Assembly (NCBI GenBank): GCA_003290165.1
Contig: QNQO01000640.1
Coordinates: 1-64,000 of the forward strand
Source: Berberis thunbergii
Taxonomy: Eukaryota > Streptophyta > Magnoliopsida > Ranunculales > Berberidaceae
DNA: 64,000 nt
Direction of reading: 5' to 3'
The translations under genes and the position numbers were made by a program. Positions 1 through 64,000 of the stretch are shown here, in pieces (positions within the stretch are counted from its first letter, which is position 1; every line of letters starts with the position of its first letter). The notes below the pieces were generated by a model. It did no database searches. It was not told where the DNA came from and was given only the letters and a program-made list of their open reading frames with translations.

Positions 1-186
1 GTGGAGTTGTCACTAAGGTTGACCACTCCCTTATAGCAACGAGGCCTTTTAAGGAAAACCCCACACCACCTAGGCTCAGATGGAAAGCCGTACTTGATAG
101 GTGGTGTTTAAGTTGGGGATAATATTGTTGCCATCTATAGTGAACCAAGGGTGCGAGCAAGTGCACGTGCGCGACGCTCCAACAAT

Positions 187-199
187 TGGTATCAAAGCA
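187..199 (+). other. TRIM primer binding site (tRNA-Met type)
   Basis: The sequence tggtatcaaagca matches the usual tRNA-iMet complementary site (tggtatcagagc) with one mismatch. It lies two bases after the left LTR end, which is the expected place. Confidence 0.7.
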
Positions 200-569
200 G
201 ATGGTTCGGCTGAGACTTGGTCGGCGAGGTGGAGGTACAGGCGGCACATTATTTAGGGGATAGGCGTAGGCGGGGGGCTGCAAGCCTGACCAGGTGGAGC
301 ATCACAAGTGCGCGGTCCGCCAGATGAATGATCCAGATCCTTGCCAAGATAGTGTCCGAGAGTATCCTACAAGTCTGGACGAGGTGGAGTTGGTGCGGAG
401 GTTGCGACTAGGTGAAGCCAACAACGCTGAAAATAGTCGAGCCTGTACACCGAGTGCTACTCCCAGGATCATGGTTGCACTTGAGACTCGAGGAGAAGGT
501 GTACTTCGAGATGTTGCAGACCGGTGGATGGATTGTAGGATGTGTGATGATTCGCGCCAAGGTGGAGAT

Positions 570-773
570 TGTTGGGATGAAGTTGACTTGAATAGTCCCA
601 TATCAAGTAAGGTGGAGTTCTCACTACCACTCCCTAATAGCAACAGGGCCTTTTAGGGAAAAACCTCACACCACCTAAGCCCAGATGGAATGCCATACCT
701 GATAAATGGTGTTTAAATTGGGGACAATATCGTTGCTATATATAGTGGATCAAGGGGTACACACAAGTGCACG
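570..773 (+). repeat. Right LTR of the TRIM
   Basis: It begins with tgttggga directly after a purine-rich tract, and from 612 it runs parallel to bases 1-170. A TATA-like stretch (tatatata) lies near 733. It ends abruptly at a junction with the duplicated mMDH block. Confidence 0.65.
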
Positions 774-775
774 TG

Positions 776-1062
776 AAATTTGAAGTAGTTCGAGTTTCAC
801 AGTTCAATCTTTGTTGTAATTTTTCAGCGAGAGATTAATTTATTGTTTTTTGCATTTATACTCTTTGTGGCCCATCATTTTCCTTTCAAATTTTTATTTT
901 TCAATTATTTCTCTAAATTGCACTTAGTTACGGATTATAACAGACAAAGGCCAGAAATGATCAGTCTCATAGGGTAACTGAACAGGATGACACAAAGTGT
1001 AATGAAAGGAGAGAAAGAATTATAATGAAAGCATATCATTCTTTTTCAGAATAGATTACAAT
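776..1062 (+). repeat. Duplicated 5' flank of the mMDH block
   Basis: This noncoding stretch recurs with few changes at 34,436-34,735 in the same orientation and at about 15,030-15,370 in inverse orientation. It includes the motifs gcgagagatt and cccatcatttt. In copy A it leads straight into the mMDH 5' junction. In copy B the same place is interrupted by the Helitron array that starts at 34,736. Confidence 0.8.
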
Positions 1063-1132
1063 ACATTTCAAGCGCACATGCATACACACATACATACCAA
1101 CAAATGAAATAAAACCATCAAAATCTTTCTAC

Positions 1133-3859
1133 TTGGTCAGTTTCTGTCTTGCACTTGCCCCTTCTTCATCTTACCTCACTCACCGATGCTTCGCTTCAGA
1201 CACCGCCCCAGAGCGCAAAGTTGCAGTCTTGGGAGCTGCAGGAGGGATCGGTCAACCACTCGCCCTTCTCATGAAGCTCAACCCACTCGTTTCCAAGCTC
1301 GCTCTCTACGATATCGCTGGAACTCCTGGAGTTGCAGCTGATGTCAGCCACATTAACACCAGATCTGAGGTTATCTTCAATACCCATACTTTGTTTTCAT
1401 CTGAAGTTTCGATTTTTGGCTCAAATTAGGGATTTTTTTTGTGTGGTGGGTTTTGTTTGTTAGGTTACTGGGTACATGGGGGAAGATCAGCTAGGACAAG
1501 CATTGGAGGGATCGGACAAGCCAGGAATGACTCGTGATGATCTCTTTAACATTAATGCCGGAATTGTTAAATCTCTCTGCATTGCCATCGCCAAGTATTG
1601 CCCTAATGTAAGCCTTCTCACTTACTTTTTAGTTCTATTTTCTTCAGATTTGTTTGTAGTTTTGTTTGGAGAATTTTAGATAGAAATTCAATGGGTTTTG
1701 TGCATAAGTCTATATTCTGTGTATGATAAAGTGATGAATTAAAATGAAATATGGAAAGAGGAATGAAGATGGGTTAAGATAATAGTCCATTATTAATTTT
1801 GGAAAGGGTCGATTTTGGTAATTTTGATGTTTTCATTTAATTGGAGAGATTTGTAGTATCGATTTGGAAGAAAGCAGTAATAAATTCAATGGGATTTGTG
1901 AAAAAAGTCCATATCCTTTGTTTAAAAGTATAAAGTGAACTGGATAAAAAAAAGGAGGAAAAGAATAATGTAAAGGAGAAGACGGGGAATAAAAATTAGT
2001 TGATCTTATAATCCTTCATTAATTTAAAAAGGTCAATTTTGAGAATGATGTTGTTTTGTTGTAAATTTGTTAAGTATTTAATTGGGAGGTTTAATGAGAT
2101 CGTGTTTTTGTTTTCCATTAAATGGTTGGCATTTAGGCTTTGATCAATATGATAAGCAACCCAGTGAATTCAACGGTGCCAATTGCTGCGGAGGTGTTCA
2201 AGAAGGCTGGAGTATATGATGAGAAGAAGGCGTAACCACCCTTGACGAGGTTAGAGCTAAGACTTTCTATGCAGGAAAGGCTAAAGTTCCAGTTGCTGGT
2301 ATGTACTCAAGCGTCTTAATTTGAAAATAACATTTTCTCTTTGTCCGGTTGGTTATTTTGGCAGTTGGGTTGCGTTTTAGTAATATTCGTGACATGTTTT
2401 TGTTTCGGACCTTTACAGGCGATGATGTACCTGTTGTTGGTGGTCACGCTGGTGTTACCATTCTTCCTCTCTTTTCTCAGGTACCCATTTTTTCAGTCTC
2501 ATTTTCAAACCATCATCATGTTTTTTATCCCTTTTAGGGCAATGTTTGGTACTGTTATTGCTTTCACTTTTTCAGCCTTTGACATGAACTGTTTCCTTCA
2601 TAATTATTATACTGTAGGCAACACCAAAAGGAAGTAACTTGTCAGACGAAGAGATTTTAGCTCTTACGAAGCGAACACAAGATGGAGGAACTGAGGTCGT
2701 AGAGGCAAAAGCTGGGAAAGGTTCTGCCACATTATCTATGGCGTAAGTTTACAAAATTGTGTTTTAATCTTGTCATTCTAGATTTACTTAATTTATTTTT
2801 CAACTTATAGAAATTTTGTTTTCCCTCCGTTTGATTCATAATTCATATTTCGCATTTTATTTGTTGGGCAAGTGGCAGAGACTGTAATTTCTTGACAAGA
2901 TATACATGTGTGTGTTGTGCTTAATGGCTGTTTGAGTTCAGTCAACATCTAGAATTTCCTTAGGGTAAAAATAGAGGTTGTGCTGGATAGTCTCTCTTCC
3001 TTTTCTTCTTTGGTTTGGTTCAATTCTAATCCAAAACTCATATAATCTTAATCCACTAGATGTTGAGTTTTATAGGAATCACATGATTACACAATTTGAT
3101 AATGGACAAGAATGTTGTTTCCCGTGTACTGTTACTTCTTAGTGGTACCAATGGATTTAGTGAAGAAAATTTGGGATGTCATTTATTAGGAGATCTAGTG
3201 AGCCATAGTGCAATGACGCCGAGACGTCGCACATTTTGTGAAGATCTAAATACCCTCCGGAAAGGAGCACGTGACTTGCACGATGTATCCAAAGTATAAT
3301 TATAGCAAAAACATAGGTGTAGATAATGCAACGGTCAATATCCAACGGTGTAGATCTAAATTAGGGGCATTTCGGTCTGACCTTGGTTAGCATTGTTGAA
3401 CCAACGGTCAATATCCAATTTCGTACCCAGTGTATAGTTATTCCAAACTTTTATGCCCAATGTGAAATACCTCCAAAATGTAAATAACCATAATGCAAAG
3501 TTTAATGGTTGTTGGCAACACGAATTAGCAAGTAGACCATGTTCATGAAGTATACCCTTCTCAACCCCATGTAGTCGTGCTTATTTTGAGTTGTTCATTT
3601 GTTATTGGGACAGCGAAATATTCTATTGAGGTTGCTAGTCAGCTATCTTGTACCAATTATCTCCTTTTCCTGGAAAACACCACATCTGATTCTAATGATA
3701 TGTTCAATAATGTGCAGGTAAAGCTAGGAAAGAATGGTGTGGATGAGGTACTAGGATTGGGTCACCTGTCTGAGTTTGAGAAGCAAGGATTGGAAAATCT
3801 CAAGTCTGAACTTGCATCATCTAATTGAGAAAGGGATCAAGTTTGCCAATTCCAACTAA
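1133..3859 (+). pseudogene. mMDH copy A, mitochondrial malate dehydrogenase pseudogene
   Basis: Mitochondrial MDH interconverts malate and oxaloacetate with NAD in the TCA cycle. Recognisable exons are about 1133-1369, 1464-1607, 2137-2298, 2419-2480, 2618-2742 and 3718-3859; exon 6 is missing. The NAD-binding motif GAAGGIGQ is present in exon 1. Lesions seen against copies B and D are these. There is no in-frame ATG, since the ATG used by copy B is out of frame after a 1-bp loss near 1105. A 30-bp in-frame deletion near 1517 removes ten residues ending in the substrate-binding Arg of the VPRKPG loop. A 7-bp deletion at about 2230 gives a TAA at 2233. Val is replaced by Asp at the start of exon 4. 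About 1.4 kb including exon 6 is deleted near 3157. A 1-bp insertion in exon 7 gives a TGA at 3826. Clearly nonfunctional. Confidence 0.93.
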
Positions 3860-5292
3860 TTGGCAAAATTTACTATTTTTTTCTAGGTTTTTCAGCATGT
3901 ATGTACATTTTAGGATTTCATCATAGTTTTACGGCAGCTCTAGTCTGTCCAGAGTGCTTATTCTTGACTGGTGCCACTCATTGGAGTGGAATTGTCGCTC
4001 CGGCTATTTTAACTGGCTTTGCTGTGAATTGAGATTCAATAATGAAAACCAAATTTCTTGTTGTTTGTCATGTTTTAGATTAAGCAGTTTGTGTAACCCT
4101 TTGAGAGCATTTTGTGAATAAGTTTTGGTGATACTGGTGAATAAAGTTTGTGTAACCCTTTTTCTTGTTCTTTCTTCTCCTTCCTGATTGTATTTTTCTG
4201 GGATAATTTTTCTAGAATTTGTCACTGCATATATAACAATGTTTGACGAAATATCGGAGTTTAATCCTAAAATTGCGGATCTATACAAAGTAAGCCAAGT
4301 TCTAAAACAAAAAAGAATAATTATCGCTTACTAGGGTTGGCAATAGACCCCAAACATTATTCATTCGAACATTTAGCCCAAACCTAATCCGTTAGAACAA
4401 GCAGAAATGAGAATCGATAGATGATGGCTGTCATTCTGCCTTGCTAATTTGTGGACGCTAATTTGTGGACGTCAATCGATTAGCTCAAACCTCTGTACGC
4501 ATTGCATTAAAACTCAAACTAAACTGCTTAGCACTGAGTTCATTGATTGCACACATTACACAAATACAAAGTTCATTCAGTTCTCTTGTATTTGTGAATC
4601 TTGTAATAAATGATAGCCCGCTCGGCTTGCACACCCTCTTCTCTCACCCAGGCAATGTGAGACTAAAATCGTCTTTGATAGTTTAACAGCTTCTGACCCT
4701 CCCCACACAAGGTAGGATGTCAGCCTAAGAGTCTGCCCACATAAGGGTATTACAGAACTACTCTGAAAAAGTATGATATGCTTTCATTATAACTTGATCA
4801 AGTCTGGCTTGGCTCTAATTTGATATTCGTTGTATTCTTGATGGTCGAATATTGGTCTTAATTGGTTTCATAAAAATTTATATTAATTTTGAAATAAACC
4901 CAGTCCACTTGAAGGTAAGCCAATAACCGAATCACATAAATGTTGATCCGATAACTAAGTGCAATTCAGAGAATATAATTAAAAAAATGAATTTTAAAAG
5001 GGAAATGATGGGCCACAGAGAGTAGAAATGCAAGAAACAACAAATAAATCTCTCGCTGAAAAAAATATAACAAAGACTGAACTGTAAAACCAGAACTACT
5101 TCAAATTCAACGGAAAATTAAAAGTTATTTTAATAGATGGAACAATGTCACAAACAACAGATAACTCAATACAAAGCTGAAAGTTTCAGATACATCAAAC
5201 AACAAATGTCACAAACAATAGACAACTTAATACAAAGCTGGAAATTTCAAATACATCAAACAACATATATCGCAAACAATATAATATCAACT
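3860..5292. other. 3' flank of mMDH copy A, no gene seen
   Basis: This noncoding sequence runs parallel to 43,148-44,564 after copy B and partly to 47,677-48,426 after copy D. It contains the likely mMDH 3' UTR and, at about 5,137-5,290, short imperfect direct repeats built on the phrase acatcaaacaaca. I see no coding region of its own. Confidence 0.7.
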
Positions 5293-6459
5293 TTACTGGA
5301 GGAGGTTGAAGGCCACGGTCAAGACATAACCAATTATGACAAGTAAAATAGCAACTCTGAGGGCGTATTTAAGCTTCTTGATACTCCTTGATGACGTTGG
5401 GCTAATGATGTATATTATCAGTACAATGATTGCAGCAGTCAAGGAAGACACGCCGAAGAAAAGGTTACTGGCAAAGTGCATACACTTTAGAAGATGATTG
5501 GGTATAATCTTTCCACCCACTTGCAAAAATGCAAAATTTCCAGCAGTTCCAACACCCACAACTCCAGTTGCAACACTTTTCATTTTCTCTAATATTAGGG
5601 GATCTTCAGATTCTTCAGACATGTTAGAGTCATATTTCGGCAAATCTCCCTGCCATCAGAACATATGGTTCATACATGTATGTAACAAATGGACATACCC
5701 CAAGGACATTTAAATGACATTGTAACATACAACATAAAATGGTTAGGCTATGCACATACCATACGTGGTGTCGGATTATCATCCACAACAGGTACAATGT
5801 GATCACCATTTAGGGGAACCTTTATCGAAGTACAAAAAAAAATATGAATAAGATTTATGTTTTATTCTCAGGCAATGTCATCACCAAATTAATATTGCTT
5901 GTTTAGCAATGAGATACATAAAACTAAATGCAGGCATTTACCCTTACCTCTTCTATAACTTGTGGTGCATTATCTGGCGATGGGTTCACAATTGTGTCGG
6001 AGCGCTCTTCTGAAACAACAATATGAAATATAAATATATAAGATTTACTGTTTTTTTTTAGGAAGAATTTTTTTTCCTATTGAATTTGAGCCCACTGCTA
6101 GAAAACTATTTCCCTAGCTCATACACATTTATGTTTCATTTTAACTTTAGGTCTAATTACAAACACTAAGAAGAATTGAACATTTTTCAAAAAAGAAAAT
6201 AAAAACAATCAAATTTGCATACTGAAGGCAGATAAAAATCCAAACAAAATAACAACATAATCAGGTTCGCCTCTTGAGTATTTACAATGGTCTCATGTCA
6301 TTGTTCATAATTTTAAATTTCTTATAAGGATAAGATGGTCATCATCTACAACAAGATTTTTGTTAATTAATTTATTAATGGGTAAAGAATAATTGAAACT
6401 TAAATTTCAAAGGTAATGATCATACCAGAATCTGTGAGCAGAGTTTTGGGTGAAGACAT
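5293..6459 (-). CDS. TM1, small hypothetical membrane protein, four coding exons
   Basis: I do not recognise the family. Four exons with GT-AG borders join in frame on the minus strand: 6459-6426, 6009-5948, 5819-5760 and 5649-5293, giving 170 aa. The ATG at 6459-6457 lies in an exon with an upstream acceptor-like AG at 6471, so a 5' UTR intron is possible. Residues 1-77 are polar and acidic. Residues about 78-96 are weakly hydrophobic. Strong membrane segments lie at about 115-134 and 151-169, separated by a basic loop (SIKKLKY), and the protein ends three residues from the last helix. Exon phases agree, and relatives occur at 44,565, 32,924, 34,088 and 11,118, which supports a real gene. 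TM1 is the only copy with an unbroken frame. It converges on the mMDH copy. Function unknown. Confidence 0.6.
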
Positions 6460-6942
6460 TCCCACTTGGTCTAATTAAATTGAAGGAAAAAACAAAACGA
6501 AACAAAACACACACACACATCAGTAATTCAAAATTTTACTAGGAAAGACAGAACAAAGATTTGCTAATAAACAGAGCCGGCATGTATTTTTATTATTCAC
6601 ATCTAATAAAAACAATAAATGTCAATTTTGATATGCCACACATAATAATAAATCACTATTCAATTTTCAAAATGCCAATATTTAGATGACTAAAAATTCA
6701 TTTGAGAATCTAAAGATGATATTGAATGTTTGGTATCTCAAATTATGAGCATGTCACACAGAAAATTCTAACAATTATTTTAAAAAAAAAAGAAAAAAAA
6801 GTGTCATTCTTCCCCGACTCATCAAACTCCTACTTCCTCTCTGCTCATTGAATTCCCCGCCACCACCATCCTCCTCCACCTCGCCTCCATGTTTGAGTCC
6901 CACCTCCCTCTTCTCTCTCATTGTTTCAGCACCCCCCCCGCC

Positions 6943-8351
6943 CAGGGGCGGAGTTAGGATTGCAGATAAAGGGGGGCAAATGATACATAACTATTTACGA
7001 AAATATTTAAAAAATTGAGTTTTTACAACTATATTTTGCAATCATGGTGACATGGCGTGATTGTGAAAGAAAGATGATTAATTCAACTATACAAACAATA
7101 TACATGGTGCCAATGGTGTTATGGCCTAGTGATTAGGGCTGTGTGGGTTTGTCCCCCACGTCCTAGCTTCGAATCTCACCTGCAGCATGGTTATTTTCTA
7201 ATGGGTGTTGACCTATAGGTCGCCCAGTTGATAGGTTATGGGATCCTTAAAAACCCCTTCCTTTTTTTTACTTAGAGAAAACAAAAAATGCATGGTGGTA
7301 TAAGATGGGAGTTGGTGAGGAGCAGACATCTGACTTTCTTTCTACGGTATAGTCCAAGGAGTAGTAGCAGTATTAGCTGGACTGGACTGGATGGATTCAA
7401 GTGAATTTGTTGGACAACAATTTTATTTTTGGAATCCTCCTTCCTCTTCTCCTCTTGCTTTATCTGTCTGTTTTTCTCTTCTTCTCTGAAACTCATTCCT
7501 GAGTCAGAGCCTCCGAGGATAACACTTACACAACCAACCCACTCTCTTTTATCTTCTTATTCTTGTATGTCTTCTCAGAAGGGAAATATATGTGTGTGTA
7601 TAAAGAGAGAGAGTTTTCTTCTTTTAGGCTAGCTCAGGCGAAGCAGACAAACAACAGCTTAGCCGAATCAACCTATGACCATCATGATTTTTCAACCGCC
7701 CAAACCTAAATGATTACTTTTGATTTTGAAAGATCAGAGAGAAAACAAAGCAGATCAGATCCCAACCCCTGAATTAATGTAATATGTTAACTAATATTTT
7801 ATCACTCTTATCACCATATGCTAGTTGAGTCTGAGGTAAGATCATCTTAATTTTTTATTTTCTTTATTTTTTTAACAAAATAAAAGAAAACCAATGATGA
7901 TGTATAATTTCCCTCGAATCCCCAACCCATTTAAAAGTTTTAATTTGAATATGATCACATGCATCCCAAAGCAAACCCACCATGTATGGTACTTTTCTTA
8001 TGGTCTCTTTGTTGCTCTCTGTGTGCGTAGGGGTGAATGAGTTAAATGAGTTGGTGGTAATTAAGAGAGATATTAAAAAAAAAAAAAAAAGAGGGTGGGA
8101 ATTAAAAAAAAAAAAAAAAAAAAGATATTAAAAAAATGGAGTATTGAAGTGGGATTGGTGAGGGTGAAGTTTAAAAAATAAAATTGTTGGTTTAATTTTT
8201 AGTGAAGTTAGAAGTCAAGATTTCATACAAAAGGGGGCAACATAAAATTTTAAAGGGGGGCAATGAAAAAAATATGGGTAACTTAGCGACATTTTTTTAA
8301 AAGATAAGGGGGGCAATTGCCCCCCTTACCTCACACATAAATCCGCCACTG
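6943..8351. mobile_element. hAT-type nonautonomous DNA transposon, 1.4 kb
   Basis: The ends are imperfect terminal inverted repeats that begin caggggcgga on the left and, read from the other strand, cagtggcgga on the right. A perfect 8-bp target duplication, cccccgcc, flanks them (6935-6942 and 8352-8359), as expected for hAT. No transposase frame is present. Block 2 keeps the same host sequence without the element at about 46,161-46,175, an empty-site control. The interior contains a SINE and A-rich tracts. Confidence 0.85.
7108..7270 (+). mobile_element. tRNA-derived SINE nested in the hAT element
   Basis: An RNA polymerase III box A-like motif (tggcctagtga, 7122-7132) and a box B-like motif (agcttcgaatc, 7165-7175) are followed by an unrelated body and a short T-rich tail near 7262. 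This is the layout of plant tRNA-related SINEs. I see no functional tRNA fold. Confidence 0.6.
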
Positions 8352-8465
8352 CCCCCGCCTCCACCAACACCACCATCCTCCCACACCCACTTCCCTCTTT
8401 CCCTCCATGTGACTACCCACAGCAAGATCCCCCACCTCTTTAACAATTTGAACCAACCAAACGGG

Positions 8466-8940
8466 TAATCACCCCATCTCAAAACGAATGGGACGGATAT
8501 GTGGATGGCTACAGACATGTAACTACTATATGAGTTTAAACCGATGATATAGTAGGCTGTATGCATGTATAACACAGATCTGTGCAGAAGCTCTAAAGGT
8601 GGTAAACCTTTCTATGTAGTTAACCAAAAATGAAATACTAATACAGCATGGAGCAGCTCATGAAGACATATAATTCGATACGATCTCGGCGTTGTTGAAA
8701 TCAATTTGAAACTTTGAATGCGTGCATCATAGTCGTCACGCATGAAGAAGTAGCAAATATAGAAACAGAGCAATTTTGCGATGCAACAAAATAGAGTTAA
8801 AAACTTACGGATTGATGTGTTTTGTGTAAAGACTATCGAGTAAATGTAGAGAGATTGCAGATAAATCAGTTACCTGATCGAGTTTGAGTTCAATCTCTTC
8901 TTGGAATTGGAGGGTAAGCATAAGTGAAGCTAATGAAACT
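8466..8940 (-). repeat. Diverged direct repeat R1
   Basis: It shares long stretches with R2 (10,031-10,440) and R3 (11,171-11,640), for example cgatacgatct, ttgttgaaatca and cagaagctctaaagg. On the minus strand R1 and R3 encode similar hydrophobic frames containing HTAYYIIGL and HISVPFVL, which may be remains of a membrane-protein exon. None of the frames is convincing alone. Confidence 0.6.
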
Positions 8941-9063
8941 TGATATATAATGAAGCAAGCAGGCTACAAATAGATTCAATACAGATCTACAGTGCTGCAC
9001 CATCCAGGAGTAATGCTACAGTGCCCGCATGTTTTATCACCGTAGATTCAATACAGGTGCTGC

Positions 9064-9089
9064 ATCGTTGCGTTGCGTTGCGTTGCGTT
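9064..9089 (+). repeat. Pentanucleotide microsatellite (gttgc)n
   Basis: About five perfect tandem copies of gttgc. Confidence 0.9.
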
Positions 9090-9326
9090 CACACACGATC
9101 GATGAATATCGTTGAATGCATCGTTTCTTCATATGATCCTGTAGAACGGGAGCAAGAAATGTGAAATAGATATCGAGGACAAGTAATATATAAATAGTTC
9201 ATCCAAGGGGTTTATTACTAATCTCTAGGAATTGGAGGGTAAGCATAAGTGAAGCTATATAATGAAGCAAGAAGGCAAAGCATTATCAAGTAAAGTAAGT
9301 TTACTTATCATTAGAAATTTGTCCTT

Positions 9327-9500
9327 TTGCATTGGTGCATTGGTGCATGGTGGTGCATTGGTGTGACGTTTATCATTTTTATTAAAAGACTTAGTTTGTG
9401 CATTGGACCAATGTTTCATTGGTGCATTGGTGCATTGGTGAATTTGTTTATATAAATGTTCAAACACGTTTTTGTTGGTGCATTGGTGCATTGGTGTGAG
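9327..9500 (+). repeat. Minisatellite built on tgcattggt
   Basis: Three clusters of the 9-bp unit tgcattggt (near 9,327-9,362, 9,415-9,440 and 9,476-9,498) are separated by similar spacers that contain aaaagactt. This suggests that the cluster plus spacer was itself duplicated. Confidence 0.8.
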
Positions 9501-10030
9501 GTTTAAAAGACTTGAGTTTTATTACATTTTTATTAATGTAATTTTATTAGTAATTGTAAACATTAAAAAATATTTAATTTTAAAAAAAATTATTTACATT
9601 AAAGAAATAAATTATTTTTCACACGTAGTATAAAATCTCCAACAAAACAAATATCTAAAATAATAAGTATACAATTCAATGAAAAATTTGAGCCTCATAT
9701 AAACAATTTTTTGTATGAAATTGTATTAAAATCACATTAAGTTCGCAAATTTACACATAGTTATTTATCCTAATTATTTTGTGATATTAGTTATATATTC
9801 TGGTTATTATGCTCATTTGCTCATTGCTAAGGTTATCGATAGTGACTTTATTTTGGCTTAAAATTGGACTACACTGGATCCAATTGATATATACAATGCA
9901 TTTTTTTATTAGTTACTAGCTCAGGTAGAAAAAAAAATCCGGCTTTACCATTGATAACTATATATTATTATCAACTAATACGTATTTTTCATTTCGCCCC
10001 TTCTCAACTAAAATCCTGGATCCGCCCTTG

Positions 10031-10440
10031 TATGCATGCATAACACAGATAACTCCGTTGAGTTTCTAAGCAGAAGTTCTAAAGGTAATAACAAAAAAAA
10101 AAAAGTCATCTATGAAGTTAATCAAACATGAAAAGTCAAAACAAACATGGAGTAGCTCATGAAGACATATAATTCGATACGATCTTGGCGTTGTTGAAAT
10201 CAGTTTGAATGCATGTGTATAGTCCTCATGCGTGAAGAAGTAGCAATAGATTAAACAAAGCAATTCATTTTGCAATGCAACAAAATATAGTGTTAAAAAC
10301 TTACGGATTGATGTATTTGTGTAAAGACTATAGAGTAAAAGATACTAAAAACGTAGAGAGATTGAAGTTTAATCAGTTAACTGGGTTTGAGTTGAATGTG
10401 TTCTTGGAAATTTTGTAACCAAACACAACCTGAAACTAGG
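10031..10440 (-). repeat. Diverged direct repeat R2
   Basis: It corresponds to R1 and R3. It begins directly after a hAT-like end at about 10,008-10,030 (reverse strand gggcggatccaggatttt). R2 and R3 are both followed by a shared stretch, 10,680-10,810 matching 12,372-12,530. Confidence 0.6.
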
Positions 10441-11117
10441 AGCTATACACGAAGACTGTCAAAGTTTCTTCCTATGCAGCGATTGCTTTCGAGTGGTAAG
10501 GCAACTTCCAGGAAGCTTCAAATTACCAATTTTATTTATAAGTTTATGACTAATTGTCGACATTGGGCCCTGGATTCGAGAGGCCCAACAATGATCACTT
10601 TTGCAATGAAGCCTTTTATATCACGGGCCTTCTCCATTCAATCTGTTTGACATATATGTATATAAATTTAAATTTGATACAGTTTGGATGAAATGTCTAT
10701 CATGTTTTTAAGATAGGATTTTATACGTAGTTTACAAATCAAATCTGATACGATAGTCAGCGGTTCAGTTCTTCTTTTAGATGCATTAAATTTAAATCCA
10801 TACTACTGTTAGTCCTAGATTTGATTAGGTAAAAACTCTATTTATTGTGGCCGAGAGAATCGAGGACTTATTGAGGGGTCTACACTATAATAAATTCACT
10901 CTATTTATTTGTTAAATTTAGGATTATTTGGAAGGTTCCAAAAATCTCTAGGTGGTAGGTGGGTGGCAAACATGGGACTAGCGCGCAAAGGCCTAGTTGG
11001 AGCCTAAGTGGTTTTTTATTATTATAACTTATAAAAATTAAGTACAATAATCTATTAATTACTTTCGATTCAATGCCAAAATAAATATGTATAAAAGAAA
11101 TATAAAATAAATAAATT

Positions 11118-11180
11118 ACCTCTTCTTTAACTTGTGATACATTATCCGTAGGCGATGGTTTCACAACAGTATAATCACCC
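11118..11180 (-). pseudogene. Isolated exon-2 fragment of the small membrane gene family
   Basis: On the minus strand the segment reads like exon 2 of TM1 (pattern PSP..N..QV.EE) and keeps the donor GT at its 3' edge. Its neighbours are R3 repeat sequence and not the other family exons, so it is a stray, rearranged fragment. Confidence 0.5.
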
Positions 11181-11640
11181 CATCCCAAAACGAATGGGAC
11201 GGATATGTGGATGGCTATGAACATGTAACTACCATATGAATCTAAACCGATGATATAGTAGGCTGTATGCATGTATAACACAGATCTATGCAGAAGCTCT
11301 AAAGGTGGTAAACCTTTCTATGTAGTTAACCAAAAATGAAAAACTAACTAATACAGCATGGAACAGCTCATGAAGACATCTAATTCGATACGATCTTGGC
11401 ATTGTTGAAATCAGTTGATTGCATGTAATATAGTCCTGAACCAGGAGAAATGACACTAGAAACAAAGCAACTCATTTTGCAATGCAAAACGGATTGATGT
11501 GTTTGTGTAAAGAGTATAGAGTAAAAGATGCTAAAAATGCAGAGAGATTGAAGTTTAATCAGTTACCGGGTTTGAGTTGAATGTGTTCTTTGAAATTTTG
11601 CAACCAAGCACAACCTGAAACTAGGAGCTATACAGGAAAA
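11171..11640 (-). repeat. Diverged direct repeat R3
   Basis: It matches R1 over about 8,466-8,880 and R2 beyond that, including the phrase gaaactaggagctatac. The homology with R2 continues discontinuously to about 12,530. Confidence 0.6.
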
Positions 11641-12532
11641 CTGTCAAAGTTTCTTCATACGAGTTTGCCATCAGTCATTGCTGACATTGGCCCCTAGTCA
11701 GAGGTAGATAACTTGTGACTAAATAGCGACAGATAATTAATATATTACTTTAAAGGTTCCCATGCACTGAAGAATAGGATATCGAATTTTGATAGTGAGA
11801 AAATTGATTTTATTAACTACATTATGAAATAAGAAACAATGATAATTAAAATCAAATTTCTAATCATCAATAAGAAAAACAATGCATCGGGTACCTGTAA
11901 AATTTTCTAATCAAATTTATAACAAGTTAATCAAATTGGTTTATTAAATAATTAAAACCAAAATTCTAATCATCATTAACTACATTATGAAAATTTTACC
12001 AAACCTTAGCATAATAATTTGATTAACTTGTCTGTCAATGCAAACTTATAATTAGAATCATTAATACCGATACCTATCAGCGGCATGGGGTGTGAAAGGT
12101 TAAGGGTAAGCAAAATAAAAATAAAAATTAGAACTATTAATAAAAAAATGTTTGTTAGTCATAAAAATATAAAATTAAGTTTTCTATATGTTTAAGAAGG
12201 GTAAAGATGTCATATAACTTTATGAGTTAATAAAAGAGTCTTTGTTGGTCATAAAAGTATAAAAATAGACACAAATTATCCATTACATCAACTACGATAT
12301 CTAAATAGTCTATTTTATGAAGAAGTAGACCTTAAAAGTCATTTTTAGTAAAAAAAAAAAAAAAAAAAAAAATTGGTACACTTTGGGTGAAATGTATATC
12401 ATGTATGACCAGTTTTAAGATAGGATTTTATATATAAATTCCAAATCAAATCCATTAAGTTTTTATCCGATAGTCAGCGGCTCGGTTATTCTTTTAGATG
12501 CATTCAATTTAAATCCATACTACTGTTTAGGG

Positions 12533-12700
12533 GTGGGCATCCCATCCCGAGATCCCGATCTCGTTCCGTCCCAAATTGTTTTGGGTCTCATTGAGATTGA
12601 TCAATCCCATTCCGATCTCGTCCAGTCTCGATCTAGAATGGGACGAGATTGGGATGAAGATTTTCAATCACGTCCATCCCATCCTGTCTCGAACTGATAT
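12533..12700 (+). mobile_element. hAT-like transposon end (candidate)
   Basis: It begins taggggtgggcatccc, a terminus like those of plant hAT elements. Clustered subterminal motifs follow (gatctcg, gggacgagat and their complements). The same host sequence continues without interruption at about 10,809, so an insertion started here. I cannot find the other end, so this is probably a fragment. Confidence 0.45.
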
Positions 12701-12994
12701 TTTAAATATTTATTATTAATAATTTTAATATTATTTATGAAATAATAACACATGGATTCTATTCTAGTAGGAACTGTTTTTCAATTGTGGTCTTATTCAT
12801 GAAAATAATAACACATATATTCTATTCTGAATAAAACATAAGTTGTGTACCAAATAATGTTCATTCACCGAAAGTTCAATTTTATATGATACGCTTTCAT
12901 TATATTCATTATAACTTATCAAGTCAGGCTTGGCTTCAATTTGAGATTTGATGTATTCTTGAATGGTAGAATATTGATATTAATTGGTTTCCTA

Positions 12995-15160
12995 AAATTT
13001 TATAATAATTTATGTGTCCAAATCTCGTCTTCCTGTGAGTTTGACCTGTAAAACAGATGTTAGATTGCCAAAGACCATTTTTTTGGTGCCCGAAGACACT
13101 TCGATTCTTAAGTCAACAACTTTGTTTCAAGAAGGAAATAAATTTGGACAAAACTCAGTTAAAGTTGCATCCCTTTGTCAAATGTTTAATTTACCTTTTA
13201 TAATGATCACGGTTAATTCTCTGCGTGACTTAAGCATGTGAGGCACAATGGAATAAGACTTTTCTCATAACAGTCTCCTCCTTTATGGAGATGCGTCCGT
13301 GGAGTCGTAACTTCTTCCACGACTCTTATGCAACATTCCTCTTCTTTATGAGAAAACTCATGCGGGCCTGGACTTGGGATTTAATTCGTGTGGGCCTGGA
13401 TTTGGGTTTTAATTATGTCTTCCTTTAATGGGTCCCGTTTGGGCTTTTATGGTCGGTTTTGCCTTTTTGGGTTTTACGAGCTGATCCAGTAGATGGGATG
13501 TCAGATCCTTGTGATAGATACTTTTCTGCCACGTGTATAGCTGCAATGTCAGTCTATTTTGATGTATCATAAGCTACTACCCCTTAGTTAGTGGGTATGT
13601 TCATGTATCCACTAACTGTGTGGCGGTTGGGTTTTTGATTTCAACATTACGGTGCATTTAGTGCTCTTACTATCTATTGTTGTTGTTGTCTTTCCAATGT
13701 TTCATCTGCCTGCTCATTTTTGCTTGATTTATGAAATTTCGTGCGATAGTCATATCTTGCATGTTCACCCAAAAACAGACCTTTAGCAACTCGTCCTTAT
13801 AAAAGGAGGAGTTGAGTTTGTGGCTTTTCCCTTTTACACATTTTTTTTTAATTTCTATTTGCTGATTCTTTTATCCCTCGCTTTTGTTTTGCAATCATGT
13901 TTAGCTTCAGAGTTTTGAGTGGCGATGTTTTTTATGCTTATGAAGTTTCTTTTCGCCTAAGCGGGCGACGCATGCGACTTTGTATAACATTCGTCACGAT
14001 TATTCGTTGTCTGGCTATCTAGAAATCATTATCCTCGAAGAGGGCGATAGTCCTTGTCGTCCAAAGCATGGTTATATCGCTCTGTATCCTGGTATGTTCC
14101 ATTATGACTTTCGGCTCCTGAGACCGTCTTGGAGTACCTATATTTTGCGGGCATCGCCCCCGCCCAACTGGTTCTTAACAATTGGAAGGTGATGATTGTG
14201 ACCTCAGCAAGGGCTATCGCATCTGGTATCTCTATGAATGTCAGAGTTGCATTTTTTGGTGGGGTTTAGTGTAAATGTTAACCGCACCCATTGTCTTCGC
14301 TCTCTATCTTATTTCAAGGATCTACGAGAGAAGTACGGGGGTTGGCCGAAACCCTGGTTTTATGCGTCCCTTTCCTCCAACTATTTTAAGTTGAGCGGAA
14401 ATCATATTCTACGGTCATTCTAAAAGCCTAAGAGGGTCGATTTGTCGCTGTCGTTGGAAGAACAAGAGTTCCGTAGTCATTTTGACAAGCCTCCCCGAGT
14501 CTTGGTGGAAGATTTTCTTACTACGGATGCCATTATCCATAGTGGCTTGTATTCGTCGAGTGAGACGGGTCACGCATAGCCTATTGCAGATCGTGCTTTG
14601 GAGGTGACTGTTGCACGTGCTAGTGATGTGGACGTCGGTCGCAAATAGAGTTATGTTAACGAACCCCAAGACCGACTTCCTTTTGTTGCTATCAGAGGTT
14701 CTAGGAGTGTTACTTCGATTGTTAGAAAGAAAAAAGTTTCCAAGCCTCCGAACCCTTCTAAGATGTTGGCAATTAGTCATGGTCATGTCTCGAAGAAAAA
14801 AAAGTTCGCCACATCAGTTCGTGATGCCGTTAGGGCTCCCTCCTCTCCTAAGGTGTGTCTTCCCAGCCGTTTGAAGCTAAATATCCTCATTCACAATTCC
14901 ACACTCCCTATTGAAGCACCTCAATGCTTGTAATCTGACTTGTTTTCTTGAGTTCCTTCGTACAAAAACAGTTGACTCAATACGGTGAAATCGGATTCAG
15001 CTATTATAATAAACTAGTAAATAGTTTTCCGGCGTGTTTGTGTAAAGCCTAACTCTGGCCTCCTTGTTTCTTGACATAGCATTAGGAACTAAGTTTTGTT
15101 GTCACCCTGTTCAGTTACCCTTTGAGACTGATCATTTCTAGCCTTTGATCCTACCTGCTA
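12995..15160 (+). mobile_element. Decayed retrotransposon-like insertion in a duplicated block
   Basis: Host sequence at 12,880-12,990 (ttaattggtttc) and at 15,160 onward (taaccgaatcacataaatg) lies close together in block 1 (about 4,855-4,940). Here it is separated by about 2.1 kb of unrelated sequence that contains a gypsy-type protein fragment. The last part, from about 15,030, is an inverted piece of the 776-1,062 flank, so the insertion edge is not sharp. Confidence 0.45.
13980..14880 (+). pseudogene. Remnant of a plant gypsy-type transposon protein (PF04195-like)
   Basis: Across frameshifts the plus strand reads HGYIALYPGMF, then APAQLVLNNWKVMIVTS, then a stretch containing NVRVAFFGG. 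This is the pattern of the plant domain annotated as a putative gypsy-type transposon (Transposase_28) near the N-terminus of retroelement proteins. The frame changes at least twice before 14,420. The family call is from memory of the motif; the decay is directly visible. Confidence 0.5.
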
Positions 15161-15480
15161 TAACCGAATCACATAAATGTTGATCCGATAACTAAGTGCA
15201 ATTCAGAGAAAATAATTGAAAAATGAAAATTTTGAAAAGGAAATGATGGGCCACAGAGAGTAGAAATGCAAGAAACAACAAATCAATCTCTCGTTGAAAA
15301 AATAAACAAAGACTGAACTGTGAAACCAGAACTACTTCAAATTCAACGAAAAATTAAAGGTTATTTTAATAGATGGAACGATGTCACAAACAACAGATAA
15401 CTCAATACAAAACTCAAAATTTCAAATACATCAAACAACATATATCACAAACAACGTAATATCAGTAAGGTGTGCCCAAA
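15030..15480 (-). repeat. Inverted copy of the mMDH-block flank with a diverged membrane-gene tail
   Basis: The reverse complement of 15,030-15,370 matches 776-1,062 and 34,430-34,720. It continues with the acatcaaacaaca stretch seen next to TM1 and TM2. At about 15,462-15,600 a minus-strand frame has a hydrophobic end (ARASFCLILALAIAFWAHL), where TM1 ends in its last helix. This could be a diverged family member, but no intact exon is visible. Confidence 0.5.
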
Positions 15481-15649
15481 ACGCAATGGCTAAGGCGAGA
15501 ATAAGACAAAAACTCGCCCGAGCAGCTGCGTTTCGAAGAAATCAGAATGTTTTTGCCATAAAAGCAACGAATCGTGCGAGCATTGTTCATATACTCACAG
15601 ATACCGTTGCATTTAGACAAAAAAAAAAACATTGTGCAAATTTTCAATT

Positions 15650-15850
15650 TTTTGTGTTTGAACATTTTTTTCAATTTTTATGGGTTTGATAATTGGTACA
15701 GTATTGACATATTTGATTTATTGCTAAATCCCACTTTTGTACATCACAACTTGAGATGGTCAAAAGTGAGATTTAGTAATAAATCAAATATGTAAATATT
15801 GTGCCAAACCCATAGGAATCGAAAAAACCCAAAAATATTCAAATACAAAA
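15650..15850. mobile_element. Foldback (hairpin) element, MITE-like
   Basis: Two arms of roughly 90-100 bp, about 15,650-15,744 and 15,752-15,850, are imperfect reverse complements with almost no loop. Shared phrases include catatttgatttatt with aataaatcaaatatg, and atgggttt with aaacccat. It encodes no protein. Confidence 0.75.
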
Positions 15851-16152
15851 ATACAAAAAAAAAAGGATTGAGTCTATTTTCTTTCCTAACATAGCCTGAG
15901 GTTTGTTGTATTATTTCACGCCCTTTAATATGTAGTTTTTATGAGTTGAAGCTTGTTATTTGTAGAGTTGTAGTTTTATATCTTTTACGCAACGAAAGGT
16001 TTTTGGTTTTAAGGATGTTTGAATTTTCTCGTTGATATTGAAGAATTTTAGATCTCGAAAAGATGAAATTCCAATGATTTCAATTCACCCCCTTTGCAAA
16101 CTTGGAGCCCCAAAGTATAGAAAGTACAAATAAAAGTGATTGAGAAGATAAA

Positions 16153-17150
16153 TCTCTATTACAATTCAGAGTGGTGTTTTATTATTCACTGCTGACTGGG
16201 ACAAACAAAAAGGTTGAGACAAAAGAAGGCTAGGATTAAGAGTTTGGAAGATATTGAGGGTTGAGATTCATTCTCTATAATGACATGTTTGCAATTATAA
16301 AACACGTTGAAGGGCAAAAAATGGTGAAATTTTTTTGTGGAATGTACATGTGGCAGAGAGAAAATGTTTTGTGTGTGTGTGTGGTTTCCTTTTTTAGTGG
16401 GCCAAATGAAGAAAGAGGTCCAGTCGAGCTTCTTTCTCCTGCAGGCCAGAATTTTTAGTTCTCTAGTGGAGGCGAGCCAGAGCCAGTGTTTTTTTTACTC
16501 AAAATGAAAAATGACATAACTATCTTTATAGTTATCGGATTTTGGTAAACTTAATATCGTGGAAATGCACTTTTGAAGATCTTTTCAAAAAAACCTATGA
16601 TCAATACAAACGCTAAATTTTTAAAATTATATATTTTATTATTAAAAAAAAGTCTAATCCATTTCACGCCATTAGTATTTTTCAAATTTTTTCAGAGGAA
16701 TTAAATTAGCTTCTAAAAGTATATCCAAACAAAGAACTCGAATTCTAATAAAACTAATGATCAATACAAGCGCTACATTTTAAAATATATATGTTATTAT
16801 TAAAAAACTTTTAATACATTTCTCGTCATTAATATTTTTCAATATCATATCAGAAAAAAAAATGAGACGGACATATTAATGCACATTTAAACAAAAACCT
16901 CAAACTTAATATTTTGGCGAATTCAAAATTTGGAAGAGAACTCACTTTAGACTTTTGAATTTTTATCCCCGACTGATCCAAATTTTGAGTGAGTCTATTT
17001 CTAAAGTTTATAGTATATATTTGTAACTTAGAATAATCTTGCACTTCAAAACTGGTAGTGAGGACGGTGGCTGGGGTTTTCATGACATGTTATTTAGCTA
17101 AAAAATTATGTATTTTGTAGGAGTGCCAACAACACTGGTATTATATTATT
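16153..17150 (+). mobile_element. Helitron-like element H1
   Basis: It starts tctctattacaattc after an A. It ends with a weak hairpin (gtgccaacaacac, near 17,123-17,135) and runs directly into the next copy. It shares its body with H2 and H4 (phrases aaggttgagacaaaaga and atcgtggaaatgcac). There is no Rep/helicase frame, so it is nonautonomous. Confidence 0.6.
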
Positions 17151-18039
17151 TCTATTACCATTCAGAATGGTGTTTTACTATTCATTGCTGATTGGAAAAA
17201 ACAAAAAGGTTGAGACAAAAGAAGGCTAAGATTAAGAGTTTGGAAGATACTGAGGGTTGAGATTTATTCTCTATAATGGCAAGTTTGCAATTATAAAACA
17301 TGTTGAAGGGCAAAAAATAATGAAATTTTTTTGTGGAATGTACATGTGGAGGATAGAGAAAATTTTGTGTGTATGTGTGTGTGTTTTTTTTTCTCAAAAT
17401 GAAAATTGACATAACTATCTTTATAGTTATCGGATTTTGGTAAACTTAATATCGTGGAAAGGCATTTTTGAAGATCTTTCCAACGAAACATATGATCAAT
17501 ACAAGCGCTAAATTTTTAAAATTATATATTTTATTATTAAAAAACATCTAATCCATTTCACGCCTTTAGTATTTTTCAAATTTTTTCAGAGAAATGAAAT
17601 TAGCTTCTTAAGGTATATCCAATCAAATAACTCGAATTCTAATAAACCTAATGATCAATACAAGCGCTACAATTTAAAATATAAATTTTATTATTAAAAA
17701 ACTTTTAATACCTTTCATGTCATTAATATTTTTCAATATCATATCAAAAAAAAATGGGACGGTGTCTTAATGCACATTTAAACAAAAACCTTAAACTTAA
17801 TGTTTTGGCGAATTCAAAGTTTGGGAGAGAACTCACTTTAGACGTTTGAATTTTTATCCCCTACTAATCCAAATTTTGAGCGAGTCTAATTCTAAAGTTT
17901 ATAGTATATATTTGTAACTTAGAATAAGCTTGCACTTCAAAACTAATAGTGAAGATGGTGGCAGGGGTGTTTAGGACATTTTATTTAGCAAAAAAAATTA
18001 TGTATTTTTTAAGAGTGTCAACGACACGGGTATTTACTA
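17151..18039 (+). mobile_element. Helitron-like element H2 (alpha type)
   Basis: It starts tctattaccattc. Near its end is a perfect 5-bp stem (gtgtc-aac-gacac, 18,015-18,027), then about nine bases and cta, and the next element follows at once. The body matches H1 and H4. Confidence 0.65.
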
Positions 18040-18777
18040 TCTACATTACAATCCATAGTGGTGTTTTACTATTCATTGTTGACTGGGGGGATTAGAGATA
18101 AAAGATGGTTATGATTGAAAGTTGGGAAATGTATTGAATTTGAGGGTTAAGATCAATTTCCTATGATGACATATTTGTAAATATAAAACATGTAGAAGGG
18201 CAAAAATAATGAAAAAAGTTTGTGAAATATACATGTGGCGGAGAAAGAAAATATTATGTTTACTTTTAGTAAAATGAAAATTATCATAACTATCTAAATC
18301 GTGATCGAATTTTGGTAAACTTAGTATCATTGAAATGCACTTTTGAAGATCTTTCCAACAAAATCAATGATCAATACAAGTGCTAAAATTTTAAAAAATA
18401 TATTTTATAATTAAAATAATGTATAAAGTATTTCACGTCTTTAATATTTTTCAAAGCAATGAGATGGGCCGATCATAAAAGAAAAAATTAGTCGGACATC
18501 TCAATGCACATTTAACCAAAAATCTTAAACTTCATGTTTTGGCAAATTCAAAGATTGTGAGAGAACTCATTCTCGACGTTTAAATTTCCCCCCCAACTGA
18601 TTCGAATTTGATCAAGTTTAACCCTAAAATTTATAATATATATTTTTATCTTAAAATAGGCTTACATTTCAATATTGATTGAGAGCAAAAATGGGGATAA
18701 TAATGACCGTGTTCAGTACAAAATATTTAAAATATATAAAATTATGTGGAGTGCCAACGGCACGAGGCATACTCTAG
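18040..18777 (+). mobile_element. Helitron-like element H3 (beta type)
   Basis: It starts tctacattacaatcc after an A. It ends with the hairpin gtgcc-aac-ggcac at 18,751-18,763, exactly ten bases, then CTAG followed by T. This is the standard Helitron 3' signature. The body matches H5 and H7 and differs from the alpha copies in its first third. Confidence 0.75.
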
Positions 18778-19414
18778 TCATGTACAATGAAGATGTTACT
18801 TCATATAAAATGTAGATCCATTACCAATCCAATATTTAAGAAGATGCGCTAAATGTTTCTGGAATGACCAAGTGGGAGTTTTTCTTTCGGTGTGGCCTTT
18901 CCTTTGGTCTACAACCTCTCTTACAGAAAAATAAGGATGGTCTCTAAATTCTTCGAACCTTCTACCTCAAGCGTGGAACCTCTTTCCTAGAATAAGATCT
19001 AATGAATCTTTGTAACCGCTTCACTTTCTTCTGCACAAATTTGTCAACCATAATAGAGATGTCATTGAATGGGATTTTGTCTACGAAGGTTTCTTGGTTG
19101 TCCATATTGATGGTACAATGGTTTTCATCTCCTCATAACTCAGCCTCATTTAACTATCTGTAGTTCGATAAAATGGTATGGATGAGCGACACAAGTCATG
19201 GGAACTTTTTTTTTTAATCTATGCAAAAGGGGTTTATATTACAGTAATGCTTGATGATTCTATGATGACCACCAAGAGTTGATTGATCATTTCATCTTCA
19301 TTGCTCTTCTAAGTGAGTATTTGGTTACACTTTTTTCAATGATTTTGAAGTTCTTGGCGGCAAGGTATTCATGAGCTATGACTAAAATTTGTGTGATTGT
19401 ATCTATTCCTCTTC
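18778..19414. other. Spacer between Helitron array and Athila element, no gene seen
   Basis: AT-rich sequence with stop codons in all frames. I recognise no protein or repeat family. Confidence 0.5.
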
Positions 19415-19805
19415 TGATATTCACATAATTATTACAGAATATATCCCTTAATTTGTACATGTTAGTGTTTCGATTATTATATTTTATAGTAATTATTTCG
19501 TTTTAATATCTTTGCAGGAATTTGAGCTTAAACGATAAATCCATATTAAGCAGTCACAAACGACAATTAGGCAATTTCAATGGTGGTATCAAACAAAACA
19601 CAAACCTACACCCAACACCTAGCTCACAACCTAAAAATCCACAAACCTAAACCTTGAAACCTAAAACCCACAAACCTAAACCTTGAAACCTAATTCATAA
19701 CCTAAACCCCATCCATAACCTAATCCATAACCTAAAACCAAACCCAATCCTACCCTCATTGATGAATCTACCCCTCATCTCATCCATATTCATCTTCTCA
19801 TTCTC

Positions 19806-19813
19806 TATAAATA
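19806..19813 (+). promoter_or_regulatory. TATA box of the 5' LTR
   Basis: TATAAATA in an otherwise mixed context, conserved in both LTRs (30,856-30,863 in the 3' copy). It is the likely core promoter of the genomic transcript. Confidence 0.7.
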
Positions 19814-20060
19814 GAGGAGGATAGGGTGAGAATGAGGGGGGAGAAAAGAGAAGGGAAAAGAAGCAAATTAGGAAGAAAAATAATCCTCTTTCTCTCAAAT
19901 TAACCTCACCCTCATCACCACCACCTATCCCTCTTCCACTCATCCATCTCTCACTCACTCCACTCACTCAGTAGTCACCACACCCTCGCCACCACAGTCA
20001 CCTCGCCATCGCCACCACCGAGCACCACCACCAATTCCGCCACCGTCCTCGCGCCATCAC

Positions 20061-20093
20061 CGCGAAACAGGGGCGTGACAACCCTGTTTCGCG
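20061..20093. other. Perfect 12-bp inverted repeat in the LTR
   Basis: Arms cgcgaaacaggg (20,061-20,072) and ccctgtttcgcg (20,082-20,093) flank a 9-base loop. It is repeated identically at 31,111-31,143, and further partial copies of the arm lie within the next 300 bp. Confidence 0.85.
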
Positions 20094-21417
20094 TCCAACT
20101 TTCACTTTGCCACCACCCTCGGCCCCCCTCCCTTGTCCACGCACCATCACCACCTCCGCACGAGCACCGCCACCGCGCGAAAACCACCGCGAAACAGAGC
20201 ACCGCGACCCTGTTTCGCGTCGCGACAGAGCACTCGCTGCTCCTCCCTCTCGGCCTCTCTTCGTCGCGAGCTCCTTCCTGTCCTCACCTCTTGCGACCAC
20301 CGTCACCACCACGACCGAGAACCACCGCCTCCTCCTCGCGAACAGAGTTCTTATCGCGAAACAGGGAGCTCCTGTTCCTCATCTGTTTTCTCTGTTTTTC
20401 TCTGTTTTCTTAGTATTTCCTCACCTTTTTCTCTTCTTATGCAGGTTCTAGAAGCGATTTGAGGTCGAGGACGGGCCAGAGGAGCGAGAACGAGGCCGAA
20501 AACCGCGCTGTCGCGCTGGAGAAGACGAGCGGCTACTGTAGCGCCACTGTAGCAGAGGCGGGAAGGGGTTATTTCGGTTATTCGGCTATTCACACCCCCG
20601 GTTTTGCTCTGTACCACCACAGAGTGCTTTTGGCCAGTTTTCTCGGGATTCGCATCCGTGCAGAGATGATTTCCACCTCCATTGACGTTGTGCCCACCGC
20701 CACCATGACCAGCTAAACCATTCGCCAAGGCTACGATGAAACCACGGGATTTCCTAGAGTTTGTGTATTTAAATTTATTATTTTCTTTATGCTTAACGTT
20801 AAACACATTTGATTTATGATTTTTAATAAATTGCTTTCACCGATTATATCCTGATTAATTATCTAGACTAGTCGGTAGTTAGAAGTACCCTTTGTTGAAA
20901 TTCAAAAGTCTGATTTAATCAATTAATCTGAATCTGTGATTGTGTGTGCCGTAAGAAGACACACAATGCTAGGGATTAGGATTAGTTAAAATAAACCTGT
21001 GATTGTGTGTGCTGTAAGAAGACACGCAATTCTAGGAGTTTATACCTATGCTTAAATCAATTGTGAACTTAGATTAATCTTTAGGTTAGTCGTGTTAAAT
21101 CTTGAAAACAATATCTTTGATTACACAAATCTCAAAGAACCTGTGGTGGATTCAATGCCTTGGTTTCCTTTCTCATATTATTTAAAACTTTTTATTTTGT
21201 TTTTAATTTGATTTTTAGTTTAGATTTAAAAATGCTGTAACCCCCTTTCCTATAAATTAGTTTAATTAAATTCTAAAATTTCAATTGCATCCACCTTCCT
21301 CGTGGGATCGACCCGTACTTGCCGTTGTCTACCAGTTAGGCACCGTGCACTTGCGGTTATTACAAGTAGGTTAAATTAACCTGTTAATTTAGGTTAGTTA
21401 AATCCGCATCAAGTTTT

Positions 21418-21435
21418 TGGCGCCGTTGCCGGGGA
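21418..21435 (+). other. Primer binding site (tRNA-Asp type)
   Basis: tggcgccgttgccgggga is complementary to the 3' end of plant tRNA-Asp and is the usual site in Athila and related elements. It starts exactly where similarity between the LTRs stops. Confidence 0.85.
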
Positions 21436-22849
21436 ATTTGCGGTGTAATTGAATTTAAGATTTATTTTTACTAATTAAAAAAAAATCATAAAAATACAAA
21501 AACAATTTAAAAAATAAAAAATTTAAAAATTAAAAATTTTAAAAAAAAATTTCTTATTTTTATTTTTATTTTTATTTTTATTTTGTTCTTTTTACACTCA
21601 TTTTCTGTTGATTTTGCAGATTACACGCTTCTCGAGGAAATTTGACGATCCTGCAAAAACATCAAGAAAATTTTTATTTTTTATTTTGTGAGGAGAGTTG
21701 TACTTTTATTTTCACCTCGTTTTATGAGTGTGCGATGTAATAATTTTTTGAACTTTACTATTTTTCATTTTGTTTAATTTAAAAAAAAAAACCCAAAATT
21801 TTCTAAGTCAAAAGAAATTATAGGGAAACAATTTTAATTGTTACTCAATAAATTTTTTATGATTTAGAAATCCGACTTCTAAGACCAAGACCAGTAAATT
21901 TATTTGCATGTGCTTGTGTGCTGATTGAAACATATAAAGAGAAGTCGGACTTTTTTTTAATTGTGCTAACTTTTTGTGCAGAACGGAATACGCACACTGT
22001 AAGTATTTCTATCACACGCAATGTATTAGCGACCAGGGTGCTTGGTGTAATTGGTTGAAATTGTGTGATTGGTTGTTAAAATTCTGTAATTGTGGATGTT
22101 AAACTTTAGTATTTCATAATAAGCAGACCCAGCTTCTAAATAGAAACTGGTGGGACTTGATATCCCCACCTCATTACTCCAGCTGTGTGCAACCAATAGC
22201 CTCACATAATTAAAATCAATTAGCAAGTTAGATAGAGCATCTCGTAGGTTCGGTGTTCATAAGACAACCAAGACCAAGGTAAATCCAATAATTTTTGTGT
22301 TGACCAAAGCTAAAAGTGACGATGGGTTTAATCATTCAATGAACTCCGAGAGGCCACTGCCACAAGGGTAATTTACCCGGTACGCCGAGTCATAAGTAAG
22401 CTACGATCCACAAGAAGGATTGGTGTAACCAACAGTTTTCGGTTAGGAACACAAGCCTCAAGTGTGCATTTAACATCACATCGTTCTCACATCTATTGGC
22501 TTACAGAGCGGTAGCACAAGGAAGTACTTAATTGGACCATTGTGACCTCCTTCTCTTGTGCGATAATCCGGTTTCTTTGAAACAAAACTCTAGCCTACTG
22601 ATTTTGAACTTTGCGGTGTAAAGTGTATACTCTTAGGATCAACTTGTAGCACCCATTATTCTGTCATAAAGATTACATAAGAAATAATCTGTCCCCCAAA
22701 GATAAGAAGATAATTAATCTCAAAAACACTAATTGCTTAGGGAGGCATTTTTTCTTGTGCATCAATTGATTGCTGATTGTGTTTGAGTCTGTGTGTGAAT
22801 TTTTTAAGGTTAGCAAACATTTCAACCCTCACTTGGTGTAGACTTGTTT
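21436..22849 (+). other. Untranslated leader of the Athila-type element
   Basis: About 1.4 kb without a long open frame. The first 150 bases are A/T homopolymer-rich. Many short upstream ATGs occur, so translation of gag by plain scanning would be hindered. I see no packaging signal that I can name. Confidence 0.6.
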
Positions 22850-25800
22850 ATGCGTCTTTGGGAACGAGATTCAAGGGGTCGACTAATTAAAGAGGATCCT
22901 GTAGAGTTGTTTGAAGTCCCCATTGACCTTCTAGAATCATTCTCATTATCAAGTGAGACCACTGAAATGGCCGAGGAGAGAGCATTTAAGGATTATTTTT
23001 CTCCACGTTCCAATAACACCCCATCTTGCATTGTCTTGCCTGAGACCAGTGCAAATAGCTTTGAGCTAAAACCATCAATTATCCACCTTTTGCCTTCCTT
23101 TTATGGTCTAGAAAGAGAGGATCCCTATCTTCATGTCAAAGAGTTTCTTGACATATGTGCTACTCTGAAATATCCCAATTTTTCTGATGATTCAGTTCGT
23201 CTTAGGCTGTTCCCCTTTTCTTTAAAAGATAAGGCGAAGTCATGGTTAAACTCCTTAGAAACTGGAACCATCAACACTTGGGATGCCCTATCAGGAAAAT
23301 TTATGACAAAATATTTTCCTATTCATAAAACAAATGCCATCCGAAGAGATATATCTAATTTTCAACAGAAAGAGGGTGAGCATTTCTATGAATGTTGGGA
23401 AAGATTCAATGAACTCATTGCTAGGTGTCCCCATCACGGCTTTGAAAAGTGGCGCTTGGTTCAATACTTTCAAGACGCGTTAACCCCTCAAAACCATCGA
23501 ATGATTGACGCCACTAGTGGTGGGTCACTTATGAAAATGTGTGCTAATGAGATTTGGGAATTCTTTGAAGCTATTTCTGAGAATTCTCAACAATGGGATT
23601 ATTCAAGAAAAGACATGGATAGGCGAAAGGGTGGTTTGTATGAAGTGAGGGATACATCATCTACTCCTCATCTTACTCCTTCTTCGAGGTTGGAAGAAGT
23701 TGTAATGACAATGGCACAGAAGATTGATGCATATCTGGAAAAGTCTCAGCCATCAGTCCAAACCAATGTTCCATCCGAGGTTTGTGCTGCATGTTCAAGT
23801 TCTAGTCATTCCACATCAGACTGTCACTTGAAAAATGAGTACCCTGCTTATTTTGCTGAACAAGTCAATGCATTCAATACCTTTAGGCAATCTGGTTATA
23901 ATCCACACTCAAATTTTTACAATCCAGGTTTAGCTAAACACCCTAATCTCTCATGGGCCCATGGTCAACATCAAGGAGGCCCAGTTGTTATCCCTCAAGC
24001 TCCTCGAGCTCCAATTCCTGCTAATAGGCCTCAATTCAATCAAGATGTTCCTCTCTCTAACACTCAGAGTTTTCAGGATACATTGAACCAATTTATGCAG
24101 ATAACAGGAACCATACTCGAACAAAACTCTCAGGCTATCACCGAACTAAGAGCTAATTCTCAACAACAATCTCAAGCCATCCAAAAGCTTGAGATGGCTG
24201 TGAGTCAAATAGCAAAATCCTTTCCTGAAAGAGAAGCAGGAAGATTCCCTGGTCAACCCATTCAAAATCCTAAGGGCAAATTCGAAATAGGCAGTACATC
24301 TCAGCCACGAAATGAAGATGTCAAATCTATCATAACCCTTAGGAGTGGAAAACAAGTTGACAACCAACTTAGAATGCCTAATTTGATTGATCCTGAAGCC
24401 CAATCTACGCCAAGGCAAGTCACACCTCCATCTGAGAAGGAGGCTGATAAAGCCTCATCTTCTCAAGAGGATCATCATCTTGACTCTAATCCCACCAAGG
24501 CATCCTATACGCCTAGAGCCCCATTTCCATCGCGGTTAGCTCCGGCGAAGAAAGGAACAAATGCCAACGATATAATGGAAATTTTTAAACAAGTTCAAAT
24601 CAATATTCCATTACTCGAGGCCATTAAGCAAGTTCCCTCTTATGCCAAGTTTTTGAAGGATTTGTGTACACAAAAGCGAAAAGTAAATGTGCACAAAAGA
24701 GCCTTCCTAACTGAGCAAGTTAGCTCCATCCTTCAACACAAAACCCCACCTAAGTACAGAGATCCTGGTTGCCCGACTATTTCATGTGTGATTGGTGATC
24801 ATATGATTGAGAAGGCACTGTTAGATTTAGGGGCAAGTGTTAATCTATTGCCATATTCGGTATATGAGCAATTGGGTCTTGGTGAGTTGAAATCAACTCA
24901 AGTGACATTGCAATTGGCAGACAGATCTGTCCGAGTCCCCCGCGGTATGTTAGAGGATGTGATCATTCAGGTGGACAAATTTTATTTCCCTGTGGACTTC
25001 ATAGTCCTGGACACACAACCTGTTCACAATCCCTCTAGTCACATTCCAGTTATTTTGGGTCGTCCATTTTTGGCCACATCCAATGCTATCATTAACTGTC
25101 GAAATGGAATCATGAAATTATCATTTGGTAACATGACCGTCGAACTCAACGTATTCAATGTAAGTCAACAACCTCCCGAGTCTGAGGACTCCCTTGAGGT
25201 TAACATGATTGAGAGATTGGCGGAACATTCATTTCCTCAGTTTAATGATCCTTTAGAGGCTTGTTTGACTCATTTTAATTTAGACTTCGATATTAATGAT
25301 TCCATCAGGGAAGTCAATGCTTTGCTTGATTCTACCCCTATAATGGAAACCAGATATAAATGGAAGCCTAGGGTGGAAACTCTTCCACTCAGTGAGTCAA
25401 ATCAAGTCCCTTCCGTTGAACAACCACCCAAGCTCGACCTAAAAGTATTACCTGACAACCTCAAGTATGCATTTTTAGGTGTTGACGATACCTTACCTGT
25501 TATTATTTCATCTGCATTGACTGAAGAACAGGAAGGAAAATTGCTAGATGTTTTAAAAGAACATAAAACAGCACTTGGGTGGACTATCGCGGATATTAAA
25601 GGAATAAGTCCAACCGTTTGCATGCATCGCATTCATATCGAAGATAATGCCAAAGTATCGCGTGAAATGCAACGTAGACTTAATCCTAATCTAAAGGAAG
25701 TTGTCCGAGCTGAAGTGCTCAAATTGTTGGATGTGGGTATAATCTACCCAATTTCGGATAGCCCTTGGGTAAGTCCTGTTCAAGTTGTCCCAAAGAAGTC

Positions 25801-28339
25801 AGGGGTAACGGTAATCAAGAATGACAAGAATGAATTAGTACCAACCCGCATGACCACGGGGTGGCGAGTATGTATTGATTACCGTAAGTTGAACTTGGTC
25901 ACAAGGAAGGATCACTTTCCTCTCCCTTTCATTGACCAGATGCTTGAAAGGTTAGCCGGACATGATTACTATTGTTTTCTTGATGGGTATTCCGGTTATA
26001 ACCAAATCCCCATTGCACCCGAGGATCAAGAGAAGACCACATTCACTTGTCCCTTTGGAACTTTCGCATATCGGAGAATGCCCTTTGGATTGTGTAACGC
26101 ACCCGCTACTTTTCAGCGATGCATGCTTAGCATCTTTTCCGATATGGTTGAGAGGTTCCTCGAAGTGTTTATGGATGATTTCTCAGTATTTGGTGATTCA
26201 TTTGATGAATGTCTACATCATTTAACTTTAGTGTTAAATAGATGTGTGGAGAAAAATCTTGTCTTAAATTGGGAGAAATGTCACTTTATGGTACGACAAG
26301 GCATTGTTCTTGGACATGTAATCTCACACAAGGGAATTGAAGTCGACAAAGCCAAAATTGATTTAATTTCAAGTCTTCCGCCTCCAAAGACGGTTAAGGA
26401 AATTAGATCTTTTCTAGGCCATGCTGGATTTTATAGGAGATTCATCAAAGATTTTAGCAAAATCGCTCGTCCTTTATGCAATTTACTTGCTAAAGACGCA
26501 GTTTTTGTTTTTGATGAAGATTGTTTAAAAGCTTTTGAGAAGCTCAAACAATTATTGACGTCAGCTCCAATCATCCAATCTCCTAATTGGAACTTTCCCT
26601 TTGAGATTATGTGTGATGCTTCCGACTTTGCACTCGGAGTTGTCCTAGGACAACGATTGGACAAAAAGCCACATGTCATTTATTACGCTAGTAGAACTCT
26701 ACAAGACGCACAACTTAATTACTCTACCACTGAGAAAGAGTTATTAGCTGTAGTCTTTGCTCTAGATAAATTTCGGTCTTACCTTATAGGATCCAAAGTA
26801 ATTATTTTTACTGATCACGCGGCGTTAAAGTATCTTTTCTCTAAAAAAGATGCTAAACCTCGCTTAATTCGATGGGTCCTATTGCTACAAGAATTTGATA
26901 TTGAAATTCGGGACAAGAAAGGTTCAGAAAATGTTGTAGCTGACCATTTATCTAGACTTCTAGTAGAGTCATCTAGCAAATATTTACCATTGAATGAGTC
27001 ATTTCCTGATGAGCAATTATTTGCTCTCTCCCAATTACCTTGGTATGCAGATATTGTGAACTATCTTGTTACAGGTCAACTTCCTTTGAAGTGGTCCAAA
27101 CAAGATAGATCCAAATTTCTTGCTGAGGTTAGACATTTCTTCTGGGATGATCCATACTTGTTCAAGTATTGTCCTGATCAGGTTATCAGGAGATGTGTTC
27201 CTGAAAGTGAATTTCACAGCATCATCTCATTTTGTCATGAGCAAGCTTGTGGTGGTCATTTTAGCTCTAAAAAGACAGCTGCAAAAGTTTTGCAGAGTGG
27301 TTTTTATTGGCCTACCCTTTTTCGAGATACTCATGCCTTTTGCACCACTTGTGATCGATGCCAACGAATGGGTTCCATCTCTCGTCGCAACATGATGCCC
27401 CTTACTAATATTCTTGTGGTTGAAATCTTTGATGTTTGGGGTATTGATTTCATGGGACCATTCCCGCCTTCATTTGGCAATCTTTTCATCCTTGTTGCCG
27501 TGGATTATGTGTCCAAATGGGTAGAAGCAATACCATGTAAAACGAATGACCACAAGGTTGTGGTAAGATTCTTGAAAGATAATATCTTTTCTCGTTTTGG
27601 TATTCCGCGTGCCATTATAAGTGACGGTGGTTCTCATTTTTGCAATAGACCGTTCGGGCTATTAGTAAAGAAATACTCCATCACACATAAGGTTGGCACC
27701 CCCTATCATCCACAAACAAGTGGGCAAGTGGAGATTTCCAATCGGGAGATTAAAAACATTCTAGAGAAGACAGTCAGACCAGACCGTAAAGACTGGTCTC
27801 AACGTCTGAGTGATGCTCTCTGGGCTTATAGAACAGCATTTAAGACCCCGATTGGAATGTCTCCATATAGGCTTGTTTTTGGAAAAGCATGTCATTTGCC
27901 TGTGGAATTGGCACATCGTGCATATTGGGCCATCAAGACATTCAATTTTGATATGGTCAAGGCTGGATCACATCGTAAGCTTCAACTTGATGAGTTGGAA
28001 GAGATCCGAAATGATGCGTACCACAATGCCAAAATCTACAAAGAACGTACGAAGATATTCCATGATAAATCCATTCTTCGTAAGTCCTTTGAGCCATCTC
28101 AAAAAGTTCTATTGTTCGACTCTCGGTTACGACTTTTTCCGGGCAAGTTGAGATCTCGGTGGTCTGGACCTTATATTGTGAAAACAGTGTTCCCACATGG
28201 AGCTGTGGAGATCGTTAATCCTAAGGATGGCCATGTATTTAAGGTAAATGGTCAACGACTTAAGCCATTCTTAGAGTTACCTCGATTAGAAGTCGAAGTT
28301 GATGTAATCCTATTAGAGGACCCTGTGTATCAGAAGTGA
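22850..28339 (+). CDS. Gag-Pol polyprotein of the Athila-type element, intact
   Basis: One frame of 1,829 codons from the first ATG (22,850) to TGA, with no frameshift between gag and pol. Domains in order: a retrotransposon Gag domain at about 80-215; a CCHC zinc knuckle at C312-C315-H320-C325; an aspartic protease with DLGAS at 659-663, the Leu variant of D-S/T-G common in this plant lineage; reverse transcriptase at about 970-1150 with FMDD at 1107-1110; RNase H starting near CDAS (D1256); an integrase zinc finger of HHCC type near 1460-1505; an integrase core with D1533, D1592 and E1628 (D-x35-E); and a GPY/F-like C-terminus without a chromodomain. The product makes and integrates element cDNA from cytoplasmic particles. 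All key residues I can check are present, so the element could be autonomous for Gag-Pol. Confidence 0.95.
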
Positions 28340-30420
28340 GGATCTTTTGGGTTTTGTCGGGCTGATGACGTTAAACCAAGCGCTCCTAGGAGGCAACCTA
28401 GCTTTAGTTGTGTGTCTCTGCTGTTAGTCTGGATTGATTTTCGAGTACCCTATTTAGTTGTGTTTCACTCTTACTCGTTAGCTCCGTAACAGTTTTGACT
28501 AACAACTAGCTTTCTTTTTAGTTTTCTTTGTTAGTGTCGAGTCTGCATTTTATCGATTTCTAATGAAAACTCCATGATTCTTATGTTTGTGAGCCTCATT
28601 GATGGATGACTTCTTGGAAATTGGTACAATCTTCACCGCGGTAATACTGTTCTAACCTCCTCTCCTGTACTTATTTCATTCATTTGTAAGATTATTTTGT
28701 TAAACATTGAGGACAATGTTTGGATTAGGTTTGGGGGTAGGATTCATGAGTCGGTGAATTTTTCATTTTTTTTTCGTAGTATTTGAAAAGGTGAATTTTT
28801 CATTTTTTTCGTAGTATTTTCTTTTCTTTTCTTGAAAAAAAAAATGCTTTTCTGTCAAGAAAACTTGGTCTTTTACGAGTATGAAAATGGACTTTAAATG
28901 TTTTATGCTCAAGAAAATGCAAGCCAACTTGACATATTGGTATATTGATAAAAGACTGAAAGTTTATTAAGATCCTTAAGTTAGATCTAGTTCATAAGAT
29001 TTTTCAACTCGATTATCTTTGCACCATGAGCCATGTTAGCATAACTTGAAGTTGATGAGTGAAATATATACTAGAAAACCTTAGAATAATAGTGGAGACT
29101 TAACCCTGAAAGCTTTGAGCCTTTCTATTTTTCTGAGGGTTATACATAAACTCTGATTTTTCTTGAGTCTACATTATCTCGTTGATGATCTCATTATTTT
29201 CATTCTTTTGATCAATTGCTTTGGAAATGACATAAAAATTGAATTATTACACTAGAACTTCTTGGCTTATTCAATTGAGATGTCATAATACTGACCCGAA
29301 CTTAGGAAATGATCTAGGCATTTTTTTTCTTTAAACCATTAACTAGCCTTTTAACTTACCCATAACATTAACTTTTTGTAGCCTTTTGAGCCATAGATTA
29401 ACCTTTTATTTGTTAACCCATTAACCTTTACCCAATTTTTCTGGGAATGTGTACGGATGAATATACTTGGTGTAAAAAGGGCATGAAAGATCAAAATATG
29501 AATATTTCATAAATCCTCTATGAAAGAAAGAAAAAAAAAAAAAAAAAAAAAGGAAACAGAAGAAGAATGTGAATGAGGATAAAGATGTGAGAATGAAGAA
29601 AAAATTGATGGTGCGCAACATTGATTTATTCTTGACAGCCCTAATTGTACGTATAATGGGTGTATACATTCCTAGAAATTTTTGTTAGAATCCTTTGACA
29701 TTCCTTATTAACTATTACCCAAGCCCCATTACAACCCAACAAAGTCCTAGTTGATCTTAGGTAAAGGTTGGTTTCGTAGATGTGGAGATTTAATAACCAA
29801 GACCTATGGTGTTTGATTCAACATTCCCAAAAGCAATTGATATTCCTGTCCATGAGATCATGTTCATTCCATTCTTGAAAAGTCCGTTCTTCATATTACT
29901 ATATGTGAGATGATTGTTTTCCATCATTTACTCTTTTCCTCACATATAAACTGAGTGAAATATCAAATCTCTGAGTGTTTTGTTGTGAGTGACATGAGAG
30001 GTTTGAAGTCAAAACAAACTTTCTACAGGAGATTTAGTCATTGTTTTACTCTGAAATGAAAAGTTATGTTGACAGTGCTATCCACACACACACATTGAGT
30101 TGAGGATGATTATGAATTTTTTCTAACCTTTGGAGAATATTAAATTATTTGGAGATTTGTTGATACACTAAAATGACACTGTTGGTTTCTTGCATTTCTT
30201 GAAGTTTTAAAATGAACACAGTTTGACCAAGTTTTGATTGAGTCAGTAATGTTTGTGGGTAACATGTCTGGAAACCCTCACGAGACTATAACTCGTCCAC
30301 TGGAGGTAATCTAGGGGTTTAAAGCCTTGTTGCACGTGTAAGGTAAGTGCAACCGATGATTCCTGCGAAAGTGAGTTAGGATTTTCTTTTTATTGTTTTG
30401 CTCGAGGACTAGCAAAATAT
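28340..30420 (+). other. Noncoding 3' region of the Athila-type element
   Basis: About 2.1 kb where Athila elements often carry an env-like gene. I find no convincing frame: the longest open stretch is a minus-strand low-complexity one over a poly-A run near 29,530. A PPT-like copy, aggtttgggggta, lies at about 28,726-28,739, just after the phrase gaggacaatgtttgg, which is widely conserved in such elements. Confidence 0.7.
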
Positions 30421-30435
30421 AGGTTTGGGGGTATT
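30420..30435 (+). other. Polypurine tract before the 3' LTR
   Basis: aggtttgggggtatt immediately precedes the tgatattc start of the 3' LTR, the expected place for plus-strand priming. Confidence 0.75.
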
Positions 30436-32456
30436 TGATATTCACATAATTATTACAGAATATATCCCTTAATTTGTACATGTTAGTGTTTCGATTATTA
30501 TATTTTATAGTAATTATTTCGTTTTAATATCTTTGCAGGAATTTGAGCTTAAACGATAAATCCATATTAAGCAGTCACAAACGACAATTAGGCAATTTCA
30601 ATGGTGGTATCAAACAAAACACAAACCTACACCCAACACCTAACTCTTAACCTAAAAATCCACAAACCTACACCCAACACCTAGCTCACAACCTAAAAAT
30701 CCACAAACCTAAACCTTGAAACTTAAAACCCACAAACCTAAACCTTGAAACCTAATTCATAACCTAAACCCCATCCATAACCTAAAACCAAACCCAATCC
30801 TACCCTCATTGATGAATCTACCCCTCATCTCATCCATATTCATCTTCTCATTCTCTATAAATAGAGGAGGATAGAGTGAGAATGAGAGGGGAGAAAAGAG
30901 AAGGGAAAAGAAGCAAATTAGGAAGAAAAATAATCCTCTTTCTCTCAAATTCACCTCACCCTCATCACCACCACCTATCCCTCTTCCACTCATCCATCTC
31001 TCACTCACTCCACTCACTCAGTAGTCACCACACCCTTGCCACCACAGTCACCTCGCCATCGCCACCACCGAGCACCACCACCAATTCCGCCACCGTCCTC
31101 GCGCCACCACCGCGAAACAGGGGCGTGACAACCCTGTTTCGCGTCCAACTTTCACTTTGCCACCACCCTCGGCCCCTCTCCCCTGTCCACGCACCATCAC
31201 CACCTCCGCACGAGCACCGCCACCGCGCGAAAACCACCGCGAAACAGAGCACCGCGGCCCTGTTTCGCGTCGCGACAGAGCACTCGCTGCTCCTCCCTCT
31301 CGGCCTCTCTTCGTCGCGAGCTCCTTCCTGTCCTCACCTCTTGCGACCACCGTCACCACCACGACCGAGAACCACCGCCTCCTCCTCGCGAACAGAGTTC
31401 TTATCGCGAAACAGGGAGCTCCTGTTCCTCATCTGTTTTCTCTGTTTTTCTCTGTTTTCTTAGTATTTCCTCACCTTTTCTCTTCTTATGCAGGTTCTGG
31501 AAGCGATTTGAGGTCGAGGACGGGCCAGAGGAGCGAGAACGAGGCCGAAAACCGCGCTGTCGCGCTGGAGAAGACGAGCGGCTACTGTAGCAGAGGCGGG
31601 AAGGGGTTATTTCGGTTATTCGGCTATTCACACCCCCGGTTTTGCTCTGTACCACCACAAAGTGCTTTTGGCCAGTTTTCTCGGGATTCGCGTCCGTGCA
31701 GAGATGATTTCCACCTCCATTGACGTTGTGCCCACCGCCACCATGACCAGCTAAACCATTCGCCAAGGCTACGATGAAACCACGGGATTTCCTAGAGTTT
31801 GTGTATTTAAATTTATTATTTTCTTTATGCTTGAACGTTAAACACATTTGATTTATGATTTTTAATAAATTGCTTTCACCGATTATATCCTGATTAATTA
31901 TCTAGACTAGTCGGTAGTTAGAAGTACCCTTTGTTGAAATTCAAAAGTCTGATTTAATCAATTAATCTGAATCTGTGATTGTGTGTGCCGTAAGAAGACA
32001 CACAATGCTAGGGATTAGGATTAGTTAAAATAAACCTGTGATTGTGTGTGCTGTAAGAAGACACGCAATTCTAGGGGTTTATACCTATGCTTAAATCAAT
32101 TGTGAACTTAGATTAATCTTTAGGTTAGTCATGCTAAATCTTGAAAACAATATCTTTGATTACACAAATCTCAAAGAACCTGTGGTGGATTCAATGCCTT
32201 GGTTTCCTTTCTCATATTATTTAAAACTTTTTATTTTGTTTTTAATTTGATTTTTAGTTTAGATTTAAAAATGCTGTAACCCCCTTTCCTATAAATTAGT
32301 TTAATTAAATTCTAAAATTTCAATTGCATCCACCTTCCTCGTGGGATCGACCCGTACTTGCCGTTGTCTACCAGTTAGGCACCGTGCACTTGCAGTTATT
32401 ACAAGTAGGTTAAATTAACCTGTTAATTTAGGTTAGTTAAATCCGCATCAAGTTTT
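30436..32456 (+). repeat. 3' LTR of the Athila-type element
   Basis: It matches the 5' LTR. Visible differences include an extra caaacctacaccc-type repeat unit near 30,650, loss of an aacctaatccat unit near 30,780, an 11-bp deletion near 31,590 (tagcgccactg missing) and scattered single changes. It is followed by unrelated sequence from 32,457. Confidence 0.92.
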
Positions 32457-32923
32457 AAGTCTTGTGTTGTACCGTTGTGTTCTAATGATTATCATATAAT
32501 TAAGCAAGTTGTGGATTTTGCTAGAACCAGTGGTACGTGGAAATCGTTTACTCTCTCTACTAGTAGCCTATACATTATATGTCATAGAGATATCGTGTTT
32601 GACTACCAACCACCATATTTTAAAAATATGTGTGGGTTAATGTAGATAATGTAAAAAATCAAATCAAACTCTCGTTGAAAAAATATAACAAAGACTGAAC
32701 TCTGAAACCCGAACTACTTCAAATTCAACGGAAAATTAAAGGTCATTTTAATAGATGGAAGGATGTCACAAACAATAACTCAATACAAATTTGAAAGTTT
32801 CAAGTAGATTAAACAACATATGTCACAAAAAATAGATAACTCAATACAAAGCTAAAAGTTTCAAAAACATCGAACAACATTTATCCCCAACAATATAATA
32901 TCAATAAGGTGTGCTCAAATGAA

Positions 32924-33719
32924 TCATCCTTGCTGGAAGAGGATGAAGACCACGGCCAAGACATAACCAATGAAGCGAAGTAAGATAGCAACTCCAAGGG
33001 CGTATTTAAGCTTCTTGATACCCTTTGAGGATTTTGGGCTAATGATGCAGATTATCAGTACAACGATTGCAGCTGTCAAGGAAGACACACTGAAGAAAAT
33101 GTTACTACCAAAGTGCATATACTTCAGAAGATGATTGTGTATAGTGTTTCCACTCTCTTGCAAGAATGAAAAAAGTTCCATTGGTTCCAAAAGTCACAAC
33201 CCCAATTCCAACACCTTCCATTTTCTTTAAGATCAAAGGATCTTCATATTCTTCGGACATGTTAGAGTCGTGTTTCGTCAAATTTCCCTGCCATCAGAAC
33301 ATATGGTTCATACATGTATGTAACAAATGATAATGGGTTAACATACCCAAGGACAAGTAAATGACATTGTAACACACAACAGAAAATGGTTGGACTAAGC
33401 ACATACCGTCTGTGGTGTCAAATCATCATCCACAATAGCTATAATGTGATCACCATTTAGGGGAACCTCATTGAGTATTTTCTTCTAGGAAAACATGAAA
33501 ATTTTGTAGTGTTAAGTTTATTGAAGTACAAAAAGAAATATGAATAAGATTTGTGTTTTATTCTCAGGCAATGTCATCACCAAATTAATATTGCTTGTTT
33601 AGCAACGAGATACATAAGACCAAATGTAGGCATTTACGCCTACCTATTCTTTAACCTGTGATAAATTGTCTGAAGGTGATGGTATCACAACAGTGTAATC
33701 AGTTGTGTTGGTGCAATCT
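32924..33719 (-). pseudogene. TM3, broken copy of the small membrane gene
   Basis: Exons homologous to TM1 exons 2-4 lie at 33,719-about 33,650, 33,466-33,407 and 33,287-32,924. Exon 2 ends in TAG where TM1 has a Glu codon (GAG), and the last exon has a frameshift near 33,165, before the first strong membrane helix. Exon 1 is missing because homology ends at about 34,080, where an inverted copy begins. The C-terminal helices remain readable. Confidence 0.8.
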
Positions 33720-34087
33720 TCTAAAACAACAATATGAAATATGAACATGTAAGCTTAGTGTTTTTTTTTTTCTAGGAAGAAATTTTTTTCCTATTAAAAA
33801 ATTTGAGCCCACTGTAATAAAACTATCTTCCTAGCTCATATATGTTCCATTCAAGCTTTAGGTCTAATTACAAACACTAAGAAGAGTTGGACATTTTTTA
33901 AAAATTTCAATAGATCGAACCTGATAAACCTAAGCTGATAGGTTGGAGGTATAAATTTTCTTTTTTAAAAAGGAAAAACAATCAAATTTGCATACAGACA
34001 TCAGATAAGTCTAAACAAAATAGCAACACAATCAGGTTTGCCTCTTCAGTACTTACAACGGTCTCATATCATTGTTCAAAATAGCAA

Positions 34088-34333
34088 TTGGAGAGTGTTG
34101 GAACCGGTGGAAATTTTGCATTCTTGCAAGTGGGTGGAAAGACTATACACAATCATATTCTAAAGTGTATGCACTTTGCTAGTAACCTTTTATTCGGTGT
34201 GTCTTCCTTGACTGCTGCAATTGTTCTACTGATAATCTGCATCAATAACCCAAAGTCCTCGAGGATTATCAATAAGCATAAATACGCCCTTCATCCGCTA
34301 GCAAGGTTGATTCGTTTAAGCACGCCTTATTGA
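34088..34333 (+). pseudogene. TM4, fragment of the small membrane gene, opposite strand
   Basis: It starts inside the last exon (GTGGNFAFLQVGG) and keeps the HNHILKCMHF region and the first strong helix, then loses the family sequence after KYAL and runs to a stop. It lies head to head with TM3. Downstream, at 34,436, it is followed by the same flank that precedes mMDH copy A. Confidence 0.8.
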
Positions 34334-34735
34334 TATTATGCTGTTTGATGTATTTGAAACTTTCGGTTTTGTATTGAGTTACCTATTGTTTGTGACACCC
34401 TTCCATCTATTAAAATGACCTTTAATTTTCTGTTGAATTTGAAGTAGTTTGGGTTTCACAGTTCAATATTTGTTGTATTTTTTCAGCGAGAGATTGATTT
34501 GTTGTTTTTTGCATTTCTACTCTCTGTGACCCATCATTTCCCTTTCAGCGAGAGATTGATTTGTTGTTTTAAATTATTTCTCTAAATTGCACTTAGTTAC
34601 GGATTATTACAGATAGGATCAAAGACTATAAATGATTAGTCTCAAAGGGTAACTGAACAGGGTGACAACAAAGTATGTAATGAAACAAGGAGGGCCAGAG
34701 TTATAATGAAAGCATATCATACTTTTTCAGAATAA

Positions 34736-35623
34736 TCTTTATTACAATTCAGAATTGTGTTTTACTATTCATTGCTGACTGAGACAAACAAAAAGGTTGA
34801 GACAAAAGAGATCTAGGATTAAGAAGTGGGAAGATATTGAGGGTTGAGAATCATTCTCTATAATGACATGTTTGCAATTATAAAACATGTTGAAGGGCAA
34901 AAAATGGTGAATTTTTTTTTGTGGAATGTACATGTGGCGGAGAGAGAAAATTTTGTTTGTGTGTGTGTGTTTTTTTTCTTTCTCAAAATGAAAATTGACA
35001 TAACTATCTTTATAGTTATCAGATTTTGGTAAACTTAATATCGTAGAAATGCATTTTTGAAGATCTTTCTAACAATACCTATGATCAATACAAGCGCTAA
35101 AATTTTATATGTTTTATTATTAAAAAAGGTCTAATCCATTTCACGCCATTAATATTTTTCAAATTTTTTCAGAGGAATGAAATTAGCTTCTAAAGGTATA
35201 TCCAAACAAATAACTCGAATTCTAATAAAACTAATGATCAATACAAGCACTACAATTTAAAATATAAATTTTATTATTAAATTTTTTTTAATACCTTTTA
35301 TGTTATTAATATTTTTCAATGTCATATCAGAAAAAAATGAGACGGACATCTTAATGCACATTTAAGCAAAAACCTTAAACTTAATATTTTGGCGAATTCA
35401 AAGTTTGGGAGAGAACTTACTTTAGACGTTTGAATTTTTATCCCTGACTAATCCAAATTTTAAGTGAGTCTAATTCTAAAATTTATAGTATATATTTGTA
35501 ACTTAGAATAATCTTGCACTTCAAAACTGATAGTGAGGATGGTGGCGGGGGTGTTCAAGACATGTTATTTAGCAAAAAAATTATGTATTTTGCAAGGGTG
35601 TCAACGACGCGGGTATTATACTA
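34736..35623 (+). mobile_element. Helitron-like element H4 (alpha type)
   Basis: It starts tctttattacaattc after an A and shares its body with H1 and H2. Near the end is the stem gtgtc-aac-gacgc at 35,598-35,610, then ten bases and cta running straight into H5. The block-1 paralog at about 1,055 lacks the element. Confidence 0.7.
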
Positions 35624-36370
35624 TCTATATTAAAATTCATAGTGGTGTTTTACTATTCATTGTTGACTGGGAGGATTAGAGATAAAATATGGTTACGATT
35701 AAAAGTTGGGAAATGTATTGAATTTGAGAGTTGAAATCCATTTCCTATGATGACATATTTGTAAATATAAAACATGTAGAATAGCAAAATTAATGAAAAA
35801 CTTTTGAAAAAAGTTGATGAAATGTACATGTGGCGGAAAGAGAAACTATTGTGTTTTTCTTTTAGCAAAATGAAAATTATCATAACTATCTACATCGTGA
35901 TCGGATTTTGGTAAACTTAGTATCATTGAAATGCACTTTTGAAGATCTTTCCAACAAACTAAATGATCAATACAAGCGCTAAAATTTTAAAAAATATATT
36001 TTATAATTAAAATAATGTATTTAATGTCTTTATTATTTTTCAAAGCAATGACATGGGCCGATCATACCAGAAAAATTAGTCGGACATCTCAATGCACATT
36101 TAACCAAAAATTCTAAACTTTATGTTTTGGCGAATTCAAAAATTGGGGGAGAACTCATTCTCGACGTTTAAATTCCTCCCCCCCCCCAGTTGATTCAAAT
36201 TTGATCGAGTTTAACCCTAAAATTTATAATATATATATTACCTTAAAATATGCTAACACTTCAATACTGATTGAGAGTGAAAATGAGGATAATAATGACC
36301 GTGTTTAGTACAAAATATTTTAAAAAATATAAAATAATGTGAAGTGCCAATGGCACAAGACATACTCTAA
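35624..36370 (+). mobile_element. Helitron-like element H5 (beta type)
   Basis: It starts tctatattaaaattc. It ends with hairpin gtgcc-aat-ggcac at 36,344-36,356, exactly ten bases, then CTAA followed by T. The body matches H3. Confidence 0.75.
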
Positions 36371-36372
36371 TA

Positions 36373-38220
36373 TCTATCTTACAATTCAAAGTGTTTTTTA
36401 CTGTTCATGAACAGTAAATTGAGTCTGTTTGTCCTACGTGGCAACAACTTATGTTTATGGCAAAAGTTAAATGAAAGAATTTGACCCCGATGCTCTCCTC
36501 ACTCTCTCCACACCACCACCCCCTCTCTTCCTCTGCGATTCCTAAACTCTACAACTTCTCATCCATCTCCCCCCAACTCTACAACTTCTCATCCCTTCCA
36601 CACAAACTCATCCATCTCCCCCCAACTTCTCATCCCTCTCCAACACAAACTCCTCAAACCCTAACCCAAAACGCATCACAAATCTCATGCTTAGTGCTCA
36701 AACCCTAACACGATCTCCCGAAGACGGAGCCGCTTCCAAGTGCCGAAAGCATAGCCACCATCGCCACTGAAGATCTTTCCGTCCCTCCTCCTGTTGAGTT
36801 TGGTAAGAAGAAGAAGAAGAAGAAGTTTGAGAAGATACCTGGCTGAAGAAGTGAAGAACTCACTGATTGAGAGAACCGAACTGAAGAAGAAGTTTAGATA
36901 TCTGGCTGAAGAAGTTTGAGTTCGGGATCCTTCTTTAGATCTCCTCTTCTTATTCTTCTTTAGATCTGTTTCAGATCTTTTTTTTCTGCTTTCAGCAAAG
37001 CAAAACATGTTTTTTTTTTTTTTTTTTCTTTCTCTCCTTCTTCTTATTTTTTTGTTGATTTCATTCTTCGATTTGGTGAAATTTTGAAATTATGCTTCGG
37101 TGATTTACTGGAATGTGAATGCTCTTTACTTATTTTTATCTACTTATTTGCTGATTTTTGGTTTGGGTTATATCTTTGTAGGGGGGTTTGATGTGAATCG
37201 GTTGCCTTCAAATGAGGAGGTTGAAGATGGGTTTGGTGTGTGCTCTCCAAACAGCACTATTTCATCTTTCCAGATGGATTTCTCGATTCACAGAAGTGGA
37301 GGAAGTAGAGACTCTGAACCTTTGGGTGTTGAAATGGATCCAGAGAGAGAGCTTTGGATGAAGAAAGCTTCAAAGAACACAATACTCTCAACCGAGTAAG
37401 TAAATGATGTTTATTTGATTTGGTGTGAATTTCTCTAATCCCATTTGTCATTTGTTTGAAATCTCAGAAACAAAAGCTTGAATTAGCAAAACAACTGAAT
37501 CTCATACCCAGACAAGTATAAGTTTGGTTTCAGAACATATGAGCAAGGTACCTTTTTTATTTGTTTTTTCAAACCTTCGTCAATCTCTTTTAATGGGTGT
37601 TTCAATTTTTGTATTTTTGTTATGATTCAATGAAAATCTATGAAAATTTCAGAACAAATTTGAAGCAAACAGAGGTGGACTGTGAGTACTTGAAGAGATG
37701 TTGTGGAACACTGACAGAGGAGAACAGGAGGTTTCAGAACACTCGAAGAGCAACCAAAGAAAATAAACTCAAGGTACGATTCAAATCCCTCTTTTATAAT
37801 TTTTGGATATTTCCAAATATATGGGTATTTTCAATTTTGGTTGATGTGATACTTGCTTATGTGAGATTTTTTCTATGTGGAGCATGAGATTTTGTTTTAA
37901 CCGTTTTGGTTTATGTTTTAACCGTTTGAGGCATGAGCTTGATGACATTTTTGTTGTGTTGAGTATTGTGTTCAGACTACTATTTTCTTGACTGAATTCT
38001 TTGCCATATATCTGTTGAAATCTCTTTACTCTGTTAAACTTATCTCAAACATTGTGGTGGTTTTCAAATCTCTTTACTTTGTTGAAATTTACTCTTTGTA
38101 CTCATTCATTGTAAGTGTTTTTTTAATAAATGAAAGAAAAACCCAATTTCAATTATTCGATAATTGCATTAAAGTACGATGTACTCTGTAGTAGTGACAA
38201 CGGCACGAGCATTTTTCTAG
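36373..38220 (+). mobile_element. Helitron-like element H6 carrying an HD-ZIP II gene fragment
   Basis: It starts tctatcttacaattc after an A. It ends with the hairpin-like gtgac-aac-ggcac at 38,194-38,206, exactly ten bases, then CTAG and T. Only its ends resemble the other Helitrons; the interior is a genomic copy of a homeobox gene with introns. That is the standard result of Helitron gene capture. Confidence 0.75.
37182..37773 (+). pseudogene. Captured HD-ZIP class II homeobox gene fragment (HAT-like)
   Basis: Three exons with splice sites kept: 37,182-37,395, 37,468-37,547 and 37,653-37,773. Exon 1 encodes an N-terminal DVNRLPS and CSPNSTISS region, then after a frame change the first homeodomain helix (ESFKEHNTLN). 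Exon 2 encodes QKLELAKQLNLIPRQV and then a TAA at 37,519, where the family has Glu before WFQN; a second stop replaces part of the NRRAR motif. Exon 3 encodes [15 protein letters not shown] and TLTEENRR, the HD-ZIP II leucine zipper start. Such proteins are nuclear DNA-binding repressors. The frameshift and stops make this copy nonfunctional. Upstream CT-rich sequence from 36,481 may be the captured 5' UTR or first exon. Confidence 0.88.
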
Positions 38221-38968
38221 TATATTACAATTCAGATGTGTGTTTTACTATTCATTGCTGACTGAGACAAAGTAAAATCAAAGGAATTTGAGATAAAAGA
38301 TGGTTATGATTGAAAATTGGGAGAAGTATTGAATTTGAGGGTTGAGATTCATTTCATATGATGACATATTTGTAAATATAAAACATGTAGAAGAGTAGAA
38401 ATAATGAAAAACTTTTTTTAAAAAATTTGGTGAAATGTACATGTGGCGGAGAGAGAAAATATTGTGTTTTATTTTTAGCAAAATGAAAATTATCATAATT
38501 ATTTACATCGTTGTCAGTTTTTGGAAAACTTAGTATCGTCGAAATGCAATTTTGAAGATATTTCCAGCAAATCAATAATCAATACAAACGTTAAAATTTT
38601 AAAAATAAATATTTTATAATTAGAAAACATATAATATATTTCACGTCTTTAATATTTTTCAAAGCAATAAGACATACTGATCATATCAGAAAAAAATGAG
38701 TTGGACATCTTAATGCATGTTTAAACAATCCTAAACTTTATATTTTGACGAATTCAAAGATTGGTGGAAAATTCATTATCGGCGTTTAAATTTCTCCCAA
38801 GTATTCAAATTTAAATGTGTTTAACTTTAAAAATTTATAATATATATTTTACCTTAAAATAGACTTACACTTCAATATTAATTTAAAGTAAAAAATGAAG
38901 ATAGTGACAAAGATGTCCAGCACAAAATATTTGACGAAAATAAAATTATTTGAAATGCCATGCTCTAG
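38221..38968 (+). mobile_element. Helitron-like element H7 (beta type), upstream of mMDH copy B
   Basis: The body matches H3 and H5. The 5' end directly follows CTAG of H6, and the 3' end has CTAG-T at 38,965 but a decayed hairpin. It ends 51 bp before the ATG of mMDH copy B. Confidence 0.65.
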
Positions 38969-39019
38969 TTTAGTGTTAGTTTACAGTACATTTCAAACAG
39001 CGACGTACCACGTCAACAA

Positions 39020-43147
<4,128 letters not shown>

Positions 43148-44564
43148 TTGGCAAAATTTACTATTTTTTTCTAGGTTTTTCAGCATGTATGTGCATTTTA
43201 GGATTTCATCATAGTTTTACGGCAGCTCTAGTCTGTCCAGAGTGCTTATTCTTGACTGGTGCCACTCATTGGAGTGGAATTGTCGCTCCGGCTATTTTAA
43301 CTAGGCTTTGTTGTGAATTGAGATTCAATAATGAAAACCAAATTTCTTGTTGTTTATCATATTTTAGATTAAGCAGTTTGTGTAGCTCTTTGAGAGAATT
43401 TTGTGAACAAGTTTTGGTGATACTAGTGAATAAGTTTGTGTAACCTTTTTTCTTGTTCTTTCTTCTCCTTCCTTATTGTATTTTTCTGGGATAATTTTTC
43501 TAGAATTTTTAACTGCATATATAACAATGTTTGACGAAATATCCAAGTTTAATCCTAAAATTGCGGATCTATACAAAGTAAGCCAAGTTCTAAAACAAAA
43601 AAGAATAATTATCGCTTACTAGGGTTGGCAATAGGCCCCAGACATAATCCATTCAAACATTTAGCCCAAACCAAATCCGTTAGAACAAGAAGAAATGAGA
43701 ATCGATAAATGATGGCTGTCATTCTGCCTTGTTAATTTGTGGACGTCAATCGATCAGCTCAAACCTCTTTACGCATTGCATTAAAACTCAAACTAAACTG
43801 CTTAGCACTGAGTTCATTGATTGCATACATTACATAAATACAAGTTCATTCAGTTCTCTTGTATTTTTGAATCTTGTAATAGATGATAGCCCGCACGGCT
43901 TGCACAACCTTTTCTCTCACCCAGGCGATGTGAGACTAAAATCGTCCTTGGTAGCCTGACAGCTTCTGACCCTCCCACACAAGGTAGCATGTCAACCTAA
44001 GAGTTTGGCCACATAAGGGTATTACAGAACTACTCTGAAAAAAGTCTGATATGCTTTCATTATAACTTGATCAAGTCTGGCTTGGCTCTAATTTGAGATT
44101 CGTTGTATTCTTGATGGTCGAATATTGGTCTTAATTGGTTTCATAAAAATTTATATTAATTCTGAAATAAACCCAGTCCGTTTGAAGGTAAACCATTAAC
44201 CGAATCACATAAATGTCGATCCGATAACTAAATGCAATTCAGAGAAAATAATTGAAAAATGAATTTTGAAAGGGAAATGATGGGCCACAGAGAGTAGAAA
44301 TGCAAGAAACAACAAATCAATCTCTCGCTGAAAAAAATATAACAAAGACTGAACCGTAAAACCAAAACTACTTCAAATTCAAATGAAAATTAAAAGTTAT
44401 TTTAATAGATGGAACAATGTCACAAACAACAGATAACTCAATAAAAAGCTGAAAATTTCAGATACATCAAACAACAAATGTCACAAACAATAGACAACTT
44501 AATACAAAGCTGAAAGTTTCAAATACATCAAACAACATATATCGCAAACAATATAATATCAACT
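43148..44564. other. 3' flank of mMDH copy B, no gene seen
   Basis: It runs parallel to 3,860-5,292. It holds the likely mMDH 3' UTR and the acatcaaacaaca repeats that precede the membrane gene tail. Confidence 0.7.
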
Positions 44565-45790
44565 TTAATGGAGGAGGTTGAAGGCCACGAACAAGACATA
44601 ACCAATTATGACATGTAAGATAGAACCTCTAAGGGCGTATTTAAGCTTCTTGATACTCCTCGAGGACTTTGGGCTATTGATGTAGATTTTCAATACAGCA
44701 AATGCAGCAATCAAGGTAGACACGACGAAGGAAATGTTACTATAAAAGTGCATACACTTTAGAAGATGATTGGGTAAATTCTTGCTACTCACTTGCAAGA
44801 ATGCATAATTTCCACTGATTCCAACACTTATAACTCCAATTGCAGCACTTCTCATTTTCAGCAATATCTCGGGATCTATATTTTCTTCATACATGTTAAG
44901 AGTCATATTCCGGCAAATCTCCCTGCCATCAGAACATGTGGTTCATACATGTACGTAACAAATAGACATAACAATGTGAAATTGAAAGTTTGGCTATCCT
45001 CTTAAGGAGTTAACATACCCCAAGGACATTTAAATGACATTGTAACATACAACATAAAATGGTTAGCCTATGCACATACCATCTGTGGCATCAGATTATC
45101 ATCCTCAACAGCTACAAGGTGATCACCATTTAGGGGAACCTTTATCGAAGTACAAAACGAAATATGAATAAGATTTATGTTTTATTCTCGGGCAATGTCA
45201 TCACCAAATTAATATTGCTTGTTTAGCAATGAGATACATAAAAACCAAATGCAGGCATTTACCCTACCTCTTCTTTAACTTGTGATGCATTATCCGAAAG
45301 TGATGGTTTCATATCAGTGTAATCAGTTGTGTGGGAGCACTCTTTTGAAACAACAATATGAAATATAAATATATAAGATTTACTTTTTTTCTAGGAAGAA
45401 ATTTTTTCCTATTGAATTTGAGCCCAGTGTTAGAAAACTATTTCCCTAGCTCATACACATTTATGTTTCATTTTAACTTTAGGTCTAATTACAAACACTA
45501 AGAAGAATTGAACATTTTTCAAAAAAGAAAATAAAAACAATCAAATTTGCATACTGATGGCAGATAAAAATCCAAACAAATAACAACATACTCAGGTTCG
45601 CCTCTTGAGTATTTACAATGGTCTCATGTCATTGTTCAGAATTTTAAATTTCTTATAGGGATAAGATGATCACCATCTACAACAATATTTTTGCTAATTA
45701 ATTTATTAATGGGTAAAGAATAATTGAAACTTAAATTTCAAAGTTAATGAACATACCAGAATCTCTTAACGGAGTTTTGGGTGAAGACAT
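44565..45790 (-). pseudogene. TM2, decayed copy of the small membrane gene
   Basis: Exons match TM1: 45,790-45,757, about 45,344-45,268, 45,139-45,080 and 44,922-44,565. The acceptor AG before exon 2 has become AA, though another AG three bases later would keep the frame with one codon lost. In the last exon a 1-bp insertion gives a TAA eight codons after the acceptor. From a later ATG the two strong C-terminal helices remain open for about 110 residues. Probably inactive; a short N-truncated product cannot be excluded. Confidence 0.75.
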
Positions 45791-46220
45791 GTCCATATGA
45801 TTTAATTAAATTGAAGGAAAAACAAAACACACACACATCAGTAATTCTAAATTCTACAAAGAAAGATAAAACAAAGATTTGCTAATAAACAGAGCCAACA
45901 TGTATTATTATTATTCACATCTAATAAAAACAGTTACCATATGCCACACATAATAATAAATAAGAGGTTACCCAGAATAAATCACTATTTCAAATTAAAT
46001 GATCCAAGTAAAACGAATAGCATATCTTGAAAAAAAATCTAACAGTTATTAAATAAAAAAATAAAAAACTCATTTTTCTCTGATTGAATTCCCCACCACC
46101 ACCGTTCTCCTCCTCGCTCCATGTTTGAGCCCCACTTCCCTCTTCTCTCTCATTGTTTCAGCATCCCCTTGGTCTCCACCAACACTACCATCTCCCCACA
46201 TCCACTTTCCTCTTTCTTTT
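45791..46220. other. 5' flank of TM2 with the empty hAT site
   Basis: It runs parallel to 6,460-6,942 plus 8,352-8,400. The hAT element of block 1 is absent at about 46,161-46,175. At 46,220 the sequence switches abruptly to mMDH intron 5 (aatgtatgtacaattg), the start of copy D. Confidence 0.75.
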
Positions 46221-48426
46221 AATGTATGTACAATTGTACACCCTTTATATTAAGGAAGCTGCCATGTGGCATGTTCATGTTTTTAAATTTTGAGATAGAA
46301 TTGTATAATGTATTACCTTTTAGGTAAATAAGCATCAGTTTTGTGCATACACTTAGTAGGCATTTATTTATCACTTGTATGTGCTCAACATTTGATGCAA
46401 ACAGACAAATTATTTTGGAGACCTCATTTGTATATGGGAGTTACAATGTGGTATTTACAAATAGTGCAAAGAGGCTTCCCCTTAGTCATATGAGATTTTA
46501 TTATTTTATAAGCATTATGAGCTGATCTTTGTGTGTATGTTGTAATTTATTTATTCTTGAATTTATGATATAAAAATCAAGACTAATTCATTTCAATTTT
46601 TTTTCCTGTAGCTATGCTGGATCAATCTTTGCTGATGCTTGTTTGAAAGGACTTAATGGGGTTCCAGATATTGTTGAGTGCTCATATGTGCAATCAACTG
46701 TCACAGACCTACCTTTCTTTGCCTCTAAGGTGCGTGAATATGCTTTAAATTATTTTTTACTGTTTCCCGGAAGTATGCTTATCTGTTGTGTTTTTCACTC
46801 GAAGGGCTTGTGATACTTGCAGCTTATTTCAGCTCATTGCTTATTTTTTGTCTTACTATTTATGTGACTTGTTGGACTTACCAATGACGTCAAGGGCCTA
46901 GAAAAAATGCATATAATGTTGAAACCATGTGTCTTAAATACTTATTGTTAACAAAATATTGAAACAATGTTTTCGAACTATTGTGTGAAATTTTTGAAAA
47001 TTTGGGATGTCATTTATTAGGAGATCTAGTGAGCCGTAGTGCAATGACGCCGAGACGTCGCACATTTTGTAAAGATCTAAACACCTTCAGGAAAGGAGCA
47101 CGTAACTTGCACGATGTATCCAAAGTGTAATTATAGCAAAAACATAGGTGTAGATAATGCAAAAAACTAATGAACTTATTAGGGGTATTTCGGTCTGACC
47201 TTGGTTAGCATTGTTGAACCAACGGTCAATATCCAATTTTGTACCCAATGTATAGTTATTCCAAACTTTTATGCCCAATGTGAAATACCTCCAAAATGTA
47301 AATATCCCTAATGCAAAGATTAATGGTAGTTGGCAACACGAATTAGCAAGTAAACCATGTTCATGAAGTATACCCTTCTCAACCATATGTAGTCGTGCTT
47401 ATTTTGAGTTGTTCATCTGTTATTGGGACAGCAAAATATTTTGTTTAGGTTGCTAGTCAGCTATCTTGTACCACTTATTTCCTTTTCCTGGAAAACATCA
47501 CATCTTATGCTAATGATATGTTCAATAATGTGCAGGTAAAGCTAGGAAAGAATGGTGTGGAGGAGGTACTAGGATTGGGTCACCTGTCTGAGTTTGAGAA
47601 GCAAGGATTGGAAAATCTCAAGTCTGAACTTGCATCATCTATTGAGAAAGGGATCAAGTTTGCCAATTCCAACTAATTGGCAAATTTTACTATTTTTTTC
47701 TACGTTTTTCAGCATGTATGTGCATTTTAGGATTTCATCATAGTTTTACGGCAGCTCTAGTCTGTCCAGGGTGCTTATTCTTGACTCTTGACTGGTGCCA
47801 CTCATTAGAGTGGAATTGTCGCTCCGGCTATTTTAACTAGGCTTTGTTGTGAATTGAGATTCAATAATGAAAACCAAATTTCTTGTTGTTTATCATGTTT
47901 TAGATTAAGCAATTTGTGTAACCCTTTGAGAGCATTTTGTGAATAAGTTTTGGTGATACTGGTGAATAAGTTTGTGTAACCCTTTTTCTTGTTCTTTCTT
48001 CTCCTTCCTTATTGTATTTTTCTGGGATAATGTTTCTAGAATTTGTCACTGCATATATAACAATATTTGACGAAATATCCAAGTTTAATCCTAAAATTGC
48101 GGATCTATACAAAGTAAGCCAAGTTCTAAAACAAAAAAGAATAATTATCGCTTACTAGGGTTGGCAATAGACCCCAGACATAATCCATTCGAACATTTAG
48201 CCCAAACATAATTCGTTAGAACAAGCAGAAATGAGAATCGATAGATGATGGCTGTCATTCTGCCTTGTTAATTTGTGGACGTCAATCGATCAGCTCAAAC
48301 CTCTGTACGCATTGCATTAAAACTCAAACTAAACTGCTTAGCACTGAGTTCATTGATTGCACACATTACACAAATACAAGTTCATTCAGTTCTCTTGTAT
48401 TTTTGAATCTTGTAATAAATCATAGC
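46221..48426 (+). repeat. Partial duplication: 3' half of the mMDH locus and its flank
   Basis: It matches copy B from about 41,669 in intron 5 to about 43,890 beyond the gene. The left junction with the TM2 flank and the right junction near 48,426 (aaatcatagcc) are sharp. Confidence 0.85.
46612..47676 (+). pseudogene. mMDH copy D, exons 6 and 7 only
   Basis: Exon 6 (46,612-46,729, 118 bp) and exon 7 (47,536-47,676, 141 bp, ending TAA) are intact with splice sites. They encode [16 protein letters not shown] and a C-terminus ending KFANSN. Exon 7 keeps the residues that copy B has changed. Exons 1-5 are absent, so it cannot make an enzyme. It lies upstream of copy C, which lacks exactly these exons. 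Confidence 0.9.
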
Positions 48427-50100
48427 CAGACTCGAAGTCTTGCATGATACCTGCTTCAACTGTTTCATTACCCTATGAGAAAGACATAGGCCGCGATAGA
48501 GAAAATAAGGGGGAGCCCCTGAATTACTGAAGAAACCATACAATGAACCATTATATTAAGAGTAAATCTGACATTTCTCAAGCATGTTCTAATCTGCAAA
48601 CACCATTTAAGTAGGAAGCCGATCATCTTAAAAGAGTCGGTCAACGATGAAATCACCACAATTCTTTCACTGTGAAACCACAACCGTTCTAGTCATTTGT
48701 CACCAATAATTAACAGGTCAGCCCATCCTCTCCTAATACAACCTCATGGGATATACGAGGAAAATAACTAATCCTCTCCCATTTCCACATCCATAAATCC
48801 TATCGTGTTTGAAGACATCCCCATGGCAAATTCCCCTCCCTAGTCACTGATTCCATTTTGAAGCATTGCCCAGTGCCTTTACCACCATCCTCCCAAATTC
48901 CTCCACAAGACCATCACTCTTTAAGCAAATCCGTAAAAAACTAGGTAATCTTGTAAAAGCTCTATTATATATCCTTGAAAGCCACATCTCCACCTTAGGA
49001 TACATATCTGGATATATAATTTCTTTCTCACTTGGAATGGGACTAAATTAGCTTCAATATGGAATCCACATCACCCCTTATATGATTGTATTTTTCTTCT
49101 ATCACTCATCTCCAAAGGCTCTTTTTTTACCTTTCATTTCTCTGTAGCCACTTACCCTTATTCCTCTTTTTTTTTTTTTTTTTTTTTGAAAGGCGAGTGT
49201 GCCACCGAGAACCCAAAACGTGTGGTTTAAACCACCATAGCCTTAACCGTCCAATCAGGCTACCATTGGTCCTTATTCCTCTTCTTGAATGGTCTAAGGC
49301 CCAAAGTTCCAATTTTTCTAATTTACTTCATGCTTGCATACCACCTCACACATAAAAGCACAAAACATATTCACAAGATTAACACCAAAGAATATTATGA
49401 AAAAATCACTTGGCTAACCTAGATAACTTGTTCAACCTAGATAACAGTTGACTGATTTAGAGAGAAGCCTATAAATTTGCTTGTTTAACCTAGATACCAA
49501 ATTCCAAACATGAGTTACAGTAAATTGCTATTCTAAAAGAAAGCTAGTACAATAAGGAAAGCAAAGCTGATTGCAAATTTAGTGTAATGACTGCCTCTAG
49601 CAAGATTGTTATCTTGCAAAGCCTATATCTGTCACTGCTTATACATGGTCATGACGTCAATGTATTACCAAAGCTTCGCATGAAACAAGTTACATTGAAT
49701 TCTTTTGTTGCTAAATATAGTCCTAGACGAGTTCATTTCCCCAACTAACTTGTTGCATTAAATTAAGACACCAGTAATACCCGAACAAACCAACAACGTT
49801 AGAGTGAGATTGCAATGTTATGTAGCATATTCCCATCTTTACATACCAATGAAACGAAATAACTTCAAATTTCAAACATTGGTTGAGTGTACATCAATTT
49901 CAGCAACTAAAACAAATATCCCTAACTTGTCAATAAAGAGTTATTAGTTCAGGGCAGAGTGAAACAAACGAGTGAGGCCAACGGAGAATTTGACACCCTA
50001 CCATGAAATCACACCCTAGTATGCAAACAAGACAATCAAATACACCCAAAAATATACAGTATTCCGTATTCGACTGAACGACCAAAAATACAGTTTTCCT
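48427..50100. other. Intergenic stretch, mostly unassigned
   Basis: No protein recognised on either strand. The only structured part is the SINE-like piece at about 49,167-49,290. Confidence 0.5.
49167..49290 (-). mobile_element. SINE-like retroposon, minus strand (candidate)
   Basis: Read on the minus strand, a tRNA-like start (tagcctgattggacggtt) is followed by gggttctcggtggc, then ggcacactcgcc and a run of about 20 A. The poly-A tail and tRNA-like head suggest a SINE, but the B box is weak and I see no clear target duplication. Confidence 0.35.
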
Positions 50101-50159
50101 GAACACCCAAAATCATATGAAACCCTATGTGAATAAAATTTAGGAAATTGTTAGATCTA

Positions 50160-50640
50160 AGAATGCAGAAGCACTTACGGATTAGATCTGCCGTCAGAGT
50201 CGAAAAGGAAAGTGTTTGAGATGAAGTAACCTCTGGTATTTATTGGGGAAGTTCGAACACCGCTCTTGATCGCAAATTCATATCCCAGTTCGATTGGGAG
50301 ATCGAACAACCCTCGCAAAAGCTACTCTGCATGAATAAACAAATAATTAGGTCTCGAAATCAAAAAATTTCAAACTAAATCGATTCAAATGCGCATGCGT
50401 GCGTTTCAAAATCGTAAAGAGATGAAATACCCAAATTTGCTCCTCAGGAACCCTAGTTGCTGATCAAAACACCGAAACGAGTCGCGAAGGTCCGCTTGAA
50501 TGAGAGACGGAAGAGAGAGGAGGAAAGGAGAGATGGAGAGAGATAGAGGTCGACCAAAAAGTCTTGCGAGAGAGACGAATTTGGCCTGTCGAGAAACAGA
50601 GCTCAATGTCGAACGAGGAAGACAAGAGGGATGAAATAAC
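50160..50640 (-). other. Possible 5' end of a minus-strand transcript, split leader
   Basis: On the minus strand, a CT-rich stretch (50,600-50,480) typical of plant 5' UTRs is followed by a possible intron ending in tgcag near 50,333 and another exon-like segment to about 50,180. No coding region that I recognise follows toward 48,430. It could be the leader of a lost gene or a noncoding RNA. Confidence 0.3.
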
Positions 50641-52240
50641 GAACAGAGGGATTAAAAATTGCTAATTTAGGGTCGTCTGTCAGTGGAGCGGGAGAAACCC
50701 ACACCCGTTCTATAATTACCCAAGAGTTTTGAAAACTAGAGGATTGTTGTAACACCTTTGTGTATGCAGGCTCGGAGGTTGACGACTTTACAGGCGAGCT
50801 CAGTTTGTTACCTTGTTACTATACTTTCCATGTTATACTTTCATATCGCGGGTAAGGGAAGGTGATATATTATATAAGTATGCAATTAGATCCCTAATGC
50901 AGCGCCCTTTAAAATCGTGCGGACCTTAAGATTTAAAGTGGACAATATTATACTATGTGGATCAAGTTGTGATTTTAATGATATAATAGTCGAACCCAGC
51001 ACTAACGAGGACATCAAGCCCTATGAAAAGTAGATTGTCGTAGTAAGTCGAATGCCTTTGATAAGACAATGTTGATCTAATATTGAACGTTATATTTAAC
51101 CATGCTCCAAGCGCATGCCAGAATTATAATTAGCGAGGAAACGGGCGAGAATGGGGGTGTTCCTCGCCAATTAAACAAGCCCAAAATTGTAATGTCTTTA
51201 ACATCTTCACCACAATGAGGTAAACACTCATGATATCATAGATGCAATAAAATAAAGAGTCTACTATGTCCACAATTGGCACCGTGTCATGCTATGAGCA
51301 AACCTCACCCCACATAGTGGATTTATCAATGGTGCCATGGCCTCGACTTTGAATATTGTTTATGCTTTTGACCTCAAATAGTCTTATAATATACTGTCTG
51401 CAGTATGGTTGACTTTAATGGTTATAATGTGTTTTATTTTTGTTTAGTAAGCAACATAATACATATTTACATATTAAACCCCAAGTTGTCAACTGAAAAA
51501 CACTACTTGGATATTAAAGTCAGAGAACTCAACTGCAAATTATCTTATGTTAGATTATAATGATCCATAAAGTCAAAGGCTTACTCTTAAACTATAAAGT
51601 CATCGAATTTGATATTTAATCCTATATTGACTTTTGATTTTGAAAGACTAACAAAAAAAAAAAACGCAAAGGTCTTAAAAGGTCACTTGCAGAAGGAAAA
51701 ATGTCTCCACCAAATGAAAAAATGATTAATGTTGATGTTAGATTAACAACATCATAAATGTGTTTTGTATATGCATTTTATCATATAGATAAATGCATAT
51801 TTACTTTTTGTTCCTAGTTTTTTTTTTTTTTTTTTTTTTTATATCTAACATTTTAGGGATAATTGTATTTAAACGAACTTGGTCATTTCTAAATTGAAGT
51901 ATATTTTTGTCCTTAGAATTTGTTGAGAGACAATAATTTTTCTCTTAAAAAAAAGAAAAAGAAAGAGGTAATGCAGTACTAATAGTAGCCGATATGGGTG
52001 ATAGAGTGATATAATTGTTTTTAGAGCCTTGCAAAATTTTAGGTAGGACTTTAGCCTGGCAAAATAGCTCTGGCATAGTTGTTTGACCATCAAGGTTCAC
52101 ACAAAGATAAGATTTTGGCTGGGCAGACAACCCTGCCAAACCTTAAACATTGGAACAAAAATTGTTTCTTTGCTAATTATCTTTTAAAAATGAAAAAAAA
52201 GATCAAATCCGTGTAATTAAATATACATTATACTCGAAGA
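50641..52240. other. Intergenic stretch without recognised genes
   Basis: AT-rich with a long poly-T at about 51,818-51,840. A short hairpin, gcgaggaa with ttcctcgc, lies near 51,134-51,163 and resembles the ends of the foldback element at 52,255. Confidence 0.5.
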
Positions 52241-52254
52241 AAATGAGCTTTTCT

Positions 52255-52660
52255 TATTGTCGAGGAAAGGGGCGACGGGGGTGGGGTTTTACCACTCACC
52301 CCCTCGAGATTCGAGCAGCTACGCATCTCAAAGGTGTAGGCGTGCATCTCGAGGGGGATGAGCGATCACACCCACCCCATCGCCCATTTCACCGCCATTT
52401 AGAATTTTTTGAAGAAAATATATTGTCTAATATCAAAAACATGTTATTCATTTATTTGATCTCAATTAATCTACACCGTCACACGATATTCTAGCTTCAA
52501 AAATTCTAAATGACGAGGAAATGGGTGAGGGGTGGGTGTGACCGTTCATCCCCTCAAGATACATATCTATATTCTCAAAATACGTATTCACAAATCTCGA
52601 GGAAGATGAGCAGTAATACCCACCCCTTTCCTCGACGCCTAGAAGGGCTCATTCTAGCTT
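52255..52660. mobile_element. Compound foldback element (MITE-like)
   Basis: Outer arms start gtcgaggaaagggg on the left (about 52,258) and, on the opposite strand, gtcgaggaaagggg on the right (about 52,640). Inside, an arm at about 52,349-52,414 (gatgagcgatcacaccc) is the imperfect reverse complement of 52,497-52,560. A smaller palindrome around cctcgagat lies at about 52,300-52,355. No frame of interest. Confidence 0.7.
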
Positions 52661-52740
52661 AGTTGGCTTGGTCGATTAGGATCAATAGAAAGTCCCAAGC
52701 AACACATCTAAAAGAACGGGCGGATTTCTCGAAAAGCTCA

Positions 52741-52859
52741 ACCTCTGCTCTGCTCCTCTCCTCCATTTAAAACCCAAACCAAACCTCACTCACTCACTCC
52801 ACTTCTCAACCCAACACAAACGCACACACCAGCTTCACCACTCTCTCATCTCCACCAAA
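52741..52859 (+). promoter_or_regulatory. Promoter-proximal region and 5' UTR of mMDH copy C
   Basis: A weak TATA-like atttaaaa at about 52,765, then a C/A/T-rich leader (cactcactcactcc) up to the ATG at 52,860. Copies A and B lack this sequence, so it is the only ancestral mMDH 5' end in the window. Confidence 0.5.
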
Positions 52860-54447
<1,588 letters not shown>

Positions 54448-54989
54448 GTAAGTTTACAAAATTGTGTCTTAATCTTGTCATTCTAGATTTACTTATTTTA
54501 TTTTTCAACTTATAGAAATTTTGTTTTCCCTCCGGTTGATTCATAATTCATATTTTGCATTTTATTTGTTGGGCAAGCGGCAGAGACTGTAATTTCTTGA
54601 CAAGATATACATGTGTGTGTTGTGCCTAATGGTTGTTTGAGTTCAGTCAACTTCTAGAATTTCGTTAGGGTAAAAATAGAGGTTGTGTTGGATAGTCTCT
54701 CTTCCTTTTCTTCTTTCGTTTGGTTCAATTCTTATCCAAAACTCATATATAATCTTAATCCACTAGATGTTGAGTTTTATAGGAATCACATGATTACACA
54801 ATTTGATAATGGACAAGAATGTTGTTTCCCGTGTACTGTCGCTTCTTAGTGGTACCAATGGATTTTCGTACAACACGCATAAGCTTCAAGAGTCTCTTCA
54901 TAACTGCTGTTTAGTTGGAGACAATTGTAAGATGACCGAAATCATGGTTCTTCAGTGGGCTAAAATTTTGATCCTAGTTGGATCATGCC

Positions 54990-56377
54990 CTCTGATGCAC
55001 TGACTCTCCGTAAAATCCCCGTATCACGTGTCAAATACGTGTCGGATATGGACACGCGCTCGACACGTATTTGACACGTTGTCAACAGTCAAAATTCGTT
55101 GACTGAAACCGAAACGTCTTGGACACGGTCCAGACATGGTCCAGACACGTGGTTGCAAATAACCTGTCCTCTTCGATTGATCATTCACACATTTTTCAAA
55201 CCCTAATTATAGAGAGAACAGAGAAAAGAGGGCTGAACCAGAGACAGAGAGAGAGGGAGAGATCGATCGATCGAACCACAGTGTTGGACGAAGCTAGAGA
55301 GAGAGGGAGAGATCGATCAACAAAGATCTATTGACAAAGAGAGAGGGAGAGAGAGAGAGAGAGGTGTAGAACCTTCGGTTGCAGTAGAGACAGGATAACA
55401 TTCTTGGAACCGGAACCATTTCGGTCGATGGGTTCTTTCGGTTGCTTCTTCCAACTAAAGAAGAAGAACAAGTGATGATGAAGTCGTCATGGCCAGAATG
55501 CGCCATTGAAGAAAACAACAGAGCTTCTTCTCTGTTTTTTGTTTTTTGAATGAATAGAGAACAAGAAATGATGAGTAGAGATGAGAGGGTTTTATAGAGA
55601 GTTCGCGAAGAGAGAGGTCCAAAAAGCTTACAAAACCAACCAGTATGATTGGTTGGTTGGTTGTGTACGCACAAATGACTCTGTTGCCCCTCTCCCTGTC
55701 TTTGATCGATGGAGACAAAAATACAAGATGAAAATTGCAGCTCTCGCGGAGTAGTGGGATGATTGATTATATCATGTGGATATGTCCTTGCAAACTTGCC
55801 ACATTTAATCTTCGAGAGTTGTATCTTTTTGGTTTTTTTTTAATTTTCTTTACATGTAAATTGGATTCTCAATTGAAAGCAAACATAGGGGATGATTCAA
55901 ATTAAAACAAAAACAGAGCTAGCTCTAATTTAGATGATATGATCCATTTAATTGTAACATATTCTAATCGTATATGCTGATTACATGGTAGTTCCATCAA
56001 TATCACTCATTAACTTGAACAATGTACCTACGTACAATGTAGATAGATTGTGCTTCTTAACCAAAAATAAGGTGCAAGCATTCAATTTTTTTTATAGCCC
56101 CACATTATAACTATGAATTTATGTTAACATACATCATCCATTTTTCATCATCCATCATGAATATTTTACAATTTGATGGAAGTTAACATACATATATAAT
56201 CAAAAGTTTCAAACACCACCACCTCTGCGCACTACCTTCCTTTTACCTTGTTTGTGAGGGGGCAGAGTTGTAAAATAGGTGAGAGAAAAAATAAAAATAT
56301 ATTAAAAAATAAGTTTGACCGTGTCGTCGAGTCCTATTTTTTTGAAAATTATCAAGTCGCCGAGTCCGTGCATCATT
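54990..56377. mobile_element. Mutator-like element (MULE), 1.39 kb, nonautonomous
   Basis: A perfect 9-bp target duplication, gatcatgcc, flanks it at 54,981-54,989 and 56,378-56,386. The copy B paralog at about 41,140 has the site once. Terminal inverted repeats are short and imperfect: tgatgcactgactc on the left and, from the other strand, tgatgcacggactc on the right. Left subterminal sequence has repeated cgtgtc/gacacg motifs. No transposase frame. The interior contains a ga-rich tract and a possible zinc-finger fragment. Confidence 0.85.
55340..55460 (-). pseudogene. Possible C2H2 zinc-finger fragment inside the MULE
   Basis: On the minus strand the frame reads VPRMLSCLYCNRRFYTS. This resembles the start of the plant EPF-type zinc finger (C-x2-C, then FxSSQALGGH), but the sequence runs into a ct microsatellite before the QALGGH part and the two His. 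If real, it is a captured exon edge, as in Pack-MULEs. Short and therefore uncertain. Confidence 0.35.
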
Positions 56378-56386
56378 GATCATGCC

Positions 56387-57417
56387 ATGACTACTGATCT
56401 GCTCCACCAGTGGGAGAATATGTTGCTTGACAGTTATTAGTTGCTTTTCCCTAGATTTTTTAAAGGATTTTCTTTGTTAGTTTTTTTTTTGGTTGTGAAC
56501 TTCCCACTAATTGTAATGCTTTGTTCTTCCCTTTCATGGAGAGCCTGTTTTATTGACTCACACACACACCAAAAAAAAATTGCTTTTTTAAACCTTTTGT
56601 TACTAAAGTAATAAATGTAAACATCACAGAGAAGCACCAGGGTTTGCTTGTGACCGACGAGAAATGTATGAACAATTGGGATCAGTTGGTACTGTAATTC
56701 AGTCAACTTAATACTTACTTTTAGTAACTTACTGTATAATCTTCTGTTTCTTGGTTTAGTGTGGACTCTTGTGATAAAATCACACTAAAACTTTCAGTGT
56801 TTGCTGGCACGTTGTGAACAGCTGACATAAACATGCCATTGTTAGGATGCACCCTTATACTTGTAAGTGGTACGTATGACTAAAAAAATAAAGATCATAT
56901 CCGTTCTTGCTTTTTTAAGACTTGGAAGTGATTAATGCATGTACAATTGTACACCATTTATGTTAAGGAAGCTGCCATAAGTGGCATGTTCATGTTTTTA
57001 AATTTTGAGATAGAATTGTATGAGGTATTACCTTTCAGATAACAATTAGCATCAGTTTTGTGCATACACTTAGTAGGCATTTATTTATCACTTGTATGTG
57101 CTCAACATTTGATGCAAACCTAATGAACTTATTAGGGGTATTTCGGTCTGACCTTGGTTAGCATTGTTGAACCAACGGTCAATATCCAATTTCGTACCCA
57201 ATGTATAGTTAGTCCAAACTTTTATGCCCAATGTGAAATACCTCCAAAATGTAAATATCCCTAATGCAAAGATTAATGGTAGTTGGCAACACGAATTAGC
57301 AAGTAAACCATGTTCATGAAGTATACCCTTCTCAACCCCATGTAGTCGTGCTTATTTTGAGTTGTTCATTTGTTATTGGGACAGCAAAATATTCTGTTGA
57401 GGTTGCTAGTCAGCTAT
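56387..57417 (+). other. Remaining intron 5/6 sequence of mMDH copy C
   Basis: It runs parallel to copy B from about 41,150. At about 57,119 it jumps from the intron-5 phrase gatgcaaac to the intron-6 phrase taatgaacttatt. This deletes about 0.77 kb including exon 6, and atgcaaa is present at both break points in the undeleted copies. It ends at the CACTA insertion. Confidence 0.85.
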
Positions 57418-57680
57418 CACTACTACAAATATAGGCTTGCATAGCGCTTAAAAATAGGCTTAGATAGCGCTTTTTAGCGCTATCTAAGCTACCGCTATGG
57501 TAGCTTAGATAGCGCTCAAAAAGCGCTATGCAAGGCGCGTACTTGAATAACGCTTCGTTAGATAGCGCTTAATCAAGGCGCGTACTTGAATAACGCTTCG
57601 TTAGATAGCGCTTTATTAAGCGCTATCTAAGCGTTAATTTTTTTTTTTAAATTAGCTTGCATAGCGCTTTATGAGCGCTA
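57418..57680. repeat. CACTA subterminal repeat region
   Basis: More than ten copies of agcgct, mostly as gatagcgctt or its complement, in both orientations, with perfect palindromic pairs around 57,465-57,530. A 40-bp unit starting caaggcgcgtacttgaataa occurs twice in tandem at 57,531 and 57,574 (period 43). In En/Spm such repeats bind the element's own DNA-binding protein. Confidence 0.85.
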
Positions 57681-57874
57681 TTTAATTTTGTTGATTTTTT
57701 TTAAATTTTTTTAATTTTTTTTGATTTTTTTTTAATTAGCTTCTAAAGCGCTATTTACTTTCGGTGTATTTTTTTTATTAACTACCATATAATATTTTTT
57801 ATATATAATATTTAATATAATAATGACAACGTTCAATCAATCAATAAAGACACAACATGATAACTAACTGTTTC

Positions 57875-58068
57875 TCATTCATTCAAAATATAATTTAAGC
57901 ATTCATACAAAATTGTTAATATGCTATCATATATATACACCAGCTTTTTTGGCCACGAAATGAAATGGCCAACAGCTTCTCCTACAGTCCTAACTTCGTC
58001 TGTACATTGCGGCACCGCTGAATGTTTCTCAGATTCTACCGCCACTTCAAATTGTATCCTCGCATAAC
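57875..58068 (-). CDS. Terminal exon of a CACTA-encoded protein (partial)
   Basis: The minus-strand exon starts after an acceptor at 58,069 and ends in TGA at 57,875. It encodes a C-terminus with DEVRTVGEAVGHFISWPKK. I recall the VGEAVG...WP pattern from C-terminal parts of plant En/Spm (Ptta) transposon proteins, so I take it as the element's own last exon. It ends about 460 bp from the left terminus, as expected if the element is transcribed toward this end. Upstream exons are replaced by captured sequence. Confidence 0.5.
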
Positions 58069-58146
58069 CTGAAATTGCATCATGGCATTGTATAAGTATA
58101 ACAACACACACACACACTAAGGGGGAAATTGTAGAAGTTGTGATAC

Positions 58147-58330
58147 CTGATATGCAGAGGAGGCAGTGCCAAGGAGGAAATTGTTTGGGAATGGAGAAGA
58201 ACCATCTTGTAGTTTGATGTATGGGATCAGCAAGGAAACCAAGTTTGGTGAAATCATTTTCCATCTCAACATAGTCCTCATTTACAGCATGGACAACAAC
58301 ATCAATCAAAATCTGTTTATTTTGCTGCAA
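58147..58330 (-). pseudogene. Fused captured fragments: ABC1-like kinase exon joined to beta-glucosidase (GH1) exon
   Basis: On the minus strand an acceptor at about 58,328 opens a segment encoding VVHAVNEDYVEMENDF and LGFLA, which matches the C-terminal part of plant ABC1K proteins. It then joins, in another frame, a segment encoding DGSSPFPNNFLLGTASSAYQ, the N-terminal signature of GH1 beta-glucosidases, which ends at an intact donor (58,147). The two pieces come from different genes, so the joint was made inside the transposon. Neither piece is functional alone. Confidence 0.7.
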
Positions 58331-58490
58331 ATACAGAAGGATAAAGAGAGTGAGCATCATGTTGCAAATAGACCAGAAGGCAACCTGTTCCTGTGCATGT
58401 ATATGTGTACCATATGGCACAGCACAGCTTCTAAAATCTAAAAATAGTAAGCTATAACAGGTATCAATATGTGACTTACATGAAACTAAG

Positions 58491-58550
58491 CAATTTCTAT
58501 ACATGTGAAAAAAGAGTTTGCTCACAATTTCTATACATGTGAAAAAAGAG
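58491..58550. repeat. Short direct duplication, period 34
   Basis: The phrase caatttctatacatgtgaaa plus aaagag occurs at 58,491-58,516 and 58,525-58,550. A second, similar local duplication (aaaacaccatacccggctga) lies at about 58,637-58,695. Confidence 0.8.
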
Positions 58551-58758
58551 CAGAGAAACCAATACTCATCATACCAATAGATTTGTATGTAGATTTGCCT
58601 TAACATCCCAAGTTGCAACCATATACTTGTAAGCAGTAAAAACACCATACCCGGCTGACCTTGTAAGCAATAAAAACACCATACCCAGCTGACTCTAGCC
58701 CAATCCCCTGCTGAATTCCAGCACACCATCACACTAACAGCAGAAAAAAAACCAAGCA

Positions 58759-58787
58759 ACAGAGTGCTCCAGGACAGAGCACTCTGT
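58759..58787. other. Perfect 11-bp inverted repeat
   Basis: Arms acagagtgctc (58,759-58,769) and gagcactctgt (58,777-58,787) with a 7-base loop, in noncoding sequence next to a joint between captured fragments. Function unknown. Confidence 0.75.
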
Positions 58788-59287
58788 CAAAACAGATCTT
58801 GCTGTCCAGTGTTAGTGAAATCTGAAAATGATGCTAAATGCTTAGCTCAAATCCCCTCTCTCTGCTGTTTTTAAGCTATTAAAAATTCATAAACTTGACT
58901 GTTTGTTTGATTTTTCTGACAGGAAATTTTCTCTAGATACATGGCTCAGGATCTAGCTAAAAATCAATTTTAAACTGTTCTAAGTATAAGGTTTTTGGTT
59001 TTGGCATTAGTGATTCCTGAAGCTGACAATATCTAAGTTAATTCTAAGACCCCAAACTGTCTTTGAGGTGGTGGTCCTGGCTCCATTGGCACATGAAGCA
59101 AGTCTAAAATGTAGAATCAAACCAGACCAATCAAATATACATATAATGCACCAATTAAAGTCTGCAAGGGATTTTCTTTTTCATAAATGAAAAGCGGGAA
59201 AATGATTACTAACCATCATTTATCAATAGAACTTCAGAGAATCATGAAAAGAAGCTTCTATATAATAGAGTAAAGTCGCATTTTAAC
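58788..59287. other. Unassigned CACTA interior
   Basis: About 500 bp without a recognised exon. It could be intron or downstream sequence of the captured uridine kinase fragment. Confidence 0.4.
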
Positions 59288-61034
59288 CTGATCAAGAACA
59301 TGTCCTATATCTCTACCCTTCTCAACTGTATCACGCCTTATCCTCCTTGCCAAGCGTACGTCAGCATCTGCACTGAAAATTTTTAGCCATGAAGACCACG
59401 ATAAAGAATGCCCTCAAATGCTGATACAAAAGCATATCTAGTTTAATCTACCGAAGCTACAATATGCAAAACCTCATAAAAAATTGCATAAAATCCATTA
59501 GAACATTACTACATAACAACTAACATGACGAATATCAGCCGAATCCTGCATCGGTTTTAGAATACATTAAATGTAGATGTAGAAAACTCAAAAGGCTTCC
59601 AGATGATAGGTGATTCAATAAATAATAAATATATCTAGACATCTCAAAGTGGAGAAGAGATTAATGTAAGAAAATTACAAACAGAAAAACAGATTAAAAA
59701 AACAAAAGTTCAAAAATAAAAGACTCTTGCAAGCAACTATAACATGTCGAAAGTAAAAACGGCCAAAAAGAGATCAATTCGGCTACACATCCATTCAAGG
59801 GAAATGGCCCAACTCAGACATGAATAAGACACTAAGACGAACCCCAAACATGTAAGTGGATCTTGGGTTGTTCATACACAACATATATGTGGAGCAAGTA
59901 AAGACTTGATAAATATTTTGAGATAAGCTGTGGTTCTACATTAATAAAGACAAACTGGAGTAAAATACTACAGTAGCAGGTAACAAAGGAATGCACTGGT
60001 ACATGTTGAAGGCACTTAAAGTGCCAGTATGACTCAGTACACAATATATAATGTGTCTCTTCATGAATGTCTATGTAAGAAAGAAACTTAATTTTCAAAA
60101 CTAAATCCTGTGTCACGTATTGGACACTCCAAGGCACAGTCCATGTCACGTATTGGACACTCCAAGGCACAGTCCACGCTTAGATCATCAACTTTTTCTT
60201 CTATCTTTTGAATGTTTCACTTCTCTATAAATATTATCAATGTATTATGGCAAGTTGCAGTACATAGGCAGCAATATTGATCAACAAATGAAAAGATATG
60301 CACAATATAATGGGCAGGCAAGAACCTGTATCAACAAATATCTTCATGTTCATCATTCCCCGTACGCGAGGATCGTGGAAAACTAGGATCCCTACCAAAA
60401 GTATCACATCTGAAGGATTGACCTGCCAAATTTTTATTAAACATACTGTTTTGTGGTGATGCAAAATGATGTAATTCATCTTCTACTCCATGTACTATAG
60501 ATGCACTTTCCAGGGTACGATAAAAAAGAAGGTTCCAAGGAAATATCTGTCAGTTTTCATAATGCACTTTGATGGTGAACACCTTTTAACAGAGAGATTG
60601 CTAGCTGTCTGCCTGAAAACGTGTATTTTGGGTAGAATACATACAGCAGGAAAATGCCAAGTGTCAAAATAAAAAGTGAAGTAAGAAACTTATAGAACTC
60701 AAGAGTCTTCTAAAACTAAAATGTTATTTGAGAAGAACACTTCTTTCAGAAGCATTGAATGTCCATTCTTTCATTGAAAAAACAAACACTGAAATCTGAC
60801 ATGGGCAGCCGTCGGTAATCAATATCTGATAAAGTGGATGCAAGATACTGCACAATCTTTTCTAGAAATATAAAGTAAACCAATGTGTTATTTCCTTTAA
60901 GCAAGCAGAACATACCCTCCTCTTTGGCAACACATTGTTTCTGTAACTCATGAAATCATAGTTCGGAATATCAACTGCCTGCCCATGCATCAACTTGTCC
61001 ATACAATTTAGTAGTTGTTCAGTGTCAAAGGCAT
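59288..61034 (-). pseudogene. Captured uridine kinase-like (UKL) gene fragment, three exons
   Basis: Exons on the minus strand with GT-AG borders: 61,034-60,916, 60,422-60,326 and 59,367-59,288. Phases join cleanly and encode DAFDTEQLLNCMDKL, VDIPNYDF, NPSDVILLVGILVFHDPRV, MKIFVDT and DADVRLARRIRRDTVEKGRD. This is the central part of plant uridine/cytidine kinase proteins, which phosphorylate uridine in pyrimidine salvage. The P-loop exon before it and the C-terminal UPRT-like part after it are not visible. Introns are kept, so genomic DNA was captured and not mRNA. The three exons have no stop, which suggests a recent capture. It is in the same orientation as the element's own exon. Confidence 0.85.
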
Positions 61035-61358
61035 CTGAGAACAAGACCCAGAAATCTCACATTAAAAACCATATGCAATTTAAAAGCAAAACAATGAGAA
61101 AAATTACTATAACGTATTGAGTACATTTGAAAGTACAAACATTCTTTTCAAAAAACACCATGCACTGATGCAATTCATCAAATATAAGGAAGCACATACA
61201 GAAGGGCGAAAAGTAATTTTCAGTGTCATATTTCACATTTAAACTACCATAATCAAAGCCGTCTTAAAAAACTCAAGCCAATTTCTTGACGAACAACACC
61301 TAATCAACATCCAACAAACAAGAAATCAGGAAATTGAGCATTCTCATGGCTTATTTAC

Positions 61359-61688
61359 ATTGTTGGTGTGCCAGTACTTGTGGAGGTAATTAGGAGCGGG
61401 TCACCAAGGAACAGAGAGAATGCTGCTGCAGTGCTGGTGCATCTGTGTTCAGGAGAACAAAGATATCTGGCAGATGCCCAGGAGCTTGGGATTATGGGTC
61501 CACTTTTGGATCTAGCACAAAATGGTACTGACAGAGGCATGCGGAAGGCTGCTCAGCTGCTTGAGAGAATGAACAGGTTTGTCGAGCAACAAAAGCAGGT
61601 CCAAGCGCAAGTCGAGGTCCAGGCTGAGATTCAGATGCAGCAATCACATTCACAGCTACCATCTTCAGCAGGCTGTGTACATAGATAA
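61359..61688 (+). pseudogene. Captured 3' exon of a U-box E3 ligase (PUB13/SPL11-like ARM repeats)
   Basis: The plus-strand frame encodes [33 protein letters not shown] and [19 protein letters not shown], then a Gln-rich tail to a TAA at 61,686. This matches the last ARM repeats and C-terminus of the PUB12/13/14-SPL11 ubiquitin ligases. The U-box and earlier repeats are absent, and no suitable ATG precedes it. The left edge near 61,359 has no clear splice acceptor at the family boundary. It lies opposite in orientation to all other fragments in the element. Confidence 0.85.
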
Positions 61689-62820
61689 CTTCTCCTATTT
61701 GACTCAGGTTTCTTTGTTTCACGATAATTGAGACATTTTGCTTGATTAGGAGGCAAAAGTGGAAATATCACCTCCCTGACAAGTCATTCGTTTGTATCTT
61801 TGGGTTGGAATTCAAGTGTCGGGATACTAAGAGTTCAAAAAGAAGAAAGCTTGGAAAATGCGATTGCAAAAATGATAGACATCTCAATGTACCATGTATT
61901 GTTTAAACTTCCTCGGTTTTTATGGGAGGAAACCACTTTTATACCTACAAACTGTTGTGTTGCTCTTGACTTCTGCTTTTGAAATTTGCTATGACAAGAA
62001 ATAATGAAAAGAATATATCACCTGATAGCGAGTTGCTTCCTGTGACAGTTTGTGGCTACAGGCTTTGATTACTGAAGGCGGAAGTGGATTTCTCTAGCAC
62101 TTTTGCTTTTGCTTTTGGTTTATGAAGGTTGGGTAGCTTACACTGGTAGTGAAGATAGAAAGCATAAGAAGAAGAGCATCATAGCAGTGATAAAAATCGC
62201 TGCATTTAAGATTGAATCACCAAAATCACTCTTTATCGCATTAATTTATCAACTGTGTTTAATTTTGCAAAGGTAACACTATCTCACCTCTATTAGAGAT
62301 ATTTCACTCCATCTCCAAGGTCATTGTAGAAGTTTGGCCTTGTAATTCCATCCAACTTAGAAACACTGGAGAGTCTTCAATAAGTCAGTTATCATCACCC
62401 TGTCCATGAAGAGCTAGGTTGGTCACATATTGATGTGCTTCAATACCATGTTTAAATGATTAACCCAACTGAAATCTATTACTTGTACAATTGAAACAAT
62501 AACTTTTAATTTACTTACTTGAAATTCACTACTGAAATTAGAACTCCAAGAGAGGCAACAGTGTTCGGTAATAGCTTCCATTTTCAAATACAGCTGCTTG
62601 CAAGACAGCAGATTAAGAAGCAAAAATTCAGGAAAAAAATAAAAATTCCCTGACTCTGGCAAGCCCCATAAAAGTGTGTAACATTGGTGTCATCTACTCG
62701 TGTTTAGTCCTATAATGTTAGTTGTAGATTCCTTAATTAAATATTGCATGAAAAAAATATGAAAAAAATGAACTACAGCCAATATATATTGAACTAAATG
62801 CTTGATATATTAGTTCTTAC
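61689..62820. other. Probable 3' UTR of the captured U-box gene and unassigned sequence
   Basis: The first 350 bp follow the U-box stop without structure and may be its 3' UTR. A minus-strand segment near 62,590-62,530 after tgcaagcag could be another exon edge, but I do not recognise it. Confidence 0.35.
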
Positions 62821-62892
62821 CAATGATCCACCCATTAAAGGCACGAGCAAAGAAGGAAGCATCACGGTAGTTCCCAGCATTAAGATAAAGTT
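62821..62892 (-). pseudogene. Captured single exon of a nucleobase-ascorbate transporter (NAT-like)
   Basis: An exon of 24 codons bounded by an acceptor (gatttcag) and a donor (gtaagaac) on the minus strand. It encodes FILMLGTTVMLPSLLVPLMG, which matches the first membrane region of plant NAT/NCS2 permeases (Y-I-L-x-L-G-T-x-V and LVP-x-MGG). The exon is short, but both splice sites and the motif agree. Neighbouring NAT exons are not visible. Confidence 0.55.
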
Positions 62893-64000
62893 CTGAAATC
62901 CCAATATGATGGTTTCAGCTGCATGAGTAAGCTTGTAAGTCATATATAAATGTAAAACAGACAAAACGATAGAGAAGTCTCAACCATTATGTTCCGACAT
63001 GCAAACCAGTGACAAGTGACATGAAAATTCCAGTGCAGATAGTTCAATTTTAAAAGTACCTTTGACAGGATGTAATGAAGTGGTTTCATTAATTGACCTC
63101 TCTATACTGTATATGAAACAAAGTCACCAAGCACACTACTACTAAAATTTAGGGCCAAATTGACATCAGCATCTTATAAAAGCTTCCCAATTTAGAAGCC
63201 TAAAAGAAACATCGATGAAATAACTCTTAACAATTTATTCGAACTAATGTCCTTCCTTTTCTACTCCTTGGGTACATTGATACCAAAGAGATTAACAGAA
63301 TATAGCTCACACACTCCCACTACTTTGAAGATCCTACCCACAGATGACATTAAAAAGTTTGATCTTAACGTAATTAATTATGAAAAGAATTTAACACAAG
63401 TAAAACTTATTCAATGTAATCGATTACATAGAATATACTGTATGGTGTCTGAAAAGACATGCTAAATTATAGAGAAGTAGGAAGAGATCTAACTTAATGG
63501 ACATGTTCTCAAGTTCTCCTTTTAGACATATACAAAATAATAAACAACAGAAATAAATGTTCTAAATTCATAAGACAATTCCACTCTCTTCAGAGCATTT
63601 ATTTTCTAACAAACAAAGATTTGAGTAACAACTTTTCTAAGCCCAACAGAACCATACCATTTAGCGTATAAATGTCTGACCTAAATTCACCAACAAATAC
63701 AATTGAAAAACACAAAAATGGAGCGAGTGAAGAAGAGAGAACACAATATTACTAAATCCAACAAAATAGTTTTCACGATTAGCAAAAGCAACGATTCTAG
63801 GTAACCCATTAGGATGATCTCTACAAAATTAAAATTTTGAAATGGTAGAGGCAAACTTCACACTCTTTAGTGCATTATCTTATAATTGAAACTACTCTGC
63901 AACTTCTTAAACCTCCATTACAAACTATTATGAAACCCCCTGTTAAACAGGCTATTCTGCAACATCTTAAAAACTCCATTGAACAAATTACTCTGACACT
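62893..64000. other. Unassigned CACTA interior up to the window edge
   Basis: AT-rich. Small open frames only, none recognised. I see no CACTA right terminus before 64,000. Confidence 0.4.

Follow-up and report, generated by a model that had tools for sequence, protein, structure and literature searches.

A probable CACTA transposon end with pieces of about five unrelated host genes in a malate dehydrogenase intron of Berberis thunbergii

Background

Tgm-Express1, the CACTA element in the wp allele of F3H in soybean, has five fragments of host genes within 5.7 kb according to the available part of PMC1947982, and both the element and its chimeric transcripts have been studied. In maize, the Pack-CACTAs represent the most distinct loci among the Pack-TYPE superfamilies, as far as the accessible text of PMC8903248 describes them. 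CACTA elements of Chenopodium and grapevine also contain host gene pieces, with one captured gene named per element in the consulted sections of PMC8978399 and PMC2528002. Short subterminal repeats in direct and inverted orientation are given as a trait of the superfamily (PMC8978399, in part). For the uptake of host DNA, the fusion of neighbouring insertions has been proposed (PMC8903248 and PMC13317346, in the portions at hand), and a second mechanism, that of Rubin and Levy, is cited in the excerpt of PMC8978399.

We describe here a locus within a window of 64 kb (64,000 nucleotides) of Berberis thunbergii DNA, the whole stretch that was analysed. From position 57418 onward, the sequence is very probably one end of a CACTA transposon which carries pieces of about five unrelated host genes and is inserted in an intron of a mitochondrial malate dehydrogenase (mMDH) gene copy. 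In comparison with Tgm-Express1, the plant and the donor genes are different, one end of the element is known, and the host copy is decayed. Malate dehydrogenase, which is a captured piece in the soybean element, is here the insertion target, and this is taken as a coincidence. The Pack-CACTA and other Pack-TYPE elements of Arabidopsis, maize and rice (packFinder) are alike in their CACTA termini and host coding DNA; they are defined by both termini, a target duplication and clustered copies, whereas the element described here is known from one end. It also differs from the Chenopodium and grapevine elements in its approximately five captured genes, as opposed to the single gene named for each of those.

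Results and Discussion

Insertion site in mMDH copy C. The window contains several mMDH segments. Three of these, copies A, B and B', are uninterrupted and provide an empty site, while copy C departs from all three at position 57418. The junction reads CAGCTAT|CACTACTACAAA in copy C and CAGCTAT|CTTGTACC in the corresponding paralogous segments, the first base after the junction being a C in the interrupted as well as in the uninterrupted copies. The left flank (57121–57417, plus strand) differs from B' by 7 substitutions in 297 aligned positions (plus 6 gap columns), from A by 10 in 287 (plus 11 gap columns), and from B by 15 in 297 (plus 15 gap columns). The equivalent of the break lies at 47464 in B', where the last exon starts at 47536, and at 3646 in A, where it starts at 3718; the insertion is thus located within the last mMDH intron, 71 bp 5' of the last exon. 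In the uninterrupted copies that exon opens with GTAAAGCTAGG. Since A, B and B' are devoid of the insertion, copy C, which is itself decayed, had probably already arisen by duplication when the insertion took place. As read off the empty site, the left copy of the 3-bp target duplication is predicted to be TAT. The interruption of copy C by a CACTA terminus at 57,418, as claimed in the initial annotation, is therefore confirmed by the exact point at which homology with the three paralogous segments stops.

Terminus and subterminal repeats. The terminal motif CACTACTACAAATA (57418–57431, plus strand) occurs as a single exact copy in the 64 kb, both strands included, and lies directly at the homology break, so that a terminus starting with CACTA is present at the insertion boundary as in elements of the CACTA (En/Spm) type. 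Behind it, over about 330 bp (57430–57760), short repeats with a TAGATAGCGCT-type motif form direct and inverted families, the second feature typical of these elements. The core TAGCGC has 12 matches in the 383 bp at the terminus versus 8 in the rest of the window (63,617 bp), for a total of 20, and is absent after 57748 up to the window end.

The inverse of the terminus, which would mark the opposite end, is TATTTGTAGTAGTG. A right terminus was not found on the plus strand between 57418 and 64000 with up to three mismatches, nor do TATCTTGTACC or the displaced last mMDH exon recur in this interval. The element accordingly either extends beyond the window or has lost its right side. The possibility raised in the initial annotation that a right terminus lies ahead of the gene fragments is likewise not borne out by this search, within the window and at up to three mismatches. 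At the same tolerance, 20 matches to the terminus were counted in the window versus 9.3 expected, and no shuffle reached 20; by eye, several of the 20 are one repeated sequence, AATTTGAAGTAGTT. A near-terminus with two mismatches at 63134 was considered as the right end and rejected, as its orientation is the same as that at 57418.

Probable remnant of an element-coded protein. Beyond the terminus and 74 bp short of the first gene piece, the minus strand (57932–58072) encodes a stretch with 87% identity over 47 residues to a protein of Asparagus officinalis (P0001) which bears the DUF8039 domain (PF26133). A second Asparagus DUF8039 protein also bears the Ulp1 domain (PF02902). DUF8039 is presumably tied to CACTA elements, and the 47-residue stretch, which itself has no Pfam match, would represent the remnant of a protein encoded by the element, the third feature looked for in a CACTA transposon. 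Ulp1/Peptidase_C48 domains have been reported within plant CACTA elements (PMC8978399 and PMC2528002, in their available parts). In asparagus, CACTA is reported as the most abundant DNA transposon class, with 2.1% of the genome, in the accessible text of PMC4014616; among the papers listed by literature searches on asparagus, judged by titles and abstract starts, none deals by its title with the capture of genes by CACTA elements of this plant. No proteins named from Asparagus were present among the 120 listed of 3468 uridine kinase and U-box matches or among the 108 ABC1K matches discussed below. The initial annotation had placed the start of the element correctly at the terminus and had overlooked this remnant; the gene pieces start near 58147.

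Because the remnant protein reads towards 57418, this end is probably the 3' end of the element, and the 5' end would lie past 64000. No transposase was detected among the selected open frames scanned in the part of the element within the window, and the element is probably non-autonomous.

The terminus and the remnant bear on the idea that the gene pieces constitute a genomic mosaic, created by rearrangement or misassembly, which by chance lies beside a CACTA end. The failure to locate a right end within the window would suit such a mosaic, but the break in copy C falls at the terminal motif, and the DUF8039 remnant separates this motif from the gene pieces, the nearest of which is 74 bp from the remnant; we regard this explanation as very improbable.

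Gene pieces. One piece on the minus strand is an ABC1K1-type exon segment (58229–58324) preceded by an AG acceptor (ttgcag). It is matched by 108 of the 108 proteins of the search (best, 91% over 33 residues); 107 of these carry the ABC1 domain (PF03109), and no domain is listed for the remaining protein, P0214. The piece gave no match in PDB or Pfam. It is directly fused at 58228/58229 to a likely piece of exon 1 of a GH1 beta-glucosidase (58147–58228, minus strand; SPFPNNFLLGTASSAYQ), and together the two form a single exon of 178 bp. The GH1 assignment is suggested by the N-terminal motif of the family followed by a GT donor (gtatca). It is only weakly supported, as the scores are low (Pfam E value 0.054, below the cut-off; PDB E value 0.45) and no GH1 proteins were among the matches of the two protein searches whose queries held this piece.

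The uridine kinase-like 3/4 piece comprises three minus-strand exons, a (60916–61034), b (60326–60422) and c (59288–59367), all with AG/GT borders. Its two introns are kept, and the joined exons give an open frame of 99 residues with similarity to the PRK family (Pfam E value 1.3e-21) and to uridine-cytidine kinase 2 (PDB, E value 6.5e-23). Taken singly, the exons have Pfam E values of 7.8e-6 (c), 8.9e-5 (b) and 0.15 (a). The protein search with the uridine kinase and U-box pieces listed 120 of 3468 matches. These comprise 17 U-box proteins and 103 distinct uridine kinases, each exon being matched by all 103. The retention of two introns with an open splice frame indicates capture at the DNA level.

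On the plus strand, positions 61368–61688 encode the C-terminal ARM end of a PUB13-type U-box protein, including the stop codon, with 73% identity over 104 residues to P0014. All 17 U-box proteins among the matches listed match from 61368 on, and in Pfam the piece is recognized by Arm (E value 1.3e-6) and, below its cut-off, by ARM_PUB (E value 0.0017). Finally, an exon of a NAT4-type nucleobase-ascorbate transporter lies on the minus strand (62821–62918) with AG/GT borders (best match, 80% over 30 residues). The search which included this exon yielded 9 proteins among 243 candidates, i.e., two DUF8039 proteins and seven NATs, and all seven NATs match it; the exon has no match in Pfam or PDB.

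From similarity searches, then, the identities of the ABC1K1, uridine kinase-like 3/4, PUB13-type U-box and NAT4 pieces can be considered firm. The initial annotation had named all five fragments, with introns kept, and its ABC1K, U-box and uridine kinase pieces were recovered as described; the transporter, which it had listed as probable, is now also well founded, and for the beta-glucosidase the motif and donor site are present and the database scores are weak.

Ten selected open frames in the gaps between the pieces had no convincing Pfam family, with one weak match to DUF5966 (E value 0.1), and no Rfam match at the gathering score was obtained for 57000–64000.

State of the gene pieces. 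Departures from near-invariant columns number 2 of 60 in the uridine kinase piece, 2 of 46 in the U-box piece and 3 of 28 in the ABC1K piece, with the columns defined from 74, 12 and 5 distinct sequences among 103, 17 and 108 matches, respectively. One of the uridine kinase changes, E to V, affects a residue invariant in all 74 sequences. The numbers of private residues are 3 (uridine kinase), 5 (U-box) and 3 (ABC1K), compared with at most 5, 4 and 2 in real members of the respective families by leave-one-out counting. Both types of count point to mild decay, although the uridine kinase count on its own does not distinguish the piece from a real gene. The captured exons thus look lightly decayed and, in appearance, splice-competent.

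Intact sequences of this kind might be expected if 58,100–64,000 simply held normal genes at their own locus: the splice borders and reading frames are mostly intact, and some real uridine kinases have at least as many private residues as the uridine kinase piece. Against this, none of the identified genes is more than a fragment, the ABC1K and GH1 pieces are joined in a 178-bp exon, and the terminus breaks the adjoining mMDH copy. A normal gene cluster was therefore rejected as extremely improbable; of the unbroken genes which the initial annotation had set against its own reading, none is among those identified in this interval.

An open frame of 303 codons. The minus strand contains an open frame of 303 codons (58786 to 57875) running through the ABC1K piece, the GH1 junction and the DUF8039 remnant. 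Both the ABC1K exon and the remnant are in their native frames, and splicing to it from the last uridine kinase exon (c) would be in frame. No frame of this length was found in 500 shuffles of the element (largest, 212 codons), and the longest open frames elsewhere are 138 codons in 1–19000 and 181 codons in 33001–57417. The 462-bp intron-like part was open in 0 of 5000 shuffles, and the 156-bp GH1 junction was open in 15%. The frame was spotted after the fact, and native coding sequence accounts for 79 of its codons; by eye, the intron part, with its many cysteines, tryptophans and phenylalanines, does not resemble a protein. Most likely, the fusion frame is due to chance. That the element acts as an exon-shuffling unit, whose splice-competent captured exons would be expressed as a new chimeric protein, is quite unlikely, and the frame makes expression of such a shuffled product testable.

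Origin of the gene pieces. The CACTA end could be genuine and the gene pieces have been brought in by a nested element, such as a Helitron or Pack-MULE, or by several insertions. Maize Helitrons and Pack-MULEs have been described with several host gene fragments (PMC1947982, in the part consulted), the pieces at this locus lie on both strands, and the right CACTA end was not found in 57418–64000. On the other side, no Helitron end by a strict definition (CTRRT together with a GC-rich hairpin) was found in 57800–64000, a result which says little, since 60 shuffles were equally empty and the scan was run without a positive control. For a Pack-MULE, the 25 longest of the 40 inverted pairs in 57400–64000 include none above 30 bp; an element running past 64000 would escape detection. 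Overall, we judge an origin through nesting or multiple insertions to be unlikely.

Our best reading is instead that of a multi-gene Pack-CACTA, as first proposed in the initial annotation. It draws on the empty site, the terminus, the subterminal repeats, the remnant, and four firm pieces plus one likely piece, and we infer that the element is continuous from 57418 to the NAT exon. Host gene fragments inside the element, which characterize Pack-CACTAs, are present in the part seen, provided that the right end is past 64000. The one component of that proposal which does not hold is the unusual number of donors in 5 kb: about five is not unusual, because Tgm-Express1 has five in 5.7 kb and the maize Pack-CACTAs are the richest in loci, as far as the available accounts of both extend.

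By transduplication, the element would have acquired stretches of genomic DNA with their introns from about five unrelated genes. This uptake may have occurred through aberrant repair, the mechanism of Rubin and Levy being reportedly one of aberrant gap repair, or through the fusion of neighbouring insertions. With no TAGCGC past 57748 there is no subterminal relic between the pieces, and fusion of neighbouring insertions thus gains no support. The element would then have transposed as a unit into the last mMDH intron.

Conclusions

The element is a further example of the gene shuffling already known for plant CACTA transposons, and existing knowledge of gene capture by plant transposons is unchanged by it. 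What it adds, beside the soybean case, is a multi-donor CACTA element with a well-delimited left end and an empty site in the same window, and a clear example of capture at the DNA level in which introns and splice sites have been kept.

Copy C of the mitochondrial malate dehydrogenase (mMDH) segments (52900–57417), which hosts the insertion of the CACTA element in its last intron, is decayed even when that insertion is set aside, because its exon 1 contains a frame change between RRCFASDTA and PERKVAVLG, and because ~760 bp, including the PFFASKV exon, present in both copies B and B', are absent from copy C at 57119. Upstream of this copy lies an imperfect palindrome of ~400 bp (52242–52653), with 66% identity to its own reverse complement, which is perhaps a foldback element.

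Within the CACTA element, an open frame of 303 codons (57875–58786, minus strand) crosses the ABC1K exon, the GH1 piece and the DUF8039 remnant; when the element was shuffled 500 times, no open frame of this length arose. The intron-like stretches of the element include two tandem duplications, each of two copies, of 34 bp (58626–58693) and 33 bp (60111–60176). The sequence CACTACTACTAAAA at 63134–63147, with two mismatches to the CACTA terminus and in the same orientation, could be either the end of a nested element or a chance occurrence.

Elsewhere in the window, an apparent LTR retrotransposon occupies 19415–32456. A pair of direct repeats of ~2 kb each, 96% identical, flanks an 1841-residue frame that runs without interruption (22814–28339) and that, by eye, looks like gag-pol.
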